Below are positions 1-64,000 of a stretch of 64,000 nucleotides of DNA, one piece after another. The notes beneath the pieces are model-generated. The model was not told the origin of the DNA. It did not search any database and was given only the letters and a program-made list of their open reading frames with translations. Source of the stretch: Yersinia massiliensis CCUG 53443 (GTDB taxonomy: Bacteria; Pseudomonadota; Gammaproteobacteria; Enterobacterales; Enterobacteriaceae); assembly GCF_000312485.1 (NCBI RefSeq), contig NZ_HE997645.1:319354-383353 (forward strand). Direction: 5' to 3'. Positions within the stretch are counted from its first letter, which is position 1, and every line of letters starts with the position of its first letter. A program made the position numbers and the translations under genes.

Positions 1-124
1 GTGGTGTTGGTTTCTCACTCACCGTCGGCGGCGTCTTCGGTGGTGTTGGTTTCTCACTAACCGTCGGCGGCGTCTTCGGCGGTGTTGGTTTCTCACTCAC
101 CGTCGGCGGCGTCTTCGGCGGTGT
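1..124 (-). repeat. 39-bp tandem repeat encoding a 13-residue proline-rich unit
   Basis: Just over three nearly identical 39-bp units lie head to tail and continue off the left edge. Read on the minus strand, in frame with the exoprotein, each unit encodes TPPKTPPTVSEKP. Units differ by one or two bases (for example cactcacc versus cactaacc). Such a segment would form an extended, protease-exposed linker like the proline-rich region of Bordetella FhaB. Copy number is unknown because the array is cut by the edge. Confidence 0.93.
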
Positions 125-3100
125 TGATGTGTTATTTGTTTTTGTTGGCTTGTTTTTATTCGAGCCGGATAATCCACCTACCGTGAATGAAATATTATTT
201 GATGCAGTGACTTTATCCACGTTAACTTGTGAGAGCACTTCTCCGTCAGTATTTAGTTCACCTTGTACATTGCCTTTAATATTACCGACATCGATCGTTG
301 CTTTTTGATCTTCCTGATATTCAATTTTTTCAACAGTATTATAATAGCCATTCACTGTCGGGAGCCCTGTTTTGGAGATACCACCACCACCACCACCATA
401 AGCACCCTCTTGATCTATCGTATCTGATAGCTCGACTGCATTAATATTACCAGCAACATCTACTGTGCCCGTTTTAGAATCAGAAATAATGTGGGCACCG
501 GTAAGATTCAGATCTCCGCCAGAAGAAATATTCAACTCACCAGTAGTATTAATTCCTGACTGAGTGCCCGTTGTCTTTGAATCATAATGCTCACCACCTT
601 GCCCGTAATTAGCAGCACCTGTTGGAATGACACCACCATTAGTAGAAACAGCCACGCCAACGGAAACGCCCCACTCGTTACTATTTTTCTGATTATTAAC
701 AGTATCTTGCACACTTTGAACATTCAGGTCGCCGGATACATTAAGATTTGCTGTATCTGACTGAATATTTCCTCCTGCTAGCGTCATATTCCCCCCAGTG
801 TTTATAGTAATATCACTGCTATTAAGATTGGAGTTGGTATATGTGTTACTTGAACCGGTAGATGTTTCAGTACTGCCATGGTAGTCCACTGAAAATCCTG
901 CACCAGCCCCTGTTGGTGCAACGGAAGCCCCTGCACTAAGTCCAGCAGAATGAGTGTCTTTTTGTGACCAACTCTCAGTTGACGACTCCGCGGCTAAAAT
1001 ATTGAAATCACCGCCAGTATTGACCTCAACACTACCAGCTGATAGTTCAACGCCCTTAAGGGTTGTATCGCCTTTGCTGGTGATTGATACATTACCAGCA
1101 TTGATATTAGTGATATTCTCGCTCTTTTCCGTGGATGAGCTACTGGTAGAAGTCGTATCAAAACCAACGGAAACTGAGGTGCCAGCCAAGTCATTGAAGA
1201 CAAGATTACTAGCACTACCTGCAACTTCAGCAGCAGTTAGACCCGCATCAATTTCTTGTCCATCATTACCTTTACTGACCAAGTTACCCCCTTTATCCAA
1301 AGCATCAGCCACTGAGCTATGAACCTCACCTTTTACGCCATAGAATGAAACTGTTTCCTCACTGGTTGTTATGACTTCATCTTCATATTTTGTGGACTTA
1401 ACTTCTTCAGCAACAACAGTTAATGTACCTTCGGTGGTGAAATCCCCTCCCCCTATATCAACTGTTTTACCCGCATCCAACGTCATTGAATCAGTAAAAT
1501 TAAGTGACGCATTATTATTGCTCGTCGTTTGCTTAGTATCGACTGTCGAAACAGTTTCCAGTCCAGCTTGGAAACTACCAGAAGAGGATGTTGGAGCACG
1601 GCCAGGCTTAGAACCTGCATTGGTAATATCTGACCCAAGATTATTATGCTCCCCAGTACTGGTACTCGCATTTGCACCATCCAAACCACTGACGTTATAA
1701 TCAGCAGAATATCCAGCACCACTTGCGCTCGCACCAAATTTTAAGTCAGTGCGTTCGACTGTAGTTTCGGAATAACTGTAATCTTGAGATGTTTGGACAT
1801 CAATGTCACCAGTTGCTTTTAATTCACCTGACTGGGCATTATATTCTCCACCTTTAAGAATAATGTCATTCGCAGAATTAACCGTAAACTTTCCACCGGC
1901 ATTAACAGAACTATCAACACTGGTTGCACTTGAACTTACCGTTTCTGTAGATTCATGGCTCAAGAAACCTGTCGAGCGGTGTTCATATTCATAGTTACCT
2001 TCAACTTCATACATATTGTTAAAAGTAACATCACCTTCGGTTGACGTTAGGCTGATATCCTTATCTGCCGCAATATCAACAGCATTCACAGTAATATCTT
2101 TGGCGCTCATGTCGATACTGCCACCCGCAGTGACTCCATCATCAAAGAAGTGAAGCTCCTGATTACCCGAAGCATTAGCACCTTGGCTAGCAGTCAGCTC
2201 AATAGATCCATTATCGGCATGTAAAGCCAAATCATTACCCGCGCTGAGAGCCGCGCCACTATTGGTTATCGAGCCATTACTGGATACCAGTGATAAATCC
2301 CCACCGGAAGAGATCCCACCGTTCATGCCAACACTGCTATTGTTAATATCGCCTTCAGATTGAATATTAATATTGCCACCGGCACTGATCTGGCCATTAA
2401 CATTATTAAATGAAGACGCATCGACATTCATATCACCGCCAGCATGTACCACTGCCGAACCATCATAACGGCCACTCTCGAGTTGCTCTATGGTTGTGGT
2501 TGCAAAATAAATTTTAGGCGTTAGCACGTCATGTCCATCGATATTTTCGGTGACAAACCAAACAATATCTTTGTCTAAAACGGCAATTTGGTCATCAGTT
2601 AATGCTTTACCAACAGTAAAATCTTCGACGCCCGCCACTGATGCCGCATTAGACATTAATCTTTCAACCAACTCAGTACCATCAATGCCATCACGGACAC
2701 TGAAGAAAGTGCCTACGGACTCATTTAACTGGCGTCGAATAACTTCACTGATAAAGTAATTATCGCCTACAACGAGAACGGGTGTTTCCGGGATATAACC
2801 AATTTGATCGAAGAAATATTGCGATCCAAAGAAGAGACTTTGATCAATCATCTCAGTACGGGTTTCATAAAATGGATAAATAGGATTGCTTGCACCAGTT
2901 CCTACCTTGACGGTGAAATCCACATTCTTCCATTTCTGGTTAGAAACAAATAACCCTTGAATTTTTGCCAGCTCAGTATAAGTTTTTGTTGTACTCAATC
3001 CTTTAGTCAATTCGGCAATGGTTTTCAAGCCAATATTAACCTCATAAGGATTTTGTGTGACAGTAACTTCCTTATCACCAACAGATACTTTTATTTCTTG

Positions 3101-6100
3101 TCCATCAAGCTTTGCACCGAATAAACCATTATTAAATGCTCCGCCATTATGCGTCAAACTTCCCCCAGCAATAATACCACCGTTATTATCTGATAAACCA
3201 TAGTCTTTTAAATCTTTCAATCTTGCATTATTTGAACTAGTTATATTGGCCCATTCATTTGAAAGATTATCCAGACTGTTGGATAACCACGCATCACCAA
3301 ACAGTCGTTTCATGATACTATTTAACTGTTCACTTTGCTTGGCCATCTCCTTTAAGCTATTAAAGCTATTCCCTTTTGTGTCATATATATATGATTCCGT
3401 CCCTGAAATATTACTAGGGACACCATTTCCCAAGTAAAAATCAAGCATTTGATACAATGTATTAAATTCAGCATAGTGGGAGCCACTGCCAATAACTTTT
3501 CTATAAACCTCTAACTGAATAGGTGTTTTAAGCTCTTCAGTTAAATAATAATAAAATGACATTTCATTATATTCTGGAGAGTTATTGACCGTTCCGGATA
3601 TTCTCATATCCTTACTAGATTGAATAATTCCACCTGTATTATTGAGCGTCTTGCTACTATAAATATTTTTTTGATTAATATTTAAATTCCCACCAGATGA
3701 AATTTCAGCCATTTTACTTAGCTTAATATCACCAATCCAAGTTGGGATTGAGCCAGATAAAGTCGTACTATAATATACAAAACTCAGAACCCCTTGTTTC
3801 CATTCATGTGAACCACTTGCATTTTGTGCTGGGCCAGTAACCCATCCAGGGTTATCATATTTACTAATATTATCGATAATCTTAGCATCTAGTGCCATAT
3901 CACCTTGCGAACGAATAGTACCTCCATCATTTTTTATATTTTCCGCAGTAATGTCTATGCCACCCATACTAAGAACGTTAGCATTCTCCTCATTAATAAA
4001 CTTACCCTTTTCAGCGTCAATAACGATATTTTGAGAAGAGAAAATTAAGGCGCCATTACTGTTGGTAATATTAATAGCTTTTAAAAAAATATCTTTAAGA
4101 CTCAATATAGACTGATTATTTGATATTTTAATATCTTTGCTTGCATTAAGGAGTATTGAAGCAGCACTTTCGAGTATTCGATTTATAATAATCGAACCTG
4201 TTGTATCAATAGAGAATTGACCTTTAGCATTAACATCACCACTATCGTTATCATAACGATAGTCACCAGATAGAATCAAAGAAAGATTATGATCGCTAAA
4301 AATCTCACCATCTATATTATTTAATGCACTTGCTAACTTAATCAATAGATTATTAACGGAATAAATGTATCCATTACTGTTATTTAAATTATCAGATATA
4401 ATCTCAACATTATCACCACTAATATAAGAGTTGCTGTTGTTAACACTTTTCGAACTTATGCTAAGATCACCCTCAGAAAATAGAGTTGCGTTGTTAACAT
4501 TGGAAATTGAGTTTGCTGCTAATGCTAATCCCCCCATACCCGCAATGATTGCTTCACCTGAAGATGAACCATTGCTACTATCGTTATTAATAATATTCGC
4601 ATCGACAGACAAAATACCTGATGTTTGTATAATCGCATTGATATTATCTAATTGATTAATGTTATCAAATAATGCATTCCCATCAGCGTTAATAATTGCG
4701 GCTATAGAATTAATAATACTACTAACATAGCTTACACGTAAGTCCTTGCCTGAATTAATAACACCGACACTACCACTACCATCACCAATGTTAGACAAAG
4801 AATTGATGTTATTTAGAGTGAGGTCAGCACCAGAGTATATAACACCTTTATTTGTGAAATCATCGACATCAGATACAGTTAAGTTATTCTCTGAAGTTAT
4901 AATACTACTGGCATCATTTTTGACGCTGTTAATAAGTTCAAGCTTTAGCCACTCACCTAATGCAGAGATATAACTGCCACCACTATTTTCCAAGTTAGAA
5001 ACAGACTTAATGTTAATATTATTTGCAACAATGCCGGAACCTGACGATTGAGTCGATCCACTTCCAGCATTCACTAAGCTATCACTATTTAAAATATCAA
5101 CAGTTCCATCCGCATTGATCAGACCATCAGAATTATTAATATTTTTTATATCACTTAAATATATATCACCAGAAGACAAAATAGATGAGTTATCATTAGT
5201 AAGTTCCGACGATTGACTAATCGATAGCTTATCAAGCGCAAGGACCTTTGCTCCATCCGTATTCTTAATATTATCTATATTAGCTAAAATTACGTCTTTA
5301 GCCTGAATAATTGATGCATTACCATTATTAGCCAACCCCTTAATATTATTAAGGTCCAACGTGCTTTCAGAAATTAATTTCGCACTATTACTGTTAGTCA
5401 CAGCATTTGCATTACTAACTTCAACCGTCCCTCCCTGAATCAAGCTATTGTTGTTATTTATATTAAGAGAACTTGTACCGCCGGTTATTTTTAAGTTTTC
5501 TCCCGATATTATCTTAGCACCATTCTGATTATTTAATTCATTACTAATATCTAATGATAGATCTTTGGTAGCACTAATATCACCACTATTATAAAGACTA
5601 CTTGTTGTAATTTTTGCAGAGTCAGTTGAACTAATTTTACCTGTATTCTCTAATAATGAGTCACTTCCAGATTGGTTAATAACAATCTCGCCAGCAGAAA
5701 TCAAACCACTGTTAATAGCACTATCGTCATTTATCGAAATGTCTAACATTGCATCAGATGAAACTATACTTCCACTGTTGTTAAAAACATTGGTTTTGAT
5801 AGTATTATTTTTCTCGGCTTGCATTAATCCTTTATTAACTAAAGACCCAACAGTAAAATTAGCATCTTTCTCAGTATATAGGACACCTTTATTATTAAGA
5901 CTTTTAGCTAAAACGCTTAATGAACCACTTGCATTTATTACACCATTATTTTCAAAATAATCATTAATATTGAAGTTTAGTACTCCATTTTTATTATTGA
6001 CACCTGCCCCGCTATTCAAAAATGAATTCGCATTAACTATCACATTCCCGGCTTGACTACTAATACCGGCATCAGAACTAATTGTTGCGGACTCAATCGC

Positions 6101-7399
6101 TTTTCCATTAACCGTTACAATATAGTTGCCATCTACTAGAGATATTATCGCACCATCAATTTTGTTACCTGAGGCATCAAGGGCTAAAAGCGTTCCAGTG
6201 ATTTTATATTCACCTTTAACATCAATGAGAATTGATGTTACATCAATTCTTTCATTTCCAGAACTCATTGAGAATATACGTGCTGCATTTTGCAACAGTG
6301 AATCCGCTGTAATTCTAATATTGCCTTTTTCTGTCACAGCATCAGCATTTAGCTTAACTTGCGATAATGCTCTGATTATTAGATCACCATGACTAATAAC
6401 ACCACCAAAACCGGTATTCTCATTCGTTGAAATATCGATATTATTACCCGTCAGGTTGACATCGCCCGACTTACTACTAATTGCGGTCAATGCTAAATCG
6501 CCATCAGCCGTTATCTCAACCGTCTGATTACCCACTAAGCTACCTCTGTGCCTGACACCAACGCCACTTTCTGTACTAATCAGTTGTATTCTTCCACCGT
6601 ACATAGAGCCGAGGGAACTGCCATCAATAGCAACTTTAGGGGTCTCTGCCGCTGATAGACTTCTAATTTTGTGTTGTCGTGTTTGAGTGTCATAACTATT
6701 TAGCCCAGCAACCACTTTGATATCTGCGCTTCCAGAAACCTCCCCATCAAGCTTAACTGTACGACTAATCATATCAAAATGAGTCAATCCTTCAGTTGAT
6801 AGACCCTGTCCCTCGACTGCGATCATTCCTTTATTCACGTTGAGCTGAATATTGCCATTCTCACCATATCCAACACGCCCCGTACTGAGCGTCAGATTGT
6901 TGGCATTAATAGTAGATACGCCATTAACAGAAATACCATTTTCGTTTGCTACAATAAGATCTGCATTTTTCCCAAAGACTTCTATCGTTCCATTCAAATA
7001 AGAACCTTTGGCACCAGTAACTTCACTAATAATAGCACTAGCTTCTTGTTGCAACTGACCATTTTTAATAACATAACCACCAATACTACTCACGCCATCC
7101 TGCATACTATTATTAAAAATCAAGCCATCTTGACCGACATTAAAATCGTCAAATTTATTGTGTGATATACCATTCCCATTTGGATTAATAATGTTTACAG
7201 TTGGCGTACCATTGGCTGACTCTGATATAGTCGGTGAGTTTGAGTTAGCATCCGGAATTAAATTTGCGTGCGATAAAATGGGTAATGCTGCAACTAAAAC
7301 CAGATATATTGGACACAACTTATTATGTAAATTTTCTTTCGTTATCTTATCAATAAATGACGATGAAGAGTCATTATCGTTGACTTTATTTTTTCTCAT
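1..7399 (-). CDS. FhaB/CdiA-like giant two-partner secretion exoprotein (3' end outside window)
   Basis: Secreted adhesin of the filamentous haemagglutinin/CdiA type. The frame is open from an ATG at 7399 (AGGAGC ribosome site 6 bases upstream) to the window edge, at least 2,466 codons. An extended signal peptide (about residues 1-45) is followed by a TPS domain containing NPNGNGISHNKFDDFNVG near residue 80 and NENGISVNG further on. Asn/Ser-rich beta-helix repeats run to about residue 1250. A non-repetitive central region (about 1270-1640) holds GSQYFFDQIGY and ALTDDQIAVLDKDIVWFV, motifs I know from the YP region of CdiA-like proteins. A second repeat block with EWGVSVGVAV follows. The visible end is a proline-rich tandem array. 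The transporter lies 58 bp upstream. Any maturation or toxin domain, and any immunity gene, would be outside the window, so adhesin versus contact-dependent inhibition toxin cannot be decided. Confidence 0.9.
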   Translation of the reverse strand, partial: MRKNKVNDNDSSSSFIDKITKENLHNKLCPIYLVLVAALPILSHANLIPDANSNSPTISESANGTPTVNIINPNGNGISHNKFDDFNVGQDGLIFNNSMQDGVSSIGGYVIKNGQLQQEASAIISEVTGAKGSYLNGTIEVFGKNADLIVANENGISVNGVSTINANNLTLSTGRVGYGENGNIQLNVNKGMIAVEGQGLSTEGLTHFDMISRTVKLDGEVSGSADIKVVAGLNSYDTQTRQHKIRSLSAAETPKVAIDGSSLGSMYGGRIQLISTESGVGVRHRGSLVGNQTVEITADGDLALTAISSKSGDVNLTGNNIDISTNENTGFGGVISHGDLIIRALSQVKLNADAVTEKGNIRITADSLLQNAARIFSMSSGNERIDVTSILIDVKGEYKITGTLLALDASGNKIDGAIISLVDGNYIVTVNGKAIESATISSDAGISSQAGNVIVNANSFLNSGAGVNNKNGVLNFNINDYFENNGVINASGSLSVLAKSLNNKGVLYTEKDANFTVGSLVNKGLMQAEKNNTIKTNVFNNSGSIVSSDAMLDISINDDSAINSGLISAGEIVINQSGSDSLLENTGKISSTDSAKITTSSLYNSGDISATKDLSLDISNELNNQNGAKIISGENLKITGGTSSLNINNNNSLIQGGTVEVSNANAVTNSNSAKLISESTLDLNNIKGLANNGNASIIQAKDVILANIDNIKNTDGAKVLALDKLSISQSSELTNDNSSILSSGDIYLSDIKNINNSDGLINADGTVDILNSDSLVNAGSGSTQSSGSGIVANNINIKSVSNLENSGGSYISALGEWLKLELINSVKNDASSIITSENNLTVSDVDDFTNKGVIYSGADLTLNNINSLSNIGDGSGSVGVINSGKDLRVSYVSSIINSIAAIINADGNALFDNINQLDNINAIIQTSGILSVDANIINNDSSNGSSSGEAIIAGMGGLALAANSISNVNNATLFSEGDLSISSKSVNNSNSYISGDNVEIISDNLNNSNGYIYSVNNLLIKLASALNNIDGEIFSDHNLSLILSGDYRYDNDSGDVNAKGQFSIDTTGSIIINRILESAASILLNASKDIKISNNQSILSLKDIFLKAINITNSNGALIFSSQNIVIDAEKGKFINEENANVLSMGGIDITAENIKNDGGTIRSQGDMALDAKIIDNISKYDNPGWVTGPAQNASGSHEWKQGVLSFVYYSTTLSGSIPTWIGDIKLSKMAEISSGGNLNINQKNIYSSKTLNNTGGIIQSSKDMRISGTVNNSPEYNEMSFYYYLTEELKTPIQLEVYRKVIGSGSHYAEFNTLYQMLDFYLGNGVPSNISGTESYIYDTKGNSFNSLKEMAKQSEQLNSIMKRLFGDAWLSNSLDNLSNEWANITSSNNARLKDLKDYGLSDNNGGIIAGGSLTHNGGAFNNGLFGAKLDGQEIKVSVGDKEVTVTQNPYEVNIGLKTIAELTKGLSTTKTYTELAKIQGLFVSNQKWKNVDFTVKVGTGASNPIYPFYETRTEMIDQSLFFGSQYFFDQIGYIPETPVLVVGDNYFISEVIRRQLNESVGTFFSVRDGIDGTELVERLMSNAASVAGVEDFTVGKALTDDQIAVLDKDIVWFVTENIDGHDVLTPKIYFATTTIEQLESGRYDGSAVVHAGGDMNVDASSFNNVNGQISAGGNINIQSEGDINNSSVGMNGGISSGGDLSLVSSNGSITNSGAALSAGNDLALHADNGSIELTASQGANASGNQELHFFDDGVTAGGSIDMSAKDITVNAVDIAADKDISLTSTEGDVTFNNMYEVEGNYEYEHRSTGFLSHESTETVSSSATSVDSSVNAGGKFTVNSANDIILKGGEYNAQSGELKATGDIDVQTSQDYSYSETTVERTDLKFGASASGAGYSADYNVSGLDGANASTSTGEHNNLGSDITNAGSKPGRAPTSSSGSFQAGLETVSTVDTKQTTSNNNASLNFTDSMTLDAGKTVDIGGGDFTTEGTLTVVAEEVKSTKYEDEVITTSEETVSFYGVKGEVHSSVADALDKGGNLVSKGNDGQEIDAGLTAAEVAGSASNLVFNDLAGTSVSVGFDTTSTSSSSTEKSENITNINAGNVSITSKGDTTLKGVELSAGSVEVNTGGDFNILAAESSTESWSQKDTHSAGLSAGASVAPTGAGAGFSVDYHGSTETSTGSSNTYTNSNLNSSDITINTGGNMTLAGGNIQSDTANLNVSGDLNVQSVQDTVNNQKNSNEWGVSVGVAVSTNGGVIPTGAANYGQGGEHYDSKTTGTQSGINTTGELNISSGGDLNLTGAHIISDSKTGTVDVAGNINAVELSDTIDQEGAYGGGGGGISKTGLPTVNGYYNTVEKIEYQEDQKATIDVGNIKGNVQGELNTDGEVLSQVNVDKVTASNNISFTVGGLSGSNKNKPTKTNNTSTPPKTPPTVSEKPTPPKTPPTVSEKPTPPKTPPTVSEKPTP

Positions 7400-7457
7400 G
7401 CGAATAGCTCCTGCAGTTTGCTGGATATATCGTTATTACGATGGAGTTTCTTATTTA

Positions 7458-9242
7458 TTAAAAACGTAGATCAAATCTATAACTCAATGTTGTAGAGTCA
7501 ATATCGGAGCCCCTTAATGTTGATGGTTTCGTTAGCGGATAACCTAATGTCAATGAAGACGAAAAATTGCTGCCAATAGCCTTGATGCCAATAGCAGCAC
7601 CTGTTAAATACTCTGCAGGGCACGAGCCCATGTCATAGGTACAGTTATTTTTAATAAACCCAAGATCATAACCAACAAAAGGTGAAATCTGCCAGACTCC
7701 ATATTTATTGATAGAAATTGGCATTTGAACTGTATTTGATATGTATCCACCATTATGACCAGAGACAGAATCTTCTTTGTAACCTCGAACAGTATATTCA
7801 TCACCAATTGATTGTTTTCCATCACTGACTAATATATCTTTTGTCAATTGAAGCCCTGAATTCACTTCATAGGATAGGCTCACAGGACCGCTTTGGGCTA
7901 AGAGTTTGGACCAACTAATCATGGCATTGTATTTTACGTAGTTCAGGTCGAATCCCTTTAAATCAGGTTCATCTTTCCATGCTGCGCCAAACCAAGGTAC
8001 ACCTGCAGTTGAGCTTAAATCCCAAAAGAGTCCCCCTCCCCAAAGCACACCGACTCGATTCACTCCGAGTGTAATACTGCTGTATTTTTTGCTACTAACA
8101 CCTATTTTGATATCTTCGATTTTATTAGTATTATCTCGCCCTTCAACCTTTGTATAGGCGCTGAATCTTCCTACTGAATCTCGAAAAAGAACTCGACTTA
8201 ACTTAGCTGAGGCTCGCTGCGAAGTGCCTTCACTGTGATAACCACCATAATATCCACCAATAACCTTCTCATATTCAGAACGGTATAAGGATGCGTCTAA
8301 TAGCCAATAACCAAGCGGTAAACTGTAATTCATGGACCATGAACTTTGGTTATCAGTGTTTGCACGCAAGTCATTGTATGCATAATAAAATGATAACGAA
8401 TCATTAAAACCAGCAAAGTTATTCACTGTCAGCGTAGAGTTATATTGATGCCATCCATCATCTTGACGGCCAGAGTTATTCACACCTAAAGAAAGTGAAA
8501 TAGGGAAATACTTTGAATCTCTAAGATCCAGTACTGAGTAACCAAAGTCATCAGATGGGACAATTTGTAGTTTGTCTGTCCTTGAAACTCTCAGTAAGTT
8601 GTCCAAGCCTTGATCAAGATCTGACATATTCAGTTTACTGCCAGAGGCAAAGGGAATAGCACTGAACAGCCTCGTTCTTTCAAAGAATTTTGGTGGTTCT
8701 CCTTCAACACTGAATCCTGAGATCTTTCCCCATAACACATCTAAATTAAGTATACCTTCACGTAAACTTCCTGGCAGGACCGTCACTAAAGTGGTCACAT
8801 ATCCTTTGCCAACATAGAAATTAGTCAACTCTTTGACTAATTCCATTATTTCCTTTTGGCCCATCTCAGTATTTTGATACCGCAAAATAATCTTTTGCCT
8901 CTGTGGTGAATGGGCGTAGACATCATCATTCTCAATATTAATTTTATTAATGAGAAATTTATGTTGTGAATTCAATAGACTACTTTCATTTTCAAGATGT
9001 TCGGTCAACGCATCATTCTGACGTCTTATTTCACTTTCTCGGCGTTTCTCATCCTGAATCATTTCACGTGTACGGCTACGCTCCAGTCGGTCTAATTCTC
9101 TAGATGCATTTGATGCTTGATTACTTAATTGTGGGGGCTGTACTTGAGCATAAGTCATTAAGCTTACAAGTGTGAGAGATATGGCGATACTACATATTAG
9201 ATATACTCTGTTAACGTTAAGATTTTTAATGAAGTAAAACAT
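7458..9242 (-). CDS. Two-partner secretion outer-membrane transporter, FhaC/ShlB/CdiB family
   Basis: Omp85-superfamily pore that exports the adjacent exoprotein across the outer membrane. It has 594 residues, the usual family length. A hydrophobic signal segment (about 12-32) precedes a highly charged helical stretch (about 45-75). POTRA-like sequence follows (about 85-240), then a beta-barrel ending in a C-terminal phenylalanine. The loop-6 motif VRGY, diagnostic of the family, is at about 485-488, followed by a Gly-rich segment. Its ATG is only 4 bp after the adhesin stop with a weak ribosome site, which suggests translational coupling to the fimbrial genes. The exoprotein starts 58 bp downstream. 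Family assignment is secure; pairing with that exoprotein is inferred from adjacency. Confidence 0.95.
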   Translation of the reverse strand: MFYFIKNLNVNRVYLICSIAISLTLVSLMTYAQVQPPQLSNQASNASRELDRLERSRTREMIQDEKRRESEIRRQNDALTEHLENESSLLNSQHKFLINKINIENDDVYAHSPQRQKIILRYQNTEMGQKEIMELVKELTNFYVGKGYVTTLVTVLPGSLREGILNLDVLWGKISGFSVEGEPPKFFERTRLFSAIPFASGSKLNMSDLDQGLDNLLRVSRTDKLQIVPSDDFGYSVLDLRDSKYFPISLSLGVNNSGRQDDGWHQYNSTLTVNNFAGFNDSLSFYYAYNDLRANTDNQSSWSMNYSLPLGYWLLDASLYRSEYEKVIGGYYGGYHSEGTSQRASAKLSRVLFRDSVGRFSAYTKVEGRDNTNKIEDIKIGVSSKKYSSITLGVNRVGVLWGGGLFWDLSSTAGVPWFGAAWKDEPDLKGFDLNYVKYNAMISWSKLLAQSGPVSLSYEVNSGLQLTKDILVSDGKQSIGDEYTVRGYKEDSVSGHNGGYISNTVQMPISINKYGVWQISPFVGYDLGFIKNNCTYDMGSCPAEYLTGAAIGIKAIGSNFSSSLTLGYPLTKPSTLRGSDIDSTTLSYRFDLRF

Positions 9243-9246
9243 ATTA

Positions 9247-10227
9247 TTACTCTATTGTTAGATTGAAATAAACTTGTCCAGCAACATTACCTGCCGTTAT
9301 ATTTGCTCTATCTGATTCTAATATGTACATTTGAGCAGAATATTTAAGTTCTTTATTTTCGCCGGCGTTAATTACAATCTCTGATGATTTCTCGCCATTA
9401 ACCTGCTGAGCAATAATTCCATTTGAAGCTAACATTCGAGTACCAATTCCTTTAGCGCCACCACTTGCCACTGGAATAGTATTTTGCATGACTCCCCGAG
9501 ACAGACCTACTAGTGGTTGCTCTACGGCAGTAAACGCTATTTTTATAGAAGTAGCCTGCGGGCAATATACTATGACTGAAAATGGAACAACGGCTCCATG
9601 CTTATTACCTACTTTGAAGTCAGAGAGAGGATAGTTTCCTAAATTAATGCTTATATCTGAATTAGTAATCATGCATGAACGTACAACAACTGAAGTATTA
9701 GATGATAAGACTACAGACAAAAGTGTAAAACTATTACTGGTCTCATCAGCTGCAGTAAGGACAACATTTGCAATTTCGCCTAACGGTATATCTCCTGCTA
9801 CTATTCTCCCTGTTTGCACAAATTCTATAATCAAATTATCGCTGCTTTCAGTGCAGGGTGAATAACAAGTGTGAATCGTTGGAAAATAGTTAGATATCCG
9901 GCTAGCAGGCCATTTTATTCTGATTCCTACACCACCAATTTCAGTATTATATACATCTGGGAGCGCTGAAACTGAGTTACCTCGAGTGAAAGTAGATGTT
10001 AGGCGAGTGTTTATACCTGTACCACAGGTATAATTTAAGGCACGAACAGGAATTATATGCGATCCTAGAATTGTACCTACAGCCCCATTCTCCGCAGGAT
10101 TAAGCACCAATTGCGGCATAGAAACTGTTGTTGCATTCCCCGTACAGCTTGCAGCAATGACATTTGAACTGACCCAAGTTAATAACAAAGAAAAAATAAT
10201 CAATAATCTACTGAATAAATTTAACAT
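9247..10227 (-). CDS. Fimbrial tip adhesin (two-domain, FimD/MrkD-like)
   Basis: Predicted tip adhesin of a chaperone-usher fimbria. Of 326 residues, 1-25 form a signal peptide ending VIAA. An N-terminal lectin-like domain (about 26-180) contains cysteines at CTG, YTCG, HTCYSPC. The C-terminal pilin domain (about 185-326) contains the RSCMITNSDISINLG-type start of a pilin fold and closes with the alternating hydrophobic strand GQVYFNLTIE used for chaperone and donor-strand binding. A strong GAGGAG ribosome site lies 8 bases before the ATG. It follows the usher gene by 27 bp and precedes the transporter gene by 4 bp. The receptor cannot be predicted from sequence. Confidence 0.88.
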   Translation of the reverse strand: MLNLFSRLLIIFSLLLTWVSSNVIAASCTGNATTVSMPQLVLNPAENGAVGTILGSHIIPVRALNYTCGTGINTRLTSTFTRGNSVSALPDVYNTEIGGVGIRIKWPASRISNYFPTIHTCYSPCTESSDNLIIEFVQTGRIVAGDIPLGEIANVVLTAADETSNSFTLLSVVLSSNTSVVVRSCMITNSDISINLGNYPLSDFKVGNKHGAVVPFSVIVYCPQATSIKIAFTAVEQPLVGLSRGVMQNTIPVASGGAKGIGTRMLASNGIIAQQVNGEKSSEIVINAGENKELKYSAQMYILESDRANITAGNVAGQVYFNLTIE

Positions 10228-10254
10228 ATCGCATTCTCCTCAATTTTGTACGCT

Positions 10255-12801
10255 TTATTTATTTCGACAAATAGTGTTTATGACTCTTATATTTTCATGG
10301 TCAGAATTAGGCATAGGTCGATAATCGACAATGCACTCATGTCTACCTTGTTTATCATTCCAAATGATGAAAATATCTTGAGCCTTATCACTTGAGAGAA
10401 TAACAGTCCCCCCTTGGCCTACTATCCCTAAGGAGTTACCTATTACATTGTAAGCTTTAGCCCCAAAGGGAATAACTTCACCTAGTTCATTCGCTATTTT
10501 CAGTACTTCATTATTAATATTTTTTGTGTCAAATTTAACTAATACAGCAGAGCCCGCAGTTGGAACCGCCCTAATTCTATCTTCCTCTATCTCTATGTTT
10601 GTTGGCATATCTTTAACATCTAAAGAAATATCGTTATATTGGAATGGCGATAAATATGGCAAAATAGCATATCCATTCTTAGCAACTCGCGCATTGGTAT
10701 AGGGGTAAACATTTGCGCCAGTAGCACCTTTCGCTTCAATAATGCCAAATGTATCGCTAACAGTTGGCGTTAAATTTACGCCCCCTGCATGGGCGACAAT
10801 TCCCCCACTTAAATTTAGCGATGCCATAGAATTTGAGCGCCCATGGCTAAAACCAAGATTCACTATTGAATTATTTCCACTATACCCGCCGTTTAGACCT
10901 ATATTACGATCACTGTGGTTTGTTCCATCAATCCAAGTACCATAGTTATAATTTTGATTTTCGCCAAGAGTACCGTTAACTGCTGTTTTTATCCTAGATT
11001 CTCGATCACTATGACTCATCGTCGAAGTTAATCTCGGTCTGTTACGATGAACAGTTGTAGAGCCTAATGGAACGCTGAATGACAAGCGAAATGTATTATC
11101 AGCATTACCATAACGATTATTAGAACGACTAAAACCTAAATTATAGTTAACCGAACCAAGTGAGTTTGAATAACCAACCTGATAGTTAAATGCGTTTTTT
11201 TCATTAATATCTTTCTGCCAATATCTTCCATAATAGGCCGTCAAAAATATACTGCCCCACCCAGGAGATAAGCTCTGATTTATATTAGCTTCAAAAACAT
11301 CACGGTAATTATCCACCCTCTTCGTTTGTCCATTTTTTTGGGCTTCAGAAACCGTCAGTGCATCCATTAATGTAAAGTAGTTGCTACTAGAGTAGCGGTA
11401 TGCCATTAAGCTAAAATTCGTCTTTGTTGGTTCAATAACTTTTGCAAAACCTGCCTTAAAACTCATATTACAGAAAGTTGAATGACACTGTGACTCTTCA
11501 TCGATTAAAACAGAAGTTGAGGATCGTGTTGCATCAAAACTTAAAGCACCAATTGGTGTATTAAATGCGAGCCCACCAAGCAATGCAAAATAGTCATTAG
11601 ACATGGTTTTTTGCACGCCACCATAACCCGTGACGTAATTATTGAAACCATATTGATAGCTTCCTTCAAACAAAACTGGCGGTTCACTCAGATTTGAGCT
11701 TCTTATTTCTCCTACTGTGGCAGTATATTTTGAATATCCCTCACGCAGCAGCTGCGGAATACTAGAATAGGGTATGGCTTGTACCCTTATACTTCCATTT
11801 GCCTCTCTGATCGTGACTTCAAGATTTCCACCATAACCCGCGGTATTTAAATCGTTAATAATAAATTCGCCTGGAGGAACATTGGCTTCATAAATAACAT
11901 TGCCATTTTGGCGGACTGTCACCAGGGCATTACTGTCGGCAACACCTCTGATGACTGGCGCATACCCCCTCATCGAATGGGGTAGCATACGGTCATCGGT
12001 ATATATGCTGGCACCTCTAAGAGGTGTTGTATTAAACATCACACCAGTAGTATTGACATCACCTAGAGTAAACTGCGATTGGCTGGCAGCAAATGATCGT
12101 TGTAAGTAAGCTGACTGATGGTTCCATTTTATACTTTCATCGCTGGTACCATTTGCAGAACCATTAGTAAATAATCGCCATGGTCCAAATTTCGCAGATG
12201 TATTTAATCCACCATAGTAAAATTGGGTACTACTTTTGCCATCACTATACTCAGATTCAACTCTATTTTTATAGTTAGATGCATTAAGAGTATAAGCTAA
12301 AGTGAAAGCTGGCACTCCTTCATCCCATAGCTCTGGCCGGACATAGCCATCAGGCGTATTATGAATATAAGCCAATGGTATAGTAAGATATATTTTTTGG
12401 TCATCATTATCATAATTTAACGTTGCATTAGGGATGATATCTTTAATAAAAATACAATCTATAGCTTGCCATTCATATGGAAGCATATCTTGCTTTACAC
12501 CAAAAGACATTATGTCTTTTGGTGTAAAGCAAGGGGTGACCTCTCGATCGTTATCGTGTTCAATAAAACTAACATTCATGCTTTCGATATTTTTCGAATT
12601 TAAATTAATTTCCACATAATACTTACCCGATTTTAGTGTATCCTCACCATTAAAGTCCTCTAGATTTACACCATGACCATACAGTTTCATGAAGCCAGAA
12701 TTAAATTTTATCTGTCCTTGTGAAATAGCAGCAGAGCTTTCCTCTGATAATGCGTTTAGAGAGAAAAAGCATATAGCAATACCCAAAATGAAACATCTCA
12801 T
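10255..12801 (-). CDS. Fimbrial outer-membrane usher (PapC/FimD family)
   Basis: Outer-membrane assembly platform for the fimbria. The product has 848 residues if the ATG at 12801 is used; a GTG at 12810 adds three. A signal peptide (MRCFILGIAICFFSLNALS) is followed by the N-terminal chaperone-binding domain, which contains the usher motif PCFTPKDIMSFGVK, then a 24-strand barrel with plug and two C-terminal domains. Other family motifs visible are FNTTPLRGASIYTDDRMLP and GYGGNLEVTIREANGS. Length matches the family. An unusual feature is a perfect 45-bp palindrome in the coding sequence (12489-12533). It lies between the chaperone and tip adhesin genes. Confidence 0.96.
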   Translation of the reverse strand: MRCFILGIAICFFSLNALSEESSAAISQGQIKFNSGFMKLYGHGVNLEDFNGEDTLKSGKYYVEINLNSKNIESMNVSFIEHDNDREVTPCFTPKDIMSFGVKQDMLPYEWQAIDCIFIKDIIPNATLNYDNDDQKIYLTIPLAYIHNTPDGYVRPELWDEGVPAFTLAYTLNASNYKNRVESEYSDGKSSTQFYYGGLNTSAKFGPWRLFTNGSANGTSDESIKWNHQSAYLQRSFAASQSQFTLGDVNTTGVMFNTTPLRGASIYTDDRMLPHSMRGYAPVIRGVADSNALVTVRQNGNVIYEANVPPGEFIINDLNTAGYGGNLEVTIREANGSIRVQAIPYSSIPQLLREGYSKYTATVGEIRSSNLSEPPVLFEGSYQYGFNNYVTGYGGVQKTMSNDYFALLGGLAFNTPIGALSFDATRSSTSVLIDEESQCHSTFCNMSFKAGFAKVIEPTKTNFSLMAYRYSSSNYFTLMDALTVSEAQKNGQTKRVDNYRDVFEANINQSLSPGWGSIFLTAYYGRYWQKDINEKNAFNYQVGYSNSLGSVNYNLGFSRSNNRYGNADNTFRLSFSVPLGSTTVHRNRPRLTSTMSHSDRESRIKTAVNGTLGENQNYNYGTWIDGTNHSDRNIGLNGGYSGNNSIVNLGFSHGRSNSMASLNLSGGIVAHAGGVNLTPTVSDTFGIIEAKGATGANVYPYTNARVAKNGYAILPYLSPFQYNDISLDVKDMPTNIEIEEDRIRAVPTAGSAVLVKFDTKNINNEVLKIANELGEVIPFGAKAYNVIGNSLGIVGQGGTVILSSDKAQDIFIIWNDKQGRHECIVDYRPMPNSDHENIRVINTICRNK
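12489..12533. repeat. Perfect 22-bp inverted repeat with 1-bp spacer inside the usher gene
   Basis: The arms read CTTGCTTTACACCAAAAGAC.. and its exact reverse complement, separated by a single T at 12511. The usher peptide CFTPKDIMSFGVKQ is encoded by this palindrome, so the opposite strand also reads CFTPKDIMSFGVKQ. The hairpin would be very stable in mRNA and the DNA could extrude a cruciform. Whether it is functional or a chance duplication-inversion is not known. Confidence 0.92.
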
Positions 12802-12831
12802 TATAATCACAATGCCTATACTGTTAATTAA

Positions 12832-13572
12832 TTATGATAGATTTATCTCTTTCTCTACAAATGCACCTAAGTCAGTAATATATAAATAAAATAACTTTAT
12901 AGATTCATTGCCAATATCTACATCACTAAAATCAAAGGTGTTACTTGAAAATGGATTAATCATCCCCCCTGATACATCAATTACTTTATCGCCCTTTTTT
13001 ATTATAAATTTCCCTATTGACACATGATATGGAGATTTATTCTCCCCCTTAATTTCTATTTTACCACCCGATTTTTTCACAACCCAATTAACATTTTCAG
13101 CTCCCACTATCGGATTTGAAGGAAGTCCTACAGGACGGTAAAAAAATTTTAACCGGGTCCGAAATGCCAGATTTAGTTGATTCATAGAGTTATCATTTTT
13201 CACCTCGGGTGGAATATCAAGAACATTAACCCAGAGTAGTGTTTCCCTATCTCGAGGGAATTGCATTTTTGCGTCTTCTGTTTTAAATATTCTAAACGAC
13301 TTTCCTTTACCCGCATTTATACGGGAAACTGGCGGACTAATAATAAATGGAAATTCTTCTTTATTATGGTCACCTTTGCTTTCATTATCTATCTCCGACT
13401 CCAACCAAATTTGCACTAATGAAGGATTCTCTGCCACATTATTAATTCTGATGACTTGTTCTTTATTTTTTTCTTCAAAAATGATTCTCGTTGCCATTAT
13501 CTGAATTGATGCATATACAGAGTGACCTCCAAACAATAGGAGTCCAGCTAGTAATATATTCATTATCTTCAT
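12832..13572 (-). CDS. Periplasmic fimbrial chaperone (PapD family)
   Basis: Binds and donates a beta-strand to fimbrial subunits in the periplasm and delivers them to the usher. It has 246 residues with a signal peptide (1-21, ending SVYA). The first immunoglobulin-like domain carries RIIFEEKNKEQVIRINN and QIWLESEID. The linker carries FPFIISPPVSRINAGKGKSFRI and ETLLWVNVLDIPP, the PapD signature region. The second domain contains NLAFRTRLKFFYRP. It follows the major subunit by 68 bp, across a hairpin, and precedes the usher by about 30 bp. Confidence 0.96.
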   Translation of the reverse strand: MKIMNILLAGLLLFGGHSVYASIQIMATRIIFEEKNKEQVIRINNVAENPSLVQIWLESEIDNESKGDHNKEEFPFIISPPVSRINAGKGKSFRIFKTEDAKMQFPRDRETLLWVNVLDIPPEVKNDNSMNQLNLAFRTRLKFFYRPVGLPSNPIVGAENVNWVVKKSGGKIEIKGENKSPYHVSIGKFIIKKGDKVIDVSGGMINPFSSNTFDFSDVDIGNESIKLFYLYITDLGAFVEKEINLS

Positions 13573-13606
13573 TTATTATACCTTTGTGACCATAGTGATT
13601 TCTTGA

Positions 13607-13636
13607 TGGGGCCTTACTCTTAAAGAGCCTGCCCCA
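13607..13636 (-). terminator. Hairpin between major pilin gene and chaperone gene (attenuator or mRNA stabiliser)
   Basis: TGGGGC (13607-13612) pairs with GCCCCA (13631-13636), enclosing an inner ACTCTTAAAGAG-type stem. It starts 4 bases after the pilin stop. There is no downstream U tract on the minus strand, so it more likely protects the 3' end of the abundant pilin message or partially attenuates than fully terminates. Such hairpins commonly follow major subunit genes. Confidence 0.55.
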
Positions 13637-13640
13637 AAAA

Positions 13641-14243
13641 TTAGTTATAGACTATGGAATAAACAAGACTTGATTCTACGTTACCTGCTCCTGCCACACC
13701 TGTTGCTATATATTCTGCCCAATAATCAAATCGGGCTGTATTACTCGCAATCACTTGCTCTTGATGCCTATCATTAGGTAAGGATAAATTCAGAGGAGCA
13801 GTGTCCTTATTTAGAATTCTAATTTGTACATTACGAGCAGCACTGCCTGCGGCTGCTGTGTTAATCAAATTACCTGTAGTCTCGTCAATTGTTCCCCTTG
13901 CTCTTTCAAAACTGACATTGGCTAATGCACCATCTGTACAATCAACACCGCTGAGCGCAATATGGAATTTAGTTGCCTGAGCATGTTGGCCAGCCGCAGA
14001 TAATGCAGTAGTACTGACAGTTTTGAGAGGAACGGTAAAGTTATTTGACCCAACTGTTTCTTCTGTTCCACCAGTGACTATACATGTAACTGATGACACC
14101 GAGCCGGTAAAACTTATAGTGCCATCCTCCGCCGCAGCTTGCGGCGAAGTAGATAATAATGACAATGCAACACATAATGTCGTGGCAATCTTAGTATCTA
14201 ATTGACGATTATTCTTACAAACGTATTCTTTAAGTTTGTACAT
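13641..14243 (-). CDS. Major fimbrial subunit (type 1-like pilin)
   Basis: Structural subunit of the chaperone-usher fimbria. It has 200 residues with a long leader (cleavage probably after QAAAE, around residue 40). The mature part has the pilin start DGTISFTGSVSSVTCIVTGG and a second Cys in SGVDCTDG, forming the conserved disulphide. The C-terminal strand SSLVYSIVYN has the penultimate-tyrosine pattern recognised by the chaperone. It is the first gene of the fim-tps series, with 399 bp of AT-rich DNA upstream. The leader is longer than usual; no better start codon is visible downstream. Confidence 0.93.
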   Translation of the reverse strand: MYKLKEYVCKNNRQLDTKIATTLCVALSLLSTSPQAAAEDGTISFTGSVSSVTCIVTGGTEETVGSNNFTVPLKTVSTTALSAAGQHAQATKFHIALSGVDCTDGALANVSFERARGTIDETTGNLINTAAAGSAARNVQIRILNKDTAPLNLSLPNDRHQEQVIASNTARFDYWAEYIATGVAGAGNVESSLVYSIVYN

Positions 14244-14642
14244 AATAAAATTATAACTCTCTGTTTGTTTTCAAGAGGCCAAATTATTATTCTTTGCTTA
14301 ATGAAAATGAAACAAAACTGCATTAATTGACTCTTAATTCACATTGTGAATCAAGTTAAGATAATCATATCAATCATTTATTACGACGATAATCCCAACA
14401 AAAAACAATCATAACCAATTGATTTTATTATAATAATTTAAATTGCGTTAGATAAATATCTTAGTGAGGACATGGTAAATTATGTCAAGGACTTTAATAG
14501 CCTTAATAAATCCCAGATCAATTGACATGGTAAATTAAATCGTTTAATTAACGTATAAAATCATGAGTAATTTAAAGCAGAGAGAGTCTTTTCCAGAAAG
14601 AAATCAACATCTCACGCCATAAATAATTTATGTATCTGCTAT
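14244..14642. promoter_or_regulatory. AT-rich upstream region of the fimbrial operon
   Basis: About 400 bp without a gene between the minus-strand regulator and the pilin gene. It contains a near-consensus -35 TTGACA on the minus strand (14483-14488), with a possible -10 TAAGAT at 14458-14463 at a long 19-bp spacing. It also contains two copies of a 14-mer and a short palindrome ATTCACA-T-TGTGAAT (14337-14351). The AT content suggests H-NS silencing. No transcription start can be fixed by reading. Confidence 0.45.
14469..14537. repeat. Pair of 14-bp direct repeats, candidate operator
   Basis: GACATGGTAAATTA occurs at 14469-14482 and again at 14524-14537, 55 bp start to start, in the region between the regulator and the pilin gene. 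The first copy abuts the TTGACA-like -35 of the candidate promoter. Direct repeats near a promoter suit a ToxR-type winged-helix regulator, but binding is inferred. Confidence 0.5.
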
Positions 14643-15395
14643 TCATTGATTAAGTGAGTAAAATAATTCCGTTCTGCAACTATTTTTATGACCCTTCATT
14701 ATTTTATCTTTACAAGCAATGAGTGAAACTGTGGAATGAATTTGACTAAAAGAGAAATAGTGAAATGGATGAGTTTGACAAGATGATTGGGAACTACTTA
14801 AGAAGACTTCAATTTCAGAGGCTATTAATTTTATATCACTACCTTTTTCATAATATATGGAACAATTCTTCACGCTATGGCTAAAAATGAATTCATCCGA
14901 ATTTTTAACTATATTTGTCAATCTTGAATTCACATAAAAAAATAATAATGTCGTTATGATTAAGCTTGCTGCTATCAGAAATATGCGAATAATTATGTTT
15001 TTTTTGGGATTATTATCCTCTATATGAAAAAGCACTTCCTCTTTGACATCATCTTCATTTATATTTTCTGTAATCGCTGATACGGTAAACATAAAACCCT
15101 TACCTCTTACCGTCGTGACGGATTCACCACTAATTCCAACGTCATTGAGTGCTTTTCTTAATAATGAAATATTTTGATATAGAGTATTTGGTGTTACGTT
15201 CGCCCCTTTTTCCCCCCAAGCAATTTTGTAAAGCTCTCTTTGAGAAATTACGATGCCAGCTCGAGTAACAAAAGCCTCAAGCAACTGAGCCGTTGGCGCA
15301 TTTAGTTTAACGGTAGTACCCGTTAATAATGACGATACAGCCCCGCTGTTCGGTGAGAATATTACATTTCCATTGACAATGAAGTTTTTATCCAT
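14643..15395 (-). CDS. Membrane-anchored winged-helix transcriptional regulator (ToxR/CadC type)
   Basis: 250 residues. The N-terminal domain (about 1-108) is an OmpR-like winged helix: ISQRELYKIAWGEKG, the recognition segment NTLYQNISLLRKALND and the wing TVRGKGFMFTV. An acidic linker leads to one transmembrane helix (about 134-154), then a periplasmic tail of about 95 residues with four or five cysteines. It would sense an envelope signal and bind DNA while membrane-bound. It lies just upstream of, and in the same direction as, the fimbrial operon, so control of that operon is the simple inference. Specific orthology is not recognised. Confidence 0.85.
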   Translation of the reverse strand: MDKNFIVNGNVIFSPNSGAVSSLLTGTTVKLNAPTAQLLEAFVTRAGIVISQRELYKIAWGEKGANVTPNTLYQNISLLRKALNDVGISGESVTTVRGKGFMFTVSAITENINEDDVKEEVLFHIEDNNPKKNIIIRIFLIAASLIITTLLFFYVNSRLTNIVKNSDEFIFSHSVKNCSIYYEKGSDIKLIASEIEVFLSSSQSSCQTHPFHYFSFSQIHSTVSLIACKDKIMKGHKNSCRTELFYSLNQ

Positions 15396-16346
15396 ATCTG
15401 ATCCCTAGTTCCCTTATTTACTTATAAACAACCCATCTAATCGTTATGTTCACTTATGTATGATGTTAATCTGATTAGCTTAACATATCTTATAAAGCGG
15501 AAAGAACTCTGATCTCTTCTTATAATGATATGATTAACCGGCAATCTTTTTTATGACTTTACTAATTAATAAGTCTTTTAATTACAGTCATTTTCATTTA
15601 TGAGGGGGATTTATCATTCTTATGCTAGCATTAGGTTTTTTGCCAAATTATTCCAACATACACTTTGGGATTATCATCAAGCAAGGTATGGTCGAGCGAC
15701 TTAAGGGCCATAGAGTTAAGTTCTGTAAGGCGAAAATTGTCTAAGATGGTTGAAAGGAGATATTAAATTTATTGAATAATCTTCAAGTATTAGCAGTTTC
15801 AGCGAAATGAACACCAAGGAGGCTTCTGTAAATTACTCATGGTAAGTCACCACCATCTCAGTACCGGGATTCCTAAACCCTACTCACTACTGGGAAATGT
15901 TGGATTAGGTTTGGCAGCCTTTTGCCATTGTACTTGGATAAGCCGCAAGCCCATGATTTTTGCTTCCCCCCCTGACAGCCAGATTCAGTATAAAACTGAC
16001 TCAAAAGAGAGCTCACGCAATTCATCACATTGACCACAGTTCAGCAAGAGTTAGGCTTTTACCCATCAGGCTTTCCCATAAGGCAAATTTCTTTCTGACC
16101 ATAACCTATCGACGATAGATAAAACAACCCGTTATCGATATTGAAAAGATAGGAATGTGGCTAAAAAGCACTAAAAGATGCGAAATATCCCTAGTGATTT
16201 GAATCAATGTTTGCGGTAATGGAGTCTATAAAGAATAATTCAATAAAATGATATAATAAAATCATTTAAAAAAATAACATTTTGTTAAGAAATTAATCTG
16301 TATTTTACATTTAAATTTTTAAATCTATTCCATGAGGAAAAGAAGC
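15396..16346. other. Intergenic region of about 950 bp, no recognisable gene
   Basis: It separates two divergently oriented ToxR-type regulators. A small plus-strand frame at 15839-16033 has no family features, and its AAGGAGG is about 16 bases from the ATG with a stop between, so I do not call it. The stretch 15700-16100 is less AT-rich than its flanks and may be a decayed gene or insertion remnant. The flanks probably hold the promoters of both regulators. No tRNA or intact mobile element is seen. Confidence 0.4.
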
Positions 16347-17141
16347 ATGAATTATAACATTGATAATAAAATAATCTATCAAGAGGAGAATGGTAGGCTA
16401 TGTAGCATTATAGCCCCCGAAAATACAGTAAGATTGTCAATCACACCTGCAAGAATACTAAGCTATCTACTTGAAAACAAAGATAGAATCATCAATCGCG
16501 CTGAAATATTGGAAAAGGTTTGGGATGAGTATGGGCTCCAGTCCTCTAATAACTCTCTATCACAAAATATATCTTTATTACGTAAATCATTACGAGAATT
16601 AGGCTATATTGAAGAGATTATCCTAACAGTTCCAAAAGTCGGTTTCAGAATTAGTGAAAACGTTATCATTGAAACCGAGTTACCTTTATCTCAAGATCAG
16701 ATTGAAATTGAAGATTCTTCTCATTCCCACGAAATGCTACCTCCACCAAAGAGAAAAAGAAGGTGGGCAAGTTACATTTTATTAATTACGCTAATAGTTG
16801 CTTCAATACTTCTGACCACTCTATTCGCGCAGCTTGTTGATAAAGAGAATATGGATATTGTTCCCGAGGCCAAATTATATCCGATCGGTAATATTGGACA
16901 ATGCCCTGCTTTTACACTTGATCACTATTCAGAAAAACTAGTCGCTTCGAAATTACAATTAGCCACTGAACTAGCAAATAAGCATTTACCCTGCATTGAT
17001 AATGCCATCTATATATTTAAACTTGATGATAACTATATCCAAAACCATTCTGGTCGAATCTTCCTGAGCCTCTGCTCAATCTCTAAACTACACGACTCTT
17101 CATTTTCCAACTGCCAGGATGTATATATCTATGAAAATTAA
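16347..17141 (+). CDS. Membrane-anchored winged-helix regulator, MarT/ToxR-like
   Basis: 264 residues from the ATG at 16347, preferred over the ATG at 16332 because AGGAAAAG precedes it. The N-terminal winged-helix domain (about 25-105) contains ITPARILSYLLENKDRIINRAEILEKVW, NNSLSQNISLLRKSLRELG and TVPKVGFRI. A proline/basic linker precedes one transmembrane helix (about 141-161), and a periplasmic domain of about 100 residues contains four cysteines. The overlapping downstream gene encodes a FidL-like membrane protein, the same pairing as marT-fidL of Salmonella pathogenicity island 3, where MarT activates an adhesin gene. Control of the neighbouring fimbrial/two-partner secretion genes is inferred. 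Confidence 0.86.
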   Translation: MNYNIDNKIIYQEENGRLCSIIAPENTVRLSITPARILSYLLENKDRIINRAEILEKVWDEYGLQSSNNSLSQNISLLRKSLRELGYIEEIILTVPKVGFRISENVIIETELPLSQDQIEIEDSSHSHEMLPPPKRKRRWASYILLITLIVASILLTTLFAQLVDKENMDIVPEAKLYPIGNIGQCPAFTLDHYSEKLVASKLQLATELANKHLPCIDNAIYIFKLDDNYIQNHSGRIFLSLCSISKLHDSSFSNCQDVYIYEN

Positions 17142-17637
17142 AATGATTAATTATACATTTGCAATTTATGCAATTGCAATTAGCCTTCTGTTATTAATAT
17201 CAGCTTGGTTTGGTATTCCAGCATTTTTCCTACGCGATTCTCTGAATATCTACTGTGTATCCTCTTATTCAGCCCCCTCGTTGCCGGAAAAAACATCAGC
17301 CAATGGGACGCTATTGATCCGGTTAGGAAAAAACAATAAAGGCTCTTTTAGTATTTCTGGCACTCTCAATCAAGAGGGAAATAATCCACCTACAGCTAAG
17401 AAACTGATTCTGCGTGAAGTGATATTTGATTATGCCGTTGAAGGTAATGGTTTTATCACTATTCATAATACAAAGCTGACTCGAAGTGCCTCTGACAAAA
17501 TTTCAGACGAATTTTTCAACCAAAATGTATGGGATTTATCCCGTTTGTCTCGTCAACTTAAAATAATCCGTATAAAAAATGCATGGCTATTTGGTTCATC
17601 TTTTTCACCTACAGTGATGTGCGTGAATAAAATCTAA
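17131..17637 (+). CDS. FidL-like membrane protein
   Basis: 168 residues from the ATG at 17131, which has AGGATG 8 bases upstream; an in-frame ATG at 17119 adds four. One N-terminal transmembrane helix (about 8-30) is followed by a periplasmic domain with two cysteines (IYCVSS and VMCVNK) and the segment GSFSISGTL typical of FidL-like proteins. It overlaps the 3' end of the upstream regulator by 11 bases, so the two are surely co-translated. Its likely role, by analogy with ToxS/FidL partners, is to modulate the regulator's periplasmic domain. The family call is from memory of motifs, not a search. Confidence 0.72.
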   Translation: MKIKMINYTFAIYAIAISLLLLISAWFGIPAFFLRDSLNIYCVSSYSAPSLPEKTSANGTLLIRLGKNNKGSFSISGTLNQEGNNPPTAKKLILREVIFDYAVEGNGFITIHNTKLTRSASDKISDEFFNQNVWDLSRLSRQLKIIRIKNAWLFGSSFSPTVMCVNKI

Positions 17638-17643
17638 GCATTC

Positions 17644-17685
17644 CTTGTTCCCTTCCCTCTTGAAAGATGGGGGGTTTGGAACAAG
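17644..17685. terminator. Inverted repeat between converging fidL-like gene and fliR
   Basis: CTTGTTCC (17644-17651) and GGAACAAG (17678-17685) form an 8-bp stem between two converging genes. The 26-base loop and absence of a clear U tract make it a weak terminator candidate for either direction. Confidence 0.35.
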
Positions 17686-17686
17686 C

Positions 17687-18466
17687 TTAGGCAAAACTCA
17701 TGAGTACAACTGACAAACTTTCAAAAATTGAGTTTATTAATGATTCGAAGAAGGGTGAAAGCGAATACATAATAAGCGATAAAGCAAGCATGCCTATACT
17801 TAACGATAGCGGAAAGCCAACCACAAAAATTGAAAGTTGCGGAGTAAGACGATTCAATATCCCCATAATTAAGTTCAAGCATAGTAATAAAGCAACAACG
17901 GGTAATGCTAGCATCATGCCACTTTTAAAAATAACACCTGATGCTTGTACCAACGCCATAAAGCCCCCCGCTTCTAATGGCCGCTCTTTGACGGGTAAAA
18001 TATCAAAGCTCGCGGCTAAAGCATCAATCAGTAACAAATGGCCGTTGAAATACAAAAAAAGTAGGGTGACAAGTAAATTCAAAATACGTGCAATAACGGG
18101 CATATTCTGGCCGCCCGAGTGGTCATAGAACGTCGCGAAGGAAAGCCCCATTTGCAACCCCACGAGTTCTCCACCATGGCGAACAGCGACAAAAATAAAT
18201 TGGACGATAAACCCCATCGCGATACCGATGATAACTTGCTGGATCCCCACCCAAAGTCCAGAAATAGACAATATCTTCACATCGGATTCAGGAAGGTTAG
18301 GTGCAATTAAAAATGTCAGTATCAGTGCCAGCCCAACCTTCAATTTGCCGCTTATTTCCTTTTCGTTATAGATTGGCGCTGAACTAAAAAGGGCTAAAAT
18401 ACGCAGAAAAGGCCAAAAATAATGGTTGATGTAAGGATAAAGGCTAGCAACCGACAGGGTGAGCAT
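17687..18466 (-). CDS. fliR: Flagellar export gate protein FliR
   Basis: Membrane component of the FliPQR core export gate. It has 259 residues with six to seven hydrophobic segments. The family segment FWPFLRILALFSSAPIYNEKEI lies at the N-terminus and GLQMGLSFATFYDHSGGQNMPVIARIL in the middle. It is the last gene of the minus-strand fliL-R series, 2 bp after fliQ, and converges on the FidL-like gene. Confidence 0.97.
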   Translation of the reverse strand: MLTLSVASLYPYINHYFWPFLRILALFSSAPIYNEKEISGKLKVGLALILTFLIAPNLPESDVKILSISGLWVGIQQVIIGIAMGFIVQFIFVAVRHGGELVGLQMGLSFATFYDHSGGQNMPVIARILNLLVTLLFLYFNGHLLLIDALAASFDILPVKERPLEAGGFMALVQASGVIFKSGMMLALPVVALLLCLNLIMGILNRLTPQLSIFVVGFPLSLSIGMLALSLIMYSLSPFFESLINSIFESLSVVLMSFA

Positions 18467-18468
18467 CG

Positions 18469-18738
18469 TTATCCCACCACATTTGGAATATTAGTGTATA
18501 GCGTACGCATATAGTCGAGGAAGACCCCCAGCATTCTCGGCCCCAGCACAACGCCAACGAGGGTAATCATCAATATCTTAGGAATGAAAGAAAGGGTCAT
18601 TTCATTTATCTGTGTAGCCGCCTGCAAAATGCTGACCACCAGCCCTGTCACCAACGCTGCCAACAACAGGGGAAGCGCGATCGTTAAACCGACCTTAATG
18701 GCTTCATAACCCATCGCCATAATACTTTCTGGTGTCAC
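18469..18738 (-). CDS. fliQ: Flagellar export gate protein FliQ
   Basis: 89 residues with two transmembrane helices. The family pattern MTPESIMAMGYEAIKVGL starts the protein and the loop between helices carries LQAATQINEMTLSFIPKI. It is part of the FliP5Q4R1 gate of the type III export apparatus. It sits between fliP (15 bp upstream) and fliR (2 bp downstream). Confidence 0.97.
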   Translation of the reverse strand: MTPESIMAMGYEAIKVGLTIALPLLLAALVTGLVVSILQAATQINEMTLSFIPKILMITLVGVVLGPRMLGVFLDYMRTLYTNIPNVVG

Positions 18739-18753
18739 TATGGTTCTCCTTTA

Positions 18754-19506
18754 TCAGTTGTAAAAACTCTGAGCGAGTGAACCCATCACCAACTGCCACC
18801 CATCGACCAGGACAAAAAGCATTAGCTTGAATGGCAACGAAATCGTTGCTGGAGGTAACATCATCATCCCCAAAGCCATTAGCACACTAGCAATAACCAA
18901 ATCGATGATCAGAAAGGGAATAAAGACCGTAAAACCAATCTGAAAACCGGTTTTCAATTCGCTGGTGACAAATGCAGGCATCAGAATACGTAATGGCACA
19001 TCCTGCGGCGTGGCATAATCGTCATGCTTCGCAATCCGGGTAAAAAGTGCTAAATCACTTTCACGGGTATGTTCCAACATAAAGGCTCGAAAAGGCTGTT
19101 CCGCCCTTGGCAGTGCCGCCTCCATGGTGATTTTGTCCTCCGAAAGTGGTACCCATGCATCCTCATACACACTATTGAAAACCGGCGACATCACAAAAAA
19201 AGTCAGAAAAAGTGCCAGCCCTAATAACACCTGATTAGGGGGGGTAGATTGCGTACCTAACGCGCTTCTGAGCAGGCCCAACACGATGATAATGCGCGTA
19301 AAACCGGTCATCATCAGCAAACAAGCAGGCAAGAAAGTCAGCGACGTCAGTAAGACTAGCGTTTGTACGGGTAACGACCATCCTTCAGTCTGGCTACCTC
19401 GCGCTAACAACAGGTCACCATTGGCAGCCCACGCCATCGGCGTAGGTAACAGGATGGCAACGAGAGCAATGAACAAAGGTGCCCAATTTTTAAGTTTCAC
19501 GTTCAA
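18754..19506 (-). CDS. fliP: Flagellar export gate protein FliP
   Basis: 250 residues with a cleavable signal peptide (ending AWAA), unusual among gate proteins but normal for FliP. Family motifs are [37 protein letters not shown] and a C-terminal [14 protein letters not shown]. It overlaps fliO by 4 bp, which couples their translation. Confidence 0.97.
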
Positions 19507-19895
19507 CCGTCGCCTCTCAACTTCTTGGTGGCGACATCCGTTAGCATCTTCTGGAAGGTCACAGGTGTTGAGGTATCATCTTCAGGTTTATCGATACTCG
19601 ATAGGCAACTGATATTCTCGGCGCTAACACCTAAAAGCAACCATTGCTGATTAAATTCAACCACCACCAGTCGCCCTCTTGGGCCGAGTGGCAGGTTGCG
19701 TTTAATCGAAATAATCGTGTCGCCTTGTAATCTGCCGGAAAAAAGTTGAAAACGCTTAAAGAGCAAAGCGGCCACAACAAAAATCATCAATACGATGACT
19801 AAACCTCCTCCAACTTGCGTCAGAAGAGAAGCAGATGAAAAGGCAGCACTTGCAGGAGCGGTGGTTTCAGTCGTTAACTGTAATGGCGTATTCAT
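19503..19895 (-). CDS. fliO: Flagellar protein FliO
   Basis: 130 residues. One transmembrane helix (about 30-47, [18 protein letters not shown]) is followed by a cytoplasmic domain with [24 protein letters not shown] and [14 protein letters not shown], typical of FliO. It assists assembly of the FliP ring. It abuts fliN (overlap of one base) and overlaps fliP by 4 bp. Confidence 0.93.
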
Positions 19896-20305
19896 TAGCG
19901 GCTCAGACGGTGTATGCGCTCTGAAGGAGTAATAATATCCGTAATGCGCACACCAAATTTATCGGAAATAACAACCACTTCACCTTGAGCAATAAGATAG
20001 CCATTGATTAAAATATCCAGCGGCTCACCTGCCAATCCTTCAAGGGAAACAATCGATCCTTGACTCAAATTCAGCAGTTCTTTAATGGTCATTTTTGTCC
20101 GGCCAAGTTCAACGGTCATATTGACGGGAATATCAAGTATGAGGTTGAGATCGTCGGAAAAATTCGCGGTAACCTCTTCTGGGCTGGTCGTTGCAGTTGC
20201 CGCGACATTGGCATTTTCTGCTGTCGATTGTTCGTTCATCGCATCTCCCCACAAGCTATCCATTGAATTGCTCTGGTCTGTCGATGACATTTCATTATCA
20301 CTCAT
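19895..20305 (-). CDS. fliN: Flagellar motor switch protein FliN
   Basis: 136 residues. An acidic, low-complexity N-terminus (1-50) leads to the C-terminal SpoA domain (about 55-132) with LILDIPVNMTVELGRTKMTI, LNLSQGSIVSLEGLAGEPLDI and GEVVVISDKFGVRITDI. It forms the bottom of the C ring with FliM and docks the FliH-FliI complex. It overlaps the end of fliM by 8 bp. Confidence 0.97.
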   Translation of the reverse strand: MSDNEMSSTDQSNSMDSLWGDAMNEQSTAENANVAATATTSPEEVTANFSDDLNLILDIPVNMTVELGRTKMTIKELLNLSQGSIVSLEGLAGEPLDILINGYLIAQGEVVVISDKFGVRITDIITPSERIHRLSR

Positions 20306-21311
20306 TAATTAAGTACTCTTTTTTAAAAGATAACAAAGCCGAAGTGATGAGTTTTTCAACCTGCAAAGCATACTGGTTGTCTACGCAACCATATTTCGCT
20401 GACAGGACAGGGACATTATCGACTAGGGCTTTAATTGAATCGGGTTTATCAAGATGAATAACATCGCCTTTTTTTAACTGTAAAACCTTAGAGAGACGAG
20501 TCGGTATTTCAGCTAACTTTGCCACTAACTCAAGTTCAGTATTTTTAACTTCATGCGCTAGGGTATTACGCCAGTGCACATTTTCTTGCTTGGAGTTTTC
20601 AAGTGGTGGATTTGTCAGTAATTCGCGAAGCGGTTCAATCATGCTAAATGGAATACAAATATCGAACTCCCCACTGTGCGAACCGATCTCCACATAAAAC
20701 GGCGTCGTTACGACAATATCGTTGGGTGAGGAAGTAATATTGGTAAATTTAACCTGTATTTCCGCACGAACGTATTCGGCTTTAAGCTGAAAGATTGAGC
20801 TCCATGCTTCATCGTAGGCTTGTAATGCCATAGACAGCATACGTTTAATGATGCGCTGTTCAGTGGGGGTAAATTCGCGACCATCCACTTTAGTGGGGAA
20901 ACTACCATCACCACCAAAGAGATTATCGACTGCCATAAAAACGAGATTTGGCGAACAAACAAATAGTGCTGTCCCTCGCAGTGGGGTTAAGTGCACTAAA
21001 TTCAGATTTGTTGGCACAGGTAAATTTCGGGCAAATTCATGATATGGCTGAATTTTAATACCCCCAACGGTGACATCTGGGCTCCGACGCAACAAATTAA
21101 ATAACCCAATACGAAACTGCCGAGCAAAGCGCTCATTAATAATCTCAAGCGAGTGCAAACGCTCACGGATAACCCGCCGCTGAGTATTAGGATCATAAGG
21201 GGTAATATTGCCATCAAGACTCAATTTGTCTGTGGAACTGTTACTCTCTGCCTGATTGCCACCGTTTAACAGCAGATCAATTTCGGCTTGAGATAAGATG
21301 CTGTCAGACAT
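20298..21311 (-). CDS. fliM: Flagellar motor switch protein FliM
   Basis: 337 residues. The N-terminal CheY-P binding peptide SDSILSQAEIDLLLNG is intact. The middle domain includes GTALFVCSPNLVFMAVDNLFGG, and the C-terminal SpoA domain ends in the switch complex interface. It works with FliG and FliN to reverse rotation. It lies 5 bp after fliL. Confidence 0.98.
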   Translation of the reverse strand: MSDSILSQAEIDLLLNGGNQAESNSSTDKLSLDGNITPYDPNTQRRVIRERLHSLEIINERFARQFRIGLFNLLRRSPDVTVGGIKIQPYHEFARNLPVPTNLNLVHLTPLRGTALFVCSPNLVFMAVDNLFGGDGSFPTKVDGREFTPTEQRIIKRMLSMALQAYDEAWSSIFQLKAEYVRAEIQVKFTNITSSPNDIVVTTPFYVEIGSHSGEFDICIPFSMIEPLRELLTNPPLENSKQENVHWRNTLAHEVKNTELELVAKLAEIPTRLSKVLQLKKGDVIHLDKPDSIKALVDNVPVLSAKYGCVDNQYALQVEKLITSALLSFKKEYLINE

Positions 21312-21316
21312 AAGTA

Positions 21317-21820
21317 TTACCGTAGTATGAATGCGTTAAATAAGACATCGGTGACCTGAATGTGCTCTTGATTTGTCTGAAGCTGATTAATCGTCTCTTT
21401 AATTTTATCCGCTAATTGAGGCTTTCCTTCGTCAGCAGAAAGTTCGCTCGCACTTTGCTGTGAAAAAAAGACGAGCAAACGACTACGAATTTCCGGAAGA
21501 AATTTCTCAATATTTTCTTTTGATTTTTCATCTTTTAACTTTAAGGTCAGGCCAATATAGAGTACACGTCTATTTTCCTGCTCTGATGGCTTTAAGCTAA
21601 GCGTGAATGTTTCCATCTGATAATAAATAGGTGCAGCGGACACTATGGCAGGCTCACTGTTGACACCTTCGGTCCTTTCTAATAATTGTTTTTTGACTGC
21701 CTGATGCTCAAACCAGATATATCCGGCCAGTGCCATCGTCGATATGGCAAGACTCATAAAAAACAGCAAAACCCATGGGATTTTGTTTTTCCCATCGGAT
21801 ATATTTCTTTTCTTGGACAT
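21317..21820 (-). CDS. fliL: Flagellar basal-body protein FliL
   Basis: 167 residues. One transmembrane helix (about 14-34) is followed by a periplasmic domain with IYYQMETFTLSL, LYIGLTLKL and EIRSRLLVFFSQQSASEL, typical of FliL. It surrounds or stabilises the stator. It begins the fliLMNOPQR run; a 145-bp gap separates it from fliK, so it may have its own promoter. Confidence 0.95.
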   Translation of the reverse strand: MSKKRNISDGKNKIPWVLLFFMSLAISTMALAGYIWFEHQAVKKQLLERTEGVNSEPAIVSAAPIYYQMETFTLSLKPSEQENRRVLYIGLTLKLKDEKSKENIEKFLPEIRSRLLVFFSQQSASELSADEGKPQLADKIKETINQLQTNQEHIQVTDVLFNAFILR

Positions 21821-21965
21821 ACTAATAATGAATCCTGTTTCATTAATTCCGCCGGTAAAAAAATAACGTCCCCGGATGAGTGCTTTATTTTATTACAACT
21901 TACCAACAGAGCAATTCTCTAAAAAACGAAAATAAGTGTTCATAATTGAACGCTTGAGAAAAATA

Positions 21966-23090
21966 TCAGACAAATGTATTAATTCCGTTGCTGTAGAGCC
22001 GTGGGGAAGAAATAATATGCTGCTCATCGGCATCCTCAAGTGTTTCCTCCCCACTCTCCAGATCCATCCTTCCCGTACCCGACCGCTCTTTTTCGAAGAA
22101 AGAGTTGGATGATGAGTTAGCATCTGCACTTACACTGCTCTGTCCGAGGTTAATACCTGATTCCGCCAGCGAGTGACGCAGAGACGGCAAGGCATTCTCT
22201 AACGCACTACGTGCTTGTGGGTTTTCAGCCATGAAGTGAATTTGCATACGCTCATTGCTCATGCGTAGGCTAATCTGTACTGCCCCTAACTCTTCTGGGT
22301 GCAAGCGCAATTCGGCATGCTGAATACCATCACGGGTAAAGCATGCAAGCTGTTGCCCTAAAGATTGCTGCCATTCGGTGGTGCCCGTCTGCTGGGGTAA
22401 TGTCACTACTGCGGTGGGTATGACAACGGGTTTCGCCAAGGTAGTATCAGGGTTCGCCGTAGCAAAAACAGCCGTTGGCTCCGTTAAAGTCGCGGCATTG
22501 CTGACAGGCCCACTTAACTCCCCAGCAACAGCTTGTGGCACTGGCGGTTTTTCACGCTCTGAGAGGCTGCTTGGTAATATGTCAGCCTCCAGTGGCACTT
22601 CCCCTCGCGGCTTATCAGCCACCAGCATAAAGCGGTTATCTTGCTCTTGTCCGAGAGTGGCCTTAGCTTCCTGAATTTGTGATGCCGTGTGTGACAGCCC
22701 ATGAGAAACGAGTGCATCAATGACCGGAACAGTAGCGGCAGAGGTATTGACCGTTGATTGAGGCGTACCGGTTTTTTCAGCAACAAATTTCGACACCCGG
22801 TGAGCAACAGATGCCTCAATGTTAGAGACATTTGCCGCGAGTACAGCGGCATCTCCCCTTTCAACAAGGGTATCAACGTTGATTGGCGCAGGAAGATTAA
22901 CGGCGGTGGCCTCCTCGTCCGGACCTTCATCTGTTTGTGGCTGAGGGCTGTTATCGCCGTCAGAAACGCCAGTGGCTAACTTTGTCAGCAACCCAGACAT
23001 TGTGGCGGCGAAATCACCCTCTTCACTCATCACGGCATCGGCGAGTACGTTTGTCGACGCGGTGACTGTCGGTATGGTATTGATGATCAT
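21966..23090 (-). CDS. fliK: Flagellar hook-length control protein FliK
   Basis: 374 residues from the ATG at 23090, which has AAGGAA 8 bases upstream; an in-frame upstream ATG at 23129 lacks a ribosome site. The long Ala/Pro/Thr-rich N-terminal ruler region (about 1-240) is low in conservation. The C-terminal domain contains WQQSLGQQLACFTRDGIQHAELRLHPEELGAVQISLRM, the substrate-specificity switch segment. It starts 1 bp after the fliJ stop. Confidence 0.95.
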   Translation of the reverse strand: MIINTIPTVTASTNVLADAVMSEEGDFAATMSGLLTKLATGVSDGDNSPQPQTDEGPDEEATAVNLPAPINVDTLVERGDAAVLAANVSNIEASVAHRVSKFVAEKTGTPQSTVNTSAATVPVIDALVSHGLSHTASQIQEAKATLGQEQDNRFMLVADKPRGEVPLEADILPSSLSEREKPPVPQAVAGELSGPVSNAATLTEPTAVFATANPDTTLAKPVVIPTAVVTLPQQTGTTEWQQSLGQQLACFTRDGIQHAELRLHPEELGAVQISLRMSNERMQIHFMAENPQARSALENALPSLRHSLAESGINLGQSSVSADANSSSNSFFEKERSGTGRMDLESGEETLEDADEQHIISSPRLYSNGINTFV

Positions 23091-23091
23091 C

Positions 23092-23535
23092 TTAATATTT
23101 CCTTCGTGATGCGCGTTGAGCGAATTCATCCATCATTTTTTGGTCCCGACGGCTCTCTTGCAGCAAACGAGCGGCTTCAGAGCGCTGCTTCAATGCATCA
23201 AAAGCATTGAGCCGCTGTTTATCCGTACGCCACATATTCACTGCGTTGTCGACTTGAGCCTCGCATATCGCCACTTGCTTGGTTTGATGGGAAACGACTT
23301 TATTCAGGGAGTCGATAAAGGATTGGCGAGATAACATATCAATCATCGTCATCCCCTCACCGACCATATGCGATTGCATTTGTTGACAATATTCACGCTC
23401 ATAATTTTCCAGACGTTCAAGCTGGTTGTTCGCTTGGACAAATTCCTGACGCATTTTCCCTAGATGGGTGGTGGTATCGTTCAGCTTCTTGTCAGCAAGA
23501 TCGCGTAATATATCCATTGGCTTATGAGTGGTCAT
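23092..23535 (-). CDS. fliJ: Flagellar export chaperone FliJ
   Basis: 147 residues, predicted to be nearly all coiled coil, with a FliJ pattern DKKLNDTTTHLGKMRQEF and C-terminal basic end (RASRRKY). It binds the ATPase ring and FlhA to activate export. Located between fliI (19 bp upstream) and fliK. Confidence 0.94.
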   Translation of the reverse strand: MTTHKPMDILRDLADKKLNDTTTHLGKMRQEFVQANNQLERLENYEREYCQQMQSHMVGEGMTMIDMLSRQSFIDSLNKVVSHQTKQVAICEAQVDNAVNMWRTDKQRLNAFDALKQRSEAARLLQESRRDQKMMDEFAQRASRRKY

Positions 23536-23554
23536 TTTTTACTCTACTTTACGT

Positions 23555-24916
23555 CTAAGGCATTTCAGGGAATAACGAAGCTAACTGAATAAAGGACTCG
23601 TCATATTCGCTCTGCTCGTAGATCCCCTGCTGTAGATAGCTTTCAAGCTGCGGATAAAGCGCAATCGCCTGATCAAGTAAGGGATCACTCCCAGCAGCAT
23701 AGGCACCGACACTAATCAGATCGCGATTACGCTGGAAAGAGGAGAGAAGCTGCTTAAATCGCTGTACTTTCTTATAGTGTGTCGGCGCAATAAGTTCGGT
23801 CATTGCGCGGCTGATTGAGGCTTCTATATCAATTGCCGGATAGTGCCCAGATTCGGCCAAACGTCGCGAAAGTACGATATGCCCGTCAAGAATGGCGCGA
23901 GCGGAGTCCGCAATGGGATCCTGTTGATCATCACCTTCTGTCAGCACGGTATAAAACGCGGTAATTGATCCCCCCCCTTTTATCCCGTTGCCCGCACGTT
24001 CAACCAGTGCAGGCAGTTTGGCAAACACGGAAGGCGGGTAACCTTTCGTGGCAGGAGGTTCGCCGATGGCCAGTGCGATTTCACGTTGTGCCATGGCATA
24101 ACGGGTCAAAGAATCCATAATCAGCAGGACATTTAACCCACGGCTACGAAAATCCTCTGCAATACGGGTGGCATATACCGCTCCCTGCATACGTAAGATG
24201 GGTGAAACATCGGCAGGAGCCGCAATCACGACTGAACGGCTAATGCCTTCTTTGCCGAGAATGTTCTCAATAAAATCTTTCACCTCACGCCCACGTTCAC
24301 CAATCAGCCCAACCACAATCACATCCGCTTTGGTGTAACGCGCCATCATGCCAAGTAAAACGCTTTTACCGACACCTGACCCGGCAAATAGCCCCATCCG
24401 TTGGCCACGGCCAACGGTTAGCAGACCATTAATGGCCCTGACCCCTACGTCCAAAACATCTTTGATAGGGTCACGTAGCAGCGGGTTAAACGGGGGCGTA
24501 AAAAGCTCGCCACGATGCATCGCTGAGGGGGGTGGAAGTCCATCTAGCGGGCGAGCTCTGGCATCCAGTACTCGCCCAAGCAAGACATCCCCCAACGGCA
24601 ATTGTTTACCCCCCGCATTCCCTTCTTCTGCGTAGGCACGCGCCCCCGGTAACACACCATCAACATTTTCGAGCGGCATCAAAAAGAGTGTCTGGCCATT
24701 AAAGCCGACCACTTCACTTTCGACGTATTGCTGCCCGTCGCTACGTTCGCACTCCACTAGGCATAATGTTCCGATAGGCAACTTCAGCCCAATCGCCTCC
24801 ATTACAAGCCCCGTGGCGCGGACCAACTTGCCGTACTGCCTACGCGGAGGTAATGCCGCGATGACCTCTTCTTTACGATCAAGATCGTTAAGCCATGATT
24901 TCAGTCGAGAAGTCAT
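23555..24916 (-). CDS. fliI: Flagellum-specific ATPase FliI
   Basis: 453 residues. Walker A AGSGVGKS at 178-185, the neighbouring [15 protein letters not shown] block, and Walker [19 protein letters not shown] are intact. It hydrolyses ATP at the base of the export apparatus. It overlaps fliH by 4 bp. Confidence 0.98.
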
Positions 24917-25641
24917 TCGTGATGTTCCTCACGCACGAGGGTGCACAACATTTTCCAACGTGTTTCAAGACTTTCATCAATCTCTCCCTCATCGGAAGTG
25001 ATGCGGCAACCGCCGGGTAACATGTCTTCGTCCACATTTAACGTCCAGCCGCGTTTTTCAAGGGTCTTGCTAAACTGTTGTGCGATAAATGGCTCATCTT
25101 CCGTGCTGACCCACATCTGCGTCTGTTCCTTAAACAGCGGCTCATCACGCAACAAATGTTGAATACGCTCCTGCAACATCTCATTAGTGCTGTCATTGAC
25201 GATATTCTTGCCCAGCAAGGCACGGGCTGCACTGAGTGACAATTGTGCCAATCGCGAAGGGATGACACTGTCTAGGCTATCAAGTGCACCTTGCACGTTT
25301 TGCAACAGTGTCTTAAGGCGAATAGCAGTCTGTTCCTGCTGCGCATTTATCTCCGTTCTGCCGGTTTCTCGCCCCTCCTCCAATCCTTGTTGCACACCCG
25401 CGTCGTAGCCCTCTTTTTTACCCTCTTCATAGCCACTGGCCTTACCCTTCTCAAATCCTTTTTCTTCGGCTTGTTTACGCAGGCGTGATAATTCCGCTTG
25501 TAGCTTTGCTTCCGACAGGGGGTCTTCACCCGCCACGTTCACACGTATGGTCGGTAAAGCGTCTTCCTCGTTATTATCGAGCAGGTTCGCAGGTCGCCAA
25601 GGCTGCCACATCTTTTGCGGGTCATTATCAGACGTAGACAT
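24913..25641 (-). CDS. fliH: Flagellar ATPase regulator FliH
   Basis: 242 residues from the ATG at 25641, chosen because GGAGG lies 8 bases upstream; a GTG two codons earlier is too close to it. The central region has the Gly-rich helix repeats of FliH ([18 protein letters not shown]). The C-terminal domain resembles V/F-type ATPase stalks. It holds FliI and docks at FliN. It overlaps the fliG stop by 14 bp. Confidence 0.95.
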
Positions 25642-26614
25642 CCTCACCGCCTCCTATAATGATTTCGCCACTTTCTGCCAGACGTCTTACCAACATAAGA
25701 ATATTTTTCTGTTCTGTTTCTACCTGAGACATTCTCACTGGGCCGCGTGAGTTCAGATCCTCGATCATGATCTCCGATTGACGACGAGACATGTTGCGGA
25801 AGAACTTATCGCGCAATGCTTGATCAGATCCTTTGAGTGCCACAATGAGCGATTCGGAATCGATATCCTGCAAAATCCGTTGAATACTGCGGTCTTCCAT
25901 CTCAACAAGATTTTCGAACAGGAACATTTCGTCGATAATTTTCTGGGCCAACTCTTGGTCGAACTCTCGAACAGCAGCAATAACGGCATCTTCCTGTTGG
26001 GTTTTCATCAGGTTGAGAATTTCCGCCGCTGGACGCACGCCTCCCATCTTGCTGCGTTTGAGATTTTGACCGTGTAGCAAGTTATTGAGTACTTCGGTCA
26101 GTTCTTGTAGTGCCACTGGCTGTACACCGCCAAATGTGGCAATACGCAGCATAATGTCGTTACGCACTCGCTCATCGAATTTAGCCAAAACATCGGCAGC
26201 TTGGTTGCGCTTGAGATGAACCAAAATAGTGGCAATAATCTGTGGATGCTCATCGCGAATGAGATCACTCACTGCCTGTGGCTCCATAAAGTTCAACGTC
26301 TCGATACCGTCGTTGCCGGACTGCGTATCCAGTAGATCTTCTAGCAGACTATTTGCTCGCTCTTCCCCGAGCGCACGCACCAACACATTGCGCAGATATT
26401 CACTGGTATCGACACTCAGTGCAGCGTATTCACCTGCATCACGCTGAAATTCATTCATCACTTGAGCAAGCTGCTCGTGGGTATAGCTCCCCATTCTGAC
26501 CATGGCACTACTTATCTGCGTCACCTCATGAGCATTAAGATGCTTAAAGACTTCTGCCGCACGTTCGTCGCCCAGCGTAATCATGACGACAGCGCTTTTC
26601 TCATAAGCGTTCAT
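25628..26614 (-). CDS. fliG: Flagellar motor switch protein FliG
   Basis: 328 residues. Motifs [22 protein letters not shown] and [19 protein letters not shown] are conserved. The C-terminal torque helix carries charged residues in [23 protein letters not shown]. It forms the rotor part that meets MotA. It overlaps fliF by one base and fliH by 14. Confidence 0.98.
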
Positions 26615-28302
26615 TACGACTTCTGCTCCTTATTCATCCATTGGCGGACAACCAGCGCAATGATCTGCGGATCTTGTTCAGCCAACTCACGAAGTTTTTG
26701 TGTATTCAGCTCACTTTGTAGCTTCTGTTGTGCCTTCATCCGCTGGCTATCTTCTGCTCGATGTGACTTCGCATCGATCTCTGCCTGTCGGGCTTCTTTT
26801 TCCATCTCAAGACGTTGCAGCGCAAACTCTTGATGTTTCATCCAGAACGGTTGCACCGCTTTGCGCCACAGCACCCAAGCGATTAATGCAATGAACAAAT
26901 AGCGCAACACCGTGAGGAGCATGTTGATAAATTCAGGTTGCTTCCACAGTGGTGGCTGAGCACTTTCATCTAGCGTGCTGAACGGGGTATTCACGATATT
27001 GACGGTATCGCCACGCTGGCTGGAATAACCAATCGCTTCTTTAGCCAATGCATTAATTTGTTCCAACTGCTCTTTCGATAACCCCGCGTTCTCGCCGGTT
27101 TCTGTTGGCTGGTAATTCAACACAATAGCCACTGAAAGACGTGTCACCGTGCCCGTACTTTTACGGGTATGCGTTAAGGTTTTATCGACCTCGTAGTTAG
27201 TGGTTTCATCGTTGCGTTGGTTATAAGGCAGTATTGGTGCTGTCGCCGCGGTATTGGTGTTCCCTTGTGCTCGGTTAGCCGCAGCACCTGTTGCCGGTGG
27301 TGGCGTGGGTTTCTCAATCGGCGCACTGGTCGGCATTGGTGGCTGATTACTTAACGCGCCAGGTGCCCCGCCGACACCACTGCGTCCACCTTGTTCTGAG
27401 GAACTGCTTTGACGGCTACGGATCGCCATTTTTTCTGGCGAGCTGTTAGGCTGATATTGCTCCGCAGTCTGCTCATGTTCGGTAAAGTCCATCTGCGCAG
27501 TCACTTGCGCGCGAACATTACTCGCGCCGACGATCGGCGTTAAGATCGCAAGAATACGTCTCTGGTAATCGCTCTCAATCTCACTGGTGTACTTCAGTTG
27601 AGACGCCTGAGTTGCCTGCCCGCTGTTTTGTGTCAGCAAGTTCCCCGCTTGGTCCACAATGGTGACATTACTGGCCGTCAAGCCGGGAACCGCACTGGAA
27701 ATAAGGTAAGCGATGGCATTCACTTGGTTAGGCTCAAGTGTTCTCCCGCTCGCAATGGTTAACGTCACCGACGCGGTGGGTTGCTTTTGCTCACGGACAA
27801 AAAGTGACTGCTTTGGCAGTGCCAGATGCACACGGGCAGCGGTAACCGGCCCGAGTGTATCTATCGTCCGAGCAAGCTCACCTTCCAGCGCGCGCTGATA
27901 ATTAACCTGCTCATTGAACTGACTGATACCAAATTTCTCTTGGTCCATGAGTTCAAAACCCACATTCCCACCCTTTGGTAACCCCTGCTGGGCAAGCTTT
28001 AGCCGAATTTCGTAAATACGATCAGCAGGTACCAGAATCGCCCCACCATGTTCTTCAAAACGGTAAGGGACCTGCATCTGTGTCAACTGAGCAACGACTG
28101 CCCCTGCGTCTTGATCGCTAATATTGTTGTAGAGCAATCGGTAATCGGGTGTTCTGGTCCATAACAGAAGCGCAATAACAATGGAGATCGCAGCCGCAGC
28201 AGCAATCGCAAATAATATTTTTGGGTTAGCACGAATTCTTTCGAATGCTGCTTTTAGCTCAAGAGTGCTATTTTTATTGTTGCCAGTGGTTGTGGCATTC
28301 AT
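26614..28302 (-). CDS. fliF: Flagellar MS-ring protein FliF
   Basis: 562 residues. Two transmembrane helices flank the periplasmic ring-building domains (about 30-50 and about 450-470). Conserved stretches include [32 protein letters not shown] and [29 protein letters not shown]. The C-terminal tail binds FliG. First gene of the minus-strand fliFGHIJK series, divergent from fliE. Confidence 0.98.
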
Positions 28303-28546
28303 GCCATAGTCCTGTAAATATTAATAATGCAGCGTAATAACAATTGCCAATCAGCACTTCCAGTCTTTGAAGGACAACCTTGTGATCTCGGGAATAATTC
28401 CGATGCGTATTATCCATAGAATGGGCAAGTTACTAATATGCGATAAGCTTGAATTTTCGTTAGCTCTTTGCGCAATGCTGTACTTTCCGCGCATGTTATA
28501 CTGGCGATATTAATGACAGAATAAAGCATGTGAAAAGGTAATAAAT
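28303..28546. promoter_or_regulatory. Divergent fliF / fliE promoter region
   Basis: 244 bp between divergent class II genes, without a coding frame. An AATGGG-started segment at 28420-28440 loosely resembles one half of an FlhDC box (AATGGC then A-rich). Paired FlhDC sites are expected here from E. coli and Salmonella, but no clear inverted pair is readable. Confidence 0.35.
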
Positions 28547-28879
28547 ATGTCGATGCCCGTACAGGCAATGAATAATGTTTTGGAGCAAATTCAGCTTCAA
28601 GCAAGTCAGGTCAAAGGCGCTCAGAAAACGAATAATGGTTTTGAACATAAGCAGTCTTTAAATTTTACGGATATTTTATTTCAAAGCATCAGTAATATTA
28701 GCGATTTGCAAACTGAGACAAAAACACAGTCGCAGAACTATATGAGCGGCGTGCCTGGCATCGGCCTGAACGATGTGATGGTCTCACTACAAAAATCTTC
28801 TGTCGCATTAAGCCTCGGTGTTCAAGTTCGAAATAAGCTCATTAGTGCTTATCAGGAAATAATGAATATGTCTGTCTAA
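28547..28879 (+). CDS. fliE: Flagellar hook-basal body protein FliE
   Basis: 110 residues. The C-terminal segment MSGVPGIGLNDVMVSLQKSSVALSLGVQVRNKLISAYQEIMNM is the FliE signature. It connects the MS ring and rod. It is divergent from fliF and is followed after 118 bp by cheR on the same strand, an arrangement that places the chemotaxis genes downstream of a basal-body gene. Confidence 0.97.
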   Translation: MSMPVQAMNNVLEQIQLQASQVKGAQKTNNGFEHKQSLNFTDILFQSISNISDLQTETKTQSQNYMSGVPGIGLNDVMVSLQKSSVALSLGVQVRNKLISAYQEIMNMSV

Positions 28880-28997
28880 CCCTGAGACTTCATTGTGGGC
28901 TTTGCGCCAACACCTAAGGTGAGAGAGAAAATAAACTTTTAATATTTCTTTCGCGCCACAGTGTTTTAAAGATCTCCATATCAATTACCTTTGAAGG

Positions 28998-29894
28998 ATG
29001 CCTTTGATAGTTAATATCAGAGCATTAGCAACTATGTTTAATAAAAGTACTTTTAGCAAAACATTAGATTCTAATCAATATATTCAGTACATTCTCGCGG
29101 ACAATGAACTGGCTAAAATTGCCGATCTTATTTATCGTCGTGCAGGTATTGTCTTATCCGAACAGAAAAAAGATATGGTTTTCAACCGCCTTTCACGTCA
29201 TTTACGTGCGCGAGGTTTATCTTCTTTTAAAGAATATATTGCCATATTAGAAGCCAATCCAGAGGGCCCGGAATGGCAACAGTTTATTAATGCTCTGACC
29301 ACGAATTTGACCTCCTTTTTCCGCGAAGCGTACCACTTTCCAATCCTCGCCAATCATGCACGCTCACGTCCAACGGATTATTCCGTGTGGTGTGCCGCAG
29401 CCTCCACTGGCGAAGAGCCTTGGTCAATTGCCATCACGCTAGAAGAAACCCTTGGTCGTAGCCCTAACACCACGCGGGTCTGGGCGACTGACATTGACAC
29501 CGAAGTATTAAAAAAAGCGACTCAAGGGCTCTATCAGTTGAGCGATATACAGTCTCTGTCAGATGAACAGAAACGCCGCTGGTTCTTGCGCGGCAGAGAT
29601 GAGCAAGAACAAATGGTGAAAGTGAAGCCCGAACTGGCTGCTTGCGTTCATTTCGAGCAACTCAATTTAATGGCCGCCACATGGAATGTCCCTGCTCCTT
29701 TTGACGCCATTTTTTGTCGTAACGTTTTGATTTATTTTGATCAAAAAACGCAGGAAACCATCATTAACCGCTTTGCCAAAATGCTGAAACCCGGTGGCCT
29801 ACTTTTTGTCGGGCATTCGGAACATTTCAGCAACTCTAGCGGGCCACTGCGCCTAGAAGGCCAATCTGTTTACTCCCTCGCAGGGAAAAAATAA
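28998..29894 (+). CDS. cheR: Chemotaxis protein methyltransferase CheR
   Basis: 298 residues if the ATG at 28998 is used (GAAGG is directly adjacent); a Met codon at 29034 gives a shorter, E. coli-like N-terminus. The N-terminal helical domain precedes a SAM-dependent methyltransferase domain with [26 protein letters not shown] and [14 protein letters not shown]. It methylates chemoreceptor glutamates. Its stop overlaps the cheB start (TAATG). Confidence 0.96.
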
Positions 29895-30940
29895 TGAAAA
29901 AAATCAAAGTAATGTGCGTGGATGACTCTACGTTAATACGTAATATCATGACCAGTATTGTCAACAGTCAACCTGATATGGAAATGGTGGCTGTGGCACT
30001 CGATCCCATCATCGCCCGTGATTTGATTAAGGTTCACAATCCAGATGTGCTGACATTGGATGTTGAGATGCCACGCATGGATGGGTTGGATTTTCTAGAA
30101 CGCCTCATGCGCCTACGGCCTATGCCCGTCATTATGGTTTCTTCGCTCACGAGCAAAGGATCTGAAATCACGCTGAGTGCGTTAGAACTGGGTGCCGTTG
30201 ATTTCATTACCAAGCCACAGATCGATCTGCAAAACAGCATGCGTCTTTACAGTGACCTCATTGCAGAAAAGATTCGTATGGCGGCGCAGGCACGGGTCTA
30301 TCGTCGCGACAGCCAAATGACAAAACCGAAAACGATTAAAACGCCCCTGTTTGGGAGTGAAAAGATCATTGCGATTGGTTCCTCAACGGGGGGAACGGAA
30401 GCCTTGCGTCATGTGCTAATGCCGATGCCGCTGACCTGTCCAGGGATAGTGATAGCACAACATATGCCACCTGGCTTTACCCACTCCTTTGCCGAGCGGC
30501 TCAATAAGATTTGCAGCATTTCAGTGAAAGAGGGCGAAGAAGGCGATCGCGTGTTGCCTGGCCATGCCTATATTTCCCCTGGCGGCAAGCACATGGAGCT
30601 GGTTCGCAGCGGTGCTAACTATCACCTGAGTCTTAACGAACGCCCTCCCCTCAATCGTCATCGTCCCTCGGTCGATATGCTGTTGCAATCCGTCGCCAAA
30701 ACAGCGGGTAAAAATGCCGTCGGTGCCATTCTCACGGGAATGGGGAATGACGGCGCACAAGGTCTGCTCGATATGCGTAATGCGGGAGCATGGACATTAG
30801 CTCAGAGCGAGAAAACCTGCGTGATTTACGGCATGCCGAGAGAGGCCGTTAAGTTAGATGCCGCCTGCGAAATTACCGACCTTGACCAAATCAGCGAACG
30901 TATTCTCAAAAATGTCTCGGGGCAAGCTCACCGTATTTAA
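29894..30940 (+). CDS. cheB: Chemotaxis response regulator methylesterase CheB
   Basis: 348 residues. The receiver domain has D56 in [12 protein letters not shown]. The methylesterase domain has the catalytic serine in [11 protein letters not shown], histidine in AQHMPPGFT and aspartate in GMGNDGAQG. It demethylates and deamidates chemoreceptors. It overlaps cheR by one base. Confidence 0.98.
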
Positions 30941-31000
30941 TGCCTCGCTTATTTGAGCGAGCGAAACGAAAACCAACTTTTATTCATTAGGAAAATAATC

Positions 31001-31390
31001 ATGGTAGACAAGAATTTACGTTTTTTGGTCGTTGATGACTTTGCCACTATGCGGCGCATTGTTCGTAACCTGCTCAAAGATCTTGGCTTCAACAATGTGG
31101 AAGAGGCTGAAGACGGGCACGATGCCCTTGGCAAACTGCGCGAATCATCATTCGATTTTGTGATTAGCGACTGGAACATGCCTAACCTCGATGGTCTGCA
31201 ACTGCTCAATGAAGTTCGTAAAGACCCGAACCTTAGCAGCCTACCCGTACTGATGGTCACAGCAGAAGCGAAAAAAGAAAACATTATTGCCGCCGCGCAA
31301 GCTGGCGCTAATGGGTATGTCGTCAAACCATTTACCGCCGCCACGCTAGAAGAAAAGCTGAATAAAATTTTTGAAAAACTGGGATGGTAA
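31001..31390 (+). CDS. cheY: Chemotaxis response regulator CheY
   Basis: 129 residues from the ATG at 31001 (AGGAAA 9 bases upstream); an upstream TTG frame extension to 30953 is not supported. Key residues D12/D13, D57, T87 and K109 are all present and at the same numbers as in E. coli CheY. The phosphorylated form binds FliM. It is 3 bp from cheZ. Confidence 0.98.
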
Positions 31391-31393
31391 CTA

Positions 31394-32035
31394 ATGGATA
31401 CACAACCAACCGCACAACCTAAAGAAAACTTCCAAAGTATTTTTTCTCGAATTGGTCACCTGACTCGGCTCCTACGTGACAGCATGACTGACCTTGGACT
31501 CGATCGTGCCATCATGGATGCCGCTGAGGCGATCCCTGATGCTCGAGACCGCCTTAACTACATTGTGAGCAAGACGTCACAGGCGGCAGATCGTGCGTTG
31601 AATTGCGTTGAGATCGCACGTCCATTGCAGGACGAGCTCAACGAAAAAGCCCTCGCACTGACCTCTCGTTGGGACGAGTGGTTTGACGAGCCGGTAGAGA
31701 TGCCGGTGGCAAAAGAGCTGGTGAAAGACACTCGCTCATTTCTGGCACAGGCTCCCCTTATCGCCAGTCAAACGAATGAGCAATTAATGGAAATCATGAT
31801 GGCGCAGGATTTCCAAGACCTCACCGGCCAAGTTATTCAGCGGATGATGAAGCTCATTGAAGCGTTGGAAAAGGAGCTGATACAAGTCCTGGTGGAGAAC
31901 ATGCCCGAAGCCAATAACGCCACAGCCGAAAAACCAAACGAGCTCAAAAATGGCCCGCAAATCGACCAAAGTAAGGTCGGTATTGTCGCCTCTCAGGATC
32001 AAGTTGATGACTTACTTGAAAGCCTGGGCTTCTGA
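31394..32035 (+). CDS. cheZ: CheY-P phosphatase CheZ
   Basis: 213 residues. The active-site region MAQDFQDLTGQVIQRMMKLI contains the Asp-Gln pair used in CheY-P dephosphorylation. The C-terminal CheY-binding peptide QVDDLLESLGF is intact. It is the last gene of cheRBYZ; 113 bp separate it from flhB. Confidence 0.97.
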   Translation: MDTQPTAQPKENFQSIFSRIGHLTRLLRDSMTDLGLDRAIMDAAEAIPDARDRLNYIVSKTSQAADRALNCVEIARPLQDELNEKALALTSRWDEWFDEPVEMPVAKELVKDTRSFLAQAPLIASQTNEQLMEIMMAQDFQDLTGQVIQRMMKLIEALEKELIQVLVENMPEANNATAEKPNELKNGPQIDQSKVGIVASQDQVDDLLESLGF

Positions 32036-32148
32036 TACCTCTAAAGCAGGTAACCCCGTTCTGATGTCTCTGATCGTCGGAATAGGTTTGCCTATGTTGT
32101 TGCACGCGTTATTCGCGAAGCAGTTGAACGACTTTTGCGATTATCCCC

Positions 32149-33288
32149 ATGTCACAAGACAGTGATGTAGAAAAAACAGAAGACCCCACCCCCCATAAAC
32201 GGGAGAAAGCACGTAAAGAAGGACAGATTCCACGCTCTAAAGAGCTCACTTCTTTCATTATGTTGCTATTAGGGTGGTCATTAATGTTCACCGCGGGTGG
32301 GTTGATGGCGAGTCGTTTAGCGCAGTTACTTCAAACTGGGCTGAGATTCGATAGCGGTCTTGTTGCTGATGTGAATACGATGTTTTATCAGACCTACCAT
32401 CTGATAGGCATGATGGTCAGTGCCGCGTTGCCTTTTATGCTTGGACTCTTTATCACCGGTATTGCTTCGCCGCTGTTAATTGGTGGCTTGAATTTGAGTT
32501 CGAAATCTCTAAAGGTCGATTTAAAACGCATCTCTCCCATTTCTGGGCTAAAGCGCATGTTATCGGTCCAAGTGTTATCTGAGCTGTTAAAAGGGGTGCT
32601 CAAGGTAACACTGGTGGGTTGTGCCGGTGCATTCTTCTTCTATAAGAATAAAACTTATTTTATTCAGTTACTTAATGAACCGTTAAACGATGCGATGGCG
32701 GATGCCCTCACGCTGATTCTACGCGGTCTGTTGACGGTCATTATGTTTTTGCTGCCGGTCGCGGGCTACGACGTGTTTTACCAGTTCATGAGCAACCGGA
32801 AAAAACTACGCATGAGTCGCCAAGAGATCCGCGATGAATTTAAGCAACAGGAAGGGGATCCGCATGTTAAAGGGCGCATCCGCCAACTGCAACGCGCAGC
32901 GGCCCGCAGCCGCATGATGTCAGATGTTCCCAATGCAGACGTGATTGTGAATAACCCGACGCATTACTCCGTTGCACTGTCATATCAGGAAAAAGGCATG
33001 TCAGCGCCAGTGGTACTCGCCAAAGGTGCAGGCGAAATTGCGTTACGTATTCGTGAATTGGGTCAACAACATTCCATCCCGATGCTAGAAGCACCAACAC
33101 TGGCTCGCGCCCTCTATCGGCATTGTGAGCCGGGTGAACAAATACCGGCGACACTTTATAGCGCCGTAGCAGAAGTACTTGCTTGGGTTTATGGCATTAA
33201 GCGTTGGCGCAATAACGGCGGAATCAAGCCGAAAGTGCCTAGCCAACTGCCCGTTCCACCCAATATGGATTTTCAAACCAGAGAGTAA
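32149..33288 (+). CDS. flhB: Flagellar export switch protein FlhB
   Basis: 379 residues. Four transmembrane helices (about 30-210) and a cytoplasmic domain. The autocleavage site NPTH is at residues 269-272, the same numbering as E. coli FlhB. It changes export specificity from hook to filament with FliK. It is followed after 6 bp by flhA. Confidence 0.98.
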   Translation: MSQDSDVEKTEDPTPHKREKARKEGQIPRSKELTSFIMLLLGWSLMFTAGGLMASRLAQLLQTGLRFDSGLVADVNTMFYQTYHLIGMMVSAALPFMLGLFITGIASPLLIGGLNLSSKSLKVDLKRISPISGLKRMLSVQVLSELLKGVLKVTLVGCAGAFFFYKNKTYFIQLLNEPLNDAMADALTLILRGLLTVIMFLLPVAGYDVFYQFMSNRKKLRMSRQEIRDEFKQQEGDPHVKGRIRQLQRAAARSRMMSDVPNADVIVNNPTHYSVALSYQEKGMSAPVVLAKGAGEIALRIRELGQQHSIPMLEAPTLARALYRHCEPGEQIPATLYSAVAEVLAWVYGIKRWRNNGGIKPKVPSQLPVPPNMDFQTRE

Positions 33289-33294
33289 AAACTG

Positions 33295-35406
33295 ATGGCA
33301 AATATCGCCAGCAAATTACGTTTACCGAATTTAAAACAGACGCAGTGGCAGATTCTCGCTGGGCCTGTTCTGATCATGATGATCCTCGCGATGATGGTGC
33401 TGCCATTACCGCCTCTCGTGCTGGACGCCTTTTTCACGTTTAATATTGTTCTGTCGTTGATGATCTTGCTGGTCACCATGTTTAACCAGAACACGCTCGA
33501 GTTTTCAGCATTTCCGACCGTGCTACTCTTCTCGACATTGTTAAGGTTAGCGCTAAACATTGCATCAACTCGTGTCATCTTGATGGACGGACACACCGGC
33601 CCAGCGGCCGCCGGTCACGTGGTTGAAGCATTTGGCCACTTTTTGGTGGGTGGCAACTTCGCCATTGGTATCGTGGTTTTCGCCATTCTGATCATCATTA
33701 ACTTTATGGTCATAACCAAAGGTGCGGGGCGTATCGCCGAAGTGGGTGCTCGCTTCGCCTTAGATGGTATGCCCGGTAAGCAAATGGCTATTGATGCCGA
33801 CCTTAACGCGGGCTTGATTGGGGAAGCGGAAGCGCGCAGCCGTCGTAAGGATGTCACCCAAGAAGCGGATTTTTACGGCTCGATGGATGGTGCCAGTAAA
33901 TTCGTTCGCGGTGATGCAATCGCTGGGCTATTAATCATGGCAATTAACATGATAGGTGGCCTAATCATTGGTATGGTTCAGCACGATATGAGCTTTGCTC
34001 AAGCCGGTGAAACCTACACGTTGCTGACCATCGGCGATGGGCTGGTTGCGCAGATCCCTGCATTGATTATCTCAACGGCGGCGGGCGTTATCGTTACCCG
34101 TGTCTCTACCGAGCAAGACGTCGGCGAACAAATGGTTGGGCAATTGCTCACCAATCCGCGCGTCATGGTACTTGCTGCCATGGTCGTTGGTCTGCTGGGG
34201 ATGATCCCGGGTATGCCTAACTTTATCTTTCTACTCTTTACTGCCTCACTACTGGCACTCGCTTGGTGGTTGCGTGGGAATGAAGAAAAAGAAGCAGCAA
34301 ATCCGAAGCGCACTAATGCCAAAGAAGAGGCGGCAAAAGAAAGAGCAGAAGAAACGCAATCGACTGAGGCCTCTTGGTCTGATGTACAGATGGAAGACGT
34401 GCTCGGGCTGGAAGTCGGTTACCGTCTCATTCCGATGGTAGACAGTAAACAAGAAGGGCAGCTACTGACACGTATTCGTGGCATCCGTAAGAAATTCGCA
34501 CAGGATATGGGTTTTCTGCTGCCATCAGTGCATATCCGCGACAATCTAGACCTCGCCCCCACCGCTTATCGCCTCTTACTTAAAGGGGTCGAAATTGGTC
34601 GTGGCGAAGTCCAGCCAGAACGCTGGATGGCCATCAACCCTGGCTGCGCCGAAGGCGAATTGGCGGGTACGCCTTGTCAGGACCCCGCTTTCGGATTGCC
34701 AGCCTACTGGATTGACGAGGTGCTACGCGAGCAGGCTCAAACACTGAGCTATACCGTTGTCGACCCAAGTTCAGTGATTGCTACGCATCTGAATCATCTG
34801 ATCATCCTACACACAGATGAACTGTTTGGCCGCCAAGAAACACAGATGCTGCTCGAAAGGCTGACCAAAGAGATGCCCAAGCTGGTGGAAGATGTTATCC
34901 CCGGTATTGTCTCACTCACGTTGTTCCACAAAGTCTTGCAAAATTTGCTCGCCGAGCGAGTTTCCATTCGCGATATGCGCACTATTGTCGATACCTTAGC
35001 GGATTTTGCTGGCAACATGACCGACCCTGATGACTTGACCTCTCAAGTGAGAATACGCCTTGGTCGAGCCATCACTCAGCAGTGGTTCCCCGGTAGTGAC
35101 GAATGCCAAGTCATTGGGTTGGACACCACGTTAGAACGCCTGCTTATCCAGTCAATCCAGAATAATACGGCGATAGAACCCGGCATCGCCAACAATTTAC
35201 TGTCACAAACTGAACAGGCGATAACTCAGCAAAACTCGCTGAGACTCACCCCCGTGTTACTGGTTAATCCGTTACTACGCGTGATGCTCTCTCGTTTCTT
35301 GCGCCGATCGCATCCGCAATTGGTGGTGCTTTCTAGCATGGAAATCAGCAGCACTCGCACAGTCCGCGTGACTGCCGTGATCGGTGGCGAAAAGGAAAAT
35401 ATCTGA
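33295..35406 (+). CDS. flhA: Flagellar export protein FlhA
   Basis: 703 residues. N-terminal membrane half with eight helices and the FHIPEP region (RIAEVGARFALDGMPGKQMAIDADLNAGLI). A charged linker (about 325-360) leads to the cytoplasmic ring domain that binds chaperone-substrate complexes. It overlaps the flhE start by one base. Confidence 0.98.
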   Translation: MANIASKLRLPNLKQTQWQILAGPVLIMMILAMMVLPLPPLVLDAFFTFNIVLSLMILLVTMFNQNTLEFSAFPTVLLFSTLLRLALNIASTRVILMDGHTGPAAAGHVVEAFGHFLVGGNFAIGIVVFAILIIINFMVITKGAGRIAEVGARFALDGMPGKQMAIDADLNAGLIGEAEARSRRKDVTQEADFYGSMDGASKFVRGDAIAGLLIMAINMIGGLIIGMVQHDMSFAQAGETYTLLTIGDGLVAQIPALIISTAAGVIVTRVSTEQDVGEQMVGQLLTNPRVMVLAAMVVGLLGMIPGMPNFIFLLFTASLLALAWWLRGNEEKEAANPKRTNAKEEAAKERAEETQSTEASWSDVQMEDVLGLEVGYRLIPMVDSKQEGQLLTRIRGIRKKFAQDMGFLLPSVHIRDNLDLAPTAYRLLLKGVEIGRGEVQPERWMAINPGCAEGELAGTPCQDPAFGLPAYWIDEVLREQAQTLSYTVVDPSSVIATHLNHLIILHTDELFGRQETQMLLERLTKEMPKLVEDVIPGIVSLTLFHKVLQNLLAERVSIRDMRTIVDTLADFAGNMTDPDDLTSQVRIRLGRAITQQWFPGSDECQVIGLDTTLERLLIQSIQNNTAIEPGIANNLLSQTEQAITQQNSLRLTPVLLVNPLLRVMLSRFLRRSHPQLVVLSSMEISSTRTVRVTAVIGGEKENI

Positions 35407-35819
35407 TGATCAGAAAAATCATACCCACTCTGGCCGCACTTTTATTGCCCTACACCTCTCAGGCCGCGACACCAGGTTCTTGGAGCAAAGAGAGTGCTGG
35501 CGGCCATGTGAGTGTTGGCCGCCAACTGATGCTGGGCCAACCATTACATGCCCCAGAGTCAGTCCCCAGAACGGCGAGAGCCACCCGTATCCAGTGGCAT
35601 ATCTCATTGCTGACCACAACGCTGCCCCCGAATTTACAGATAAAGCTCTGCCATGCGAGTGCCTGTCGGCAGCTAGATGGACTTTCTGGTAAATTCACGC
35701 CGGATCCTTCATGGCCCGCTAACGGCAGCTACTATTTTATTTATTCCGTTGCAACAATAGGACAACTCCGCCCCCCGCTACGAGTGGTCAATAACGGAAT
35801 CACTGTTAATTATCATTGA
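35406..35819 (+). CDS. flhE: Flagellar protein FlhE
   Basis: 137 residues with a signal peptide (1-20, ending SQAA). The periplasmic body includes GSWSKESAGGHVSVGRQLML and IQWHISLL, typical of FlhE, a protein restricted to enterobacterial-type flagella that guards against proton leak through the export gate. Its stop codon lies in a 20-bp tandem duplication (35808-35847). Confidence 0.93.
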   Translation: MIRKIIPTLAALLLPYTSQAATPGSWSKESAGGHVSVGRQLMLGQPLHAPESVPRTARATRIQWHISLLTTTLPPNLQIKLCHASACRQLDGLSGKFTPDPSWPANGSYYFIYSVATIGQLRPPLRVVNNGITVNYH

Positions 35820-35847
35820 GGGCGGGTAATTATCATTGAGGGCGGGA
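35808..35847. repeat. 20-bp tandem duplication over the flhE stop codon
   Basis: AATTATCATTGAGGGCGGG plus one base is present twice head to tail (35808-35827 and 35828-35847), differing only in the last base. The first copy contains the functional TGA of flhE, the second a duplicate of the last codons and stop. Confidence 0.92.
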
Positions 35848-35859
35848 ATTAAGAATGGG

Positions 35860-35895
35860 AAGGCGATTCTCGTTTCGTGGAATGGAAATCGCCTT
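35860..35895. terminator. Bidirectional terminator between flhE and fliT
   Basis: A perfect 9-bp stem AAGGCGATT / AATCGCCTT encloses an 18-base loop in the gap between the converging flhE and fliT genes. The position suits a shared terminator; the U tract is poor. Confidence 0.5.
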
Positions 35896-35939
35896 AATAC
35901 CGTTATCAACCGATCAATCCTCAACAAGCGATTAATCAA

Positions 35940-36302
35940 TTAAGTCGACATTATTGACATATATTGCGCGTTATAAAGCTGGCTACATTGATTACCATGG
36001 TGCAAGGCTGACATATTCTTCTGCAAAGATGAAAGTTGGCCTTTTAATCTATCGGCGATCTCTTTGTCATTTTTTTGCAAACATTGAATAACCTCACGCA
36101 GTGAGTTTTTTTCCTCAACAGTGAATTCGTTTTCATGAGAGGTTAACGCTTGCGGGAGATTTCCAAATATATCCTGAAGCAGAGTCACATATTTTTCAGC
36201 GAGCTCAGTCACGTCATCCCATTGCTCCTCACGCACTGCCTCAAGCAAAATAAGGTTCTTTTGATAACTTTCCTGAAAACAGGTGATAACGGTATTAGAC
36301 AT
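35940..36302 (-). CDS. fliT: FliD export chaperone and FlhDC regulator FliT
   Basis: 120 residues, all helical, with the FliT pattern ITCFQESYQKNLILLEAVREEQWDDVTELAEKYVTLL. In Salmonella FliT chaperones the cap protein and, when free, inhibits FlhDC. Third gene of fliDST, 8 bp after fliS. Confidence 0.92.
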   Translation of the reverse strand: MSNTVITCFQESYQKNLILLEAVREEQWDDVTELAEKYVTLLQDIFGNLPQALTSHENEFTVEEKNSLREVIQCLQKNDKEIADRLKGQLSSLQKNMSALHHGNQCSQLYNAQYMSIMST

Positions 36303-36310
36303 AATTAGCC

Positions 36311-36700
36311 TCAGTGCTGATATTCAATTTCTTTCCATGTCGCCGCGAGATCCATCAATAACTCATCTACTTGAGTCAGTTTATCCGGATCATTCTCTAA
36401 ATTAGCCATAAGTAAGGTGCGAGACATATATTCGTATAGGCTTTCTAAGTCACCCGTAATCGATTCATCTACATCATGATCCAGCGACGCCCGTAGGCCA
36501 TTATCAATAATATTAATCGCTTTAGAGAGCATTTCACCGCGTTTAGCCACATTACCGTTAGCGAAATAGATTTTTGCACGCAAAATAGCGTTATGAGCGC
36601 CATCAAATAGCATGGTAATCAGTTGATGTGGCGTTGCACCGGAAAGCTTGCTCTGCAGGTCAACCTGCGCGTAACCGTTAGACCCGTGAGATGTGTACAT
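36311..36700 (-). CDS. fliS: Flagellin export chaperone FliS
   Basis: 129 residues from the ATG at 36700, chosen because GGAG lies 8 bases upstream and the protein then begins MYTSHGSNGYAQVDLQSKLSGA, the standard FliS start. A longer frame would overlap fliD. ATPHQLITMLFDGA and YEYMSRTLLMANLENDP are signature parts. It prevents premature flagellin polymerisation. Confidence 0.97.
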   Translation of the reverse strand: MYTSHGSNGYAQVDLQSKLSGATPHQLITMLFDGAHNAILRAKIYFANGNVAKRGEMLSKAINIIDNGLRASLDHDVDESITGDLESLYEYMSRTLLMANLENDPDKLTQVDELLMDLAATWKEIEYQH

Positions 36701-36752
36701 TCTTAGCTCCGTAGAAAGGCAGGAGTCTCCTCCTGCCGAGAAAGTTGATGAA

Positions 36753-38234
36753 TTAAAGCGTTGAGATAAGCGCACCAAGCTGGTTACTGACACTGTTTAA
36801 TTGCGCCATGGTTTTATCGAGATTCTGGAATTGAACCCGATAACGTTCCACCTGCGCATCAATCAGTGCCTGCGTTTTCTCAATCTGAATTTTTACCACA
36901 TCCACTTGGCCGTTTAAGCTGTCTGTGGTCGCTTTGATGGAGCCATCAATTTTGTTTTCTGCATCGCCGGTAAAGTTGGTGATGATGCCGCTTAACTTGC
37001 TAGCCAGCCCCTCATTACCATTACGATCCATGAAGATATTGGCAACATCATCTGGATTCGTCGCAATGGCTTCATCCAGTTTGGCTTCATCAAGTGTCAT
37101 CATGCCGGTGGATGAGTCAATTTTAATCCCGATGTCGGCCAATGAACTGTACTGGGCATTACTGTCACCATAAACGCCGTTAACGGTATATTTGATGTCA
37201 TTCACCATACCGCGCAGCATCGAATCACCCATCAGAGCACCGTTCTCTGGATTAGGGGTTTGGACACCGCTATCTCCCAGCCCTACCGAGTCGTTCGGAA
37301 CATATTTACTGGCAGAGTTGGTTTGAGTCATTAACGCATTATATTGCGCCACAAAATCTTTAATGCTGGTTTTGACCTGCGACGTATCTTGCGTCAGTGT
37401 CAGCTTTTCTGATTTTCCCTCTTCAGAAACCGCTTTTAGCTCAAGGGTAACGCCAGTCAGGATATCGTTAATGTTGTTGCTAGGGCGGGTATAATTACTG
37501 CCATCGACACGCAGTTTCGCATCCTGAGCATCGGCAACCGCCGTCATGCGATCGTTACCACCACGTCCACCGGGGATGAGATTCCCATCTTCATCAACGT
37601 GTTTTCCGCCGTCTTCAACGTGCAAAAAGTCATCCAGCGTATCATCGCCTTCAACTCGCACGCTCATCTCGCCATCAACACCGGTATTTTTTGAGCTAAG
37701 AACTAACTGATAACCATCATCGCTACGCTGTACACTGGCGCTAACGTCGCCATCTTCCTTATTGATTGCCTTAGCAATCTGATGCAATGAGGTTTCATCA
37801 TCTTTCAGCTCGACTCTCATTTCAGAGCCATCTTTCTGCGTGATGATTAACGTGCGGTTGTTATCGTCAGTCTTTGACCCTTGGGCAGCATCAGCACTAG
37901 GCACCGCTTCCGTTTTCAACTTGTGTGACGCCGCAAGCTGAGTCACTGTCACATCATGCGTATCGGCATAAGCACCGGACGTTGCCGTCGCTGTAAACGC
38001 CTTATTGTTACTGACGCTCAAGGTATTAAAGGCATCAACTTGCAGCGTTTTTACGCTTTTATTGAGGGCATCTAACGAACTGGAAATCTGCCCCCAAGCT
38101 GAAATCTTGGCTTCGTAGCTCGCTTGTAGATTGGTATAGGGCTTAAGTCGCATTTGTTCGCTGACTTTGAGCGCTTCTAGCATGCCAGCCGTATCAAGCC
38201 CTGAGCCTATTCCTAATGAAGTTAATGAAGCCAT
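36753..38234 (-). CDS. fliD: Flagellar filament cap protein FliD
   Basis: 493 residues. The N-terminus ASLTSLGIGSGLDTAGMLEAL and the C-terminal coiled coil (VERYRVQFQNLDKTMAQLNSVSNQLGALIS) are conserved; the middle is variable. Five copies cap the growing filament. It begins the minus-strand fliDST operon, 41 bases downstream of a sigma-28 promoter candidate. Confidence 0.98.
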   Translation of the reverse strand: MASLTSLGIGSGLDTAGMLEALKVSEQMRLKPYTNLQASYEAKISAWGQISSSLDALNKSVKTLQVDAFNTLSVSNNKAFTATATSGAYADTHDVTVTQLAASHKLKTEAVPSADAAQGSKTDDNNRTLIITQKDGSEMRVELKDDETSLHQIAKAINKEDGDVSASVQRSDDGYQLVLSSKNTGVDGEMSVRVEGDDTLDDFLHVEDGGKHVDEDGNLIPGGRGGNDRMTAVADAQDAKLRVDGSNYTRPSNNINDILTGVTLELKAVSEEGKSEKLTLTQDTSQVKTSIKDFVAQYNALMTQTNSASKYVPNDSVGLGDSGVQTPNPENGALMGDSMLRGMVNDIKYTVNGVYGDSNAQYSSLADIGIKIDSSTGMMTLDEAKLDEAIATNPDDVANIFMDRNGNEGLASKLSGIITNFTGDAENKIDGSIKATTDSLNGQVDVVKIQIEKTQALIDAQVERYRVQFQNLDKTMAQLNSVSNQLGALISTL

Positions 38235-38274
38235 GACATTCTTCCCTCTCGAATATAAAGTTTTATACTTATAA

Positions 38275-38301
38275 ACATCGGCCCAGCAGATTAAAGCTAA
38301 A
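38275..38301 (-). promoter_or_regulatory. Sigma-28 (FliA) promoter for fliDST
   Basis: Minus strand: -35 TTTAGCTT (38294-38301), 11-bp spacer, -10 GCCGATGT (38275-38282). It fits TAAAGTTT-N11-GCCGATAA at 5/8 and 6/8 and lies 41 bases before the fliD ATG. Confidence 0.75.
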
Positions 38302-38348
38302 GATCAATATGGCTCAAATTAGGAAAAAATTAATCATTAGACCTCGCG

Positions 38349-38411
38349 ATTAGCCAACAAGATGCATTTAGCCAACAAAAGACATTTAATCCACAAACCA
38401 CATTTAACCCG
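38349..38411. repeat. 18-bp imperfect tandem repeats in the fliD-fliC intergenic region
   Basis: Three units of 18 bp with consensus TTTAGCCAACAAAAGACA (38349-38366, 38367-38384, 38385-38402) and a partial fourth. The region is noncoding, between two divergent sigma-28 promoters. No function is evident. Confidence 0.8.
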
Positions 38412-38629
38412 ACTTGAAACGGCTATTCCTTCTATATAGATAAGAGAGAAAACATTATATAGAAGGCCAGAATATCACCATCGATATAAAAGCAGTCAAA
38501 AATGACGCCAATTAAGTGCAATAAAATTAAAACAAAAATTAAATGAATAAAAACACTGATATCTCTATCGTTATTCATTGTTATTAACTCTAAATCGACA
38601 GATATTGCGAAATTTATTGTCATCGGATA

Positions 38630-38656
38630 TTCAGTTAATTTTTCTCACACCGATAT
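38630..38656 (+). promoter_or_regulatory. Sigma-28 (FliA) promoter for fliC
   Basis: -35 TTCAGTTA (38630-38637), 11-bp spacer, -10 ACCGATAT (38649-38656), 88 bases before the flagellin ATG. The -35 octamer is identical to that upstream of flgM, and the -10 octamer to that upstream of flgK. Confidence 0.78.
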
Positions 38657-38744
38657 ATTTAATACGTGATGCACTGAATCATCGCTGTATTACTAATTAC
38701 TTATTTATCGCAAGCCCAACAAGTAAACGTATAGAGGAAATAAT

Positions 38745-39848
38745 ATGTCACAGGTAATTAACACCAATGCCATGAGCCTGGTTGCACAGAACAACCTGAA
38801 TAAATCCCAGTCAGCTCTGGGCACCGCAATTGAGCGCCTGTCTTCTGGTCTGCGTATTAACAGTGCGAAAGACGATGCTGCGGGTCAGGCGATCAGTAAC
38901 CGCTTCACGGCCAGTATTAATGGCCTGACCCAAGCATCTCGTAATGCTAACGATGGTATCTCTTTAGCGCAAACGACTGAAGGTGCATTGAATGAAATCA
39001 ATGATAACTTGCAGAACATCCGTCGTCTGACTGTTCAGGCCTCTAACGGTACCAACTCTGAATCTGACCGTCAGTCTATCCAAGACGAAATTGATCAGCG
39101 TTTATCAGAAATCAACCGTATCTCTGAACAAACAGAGTTCAACGGCGTGAAAGTCCTGAGCAAAGATCAAACCTTGAGCATTCAAGTGGGCGCTAACGAT
39201 GGCCAAACCATTGATATCAACTTGAGCCAGATGAATGCCACGACTTTAGGCATGGGTGGCTTCGATGTTGGCGCTGCGGGTAATGTTTCGCTGGCAAGCC
39301 TGGGTAGCGATGTAAAAGACGCTGATGGCAATGTCACGCAGATGACCAAAGAGTCTCTGGAAGAACTGAATGATGCCCTTTTCGGCGCAGGTAACACAGG
39401 TACCATTTACACCCTGACCGGTGAAAATGGCGAAACTGTCTTCTTGGGTATCGATCCCAAAACTGGTGAAGCTCAAGTCATCACCGCAGAAGTCGAAATT
39501 GATGAAGATGGCCTTGTCGCAGATACCATTACTTTTGGTACCGCTGTGGACGCGACTGCCGCACAAGTTTCACAGGCTACCCTGCTGAACACCGTTGACG
39601 CTGCACTGGCCCAAGTAGATGAATTACGTTCTAGCCTGGGTGCTGCTCAGAACCGTTTCTCTTCTGTTATCAGCAACTTGGACAGCACTGTAAACAACCT
39701 GTCTGAATCTCGCTCTCGTATTCTTGATGCCGACTTCGCTGCCGAAGTGTCTAACATGAGCCGCGCGAATATCTTGCAATCAGCGGGTACAACAGTATTG
39801 GCGCAAGCAAACCAAGTTCCACAGAACGTGTTATCTCTGCTGCGTTAA
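38745..39848 (+). CDS. fliC: Flagellin
   Basis: 367 residues. Conserved N-terminal D0/D1 region ([39 protein letters not shown]) and C-terminal D1/D0 ([31 protein letters not shown]) flank a short variable centre (about 170-280). It is the filament subunit. GGAAATAA-type ribosome site precedes the ATG. Single flagellin gene in this window, followed by a strong terminator. Confidence 0.98.
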
Positions 39849-39875
39849 TTTGTTTCGAGTTATTCATCATTATTT

Positions 39876-39904
39876 CCGGCGGCGCAAGTCGCCGGTTTTT
39901 TTTT
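39876..39904 (+). terminator. Rho-independent terminator after fliC
   Basis: CCGGCG (39876-39881) pairs with CGCCGG (39890-39895), 8-base loop, followed at once by a run of nine T. A classic intrinsic terminator. Confidence 0.92.
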
Positions 39905-40017
39905 ATCTGGTCGCAACCATTTCATTATTTAAGGCCATGTCGCCTTGTCCTATTTTGTAAGTTAGCTTCCTTATTTTTTCGCTGAGCCACTGATTAATAT
40001 TAATGAGAGATAGGTAC

Positions 40018-41796
40018 ATGTTTAAAACAATCCGCATGCGCATCATTGGTACTAGCATCATGATTGTCATTTTCTCCCTGACTATTAGTACATTTTTTAG
40101 TTATAGCGTTGCTGAGAAATATAATGAACAGGCAATTGACAGTACACTTAATGCACTCGCGTCAAGCTACCCACAGGGTATTAGCGATTGGGTAAAATCA
40201 AAAACTGATATGATTGCGTCACTCCAACCCGCCGCATTAACCGCCGACCCGCTCCCCGCCCTTAAACAAATTGCCTCTGCGGGAGGCTTCACCGATGTGT
40301 ATGTCGGTTATGCCAATAAGATAACGCTTTTCACCGGTGAACCTGCTGATGCCGACCCCACCGAACGCCCATGGTATCAGCAAGCAAAGCAAGCAGGTCA
40401 TGCTGTCATCACTCCCCCTTATTTTGATATTGCCTCCCAAACACTGGTGGTGACATTTGCTATTCCACTAATGAAAGAGGGTCATTTGTATGGCGTGATT
40501 GGCGGTGATGTCTCGATGGATAGTGTGATTAATTACGTTAACTCTCTCGATCCGCTGCCGGGTAGTTTCGGCATGTTGGTCGATAGCGCCGGCCTTATCA
40601 TCTCGCACCCCGACACTAACCTCACGCTGAAACCTTTGTCATCGATAACCCGTCACTTGAATCTGAGTGAGGTTTTACAAGGAGACACTCCGGTCGATAT
40701 TCAACTTAATGGCGAAACTAAGCGTGTCAAAGCCATGCCGATAGCCGGCACCGACTGGTACATCATGGTTGTGCAAGACAAAGAAACCTCTTCCGCAGGT
40801 ATGCAATCTCTGCTGATCTCTTCAATCATTATCATGGTGTTGCTGGTTATCGTTTCGGCCATCGCGATTGGCTTTATCATTACCAAATCGTTTAAGCGCC
40901 TCTCAATGGTACGTGACATGCTGGAAACGATGGGGTCTGGTGACGGCGATTTAACACAACGCTTACCCACCGACGGACAGGATGAAGTGACGCAAATTGC
41001 GTTTTCTTTCAACAAATTCGTCGATAAGCTCAGCAAAATTATCGCCGAAATTCGTGTGACCAGCGAATATGTTAAAACAACGGCTGATGAAATCGCGACA
41101 GGCAATAACGATCTGTCAGGCAGAACGCAATCCTCGACGAGCAGTTTGCAGCAAATCGGGGCGTCACTGGCCCAAATTACGGCAACAGTTTCTCAATCAG
41201 TGCGATCAGCCAAAGAGGCTAGTGATACCGCGAAATATGCCTCTGAAGCAGCAGCACAGGGGGATAGCGTGATGTCTGATGTTATCACCACCATGGGGAG
41301 CATCGAACGCGCGTCAGCAAAAGTCAGCGATATTACCGGCGTAATCGATAATATTGCTTTTCAAACCAATATATTGGCACTCAATGCTGCGGTAGAAGCC
41401 GCTCGAGCCGGTGAGCAGGGGCGCGGATTTGCCGTGGTGGCCAATGAAGTTCGTAGTCTGGCCCAGAACAGCGCCCAAGCGGCAAAAGAAATTAAGCTAC
41501 TGATAGAGTCCACAATAAGCAGCGTCTCGTCTGGTTCAGAATTGGTTCATTTGGCCAGCAACAGCATGAGTGACATTGTCAGCAATGTCTCAAATGTCAG
41601 TAGCGTGATGCAGGAAATCACTTCAGCGTCTGAGAAAAAGATGCAGAGTATTAATGAAATAAACCGAGCAATAGGGCAACTAGATAGTATGGTGCAGCAG
41701 AATGCCGATATGGTGGGGAAATCAGCCAAAGCCTCATCGACCTTACAGGAACGGGCAACCGGATTGGCGATAACAGCGGGAAGTTTCAAGGTGTAA
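40018..41796 (+). CDS. Methyl-accepting chemotaxis protein
   Basis: 592 residues from the ATG at 40018; an earlier ATG at 40003 lacks a ribosome site. First transmembrane helix about 8-30, periplasmic Cache-like sensor (about 35-265, with [11 protein letters not shown] and [10 protein letters not shown]), second helix about 268-290, HAMP, and a signalling domain with the tip [30 protein letters not shown]. The C-terminus ends GSFKV without an NWETF-type pentapeptide for CheR/CheB tethering. PWYQQA fits dCache amino-acid or carboxylate receptors; the ligand is not predictable. It is the only receptor gene in the locus. Confidence 0.95.
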
Positions 41797-41823
41797 ACGC
41801 ACGAATGTCATAATGGGTGAAAT

Positions 41824-41853
41824 TATTATTGGGGCAACCGTGCCCCAATAATA
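41824..41853 (+). terminator. Terminator after the chemoreceptor gene
   Basis: A perfect 13-bp stem TATTATTGGGGCA / TGCCCCAATAATA with the tetraloop ACCG, followed by TTT. It lies 28 bases after the stop. Confidence 0.85.
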
Positions 41854-42061
41854 TTTGTAGTACTTGGTATCATGTTATACCAACCGCAGACTATCAATTT
41901 CATGTGTTTTATTATCATCAACTGAAAAAACGACAGGTGAAAATATACCGTTCAGATAAATAAAAATCTCCCTCGGAATCCTATTAACGTTGACAGGTTT
42001 CCATTTACTATTAATCAACTTCCATTTCTAATGCAATATACTGATAGGATTATCCATTCAC

Positions 42062-42625
42062 TTACTGCGCGATTAAATTAACGAACCGATAGATACCAAT
42101 CTTATTGGTGATGCCCACTTTCTTCATAATACTGTCTCGGCTGTAGTAGCTGGACGAGCCAAATCGATTTTTTTGATATCGAGTAATCGTCGCCATCGAT
42201 TTGTTGTTTTTCATCATATTGATGATCTCTTTCTCTTTGATGGTGAGTGAACGCATAATCTCGCAATGCGGGCATAAATCACCATTCCCCCCCTGTACTG
42301 CGGTATCAATCGCCATTTGGATACTCATTTTGAAGCACTCTAATGACTCACCACTTTTCATATAGATAGCATCGTTGGCAGTACAACCTTCCCATCCGCG
42401 ACTGATTATCGTGATAATCGCGACATTTTTATGCAATAAATCACAGGTGCATTGTTGCAAGCTGGCCGGTTTTGATCGAAAAAGAATTTTCAGTTCTTCT
42501 GTTTCACTCGTGAGATCTGACATTTCAACCCAACGGGTATTTTCAGCACCAAGAAGTTGTTCTACTAATATATAACAACCTGCCTGCATATAATTATCTA
42601 AGTCTTGAAAAGCAACAGCAGCCAT
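42062..42625 (-). CDS. Orphan LuxR-type transcriptional regulator
   Basis: 187 residues. The C-terminal part (about 125-187) follows the LuxR helix-turn-helix pattern (LTIKEKEIINMMKNNKSMATIT, then SRDSIMKKVGITNKIGIYRF) but is divergent and has an insertion before the recognition helix. The N-terminal 120 residues match no sensor domain I recognise; they carry cysteines in QCTCDLL and CPHCEIM. It sits alone between the chemoreceptor and cheW, both transcribed away or separated by gaps, so it has its own promoter. Regulation of motility genes is possible but only inferred from location. Confidence 0.72.
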   Translation of the reverse strand: MAAVAFQDLDNYMQAGCYILVEQLLGAENTRWVEMSDLTSETEELKILFRSKPASLQQCTCDLLHKNVAIITIISRGWEGCTANDAIYMKSGESLECFKMSIQMAIDTAVQGGNGDLCPHCEIMRSLTIKEKEIINMMKNNKSMATITRYQKNRFGSSSYYSRDSIMKKVGITNKIGIYRFVNLIAQ

Positions 42626-42997
42626 AGAATAGCCCCCTTTAAGTTTTATATTTAAGTGAATATAAAAATACTTACACCCAAAGAATATTGATGAGAATTA
42701 GTGCATTGCTTAATCGAAGAAAAAGCTAATGACGTGTATATGTGTCAGGTGATAATGGCAGTTAATGCTAAAACATGGTGACTTTATTAATAACACCAAC
42801 AGGATAAAAACTGGGAATAACACTTAAACTGACACGTTAGAAAACCGTATTTCAATAACGATAAGCCCATAGTCAAATAACGATAATCGCGTTGCCTATG
42901 GGCATAGAAACAAAAAAGTTTATACCGCGGTTCGAACCATGAATGACTGATTAGCGATTAATATTTTAATTCAACCAGCAACACTCAAATTCAACCA
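42626..42997. other. Intergenic region between LuxR-type gene and cheW
   Basis: 372 bp of AT-rich DNA with no gene. It should hold the promoter of the LuxR-type regulator. It also contains an inverted repeat GCCCATAG / CTATGGGC (42866-42873, 42897-42904) that may terminate the cheA-cheW transcript, and the tandem repeats at the cheW stop. Confidence 0.4.
42866..42904 (-). terminator. Possible terminator downstream of cheW
   Basis: An 8-bp stem GCCCATAG / CTATGGGC surrounds a smaller AACG / CGTT stem. It lies about 95 bp after the cheW stop on the minus strand; the U tract is poor. Confidence 0.35.
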
Positions 42998-43019
42998 TTA
43001 ACACTCTAATTCAACCATC
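42968..43019. repeat. 20-bp tandem repeats over the cheW stop codon
   Basis: Units AATTCAACCAGCAACACTCA (42968-42987), AATTCAACCATTAACACTCT (42988-43007) and a partial third (43008-43019). The cheW stop is at 42998-43000, so the last codons (MVELEC-stop) are repeated downstream. It parallels the duplication at the flhE stop. Confidence 0.88.
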
Positions 43020-43501
43020 TTTTCGACGAGTGCGATTTCTTCGCTATTTAGCAGCTTCTCAATATCGACGAGAATCAACATGCGGTCATCCAACGCGCCT
43101 AGCCCAAGCAGATACTCCGTCGATAAGGTTACAGAGAAATCAGGTGCAGGCTTAATTTTTGCGGCCTCCAGCGACAAGACATCTGAAACACCATCTACAA
43201 CGATTCCGACAACACGATCACCTAAATTAAGGACTATCACCACGGTGCTTTCGTTAATTTCAGCAGAGCTCAGTTGAAACTTCACCCGCAGATCGACGAT
43301 CGGCACAATTGCACCGCGTAAATTGGTGACACCAGCGATAAATTTTGGCGCATTGGCAATCCGAGTCACACGATCATAGCCTCGAATTTCTTGTACTTTA
43401 AGAATTTCAATACCGTATTCTTCTGCCCCTAACCGGAAGATGAGATATTCGTGCCCATGATTGTCGTTGACGAGTTCTTTATCTGAACTAGAAAAATTCA
43501 T
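42998..43501 (-). CDS. cheW: Chemotaxis coupling protein CheW
   Basis: 167 residues, one CheW domain with [37 protein letters not shown] and [11 protein letters not shown]. It links receptors to CheA. Its last codons lie in a tandem repeat. It is 24 bp after cheA. Confidence 0.98.
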
Positions 43502-43525
43502 TGTTTAACCTTTCTTAATGCAGCG

Positions 43526-45553
43526 TTAATTAATATTGATAGGCATTGATTTATTTTTTGACAAACTGGTCAGCATTGCGACATCCAAAATCAATGCCAC
43601 GCTGCCATCGCCAAGGATCGTTGCAGCAGAAATCCCCGGAACTTTGCGATAATTTTGTTCCATATTTTTGACAACAACTTGATGTTGACCCACCAGTTGG
43701 TCGACCAGTAATGCATACCGGCTCCCACCGCCTTGGACAATCACCGCAATTCTTTCATTGATATCGTTGGGTTCCTCGGGAATATCGAAAACCTTATGCA
43801 ACTCAATCAATGGCAAATACTCTTCACGAATTTGTAGCACCATCTCGCCGCCGGCCATTTTGTAGAGTGATTTGTCACTTAACAGCAATGATTCCATTAC
43901 CGTGCTCAATGGAAGAACATAGATTTCGTCACCTGCGCGTATGGACATGCCATCAAGGATCGCTAACGTCAGTGGCAGGATGATACGGATCTTAGAGCCT
44001 TTACCTTGTTCGGAGTGGATCTCTACGTATCCCCCCATTTCCTGAATATTACGTCGGACGACATCCATCCCCACGCCACGCCCAGAAACATCAGTCACTT
44101 TTTCGGCGGTAGAGAATCCTGCAGCAAAAATCAGCATCCAAACTTCTTCATCCGGCATGCTATCGCTGACCAACAACCCTTGGGATTGCGCACGAGCCAG
44201 AATTTTCTCGCGATTAAGCCCTGCTCCATCATCAATGACCTCAATGATAATGTTGCCGCCATGATGTTCCGCGGACAGCGTTAAATTACCCTGTTCAGGT
44301 TTGCCGTTAGCACGGCGCGTAGCCATGGACTCAATACCATGGTCAAGGCTGTTACGGACTAGATGAGTTAATGGATCAATAATGCGTTCAATCACACTTT
44401 TATCGAGTTCAGCAGATCCCCCAACCAGAGTCAGCTCCACTTGTTTGTCGAGCTTACCGGCAAGGTCATGCACCAGTCGCGGGAAGCGGCTAAAGACATA
44501 TTCCATTGGCATCATGCGTGTCGACATCACCGACTGCTGCAAATCGCGAGCGTTACGTTCTAGCTGAGCGATGCTGGAAATAAGCGCTTCATATTTCGCT
44601 GGATCGAGCTGCGTAGAAAGCTGAGTCAACATGGCCTGAGTAATAATCAGTTCGCCGACTTGGTTGATGATTTGGTCAACTTTTTCGACTGCAACACGGA
44701 TGCTACTGGACTCGCTACCTTGACTACGGGAAGGTGCGCGTGATTTTCGCTGTGCCACTTGAGGCTCAGCTTTAGGTGTTGCAGGGGGGACTTTCTCTTT
44801 CGGCTCGATTTTATCAACGACAGGTGCCACAGGCTCTGAAACTGCCCCGACACTTAAAATAATGTCATTGTCATCCAGCAGAAAACTCAACACTGCCCGA
44901 ATATCATCTTGCGACTCGCTGGTTTTGAGCACCAACGTCAAGGTATCGCCTTGGTATTGCGGGTTCTCAACTGTTCCAAGCAACCCTAATTCATTAATCA
45001 ACGGCTGGCGGTCAGTCTCTCGCAGTTTCCGCAGTTCGACTTGAATGACACTCGTCCCTACTGGCGCAGGGGTAATGACCTCAGCAGCCAATGCTTGATC
45101 AGCCAGCAGCTCTTCCACCAATACAATAGGCGCTTCAACTTGCGTGTTTGCGACACCATAGCCCTGCTTAGCTTCTTCGGCCATCTGGCGAAGTGCTTCG
45201 CAAATGTATTTAAATCTCTCCTGATCAGGTTCCTGTGATGATTTATACGCATCCAGTTGATCCTGCATAATATCTTTACTCTCCAGAAACAAATTAACAA
45301 TTTTATTGCTGAGCTGCAGTTCGCCGCGTCGTGCATCGTCGAGCAGGTTTTCAAGTATGTGGGTCGTTTCTTGCAAGACAATAAACCCGAATGTACCTGC
45401 GCCACCTTTAATTGAGTGCGCTGCTCTGAATATGGCATTCAGGCTCTCAGTATCAGGAGAGGCAAAATCAAGCTCTAACAGATGCTTCTCCATATCTGCC
45501 AAAAGCTCATCGGCTTCATCAAAAAAAGTCTGATAAAAATCACTGAAATCCAT
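43526..45553 (-). CDS. cheA: Chemotaxis sensor kinase CheA
   Basis: 675 residues. P1 phosphotransfer domain with His46 in AAHSIKGGAGTFG, P2 CheY/CheB-binding domain (about 160-240), dimerisation P3, ATP-binding P4 (N box HLVRNSLDHGIE, G box DDGAGL, SGRGVGMDVV) and CheW-like P5. Follows motB by 21 bp, the same motA-motB-cheA-cheW order as E. coli. Confidence 0.98.
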   Translation of the reverse strand: MDFSDFYQTFFDEADELLADMEKHLLELDFASPDTESLNAIFRAAHSIKGGAGTFGFIVLQETTHILENLLDDARRGELQLSNKIVNLFLESKDIMQDQLDAYKSSQEPDQERFKYICEALRQMAEEAKQGYGVANTQVEAPIVLVEELLADQALAAEVITPAPVGTSVIQVELRKLRETDRQPLINELGLLGTVENPQYQGDTLTLVLKTSESQDDIRAVLSFLLDDNDIILSVGAVSEPVAPVVDKIEPKEKVPPATPKAEPQVAQRKSRAPSRSQGSESSSIRVAVEKVDQIINQVGELIITQAMLTQLSTQLDPAKYEALISSIAQLERNARDLQQSVMSTRMMPMEYVFSRFPRLVHDLAGKLDKQVELTLVGGSAELDKSVIERIIDPLTHLVRNSLDHGIESMATRRANGKPEQGNLTLSAEHHGGNIIIEVIDDGAGLNREKILARAQSQGLLVSDSMPDEEVWMLIFAAGFSTAEKVTDVSGRGVGMDVVRRNIQEMGGYVEIHSEQGKGSKIRIILPLTLAILDGMSIRAGDEIYVLPLSTVMESLLLSDKSLYKMAGGEMVLQIREEYLPLIELHKVFDIPEEPNDINERIAVIVQGGGSRYALLVDQLVGQHQVVVKNMEQNYRKVPGISAATILGDGSVALILDVAMLTSLSKNKSMPININ

Positions 45554-45574
45554 CTTATCTCGTCCTGAAGGGTG

Positions 45575-46492
45575 TTATTCGTTGCCCTGGCTCTCACTGC
45601 GATCCGGCTCAGAGGGTAGTTTTAATTGAGATTGCACATCGGCGGTGTTAGCACCGGTATTAACGCTTTGAATGAGTGAATCTTCCTGAAAAATCTCTTT
45701 CTCTTTACTCTTTGTCAGTATCAATAACGTGATACGGCGATTTGCCGGCGCATCTGGTTGAGAGTCACCCATCGACATATTGCTCGCGACACCAATCACC
45801 TGAAGCACCTTGTCGGTATGTAACCCACCATTCACAAGAACCTGACGAGAGGCATTTGACCTATCAGAAGAAAGCTCCCAATTGCTGTAACCCACCTCAC
45901 CATTAGCATAAGGTAATGAATCGGTATGCCCTGTCAGCGTCATGCGGTTCGGAATATCATTAAGTATTGGCACCAAGGCTTGGAGAATATGCACCATGTA
46001 TTCTTCAGGCTTCTTGCTGCCAACTTTAAACATTGGGCGTTCCTGACTATCAATTATCTGGATCAACAGCCCGCTATCGATAATGGTCAGCAGTAAATTG
46101 GATTTAAAATCATTAAGCCGCGGATCGACATTAATTAACTCTTCGATTTTGTCTTTTAATCTGCCAAGGTCTTGCAGCCCAGTATTATCTTCATATCTGA
46201 GTTCTTCTCCGTCCTGCTTTAACATATCGTCGCCGCCTCCGGGAATAACACTGTCACTCAGGCTATTTTTATCGCCGTTAGAAAGCGCTACGTTCACCGG
46301 AGCTTTAAAATATTCAGCGATGTGCTGACGCTCTTGCGGCGTGGAATTTGACAGCAACCACATCACTAAAAAGAAAGCCATCATGGCGGTCATAAAGTCC
46401 GCATAAGCAATTTTCCAGGACCCTCCGTGATGGCCCCCGCCATGGCTTTTCGATTTTTTGACGACAATAATGTTATGAGGCTTTTTACTCAT
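45575..46492 (-). CDS. motB: Stator protein MotB
   Basis: 305 residues. Proton-binding Asp32 lies in KIAYADFMTAMMAFFLVMWLL. Plug region and C-terminal OmpA-like peptidoglycan-binding domain (TLTGHTDSLPYANG, NWELSSDRSNASR). It anchors the stator. It overlaps motA by 4 bp. Confidence 0.98.
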   Translation of the reverse strand: MSKKPHNIIVVKKSKSHGGGHHGGSWKIAYADFMTAMMAFFLVMWLLSNSTPQERQHIAEYFKAPVNVALSNGDKNSLSDSVIPGGGDDMLKQDGEELRYEDNTGLQDLGRLKDKIEELINVDPRLNDFKSNLLLTIIDSGLLIQIIDSQERPMFKVGSKKPEEYMVHILQALVPILNDIPNRMTLTGHTDSLPYANGEVGYSNWELSSDRSNASRQVLVNGGLHTDKVLQVIGVASNMSMGDSQPDAPANRRITLLILTKSKEKEIFQEDSLIQSVNTGANTADVQSQLKLPSEPDRSESQGNE

Positions 46493-47379
46493 GAGCCGCT
46501 TTCCGCGGTTGCACTAGCAGCAGGTGATTTGACCTGGCGAACATGATCTTCCAGTTCCGTAAAACTTGGACGCTCTCTTGAAAAGAGTGTTTTACGTCCA
46601 AATTCAACGGCAATCTGTGGCGCATAACCGTGCAAGCTGGAAAGCAACGTGACTTTTATACAGCACAACATCTTGGTATGTTCCGCGCTCTTTTGACGCA
46701 ATAACGAGGCTAGGGGTAGAACAAAGCCGTAAGCCAGCAAAATACCTAAGAAGGTTCCGACCATCGCATGAGCAATCAGCTCACCCATTTCCGCCGCCGG
46801 CCGGTCTGCTGCTGCCAACGCATTCACCACCCCCATAACAGCCGCCACGATACCAAAAGCAGGTAACGCATCACCCATCACATTCAAGCTGCCTGCAGAG
46901 ACTTCATCTTCATGTTCACTGGTTTCGATCTCCTCATCCATTAAGGATTCCATTTCGAATGTGTTCATGCTGCCGCTTATCATTAAGCGGAGATAATCGA
47001 TCAAGAAATTCATTAAAATAGGATCACTGAGCAGCCTCGGATAAGCCGCAAAAATAGCGCTGTTCTCTGGATCTTCTATATCGTTCTCTAAAGCAACCAG
47101 CCCTCCTTGGCGGCTTTTGGCTAATAGCAAAAAGATCATTGCCAATAAATCCATGTAGAGTTCTTTGGTATAACGCGAACTCTTAAGTAATTTAGGGAAG
47201 GACGATAATGTTCCTTTTATCGCATTGCCATTGTTGCCAACAATAAATGCTCCAATGCCAGCACCACCGATAATGAGCAATTCGGTCGGCTGATAAAGCA
47301 CAGCAAGTTGGCCACCAGATAGCACAAAGCCACCAAACACGGTTGCAAGAACAACGATATATCCGAGAATAACGAGCAC
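46489..47379 (-). CDS. motA: Stator protein MotA
   Basis: 296 residues starting at a GTG (AAGGAG 5 bases upstream). Four transmembrane helices; the cytoplasmic loop contains RLLSDPILMNFLIDYLRLM, and GDALPAFGIVAAVMGVVNAL spans helix 3. It conducts protons with MotB. No convincing sigma-28 promoter is visible in the 125 bp up to flhC, though this gene is usually a late class. Confidence 0.97.
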   Translation of the reverse strand: MLVILGYIVVLATVFGGFVLSGGQLAVLYQPTELLIIGGAGIGAFIVGNNGNAIKGTLSSFPKLLKSSRYTKELYMDLLAMIFLLLAKSRQGGLVALENDIEDPENSAIFAAYPRLLSDPILMNFLIDYLRLMISGSMNTFEMESLMDEEIETSEHEDEVSAGSLNVMGDALPAFGIVAAVMGVVNALAAADRPAAEMGELIAHAMVGTFLGILLAYGFVLPLASLLRQKSAEHTKMLCCIKVTLLSSLHGYAPQIAVEFGRKTLFSRERPSFTELEDHVRQVKSPAASATAESGS

Positions 47380-47504
47380 AATAACTCCTTAAGGCTTGTA
47401 AATAATTGCTTATCAATTTGCCAAGGCTGCGCGCAGCAAATAGAGCAACACCGCATCAATTATTAAGATACGTTTTAGTACGACTTGAAATATTCCTAAT
47501 GACT

Positions 47505-48062
47505 TTACATTGACGCGCTTGGCTGAGTAATTGCAACACCTCTATTAATTGTCTTTTTTACTGCGCGAGAAGGCGTACAGCATAGGCTGCAAATAAATGG
47601 CTTATCGCTATGTTCATGGGTAACAACAAAGGTACCACCACAACTGCAACATTTAGTATGTTTAATCATACCGCAGTCAATGAAACGAACTAATGTCCAG
47701 GCACGAGTTAACCCTAATACAGGCTTTTCGCTCTGATTCCCGTAACACTGCTCATTATAAAGTTTATAGGCTTTGACGATATGTTCGATAGTATGACCCG
47801 TTAGCGTTTTCTTTAAGTACAAATAGATATTATAAAACATTGACGAGTGAACATTTTGCTCCCAAGCCATAAACCAGTCAGGTGAAAATGGTAATAATCC
47901 TTTCGGTGGCGAACAACCTTTTAGTTCTTTATAAAGCCTTAACAATCTTCTCCGACTTAAGCTAGTTTCATTTTCTAGCACTTGCATTCTCGCACCAAGA
48001 GAGATTAATTCCATGGCAATATTGGTTTCTTTTATTTCATCTAAAAGGCTTTTATTCGTCAT
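47505..48062 (-). CDS. flhC: Flagellar master regulator subunit FlhC
   Basis: 185 residues from the ATG at 48062, chosen because GGAGGT precedes it by 7 bases; an in-frame upstream start overlaps flhD by 4 bp. The zinc site C138-X2-C141 and C158-X2-C161 is present. It forms FlhD4C2, which activates class II flagellar promoters. Confidence 0.97.
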   Translation of the reverse strand: MTNKSLLDEIKETNIAMELISLGARMQVLENETSLSRRRLLRLYKELKGCSPPKGLLPFSPDWFMAWEQNVHSSMFYNIYLYLKKTLTGHTIEHIVKAYKLYNEQCYGNQSEKPVLGLTRAWTLVRFIDCGMIKHTKCCSCGGTFVVTHEHSDKPFICSLCCTPSRAVKKTINRGVAITQPSASM

Positions 48063-48076
48063 TATCCCACCTCCAA

Positions 48077-48424
48077 TCATGATGCAGCAGAGTTATTATC
48101 TGAGAGTGAGTCAAGTAGATCAGTTGACAGAATAATTCCTGTATGGATACGTTGAAGCGCATCAATACGGGAGTCTCTTGTCAAACAATTAATAACAGCC
48201 TCATTATCTAGACGTAAACGACAAATAAGCTGACCACTCGTAGAAAGCTTAATCAATTTGGGTAAAGATAAGTCCTTCAGCATTTCAATAGTACTGTCTT
48301 CTAAACCAAGCCTAAAACCGGATGTGAATTTATCATCGCGAATTAATTGCTGCGCCAGTAATAAATAAGAGAGATTTATATCATGAATATTTTGGAGTAA
48401 CTCGTTATAATCTACAGTGTTCAT
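48077..48424 (-). CDS. flhD: Flagellar master regulator subunit FlhD
   Basis: 115 residues, with IHDINLSYLLLAQQLIRDDKFTSGFRLGL and SLPKLIKLSTSGQLICRLRLDN, the FlhD signature. Partner of FlhC. 408 bp of noncoding DNA lie upstream, typical of the heavily regulated flhDC promoter. Confidence 0.97.
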   Translation of the reverse strand: MNTVDYNELLQNIHDINLSYLLLAQQLIRDDKFTSGFRLGLEDSTIEMLKDLSLPKLIKLSTSGQLICRLRLDNEAVINCLTRDSRIDALQRIHTGIILSTDLLDSLSDNNSAAS

Positions 48425-48832
48425 TTAATTTATCTATTTTGCAGTAAAAAAACGGTAATTTCATTTAATGAAAATCATCAACCTTTAGACTCAGAAGAAT
48501 GACAATAATGAGCCCTGGCTTCTGCTTATAATTATTCGTTTTTTTGTGTGTAGGTGCAAGCGTTTCTATCTCTAGTTACGTAAAGATCGCATATTCAATC
48601 CAATAATCTAAATCTTAGGATTTTATAAAATAAAAGCACTGTTAACATATTGCGTTAAAAAATAACAATTTAAACCATAAAATTAAAACCCTTTATATTC
48701 AATTAGATACAAAGATTGTTAGCATGATTTATGAACTTATAAAAAACTTATAAATCACTAAGAACTGATTTTTAAACTAGACAAATGTTTTTATACTTAA
48801 TTATTAAGTTTATTCACAATAATACTTTGATC
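48425..48832. promoter_or_regulatory. flhDC upstream region
   Basis: 408 bp with no gene, very AT-rich. It must hold the flhDC promoter(s) and leader. I cannot read a definite CRP, RcsB or OmpR site. A palindrome ACTTAAT-T-ATTAAGT lies at its distal end, near the fliA stop. Confidence 0.45.
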
Positions 48833-49555
48833 CTATTGGTTAATATTTAACTTTGCACGCAATCTTTTAATCGCCTGACTATGTAGTTGGCTAACTCTTG
48901 TTTCCGTAACACCGAATGCCAAGGCGATCTCTTTCATGTTTAGATCTTGCTGGTAGTAGAGACTGAGCAATAATTGGTCACGTTCAGATAGTTCTTTGAT
49001 TTGCTCACTGACATGTTTGGTTAAATTCTGCAAAATAAGGCTATTGGCCGGATCAAGATACTCCTGCTGTATTCCTATTTCACCAATATCATCGAGAAAC
49101 TCTTCCTGTAACTCTTCAAGCGAATATAGCTGGCTAGTATTACTGTCCATCAACATCTGTTGATAATCTTGTAATGACACATCCATCTCAGCCGCTATTT
49201 CAGCTTCCGTAGCAGAAACGCCATTTTTTTGCTCGAGTCGAGTAATCGTCGCTGCGATTTCTCGATTATTCGCGCGAACACGTCTAGGAACCCAGTCACG
49301 TTCGCGAAGCTCATCAATTAAAGCATAGCGAATGCGATAAGAAATAAATGTACTCATCGCAATGCTCTTTTTAGCATCATACTGGTCTATGGCGTTCAAA
49401 AAACCAATGGAACCTGCTTGAATAAGATCATCGAGTTCCACACTTGCCGGTAAGCGTGCCTGTAATTTTAAAGCCTCTTGTCTCACTAAATATTGATATT
49501 TAGCCCATACTACATTTTTATCAATCGTGCCTTCAGGGGTATATATTCCGTCCAC
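48833..49555 (-). CDS. fliA: Flagellar sigma factor FliA (sigma-28)
   Basis: 240 residues from a GTG start (GGAA about 9 bases upstream). Region 2 includes DDLIQAGSIGFLNAIDQYD and STFISYRIRYALIDELRERDWVPR; region 4 ends with MKEIALAFGVTETRVSQLHSQAIKRLR. It directs late flagellar genes and is inhibited by FlgM. Unusually it lies directly upstream of flhD, not beside fliC; no fliZ follows. Confidence 0.98.
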   Translation of the reverse strand: MDGIYTPEGTIDKNVVWAKYQYLVRQEALKLQARLPASVELDDLIQAGSIGFLNAIDQYDAKKSIAMSTFISYRIRYALIDELRERDWVPRRVRANNREIAATITRLEQKNGVSATEAEIAAEMDVSLQDYQQMLMDSNTSQLYSLEELQEEFLDDIGEIGIQQEYLDPANSLILQNLTKHVSEQIKELSERDQLLLSLYYQQDLNMKEIALAFGVTETRVSQLHSQAIKRLRAKLNINQ

Positions 49556-49950
49556 AATAATTTTCCAAGCTGTATGTCATATAGACTATTATTGTTTATT
49601 GAACCAAAAGCACATAGTCGGATAAGCGAAAGAAATAGGCTGTATATAAGCCAATGGTAGCGTTAAATTCATTTCAAATAACATTTGAAACTCAATTTAT
49701 CATGCTATTTATTAGGATAGAGCCATTCCACAATTATTAAGATAAGGCCATTATACAAGCTATGACACCATCCTAATGAATTGACTCAATACTAACATTT
49801 TTATTCAATCGTATTTCTCAGACAAAAGATTAACCTGTAAAATAGACTCAGGCCATTTTCATGCCATCACATAGACATGAACCAATGACTTTCAATATCA
49901 ATAATTCTAACGGTAAAGTTAATTATCTCGGCAACACATTAAATAACAGA
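49556..49950. other. Intergenic region upstream of fliA
   Basis: 395 bp between flgL and fliA, no gene seen. It contains paired 21-bp direct repeats described separately, about 150-200 bases upstream of fliA. No terminator for the flgKL transcript is obvious. Confidence 0.4.
49707..49752 (-). promoter_or_regulatory. Two 21-bp direct repeats upstream of fliA, possible FlhDC site
   Basis: On the minus strand AATGGCTCTATCCTAATAAAT and AATGGCCTTATCTTAATAATT match at 17 of 21 positions, 25 bp apart. Each starts with the AATGGC half of the enterobacterial FlhD4C2 box. The activator normally binds inverted halves, so direct orientation makes the assignment tentative. Confidence 0.4.
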
Positions 49951-50871
49951 TCAAATCATGTTAAAGAGAGACATTTTTTGCATTGCTTGGAATACTAACA
50001 TCGATGAATTCAATGCAAACTCCGACATTTTTGACTGAGTAATCAGGCTAATCATCGCTTCAGAATCTGAACCCACTGTCTGCTGATAGCGGCTTTCAAC
50101 CGTAATACGGTGCGAATCAGAACTGGCCCCCAGTTGTTCTAGTTGTTGTAAGTTGGTACCAACACTCGCCTGAACCATACCGAGGTTATCAATACAGCGG
50201 TTAATCGATCTATTGACGCCATCAAGCGTTTCTTGCAGCGCTTGGCGATCCTCATCACTGTCAATCGGTTGCTGAAGTGCATCGATCGCTTTGTTTAAGG
50301 CAGCGAAAAGATCGTCATCAGTCCCACTCATGAAAACGTCACTGCCAGTGTGTCCAACCTGCATTACCGTGCTGTCGCCAACCGTTTGCATGATTGCCGT
50401 ATCACCACCAACGTAGGTTCCATCGGGCAGGAATGGCGGAGATCCTGTTTGGTACCCACCGAAAATATATCGGCCGTTACTATTTTTGCTGTTACCCAAG
50501 TCAACGAGACTATCGCGGATCCCTTCTAGCTCAGTCGCCAATGCCTGACGGTCAGCATCGGTGTAAGTATCATTACCCGCCGCGACAATCTTCTCTGACA
50601 AGTTTTTAGTGAGCAGATTTGAGATGGAGCTGAGCACATTGTCCTCATACCCCAGCGAATCTTGAGCATACAATCTGGCAGTATCATACTGATTCATATC
50701 AGACAGCGCGTTTTGGTAAACAATGGCCTGCGATGCCGCCGACGGACTATCCGAAGGCTTTAATAAAATCTGCCCCGCAGCCAGACGTGTATAAATATTA
50801 TTGTAGTTAACCGTCGCGTTGGACATGCTATCAATATTGTGTTGATACATATAACTCGTACTAAGGCGCAT
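49951..50871 (-). CDS. flgL: Hook-filament junction protein FlgL
   Basis: 306 residues. N-terminus MRLSTSYMYQHNIDSMSNATVNYNNIYTRLAAGQILLKPSDSP and C-terminal MSEFALNSSMLVFQAMQKM are flagellin-like helices of FlgL. Second gene after flgK with 52 bp between. Confidence 0.97.
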   Translation of the reverse strand: MRLSTSYMYQHNIDSMSNATVNYNNIYTRLAAGQILLKPSDSPSAASQAIVYQNALSDMNQYDTARLYAQDSLGYEDNVLSSISNLLTKNLSEKIVAAGNDTYTDADRQALATELEGIRDSLVDLGNSKNSNGRYIFGGYQTGSPPFLPDGTYVGGDTAIMQTVGDSTVMQVGHTGSDVFMSGTDDDLFAALNKAIDALQQPIDSDEDRQALQETLDGVNRSINRCIDNLGMVQASVGTNLQQLEQLGASSDSHRITVESRYQQTVGSDSEAMISLITQSKMSEFALNSSMLVFQAMQKMSLFNMI

Positions 50872-50923
50872 TTACTTATTCTCCCAATCTATTTTTACCC
50901 AGTTCATTTTAAAAAATGCATCA

Positions 50924-52567
50924 TTAGCGAATGCTCAAAATTGTGTCAAAAATGGTAATCGCCGCTTGTAAAACCTGCGCATTAGCCTGGTAGTATTGTG
51001 AGAACATCGTCATGTTGATGTACTCTTCGTTAATATCAACACCCGACACTGCTTGCTTCTGATAAGCCCATTGCTCGAATACTTTGCCTGACGTTGTTCC
51101 TTCTGCCTTCAACCCACTCACGGTAGAACCGACAGAGCTAACCATGTTGGCATAAGCTTCTGAGAAGGTGGCTTTGCCGATCATCTGCTTATCTTTTACC
51201 GCCAGTAGCGCTTGCAGATTCTCGTTATTGCTTTCATCGTCAACATCCGAAGAGCTAGACGCTGCGATTTGGCTACCATCGGTCAGTGCAACACTGATCC
51301 CTGCGGCTGCACCAGACAACGGGTTAAGCAAGAAGCTATCCCCTGCTTCAGGAACACCACTTGGCATCACAGAAATGCCTTCGAAAATCAGCTCACCATC
51401 ATCCCCAATTTCAGGGGTGATGGTGCGCCCATCACTGGTAGTAATTTGCCAATCTGACTCATCAGGCCCAATAAACACCAAGGTATAATCAGTCCCATTC
51501 ACTTCACTGATATTGGTGTAGCTCACACCTAATGCCACATCACTGCTGTTATTTCTGTTGGCCAGCGCCACGGGATCAGCAATATTAAAAATATTCCCGC
51601 CGGGATTGCCGTACAAATCGTAGCCTTGCGCGTTAACCGTGTTGAACTCATTCGCCATCTGTAACGCCAACTGGTTCAGGTCGTTACGCGCAGAAACCAA
51701 ATCTTCGTTACGGAATTTAAATAATCCCCCCAGATTGCCTTCCGTGAACTTATTTTCATCCAGCAACATGGCGTTGCCAGAAGCGTCAATATAAGCAACC
51801 TCAAGTCTGTTCGGATTAGCCGGAGAAGGTTTGGCTTCTAATGCATAAGCTTTATCCCCATTAACTAGCGTCAATCCATTTGCCAGCGTGACATCTACAC
51901 GGCCGGTAGTGGGGTTTTCATTGACTCTGATGCCAACTTGGCCACTGAGTTTATCCAGCAAAAGGTCACGCTGATCCAATAGGTCAGCCGGTACATTCCC
52001 CGTTTGCCAATATATTTTTTCGATCTGTGAATTGAGATTTGCTATCTGGTTCGCGCAGTCATTAATATCATCGACCGACTGCTTAATTTGCGTGTTGGTG
52101 CTTTTCTCCAGCCCATCAAGCGTTTTACTGTCACTCTGGAATTTGTAGCTAATCGTGTTGAATTGCGAGTATGTTTCCTGACGAGACGCGAGGTTTACCG
52201 GATCGCTGCTCATCTTCTGCATGGATTCAAAAATATTACCAAATGCGACGGAAATATTATTAGTGCTATCCCCGTACATATCATCTATTTGGCTAACTTG
52301 CTGGAAACGGCTACTGATCGCTTGAAACTCTGCCGCAGCACCGCGCACCTGATTATTAATGAAGCCATCATAAGCACGCTGCACACCATTCACCTGAACA
52401 CCGTAGCCAAAGAAGCCATAGTTCGTTGTCTTACCGCCTGCTTCACCCAAGATAATACTCTGACGGCTATACCCGAGTGTTAATGCATTATTAATATTGT
52501 TACCAACAACATTTAAAGCAGATTGTGCAGAACTCAGACCACCCTGAGCTAGGTACATAAGGTTCAT
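50924..52567 (-). CDS. flgK: Hook-filament junction protein FlgK
   Basis: 547 residues. N-terminal rod-type motif SALNVVGNNINNALTLGYSRQ and C-terminal VSGVDINEEYINMTMFSQYYQANAQVLQ. It is the first adaptor at the hook tip. A sigma-28 promoter candidate lies 42 bases upstream, separating flgKL from the flgB-J operon. Confidence 0.98.
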   Translation of the reverse strand: MNLMYLAQGGLSSAQSALNVVGNNINNALTLGYSRQSIILGEAGGKTTNYGFFGYGVQVNGVQRAYDGFINNQVRGAAAEFQAISSRFQQVSQIDDMYGDSTNNISVAFGNIFESMQKMSSDPVNLASRQETYSQFNTISYKFQSDSKTLDGLEKSTNTQIKQSVDDINDCANQIANLNSQIEKIYWQTGNVPADLLDQRDLLLDKLSGQVGIRVNENPTTGRVDVTLANGLTLVNGDKAYALEAKPSPANPNRLEVAYIDASGNAMLLDENKFTEGNLGGLFKFRNEDLVSARNDLNQLALQMANEFNTVNAQGYDLYGNPGGNIFNIADPVALANRNNSSDVALGVSYTNISEVNGTDYTLVFIGPDESDWQITTSDGRTITPEIGDDGELIFEGISVMPSGVPEAGDSFLLNPLSGAAAGISVALTDGSQIAASSSSDVDDESNNENLQALLAVKDKQMIGKATFSEAYANMVSSVGSTVSGLKAEGTTSGKVFEQWAYQKQAVSGVDINEEYINMTMFSQYYQANAQVLQAAITIFDTILSIR

Positions 52568-52608
52568 AATTCACCTGTTATAACGACGTCATAATATCCA
52601 TAATTAAT

Positions 52609-52635
52609 ATATCGGTTTAAAAAAAACCAACTAAA
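52609..52635 (-). promoter_or_regulatory. Sigma-28 (FliA) promoter for flgKL
   Basis: Minus strand: -35 TTTAGTTG (52628-52635), 11-bp spacer, -10 ACCGATAT (52609-52616). It lies about 42 bases before the flgK start in the gap after flgJ. Confidence 0.75.
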
Positions 52636-52644
52636 GACCTAACA

Positions 52645-53580
52645 TTAAAATAATGAAGAAATATCGGTTTTATAGGCATTAACTGCCTGACCCACATTTT
52701 GTTTCACTTGCTGAATAATATTAATTAATTTGTTTGCATAACGAGGGTCTGTTGCATATCCACCCGATTGCAACACTTTTGCCGCTATTTCCGGCGATGA
52801 CGATTGCGATATATTCTTATAACGTGGGTTATTACTCAGTAGAGAAGTGTAATCAGCTAATGCTTCAGAATAACTTGGGTAAACTTTAAATACGGCTTTC
52901 ACTTTTTGCCGGACACCATCAATATACTCTGTCGTCGTAATTTCAGTCGTTTCCCCTTTCCAAGCTGACGTCGCTTTAATACCAAACAAGTTATGACTCG
53001 GTTTTCCTTCTTTGGTGAGTATCTCGCGATCCCCCCAACCCGACTCCAATGCGGCTTGGGCGATAATCAGTTGATGCGGGATTCCACTTTGCCCGCCCGC
53101 CTTAATGGCAGGCGCTAACATGCGTGAAATGAAACTATGCGAGCTACTCGCGCCGCTGTAGCGTGCCGGTGATGGGCCATCAGATTGCGGCGTGACCGGC
53201 ACCGGTATCCCTTTGAAATTCGCCAAGCTCGATGCCAACTCGACAGGGATGCCCCCCGTGCTTCGCCCTGTCTCCACTTTTTCACCGGTAAGCTGCGACA
53301 TAATTAATTCCGCGAATCCCAGCTTCCCACTGCTGGCAATGTCCTGAGCGATCTGTTGGTCATACATCGAGGTAAACATATCCGACTGCGGGCTATCCAA
53401 AAGGCCCCCTTTAAAGGAGGCCTCGCGCATGCTTTTTAGCATCATTTGGACAAATAGCCCTTCCATTTGCTTGGCGGCAACCTCAGCACCTTGTGACGCA
53501 TCATTTTTAACCGCTAACTTGAGACTATCGAGCGAACGTAAATCGAAAGCAGCCCCTTGATTGAGGTTAAAACCGCTCAT
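52645..53580 (-). CDS. flgJ: Rod cap / peptidoglycan hydrolase FlgJ
   Basis: 311 residues. The N-terminal rod-scaffold domain (about 20-100) includes QMEGLFVQMMLKSMREA. The C-terminal glucosaminidase-type domain (about 150-300) has AALESGWGDREIL with candidate catalytic Glu179. It opens the cell wall for the rod. It overlaps flgI by one base. Confidence 0.97.
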   Translation of the reverse strand: MSGFNLNQGAAFDLRSLDSLKLAVKNDASQGAEVAAKQMEGLFVQMMLKSMREASFKGGLLDSPQSDMFTSMYDQQIAQDIASSGKLGFAELIMSQLTGEKVETGRSTGGIPVELASSLANFKGIPVPVTPQSDGPSPARYSGASSSHSFISRMLAPAIKAGGQSGIPHQLIIAQAALESGWGDREILTKEGKPSHNLFGIKATSAWKGETTEITTTEYIDGVRQKVKAVFKVYPSYSEALADYTSLLSNNPRYKNISQSSSPEIAAKVLQSGGYATDPRYANKLINIIQQVKQNVGQAVNAYKTDISSLF

Positions 53581-54698
53581 CAGTTAGCCTCCAAACGCGC
53601 ACGTAAACAACCGGCACTTTTCATCGACTGTAGGATAGACATCAGATCGTTAGGGGTTGCGCCCAAGTTATTGAGAGCCCGAATCACGTTATTAAGATCA
53701 GCGCTCGTGTTGACCTTCTGCAACGAACCGCCTTGCTCACGCAGTGAAACCTGCGTATTCGGTGTCACAACCGTTTGCCCGCCGGCCAAGGGGGTATCTG
53801 GCTGGCTCACGATATCATTTCTGGTTACCTCGACGGTGAGATCCCCCTGTGCAACGGCACAGGAATCCAGTGTGACATGACGATTCATCACCACCGAACC
53901 GGTACGGGAATTAACAATCACCCGCGCATCTCCGGCATCCACTTTCACGGGTAGATTTTGAATATCTGCCAGAAAACGGACCCGCGCCGCACTTTCTACC
54001 GGGGCATTCAGGCGGATGCTGCGCGCGTCTTGCGCGACCGCAACTGAACCATGCCGGCGATTAATCGCATCACTGATGGCCTGTGCAACAGTGAAATCCT
54101 CTTGCATCAGTTGCAACGTCAGCGTGGTCTGGTTGGCGAAGTTCATCGGTACTTCACGCTCAACGGTGGCACCTGCGCTAATCCGCGCCCCATTGAGCTG
54201 GTTAACTTGTACCCGCGAGCCGCCACCTTGAGCCGAGGCACCCGACATCAAGAGGTTCCCTTGTGCAAGGGCATAAATCTGGCTATCGACCCCTTTTAAT
54301 GGCGTCATCAGCAGTGTGCCTCCCCTCAAGCTTTTCGCATTACCCATTGAGGAGACCACAACATCAATTTTTTCACCTGAGCGCGCAAAAGGCGGCAATT
54401 CGGCGGTCACCATGACGGCAGCCACATTCTTGAGCTGCATATTTGTCCCTGGGGGGACGGTGATCCCGAGTTGCGAGAGCATATTGTTAAGGCTTTGGGT
54501 GGTAAAAGGCGTTTGCATCGTCTGGTCACCGGTACCATCCAGCCCCACGACCAAACCATACCCCATCAAGGAGTTACCGCGTACGCCTTCAATTGTCGTC
54601 AGGTCACGTATCCGCTCTGCATAAGCAGGAGGGAAAATAGCCAGTACGCCTATGACGCACCATAACCATGGCCGGAACGAAAAAAAGTCAATTTTCAT
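53580..54698 (-). CDS. flgI: Flagellar P-ring protein FlgI
   Basis: 372 residues with a signal peptide (ending AYAE). Family sequence [33 protein letters not shown] and [25 protein letters not shown]. Its ring forms a bushing in the peptidoglycan. 10 bp after flgH. Confidence 0.98.
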
Positions 54699-54708
54699 AG
54701 TTAGCTAA

Positions 54709-55482
54709 TCAGAATGGAGAAATGTTAAGGAATAGACGCTGCAACCATCCCATTTGCTGCGCTTCGTTGATGTATCCGTTGCCGACATATTCAATCCGTG
54801 CATCAGAGACTTGCGTTGAAACGACGGTGTTATTGCCACTGATCGTGCGCGGGTTCACCACACCGGAGAAGCGGATAAACTCTGTCCCCTGATTGATGGC
54901 GATCTGTTTTTCCCCCACCACACTGAGGTTGCCGTTTTCCAGCACTCGCTGCACGGTGACGGTAATGGTGCCGCTGAAGGCATTTTTAGCTGCCGCGCCG
55001 CCTTTACCGGCGAAATCACTGTCGCCGCTGATAGCCGCATTAGCGCGATCACCACCAAACAGGCCTTGCAGCATGCGAGGCGTTTTGTCAAAAGAAAGTC
55101 CCGTAGAACCGTCACGAGAAGCACTCGCAGACGAGCTTTTGCTGGCGCTAACATTCTCTTGCAGCAAGATAGTCAGGGTATCCCCGACATTGCGCGGGCG
55201 ACGATCTTCGAACATCGGCTGATAGCCGTAATTCATCGCCAGTCCCGTCTGGAAAACAGAGCCGTTAGCCGCGGCAGCGGATGCGGGTTGCGGTGACGCG
55301 GTCGTCGTTCCCTCGACCAAAGGTTTATGTATAAACTGCGCGCAGGCAGTCAGCATTAGCGATAATGTTAGCAGGGTGAGGCTGCGCAAAAGTGAGCCGA
55401 ATCGCCCCTTTTTCCCATGAATATCAGACCTAATGGCGCAAAACGAATTCGTCATTTTGTTCACTACTGGTAGGGCAGTCAT
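54709..55482 (-). CDS. flgH: Flagellar L-ring lipoprotein FlgH
   Basis: 257 residues as drawn. The lipobox LTAC places the lipid-modified cysteine at 47, so this start gives an abnormally long leader. An ATG at 55455 (38 residues to the Cys) is an alternative, and neither has a good ribosome site. The mature part is typical ([35 protein letters not shown]). It forms the outer-membrane ring. Confidence 0.94.
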
Positions 55483-55509
55483 GGGCCAATTAATGACCCA
55501 TGACTGACA

Positions 55510-56292
55510 TCAAAGTTGCGTCAGCCGCTGCAGCATCTGGTCAGATGTTGAAACCGCTTTGCTGTTAATTTCATAGGCACGCTGTGTCTGGATCATATTG
55601 ACCAGCTCTTCGGCAACGTTAACGTTGGAGGTTTCCACATACCCTTGTCTCAAGGTTCCCGCGCCATTTAAGCCTGCGGTTGATTCATTGGGCGCGCCTG
55701 AAGACTGAGTTTCGCGATACAGGTTTTCACCGATACTTTCCAAACCCGAATCGTTAATGAAAGTGCTCAGTGTCAGTTGCCCTACCTGCTGTGGTGCTGT
55801 TTGCCCAGCGATAGTGACACTGACTATCCCATCGTTACCCACCGTCAATACTTGTGCATCTTGCGGTATGGTGATCGCAGGCTGGACGGGATAACCACTG
55901 GCGGTCACTAACTGCCCATTCTGATCGAATTGGAAAGAACCATCGCGAGTATAGGCCGTGGTGCCATCCGGTAATTGCACCTGAAAGAACCCGCCGCCTT
56001 GGATGGCGATATCTTTCGAGTTATTGGTTTGCGTCAAACTTCCTTGGCTATGTAAACGCTCAGTCGCCACCGGCCGAACGCCAGTCCCGAGTTGCAGGCC
56101 CGACGGGATCGTCGTCTGCTCTGAAGACTGTGCACCTGGCTGGCGCAGGGTTTGATAAAGCAAATCTTCAAACACCGCACGCTGACGCTTAAATCCATTG
56201 GTGCTCACGTTTGCCAAGTTGTTGGAAATGACATCCATATTGGTCTGCTGGGCTTCCAAACCGGTTTTCGCAATCCATAAAGAACGAATCAT
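55510..56292 (-). CDS. flgG: Distal rod protein FlgG
   Basis: 260 residues. N-terminal rod motif [47 protein letters not shown] and C-terminal [24 protein letters not shown]. The extra distal-rod segment after FKRQ is present. 22 bp after flgF. Confidence 0.98.
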
Positions 56293-56314
56293 GGTTCTCT
56301 TCTCCTGACTGTGC

Positions 56315-57058
56315 TTAACCAGTACTCAAAAGCTGGTTAGCGCTTCTTTCGTTGTTATCGACGCTGCTGATAACCTTCATATGCATATCAAAGTTTCGGG
56401 CGGTGGAGATCATATCGACCATCGATTTCACTGGGCTCACATTGCTGCTCTCTAGCGCACCCGCCATCAGTTGTTGATCGGGATCAGCCGGTAAGGTCGC
56501 CACTTCACCCGCCGGTGTGTGGAACAAACCATCATCGCCGTGCACTAATGCTTTTGCTTCGGCAGTGACTAACTTAATGCGCCCAACCAGTGCCAACGAT
56601 GAGGGTTCATCTCCCGCACCAAGAGCAGTAATAGTCCCGTCAGAAGCGATAGTAAGTGCTGACTGGGGAGGAACAGTCAGTGCTCCTCCATCGCCCATCA
56701 GCGGCAATCCGCGCACCCGCAATTGGCCTTCACTATCCACCTCGATGTTACCGTTACGCGTATAGCCTTCCCCTCCGTTGGGGAGTTCAACTGCCAGCCA
56801 GCCATCCTGTGGGAGTGCGACATCAAGCGCGCGACCGGTGGTGTTAATGGCCCCCATGGTGGAATCCACCCCTGGAGTCGATTCCACGACTAAGGTTCGC
56901 GTTTCGACGGTAGGCCCATTAACCGGTACAGCGCGATAAGCCGAAATCTGAGCCCGAAATCCGTTGGTTGTAGCGTTTGCCAAGTTGTTACTGGTCACAG
57001 CTTGGCGATTCAGGGCGGCATTTGCGCCACCCAAAGCGGTGTATATGGCGTGATCCAT
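56315..57058 (-). CDS. flgF: Proximal rod protein FlgF
   Basis: 247 residues. Begins [37 protein letters not shown] and ends with an [25 protein letters not shown] helix. It belongs to the rod with FlgB, FlgC and FlgG. 12 bp after flgE. Confidence 0.98.
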
Positions 57059-57070
57059 AGGGTTATTTCA

Positions 57071-58282
57071 TCAACTTATATTCACCAGCGTCTGCAAGAG
57101 CTCAGACTGGGTTCGGATGGTTTGGGAGTTGGATTGATAGTTACGCTGGAAGACGATCATGTTGACCATCTCTTGGCTCAAATCCACATTCGAAGCCTCG
57201 AGCCGATTGCCATAAAGCTTGCCCAAGTTTCCTGAACCGGAAATACCGATCGTTGGCTGACCAGAGGCAGGCGTTTCGCTCCAGCAGTTATTACCTTCAG
57301 ATGACAGTCCACCCGGGTTAGTAAAGTTGCTGAGAAGAATCTGCCCAACCGTCTGGCGTTGACCATTGCTGTAAGAAGCAATAACCTCGCCGTTATCACC
57401 GATGGTGTAACCATTCATTTGCCCAGGGGCATAGCCTGTGGTGGACGGACTATTCATGACCGTATCAGAGGCTTGCTGTGTCATCCCAGCCAGATCCAAG
57501 TCAAAATTGAGACCGTTTGCGCCGTTGTAGCCCTCTCCCTGTACGTTCAATTTTGCCGGAGCGGTCGTCAATTGGCCGGAGGTATCAAAGGAAAGTGACG
57601 TTTCTTGCCAAGCGGGGGTACCAGGAGATGTCGTGTCCGTCGAATAGGCTTTCCACTCGTTATCGCCGGTCTTAACGTAATAGACATTAATGGTGTGCTT
57701 GTTGCCAAGGCTGTCGTAAGCATCAACTTGGCTGACCTGAGTGTAGCTATTGCCGTCTTTAGGATCGAAGGGATACTCCGTCTGATCGATAGCTTTCGAG
57801 CCAGAATCGAGGTTACCGTTCATGGTTCCCGCGTCCGAAGCGCGTGCTGGCATCTGCCCTGATGGAATTTGAATCGGTCCAACAGCGGCGCCTTGCTCGA
57901 TAGTCGGTGGCGTGCCTGTTGCTTGGTAACCCGTCAGGAACATCCCCTGATTATTGATGATATAGCCGTTTTCATCCTTCTTGAATTGACCGTTGCGGCT
58001 ATAGAAAACGTTTCCTGCATCATTCACTAGGCGGAAAAAGCCGTCACCTTGAATGCCCATATCCAGTTCACTGTTGCCCATCCCCAGAACACCATCGCTG
58101 AAATTCTGATTAACACCAGCAACCTGTACGCCCATCCCCACTTGGGAACCGGCAAAGACATCGGCAAAAGCAATGGAACCTGATTTAAAGCCAACCGTCT
58201 GTGAGTTGGCAATGTTATTGCCCACCACATCCAGCGCCTGAGAAGCGGCATTTAAGCCACTAAGACCTTGCGAAAAACTCAT
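57071..58282 (-). CDS. flgE: Hook protein FlgE
   Basis: 403 residues. N-terminus SFSQGLSGLNAASQALDVVGNNIANSQTVGFKSG and C-terminus VDLSQEMVNMIVFQRNYQSNSQTIRTQSELLQTLVN. It polymerises to the hook under FlgD and FliK control. 46 bp after flgD. Confidence 0.98.
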   Translation of the reverse strand: MSFSQGLSGLNAASQALDVVGNNIANSQTVGFKSGSIAFADVFAGSQVGMGVQVAGVNQNFSDGVLGMGNSELDMGIQGDGFFRLVNDAGNVFYSRNGQFKKDENGYIINNQGMFLTGYQATGTPPTIEQGAAVGPIQIPSGQMPARASDAGTMNGNLDSGSKAIDQTEYPFDPKDGNSYTQVSQVDAYDSLGNKHTINVYYVKTGDNEWKAYSTDTTSPGTPAWQETSLSFDTSGQLTTAPAKLNVQGEGYNGANGLNFDLDLAGMTQQASDTVMNSPSTTGYAPGQMNGYTIGDNGEVIASYSNGQRQTVGQILLSNFTNPGGLSSEGNNCWSETPASGQPTIGISGSGNLGKLYGNRLEASNVDLSQEMVNMIVFQRNYQSNSQTIRTQSELLQTLVNIS

Positions 58283-58328
58283 AACTTATCTTCCTGAGGG
58301 GGTTAATATATGTCGTTACTTTCATCTG

Positions 58329-59003
58329 TTACTGGACGAGGTAAATTTCACCTAACATGGCTGTGCCTTCGATTCCCAACTGCAACACGGCACCAGATGG
58401 CGTAAAGGAGACGCTTTCAACTTGCGCCCGTTTCAACGCCACTATGGTTGGTGCATCGCCACCTTCGGTCATGGCGGAATAGGTCACGGTAAAGGTGGTG
58501 TCGGCTTGTTCACGAGGGTCTGCTGGTTGGAAATCAGTGAGGTCATCCAGTGTGTAAGTGTTCACTCCGGCTTTAACATCTTTCAGCGTGCCAACGTAGG
58601 CATTGCCTTGATCATCGGTTAACGTCACCGTGACTTTCTCGCAATCACTCCCCAGCGAGAATGCGAGCTCTTGATTCCCGCCTTCACTGGTTGACACCGA
58701 AGGTTTGCCTTCAACTAATACTGAGCGGCCCACCCAGTCGGCGGCGTTCATCTGCTGCATACTGCCGACCATTGCCCCTACCGCGTAGACGGTATTATTT
58801 AATTTCTCGATACCGGCAGCCGTCTGGAATTGCGCCAACTGAGAGGTCAACTGGTTATTGTCCATCGGATTGGTCGGGTCCTGATTTTGCATCTGGGCCA
58901 CGAGTAGGGTCATAAAGCTGTTTAACAGTTCATCCGACGTGTTGCCCAAACTACCTGAGTTGGCAGCAGTGGCACTGTTGGTCGTGACGGGAGAGACGGC
59001 CAT
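58329..59003 (-). CDS. flgD: Hook cap protein FlgD
   Basis: 224 residues. Contains SFMTLLVAQMQNQDPTNPMDNNQLTSQLAQFQTAAGIEKLN, the FlgD signature, followed by Ig- and tudor-like domains. It is the scaffold for hook assembly. 11 bp after flgC. Confidence 0.98.
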   Translation of the reverse strand: MAVSPVTTNSATAANSGSLGNTSDELLNSFMTLLVAQMQNQDPTNPMDNNQLTSQLAQFQTAAGIEKLNNTVYAVGAMVGSMQQMNAADWVGRSVLVEGKPSVSTSEGGNQELAFSLGSDCEKVTVTLTDDQGNAYVGTLKDVKAGVNTYTLDDLTDFQPADPREQADTTFTVTYSAMTEGGDAPTIVALKRAQVESVSFTPSGAVLQLGIEGTAMLGEIYLVQ

Positions 59004-59014
59004 TTAAATTTTCC

Positions 59015-59419
59015 TTATTGTCCTAATGTCAGTGTTTTCAACATCAGTGTTTTTGCGGTATTCATCACTTCAACGTTTGCCTGATAGCTGCTTGAAGCCG
59101 ATAAGGTATTCACCATTTCGCCGACAACATCGACGTTCGGCATCCGTACGTAACCATTTTCGTCAGCAAAAGGATTGCCGGGTTCGTATACCAAACGGTC
59201 GGGCGCATCGGTCTCAATCACATCGCTGACTTTTACGCCGCCAATATCCTGACCCGCTGCGGCATCCACTTGAAATATCACCTGCCGTGCTTTGTAGGGC
59301 TGCCCATCCGGGCCTGCTACGCTATCGGCATTGGCCATATTACTGGCGCTGACATTGAGCCGTTTCGACTGTGCAGACATCGCAGAGCCGGAAATATCAA
59401 AAATACTAAACAAGGACAT
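59015..59419 (-). CDS. flgC: Proximal rod protein FlgC
   Basis: 134 residues. [45 protein letters not shown] and the C-terminal [28 protein letters not shown] are typical. 8 bp after flgB. Confidence 0.98.
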
Positions 59420-59427
59420 AGGGGTAA

Positions 59428-59853
59428 TTAACCTTGGTTGATAACACTCATCATATTTTTAAGTTGTGAGCTAAGAATGGTCAGGCTTGTCTGATATTTA
59501 ATGGTGTTATCAGCAAAATTGACGCGCTCGCGATCCATATCGACTGTATTACCGTCTGCACTCGGCTGATCTGGAATACGATAAAGCAATTGGTCATTAT
59601 TAATGCTTGGTGCAATAGCCGGAATATGTTTGCCTGATGTCAGGGTTAATGAGACATCGCCCGTCGTTTTAATATTATTTTCGACAGCATTTTTTAACTG
59701 TTGAGAAAAATCAATATCTCTTGCAAGATATCCAGGTGTATCTACGTTAGCGATATTGGAAGCAAGAATATCTTGTCGTTGTGACAATAATTGCAATGCC
59801 CCTTGCTGGAAACGAAGTTCATTATCGAGTTTATCAAGCATAATAACGTCCAA
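59428..59853 (-). CDS. flgB: Proximal rod protein FlgB
   Basis: 141 residues as drawn; a Met five codons in ([16 protein letters not shown]) is the usual start and equally possible. [17 protein letters not shown] is the rod motif. First gene of the flgBCDEFGHIJ operon, divergent from flgA. Confidence 0.97.
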
Positions 59854-60140
59854 ACGCTGGCTGTATCATTTAATTCATGCTTAATAGTTTATGAGAGAAA
59901 GGAGAAAATCTAAACTCTGAAAACTAGACATAAATAACAGCTTTTATCGGACTTAATTTTCAGCCATCATCCTATTTCATCACAGAGATACAATTTGAAA
60001 TAACCATCATGATAAGTAAGGGCAGTTTCGCCGCCATTAGCCAAAACGATAAATGACTCACCTGCTGTATAATATAAAGAGAAAAATTTAATCATGAAGC
60101 ATTCTCATTCATATTTTTTAATGAAAAGGCAAAAGTCATC
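59854..60140. promoter_or_regulatory. Divergent flgB / flgA promoter region
   Basis: 287 bp without a gene. On the minus strand AATGGCGGCGAAACTG (about 60023-60038) resembles the FlhDC half box AATGGC with A-rich centre, as expected between these class II operons. Confidence 0.4.
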
Positions 60141-60839
60141 GTGTATTTTAGGTTTATAAGAAATTTATATTTACTCACTATAGGCTTCTATCTTCCGATA
60201 TCGTCAGCCTCTGATGCAACACTGTCACTCGAGGATAGAATACGCACGATGGTCACTGATAAATATAAGGTAGATGAGGAATATGCCCCTAAATTAGCGT
60301 CTTTTATGTTGGCATCAGATAAACAATTAGAGGCTATCTGCAGTCATCCAGAATTATCTTTTAGTGGGCAAACGCAGCGGTTTTCCAGCAACCTGACGGT
60401 ATTGGCAAAATGTGGTGCAAAACGCCACTTTGTTCGTGTGAATGTTAAAACTACCGGCCGTTATTGGGTCGCAAAGCACACAATTCAGCCTGGGCAGCCA
60501 ATCAAAATGAGCGATATGGAGGAGCGTGAAGGGTCACTAGACAATTTGGCCTCTGACCTCATTTTTGCCCCGCAGCAAATAACCGATAAAATTCCGACCC
60601 GTATGATTAAGGCAGGCCAGCCCTTTACAACGAGCCAGTTACGAAAACAGTGGTCAATACGGGCGGGGGAAGAAATCAGTGTTATCTCGATAGGGAGTGG
60701 GTTTCAGATAGTCACCGTCGGTAAGGCTTTGGATAATGCAGCACTGAATGACACCCTACGCTTTCGTACAGGTTACGGCCAACTGTTGTCTGGAAAGGTC
60801 ACTGGGCCAAAACAAGTCACAATAAAAATGAAAAACTAA
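60141..60839 (+). CDS. flgA: P-ring assembly chaperone FlgA
   Basis: 232 residues from a GTG start; no in-frame ATG is near. Signal peptide about 1-23 (ISSASDA). C-terminal SAF-like domain with GRYWVAKHTIQPGQPIKMSDMEEREG and LRKQWSIRAGEEISVISIGSGFQI. It helps FlgI assemble in the periplasm. Divergent from flgB and upstream of flgMN. Confidence 0.95.
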   Translation: MYFRFIRNLYLLTIGFYLPISSASDATLSLEDRIRTMVTDKYKVDEEYAPKLASFMLASDKQLEAICSHPELSFSGQTQRFSSNLTVLAKCGAKRHFVRVNVKTTGRYWVAKHTIQPGQPIKMSDMEEREGSLDNLASDLIFAPQQITDKIPTRMIKAGQPFTTSQLRKQWSIRAGEEISVISIGSGFQIVTVGKALDNAALNDTLRFRTGYGQLLSGKVTGPKQVTIKMKN

Positions 60840-60840
60840 C

Positions 60841-60867
60841 TTCAGTTATTTTTTACGACGCCGATGT
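60841..60867 (+). promoter_or_regulatory. Sigma-28 (FliA) promoter for flgMN
   Basis: -35 TTCAGTTA (60841-60848), 11-bp spacer, -10 GCCGATGT (60860-60867), starting 1 base after the flgA stop and 45 bases before flgM. It would let FliA drive its own inhibitor, as in Salmonella. Confidence 0.8.
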
Positions 60868-60912
60868 ATTTAATAACGAGTCAGGACTACCCATCTAAGG
60901 TGGAGAATGAAA

Positions 60913-61212
60913 ATGGCAATCGAACGAATAGACCAAATGCGGCCTGTCACTGCAACACAACAGGATGTGTTATTACGCCAGAAAAGTGAATCTGCAGCGT
61001 TACCTGCGGTGGAAACAGATAAAGAATCAGCGACCCAGGTAAAACTGAGTCAGGTAACTCAGCAAGTTAAAACGGACACCAGTCGCGATATCGATATGGA
61101 GCGCGTGAACACCATTAAAGCGCAAATATCAGCAGGGCAATTAACCATTGATACGGATAAAATCGCCCAATGCTTAATAAATGAAATTTTCGAATTCTCC
61201 TACTCAGTTTAA
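60913..61212 (+). CDS. flgM: Anti-sigma-28 factor FlgM
   Basis: 99 residues from the ATG at 60913 (GGAG 7 bases upstream, product begins MAIERIDQMRPVT); an ATG two codons earlier is possible. The C-terminal FliA-binding region is recognisable: DIDMERVNTIKAQISAGQLTIDTDKIAQCLINEI. It is exported once the hook is complete. 12 bp before flgN. Confidence 0.95.
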   Translation: MAIERIDQMRPVTATQQDVLLRQKSESAALPAVETDKESATQVKLSQVTQQVKTDTSRDIDMERVNTIKAQISAGQLTIDTDKIAQCLINEIFEFSYSV

Positions 61213-61224
61213 TGATTAAGAATC

Positions 61225-61668
61225 ATGGATAAATTATTAATTACATTAATAAAGTTGCAGGAACTCTTGAACGAACAGGAAGAAGTTCTAGTGGAGGAAA
61301 TAAAGCAACTTAGTCTCCTTAAGGTTAATCCGGTGACGCTCCAGTGTATTGCTGATAGTAAGAGTCGCTTACTATCAGCTATTAATTACTTTGATACACA
61401 ACGTCGGCAAGTTGAGAGCAAGGGGAATATTACAGCCCCCTACTCAGGGAACCCTAGACTTGCCAACGTCTGGAAAACAATTACGCTAAAAACAAAAAAC
61501 CTAAAAGAGCTCAATTATAAAAGCTATTTACTCCTTGAAAGGCACATGCAAAAAGTTCAGGAGTTTAAAAAACTCGTTAAAGACTCCGGCATGATGAATT
61601 CATTGTATGAGTCTGATGGGCAAACCGAACATAAAACTTCTGGTCGTGTTTATAATATTTCAATTTAG
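61225..61668 (+). CDS. flgN: FlgK/FlgL export chaperone FlgN
   Basis: 147 residues, helical, with the FlgN pattern DKLLITLIKLQELLNEQEEVL in the N-terminus. It escorts hook-filament junction proteins. Last gene of flgAMN, followed by a clear terminator. Confidence 0.93.
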   Translation: MDKLLITLIKLQELLNEQEEVLVEEIKQLSLLKVNPVTLQCIADSKSRLLSAINYFDTQRRQVESKGNITAPYSGNPRLANVWKTITLKTKNLKELNYKSYLLLERHMQKVQEFKKLVKDSGMMNSLYESDGQTEHKTSGRVYNISI

Positions 61669-61678
61669 TCGTACTCGC

Positions 61679-61716
61679 AGCTTCCAGTTACCACTTTGAT
61701 TGGAAGCTTTTTTTTA
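61679..61716 (+). terminator. Rho-independent terminator after flgN
   Basis: AGCTTCCA (61679-61686) pairs with TGGAAGCT (61701-61708), 14-base loop, followed by a run of T. It closes the flagellar locus. Confidence 0.9.
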
Positions 61717-61955
61717 TAATTTTCAACATATAAATAGGCAATCAAAGCTAGAATCTATTTTACAGGTTTGCAATACACACATTAATTATTTTATTAAGTT
61801 GTTAATTTAAATAACGATTCACCTGCCAACGTGATAATTGGCACTATTTCCTTCTGCTTTTCGCCCTCTCTGCTCACCTTATTTCTCAATCAAAATCCGT
61901 TAAAATAGCCCATGACTTATATTTCACTTTCATCGTTAATAACGGGATAAATAAC

Positions 61956-63290
61956 GTGGTAAAACCATTACTGCGAAGTGGCGTGCGTAGCCATTATTTG
62001 GCATTGGGCGAAAATGGCCAACTCGTATTTGATTCAGCACTGCAAATACGAGAAGCATTACGCTTACGCGGGTTACAAGCCGTCGCAGATTGTCTGGCAA
62101 TTCCGCAATGCCATCATGAGGGCGAGCGTATCGATTGGTACGCTCCTCATCGTGGCGCAGTGACGTCATGGGCAAACGCCAACGCTTCTCTTCGCCAACA
62201 AGCACTCGACGATCTACAACAATGCCGCGCCAAAGTTGAAGCGTTGCGCGCACTCGCCACAAATGCAGAAAACCTGACACTGCGGATGCTTGCCATGCTG
62301 CTCAAGCATGTTTTTCAATTCCCTAGCGCTCAATACATTTGGCTGCAAAATGAGAAGCCCGTTATCGCATTTTGGGGGTTTACTGACCCTGCTCAGCCTC
62401 CCGCTCAACATGCGCTGGATAATCTTATCTTGAGCGAAAGTCATCGCGCGCAGTTGATACAACCAAAAGCAGAACGAGTGCCTGCCGTTGTACAACCAGA
62501 AGATGGCCCTAAATCCCTGCCTGTTGCGCAAGAAAAGATGCCTGATACATCAGAAATCGATCAGCCCATGCCTCGGCCTAAATACAGTAAACGCCCTTTC
62601 TATTTAAAATTGGCCGCTATCTCCCTCGTTGGCATTACAGTGCTATCAATGTCCTTTATCTATGCTCTAACGCCTGTCGCACCTGATGATTTATCTTCAG
62701 CTCATTTATCTTCAAAGCCGTTATCGTCAAAGAATGAAGAACTGAGTATTAAAGCGTTCAACAAAATTAACTTACCTGTTCATACCGTTGAAGTCCCTCA
62801 GCACGCCAGTGAGCAACGGCCTGAGCCACAAACTATTTTCACGCCAAAATTGCCGCTAGAGCACGCCACCGTTGCCATCACGCATAATGCGACACCGCAG
62901 GCTATTCCAGTTGTTGAAAATGCTCTGGTCATGTTCCCCAATTCTATTAAAGCGGGGTCAATCAAGTTTTTGAACGGAAACTGGCAAGCCCAGTACGTCG
63001 AACGAGATAACGACAACCTGCCAGCCCTGCGCGTACAAATCACGAATGGGAAAGGCAACATCCATCTATCAAAAGGCAAACAAGTTTGTCAGGCAACAAT
63101 AACAGCAGGTTTGCTTCCGTCAGGCACCCTTTCAATGAAAAGCAAATCACGCGCTCGCTGCGCCGATGGAACCCTACTGCCCGTTCCCGATCTCAGTTGT
63201 AAACCCAGCACCGGAGATATCGCACTTTGTCACGCGCAGTGGGCAAATACAGAGTCAGCCTCACTGACGTTTAAGAAAGTAAATGGATAA
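61956..63290 (+). CDS. srfA: SrfA family protein
   Basis: 444 residues from a GTG start (GGGA 9 bases upstream). The conserved N-terminal part begins LRSGVRSHYLALGENGQLVFDSALQIREALRLRG and contains SAQYIWLQNEKPVIAFWGF. One transmembrane helix lies at about 216-239, then a variable periplasmic C-terminal part with four cysteines. First gene of the srfABC cluster, named from SsrB-regulated genes in Salmonella; the molecular role is unsettled. It overlaps or abuts srfB. In Salmonella these genes have been placed in the flagellar regulon, which suits this position. Confidence 0.9.
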   Translation: MVKPLLRSGVRSHYLALGENGQLVFDSALQIREALRLRGLQAVADCLAIPQCHHEGERIDWYAPHRGAVTSWANANASLRQQALDDLQQCRAKVEALRALATNAENLTLRMLAMLLKHVFQFPSAQYIWLQNEKPVIAFWGFTDPAQPPAQHALDNLILSESHRAQLIQPKAERVPAVVQPEDGPKSLPVAQEKMPDTSEIDQPMPRPKYSKRPFYLKLAAISLVGITVLSMSFIYALTPVAPDDLSSAHLSSKPLSSKNEELSIKAFNKINLPVHTVEVPQHASEQRPEPQTIFTPKLPLEHATVAITHNATPQAIPVVENALVMFPNSIKAGSIKFLNGNWQAQYVERDNDNLPALRVQITNGKGNIHLSKGKQVCQATITAGLLPSGTLSMKSKSRARCADGTLLPVPDLSCKPSTGDIALCHAQWANTESASLTFKKVNG

Positions 63291-63294
63291 GCAA

Positions 63295-64000
63295 ATGCTC
63301 ATTGAACTTGTGCACTATAAGCCCGATGTCACATTGATTCAGGATAGCGGTATCCAGTTTCTTGATTTTGGTCTGTCCCTCGCTTTTGGCGAGAAAGACA
63401 AGGGGTATTTTGTCCGCCAGACGGCGAATGGCCCGCTATTAAATCTCCAGCAAGACCCCATAGACGGTAAATTTACGATCCCCTGTCCTCCTGAAGATGC
63501 GGCCGAAATCGTCAGACCAGAGAGTGCTGTCCTGTTATCGCATTCCCTTGCGCTCCTTGATGGCGTGTGGTTACCGCTGCCTTGGTTGCGCCGCAGCCAA
63601 GGCATTTCACCAGGAAGCGGCCCAGATAACTGGTCACGAGTGCAGTTTATGCGTTTGGAGAAACCCGATGCTGCGGGAAATACCGTACGGATGTGTATCG
63701 CGTTTGATACACAGATCCCGACCGGTGACGGCGCTTATTCGCAACTTGCCCCGATACAAGCGGATATCGACAATGGGGTACGTTTTGCCTTCGCTTGGCG
63801 TAATGCGGATATCGCAGCATTCCTCGATAATACTTGGGTCGACGGCTGGCTGCGTGAAGTCTTTTCGACCTACGCCAGAGAACATGAACAACGCAGCGAA
63901 CAGGATATCGCCACGGCGCTGAAAGCCTTCGAATATCAGGCCCATTTTCTTAATCTGCTGAACATTATGGCTAATCATTTGGCCTTGCCCGAGATCTTAC
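63295..64000 (+). CDS. srfB: SrfB family protein (3' end outside window)
   Basis: At least 235 codons, open to the right edge; the family is about 1,000 residues. The product begins MLIELVHYKPDVTLIQDSGIQFLDFGLSL, matching the SrfB N-terminus; an in-frame ATG at 63283 would overlap the srfA stop. The function is unknown; the middle of the family has actin-like features that are not in the visible part. srfC is expected next, outside the window. Confidence 0.9.
   Translation, partial: MLIELVHYKPDVTLIQDSGIQFLDFGLSLAFGEKDKGYFVRQTANGPLLNLQQDPIDGKFTIPCPPEDAAEIVRPESAVLLSHSLALLDGVWLPLPWLRRSQGISPGSGPDNWSRVQFMRLEKPDAAGNTVRMCIAFDTQIPTGDGAYSQLAPIQADIDNGVRFAFAWRNADIAAFLDNTWVDGWLREVFSTYAREHEQRSEQDIATALKAFEYQAHFLNLLNIMANHLALPEIL

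What the first reader, a model, noticed from the sequence alone, without database searches (positions are those of the whole stretch)
1..14243. Chaperone-usher fimbria and two-partner secretion genes in one apparent operon, mirroring Bordetella fha-fim
Six minus-strand genes follow one another: pilin, chaperone, usher, tip adhesin, TPS transporter, giant exoprotein. Gaps are short (4 bp between adhesin and transporter, 58 bp before the exoprotein). In Bordetella the order is fhaB-fimA-fimB-fimC-fimD-fhaC, i.e. the same fimA-B-C-D-fhaC series with fhaB moved. Here the series sits in an Enterobacterales-type genome. Either an old transferred unit or repeated convergence would be notable, and the two surface structures may be made together or act together.
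Basis: partly seen in the sequence, partly recalled or inferred. Interest (0 to 1): 0.8.

Follow-up and report, generated by a model that had tools for sequence, protein, structure and literature searches.

The report
Conserved fimbria plus filamentous-adhesin operon
In a Yersinia genome, genes for a hair-like fimbria and for a giant secreted adhesin form one compact gene series that recurs in several related bacterial genera and on plasmids, and its secretion half is the closest relative we found of the whooping-cough bacterium's FhaC/FHA system, so two adhesion machines appear to have been kept together as a unit for a long time.

Summary
In detail: pilin, chaperone, usher, tip adhesin, TpsB and TpsA follow one another with gaps of 68, 21, 27, 4 and 58 bp in a Yersinia genome. 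It is no one-strain accident. The same order occurs in 5 of 25 Yersinia genomes, in 12 of 13 other sampled genomes that carry this TpsB (six further genera), and on Yersinia enterocolitica and Providencia plasmids; the thirteenth has only the TPS half. Usher and TpsB trees share 13 of 16 splits and each group is one clade, so the halves travelled together. Here the unit, with a ToxR-like regulator and a small membrane protein, is a 17.7-kb low-GC insert beside a second flagellar cluster; a 94-96% identical relative has 260 bp there. The TPS half is Bordetella-like: FhaC's best matches, in the sets searched, are this clade, and the exoprotein's secretion domain is nearest to FHA. Whether the fimbrial half is also shared with Bordetella fim was not tested, because no Bordetella usher was reached. 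Co-transcription and joint action are inferred. Verdict: a real, conserved, mobile variant of the fha-fim kind of locus.

The parts
14643..15395 (-). wHTH1: winged-helix DNA-binding domain + one hydrophobic (transmembrane) segment; ToxR/CadC-like one-component regulator
   Evidence: Trans_reg_C 51 bits; best solved match 'cholera toxin transcriptional activator' (ToxR DNA-binding domain) E 6e-7; segment 134-152 by hydropathy; lies inside the insert; a 55% identical gene stands upstream of the pilin in L027 and L029/L025, none was seen there in L028
13641..14243 (-). major pilin (type 1-like)
   Evidence: PF00419, PF16970 over cut-off; present in all 17 CU-TPS genomic loci
12832..13572 (-). periplasmic fimbrial chaperone
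   Evidence: PapD_N 125 bits, PapD_C 38 bits
10255..12810 (-). outer-membrane usher; PapC_N-Usher-PapC_C, no POTRA match, so not a P-usher
   Evidence: Usher 473 bits; one clade with the 18 other CU-TPS ushers, support 100/100
9247..10227 (-). two-domain tip adhesin: MrkD-like receptor-binding domain + pilin domain
   Evidence: PF22003 30.6 bits (cut-off 27) and PF00419 46.5 bits; by profile, solved matches to its first domain include Abp1D, Abp2D and a 'fimbria adhesin protein'
9243..9246 (-). 4-bp adhesin-TpsB junction (1-39 bp in the 17 loci compared, by longest-frame starts)
   Evidence: no terminator-like site at the junction
7458..9242 (-). TpsB transporter of FhaC type: N-terminal helical region, POTRA_2, POTRA_3, ShlB barrel
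   Evidence: grouped with FhaC at 100/100 against 26 others
7400..7457 (-). 58-bp TpsB-TpsA junction (4-59 bp in the 17 loci compared)
1..7399 (-). TpsA exoprotein, 2466 residues inside the window; continues left of the window to L009:17423; TPS domain 47-303, hemagglutinin repeats, proline-rich tandem repeats at the window edge
   Evidence: TPS domain nearest to FHA among solved chains, 223 vs 126 bits
3..126 (-). 39-bp tandem repeat = 13-residue proline-rich repeat of the TpsA tail
15900..15900 (.). approximate right border of the ~17.7-kb insert (left border about 1.77 kb outside the window, L009:16588)
   Evidence: alignment to the relative's empty site in L115

Best explanation
This is one conserved, mobile adhesion operon that makes two surface structures. 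Shown: the gene content, the order, its recurrence across genera and on plasmids, the matching trees of its two halves, and its presence as one insert in this genome. Inferred: one message starts upstream of the pilin gene, under the control of the membrane-bound winged-helix regulator in those copies that have it (with the small membrane protein at the other end as its possible periplasmic partner, in the manner of PsaE/PsaF). Pilin and tip adhesin cross the inner membrane by Sec, are held by the chaperone and polymerised by the usher into a fimbria with a MrkD-like receptor-binding tip. The exoprotein is recognised through its TPS domain by the two POTRA domains of the TpsB and leaves as a long beta-helical filament, with its proline-rich tail last, as FhaB leaves through FhaC. 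The two appendages have different reach, so co-expression gives a long fimbria for first contact and a filamentous adhesin for tight binding or cell-cell contact. The TPS half shares ancestry with Bordetella FhaC/FHA; the fimbria-TPS linkage is at least as old as the split of these enterobacterial lineages of the operon.
For: Same six-gene order in 17 of 18 genomic loci that hold this TpsB (window and 4 other Yersinia; 12 of 13 non-Yersinia loci), in Y. enterocolitica Y194 and Providencia alcalifaciens plasmids, and, from usher to TpsA as far as seen, in Y157. All 19 CU-TPS ushers form one clade against 22 other ushers, 100/100. The 19 CU-TPS TpsBs plus the CU-less L066 form one clade, 100/99. 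13 of 16 splits shared; distance correlations over 17 loci 0.866-0.985, over 10 representatives 0.63-0.96. The divergent ushers L059 and L065 have, outside their own kind, Yersinia CU-TPS ushers as first-ranked plasmid matches (12 rows listed of 474 and of 953). L066 nests inside the clade, i.e. loss. Insert of about 17.7 kb at 37.6% GC between flanks at 46.9 and 46.0%; a relative 96% and 94% identical on the two sides has 260 bp. FhaC kinship: FhaC hits exactly 3 of 72,556 plasmid records at E<=1e-30, all CU-TPS, whereas the window TpsB hits 163; in 299 Pseudomonadota genomes its best match is this TpsB, 239 vs 143.5 bits next; two other placements of FhaC fit worse, p-AU 2e-5 and 1e-4 (groups chosen after the tree was seen).
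Against: No RNA data: co-transcription rests on gaps and absence of junction terminators. The strongest promoter-like match in 1-18000 (11 of 12) sits at the chaperone-usher junction (12827-12800), although such matches are at chance level (73 found, 70.3 expected). FhaC is a single row on a long branch (1.99). No genome known to be Bordetella and no Bordetella usher was examined. The regulator is not part of every copy: upstream of the pilin it was seen in G000, G008 and G019, not in G014, and the G007 contig ends there; no regulator or small-protein match was found in the stretches fetched around the 13 non-Yersinia loci. Nothing in the sequences shows contact between fimbria and TpsA. One clade member lives without the fimbrial genes (L066).
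Confidence: 0.75

Rival explanations
1. Two unrelated adhesin loci were brought together by chance and only hitch-hike on the same island, without shared expression or function.
For: The genome is rich in both kinds (17 usher matches; 6 TpsB matches). A different pairing, with another gene order and a 1.7-kb gap, exists on a Salmonella Rubislaw plasmid, so neighbours can arise independently.
Against: Order and tight spacing kept in 17 of 18 genomic loci across seven genera, with differing surroundings, and on plasmids; congruent trees.
Confidence: 0.12
2. The TpsA is not a free filament but decorates or caps the fimbria, in the spirit of the CupB proposal for Pseudomonas aeruginosa, so that the operon makes one composite appendage.
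For: Precedent: a TpsA-like gene (CupB5) inside the cupB cluster with a POTRA-bearing usher (PMC3031594, passages). Long-term linkage.
Against: Here the usher has no POTRA match and a full TpsB is present; no pilin-type domain was found in the window piece or in three complete TpsA proteins scanned. The title of Garnett 2015, seen only in a reference list, points to a separate TPS system in CupB5 translocation.
Confidence: 0.13
3. About the Bordetella link only: the resemblance is convergence. Just the FhaC-type TPS is shared, and fimbrial genes were joined to it separately in Bordetella and in Enterobacterales.
For: fhaB sits at the other end in Bordetella (PMC2225982). The fimbrial half was not compared with Bordetella. 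None of the 16 non-own TpsB loci of the class sample has an adhesin recognised by this clade's adhesin profile within 1.5 kb (unrelated fimbrial genes would be missed).
Against: FhaC is the nearest outside relative found, and in Bordetella too fhaC directly follows a fimABCD series (PMC2225982); a second independent joining in the same order before the same TpsB lineage is less simple.
Confidence: 0.35

Closest known systems
Bordetella fha-fim locus (fhaB, fimABCD, fhaC)
   Same: Fimbrial series directly before an FhaC-type transporter gene (PMC2225982 passage); TpsB nearest to FhaC; secretion domain nearest to FHA; proline-rich stretch near the exoprotein's C end, as described for FhaB (PMC13232309 passages)
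   Different: Exoprotein gene follows the transporter instead of preceding the fimbrial genes; exoprotein 2,532-2,937 residues in 14 complete copies against about 370 kDa for FhaB (PMC13232309); a membrane wHTH regulator in place of BvgAS; usher kinship untested
Pseudomonas aeruginosa CupB cluster (CupB3 P-usher, CupB5 TpsA)
   Same: Chaperone-usher fimbria and a TpsA-like protein in one cluster (PMC3031594 passages)
   Different: CupB has an usher with a POTRA domain and no TpsB among cupB1-6; here a plain usher and a dedicated TpsB
Yersinia psa/myf fimbrial loci with PsaE/PsaF
   Same: Fimbrial operon beside a membrane winged-helix regulator and a small one-TM protein; PsaE/PsaF known here from listed abstracts and recall
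   Different: The small protein has no Pfam or NCBIfam match and no significant solved match; kinship with PsaF not tested; psa has no TPS genes (recalled)
Klebsiella pneumoniae KpFhaB/FhaC (PMC13272123, sections 18, 19, 20 and 26 read)
   Same: Two-partner adhesin reported to act additively with a chaperone-usher pilus
   Different: fhaB and fhaC described as two adjacent genes, with a VENN pre-toxin domain; the pilus (Kpi) is a separate system

Membership tests
Bordetella-type fha-fim locus | fimABCD series directly followed by fhaC | tested here: met
   Same order and orientation; Bordetella order from PMC2225982 (passage)
Bordetella-type fha-fim locus | transporter of the FhaC lineage | tested here: met
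   one FhaC sequence, long branch
Bordetella-type fha-fim locus | exoprotein gene upstream of the fimbrial genes | tested here: not met
   TpsA lies downstream of TpsB in all 17 six-gene loci
Bordetella-type fha-fim locus | usher and pilin of the Bordetella fim lineage | not tested
   No Bordetella usher reached: 0 of 80 handles with a beta-1 16S pattern, no Bordetella genome recognised
Chaperone-usher fimbria | pilin, PapD-type chaperone, PapC-type usher, two-domain tip adhesin | tested here: met
   all over curated cut-offs
Two-partner secretion (FhaC/FhaB type) | TpsB with two POTRA domains and a barrel; TpsA with N-terminal TPS domain | tested here: met
CupB / P-usher system | POTRA domain on the usher | tested here: not met
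   usher has PapC_N, Usher and PapC_C matches only
Contact-dependent inhibition (CdiB/CdiA) | VENN motif and C-terminal toxin | tested here: not met
   VENN in 0 of 14 complete TpsA proteins (13 from six-gene or plasmid copies and L066); no toxin domain in 3 complete relatives or in the window piece. The window's own C end is interrupted by N
PsaE/PsaF-type regulation | membrane wHTH regulator plus partner protein that senses in the periplasm | tested here: inconclusive
   wHTH and a hydrophobic segment shown; partner role and homology to PsaF not shown

The most novel reading that the evidence does not exclude
Fimbria plus FhaC-type TPS is an ancient joint adhesion machine older than Bordetella's fha-fim locus; the whooping-cough bacterium's two main adhesins are one descendant of a mobile module still circulating whole in Enterobacterales, and the two appendages need each other in assembly or in one binding step.
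Probability: 0.25. Interest if true: 0.8.

Novelty: new variant of a known kind. Interest (0 to 1): 0.6.

Why it matters
In Bordetella, fimbriae and FHA are said to act in concert (PMC13232309, passage), and their genes are linked. A conserved relative of that linkage, on plasmids and in differing chromosomal surroundings in Yersinia, Providencia and other genera, gives independent and easily handled systems in which to ask why the two are kept together, and offers a route to the origin of the fha-fim locus. It also warns that annotation of each half alone (as 'fimbrial' or 'ShlB/FhaC family', as in the plasmid records) hides a recurring unit.

Tried and rejected
CupB-like P-usher: rejected, no POTRA match on the usher. 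CDI system: rejected, no VENN or toxin domain. Recent swap of the fimbrial half in the Providencia-type and L065 copies, suspected from usher identities of 31-34%: rejected, these ushers are inside the one CU-TPS clade, and outside their own kind Yersinia CU-TPS ushers rank first among plasmid matches. Regulator pair at 16332-17637 as part of the unit: rejected, it belongs to the flank shared with the empty-site relative. KpFhaB/FhaC of Klebsiella as the same system: rejected, two genes with a VENN domain. Papers on Haemophilus parasuis, Burkholderia thailandensis, Photorhabdus and K. pneumoniae 342: only passages seen, none of which describes such an operon.

Led nowhere: search for a Burkholderiales genome through a 16S pattern recalled from the FISH literature (0 of 80 handles, which does not show that none is there); class samples with this TpsB (only the own genome of 369 at the strict limits); E. 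coli genomes (no match of the L054 TpsB DNA; the window's TpsB was not tried there); structure predictions (not completed). Counts by the genome search are lower bounds, because in the larger searches only the top candidates of each genome are scored. The borders of the insert were read by eye but not searched for repeats, integrases or attachment sites; the only tRNA scan covered the window and found none.

Literature searches on which 'not found in print' rests: (open-licence full texts only; listings capped, for instance 25 of 736). No listed title and no passage read described this enterobacterial operon. Most listed papers were seen as listing or abstract start only.
Full report
What is there. 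The window lies at G000:C3:319354-383353 of a 5.05-Mb genome. On the minus strand, in transcription order, are a membrane winged-helix regulator (14643-15395), pilin, chaperone, usher, tip adhesin, TpsB and TpsA; gaps between the six are 68, 21, 27, 4 and 58 bp. Domain scans place each of the six over curated cut-offs. TpsA leaves the window at its left edge; 292 unread bases (N) follow directly, inside a 39-bp tandem repeat (13-residue proline-rich repeat), and the frame ends about 930 bp left of the window. Next comes a 172-residue protein with one hydrophobic segment (L009:16651-17169), without Pfam, NCBIfam or convincing PDB match.

Operon evidence. No terminator-like site lies at a junction; the four found on this strand are inside genes. 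Promoter-like matches are at chance level (73 against 70.3, sd 9.2), the best of them at the chaperone-usher junction, which is against a single promoter if real. Over 17 loci the adhesin-TpsB gap is 1-39 bp and the TpsB-TpsA gap 4-59 bp, by longest-frame starts. There are no RNA data.

Distribution. In 25 Yersinia genomes, 5 carry a TpsB at 71-100% identity; three more pass E<=1e-60 at 30-31%. All 5 have the six genes in order. In a sample of 392 genomes of the family (GTDB sense), 16 pass E<=1e-60; one of these is a 31% relative, leaving 15, two of them Yersinia already counted and 13 others at 46-56% identity. Of these 13, 12 have the full series, in six genera; the thirteenth (L066) has TpsB and TpsA alone. 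In several loci TpsA runs off the stretch or contig. In 369 genomes of the class only the own genome passes E<=1e-63; with the profile at E<=1e-22, 17 of 369 do, and none of the 16 non-own loci held has an adhesin recognised by this clade's profile within 1.5 kb. Among 72,556 plasmid records, two Y. enterocolitica plasmids (134.9 kb, TpsB 72%) and one Providencia alcalifaciens plasmid (67.7 kb, 47.5%) carry it. For Y157 only usher to TpsA was seen, because the record starts there; in Y194 TpsA is annotated as two frames.

One unit. The ushers of 19 CU-TPS loci form one clade against 22 other ushers, support 100/100. The 19 TpsBs and L066 form one clade, 100/99. Restricted to the 19, the two trees share 13 of 16 splits; the three in each tree that differ are within close groups or concern L057/L058. 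Pairwise distances of the six proteins (first 700 residues for TpsA) correlate at 0.866-0.985 over 17 loci and 0.63-0.96 over 10 representatives, with at most 1 of 2000 permutations as high, as expected for genes inherited together. The Providencia-type and L065 ushers are very divergent, but outside their own kind Yersinia CU-TPS ushers rank first among their plasmid matches (12 rows seen of 474 and of 953). L066 nests inside the clade, and its neighbours resemble those of L063 and L064 (my reading of translated flanks), so the fimbrial genes were most likely lost there.

Mobility in this genome. Relative G024 aligns at 96% over 16.6 kb to the left flank and at 94% over 3.0 kb to the right flank, with 260 bp between them; here about 17.7 kb stand in that place, from about 1.77 kb left of the window to about 15900. 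The insert holds the regulator, the six genes and the small protein; in L027 and L025 the homologous stretch has nearly the same extent, L009:16652 to window 15540. GC is 37.6% against 46.9 and 46.0% in the flanks. The own flanks find no match in the stretches fetched around the G008, G014, G019 and G007 copies, so the surroundings differ from theirs. Borders were not searched for integrases or repeats; the mode of transfer is unknown. The regulator is not universal: upstream of the pilin it was seen in three of the five Yersinia copies, not in G014, and the G007 contig ends there; no match was seen near the 13 non-Yersinia loci.

Bordetella. The order fhaB, fimABCD, fhaC is stated in PMC2225982 (passage). 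By sequence, FhaC is the best solved match to the TpsB (243 bits; CdiB 152) and to the clade profile (319 against 203). In reverse, FhaC (stretch 9-532) finds exactly three plasmid records at E<=1e-30, all of this operon, and among 299 Pseudomonadota genomes its best match is the window's TpsB (239 bits, next 143.5; 11 of 299 pass E<=1e-30). Within the set of 47, its 20 best matches are this clade (192-250 bits, next 150.5). The tree joins FhaC and the clade at 100/100 against 26 others; two other placements fit worse (p-AU 2e-5 and 1e-4). Cautions: FhaC has a long branch and stands alone, and the tested groups were chosen after the tree was seen. The TpsA secretion domain also has FHA as best solved match (223 against 126 bits). 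Fourteen complete TpsAs, L066 included, have their most proline-rich stretch at about residues 2400-2600 and none has VENN; FhaB has a proline-rich region before its C-terminal domain (PMC13232309, passages). The fimbrial half was not compared with Bordetella, so shared ancestry of the whole arrangement is possible but open.

Mechanism and rivals. Co-expression of a fimbria and a TPS filament for joint adhesion is the simplest reading. Precedents: Bordetella fimbriae and FhaB are said to act in concert (PMC13232309, passage), and K. pneumoniae KpFhaB/FhaC and Kpi are reported to be additive in adherence (PMC13272123, section 26), although those are separate systems. A composite appendage in the spirit of CupB (PMC3031594, passages) is less likely, since the usher lacks POTRA and a TpsB is present. 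Chance neighbourhood is unlikely given conservation, but a looser, independent pairing of other clades exists on a Salmonella plasmid. Regulation by the wHTH protein is inferred from position and from its ToxR-like DNA-binding domain; the comparison with PsaE/PsaF rests on listed abstracts and recall.

Verdict. Observation confirmed; interpretation partly supported. A new, conserved and mobile variant of the fha-fim kind of locus.

Noticed in passing
window 17687-48000 (approx.): A second flagellar gene set (fliR at 17687-18466); 7 of 25 Yersinia genomes have two FliR matches at E<=1e-50. It looks like a Flag-2-type cluster (name recalled; the other genes were not scanned).
   Followed up: partly
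window 16332-17637: A second, divergent winged-helix membrane regulator whose end overlaps the start of a 172-residue one-TM protein; the right flank that holds it is shared with the empty-site relative, so it belongs to the flagellar side.
   Followed up: partly
G000: 17 usher matches in one genome (two adjacent ones at C1:547813-549979 may be halves of one gene).
   Followed up: no
L009:18063-18354: A run of 292 N starts directly left of the window, inside the proline-rich tandem repeats of TpsA; an assembly gap or a withheld stretch.
   Followed up: no
L114 (NZ_CP019193.1:27000-40000): Salmonella Rubislaw plasmid: pilin-usher-chaperone-adhesin, then a 1.7-kb gap, then TpsB-TpsA of a different clade; an independent, looser pairing of the two adhesin types.
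   Followed up: partly
L070 (NZ_CP124243.1): In the Y. enterocolitica plasmid of strain Y194 TpsA is annotated as two frames, whereas the plasmid of strain Y157, of almost the same length, has one; flanks hold type II secretion, glycoside hydrolase family 18 and YrIlm adhesin genes.
   Followed up: no
L025, L027, L028, L061 and others (TpsA C ends): Number and sequence of the proline-rich repeats in TpsA differ even between close relatives, suggesting fast repeat turnover.
   Followed up: no
PDB 10ss chain a: The best solved match of the pilin (75 bits alone, 122 by profile) is labelled 'Ferrous iron transporter B' but reads as a pilin; probably a mislabelled entry.
   Followed up: no
L027 279-1563, L028 17579-18860: Downstream of the operon in other Yersinia copies lies another wHTH + small TM protein pair (regulator 41-42% identical to wHTH1), so several such pairs gather around this operon.
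   Followed up: partly
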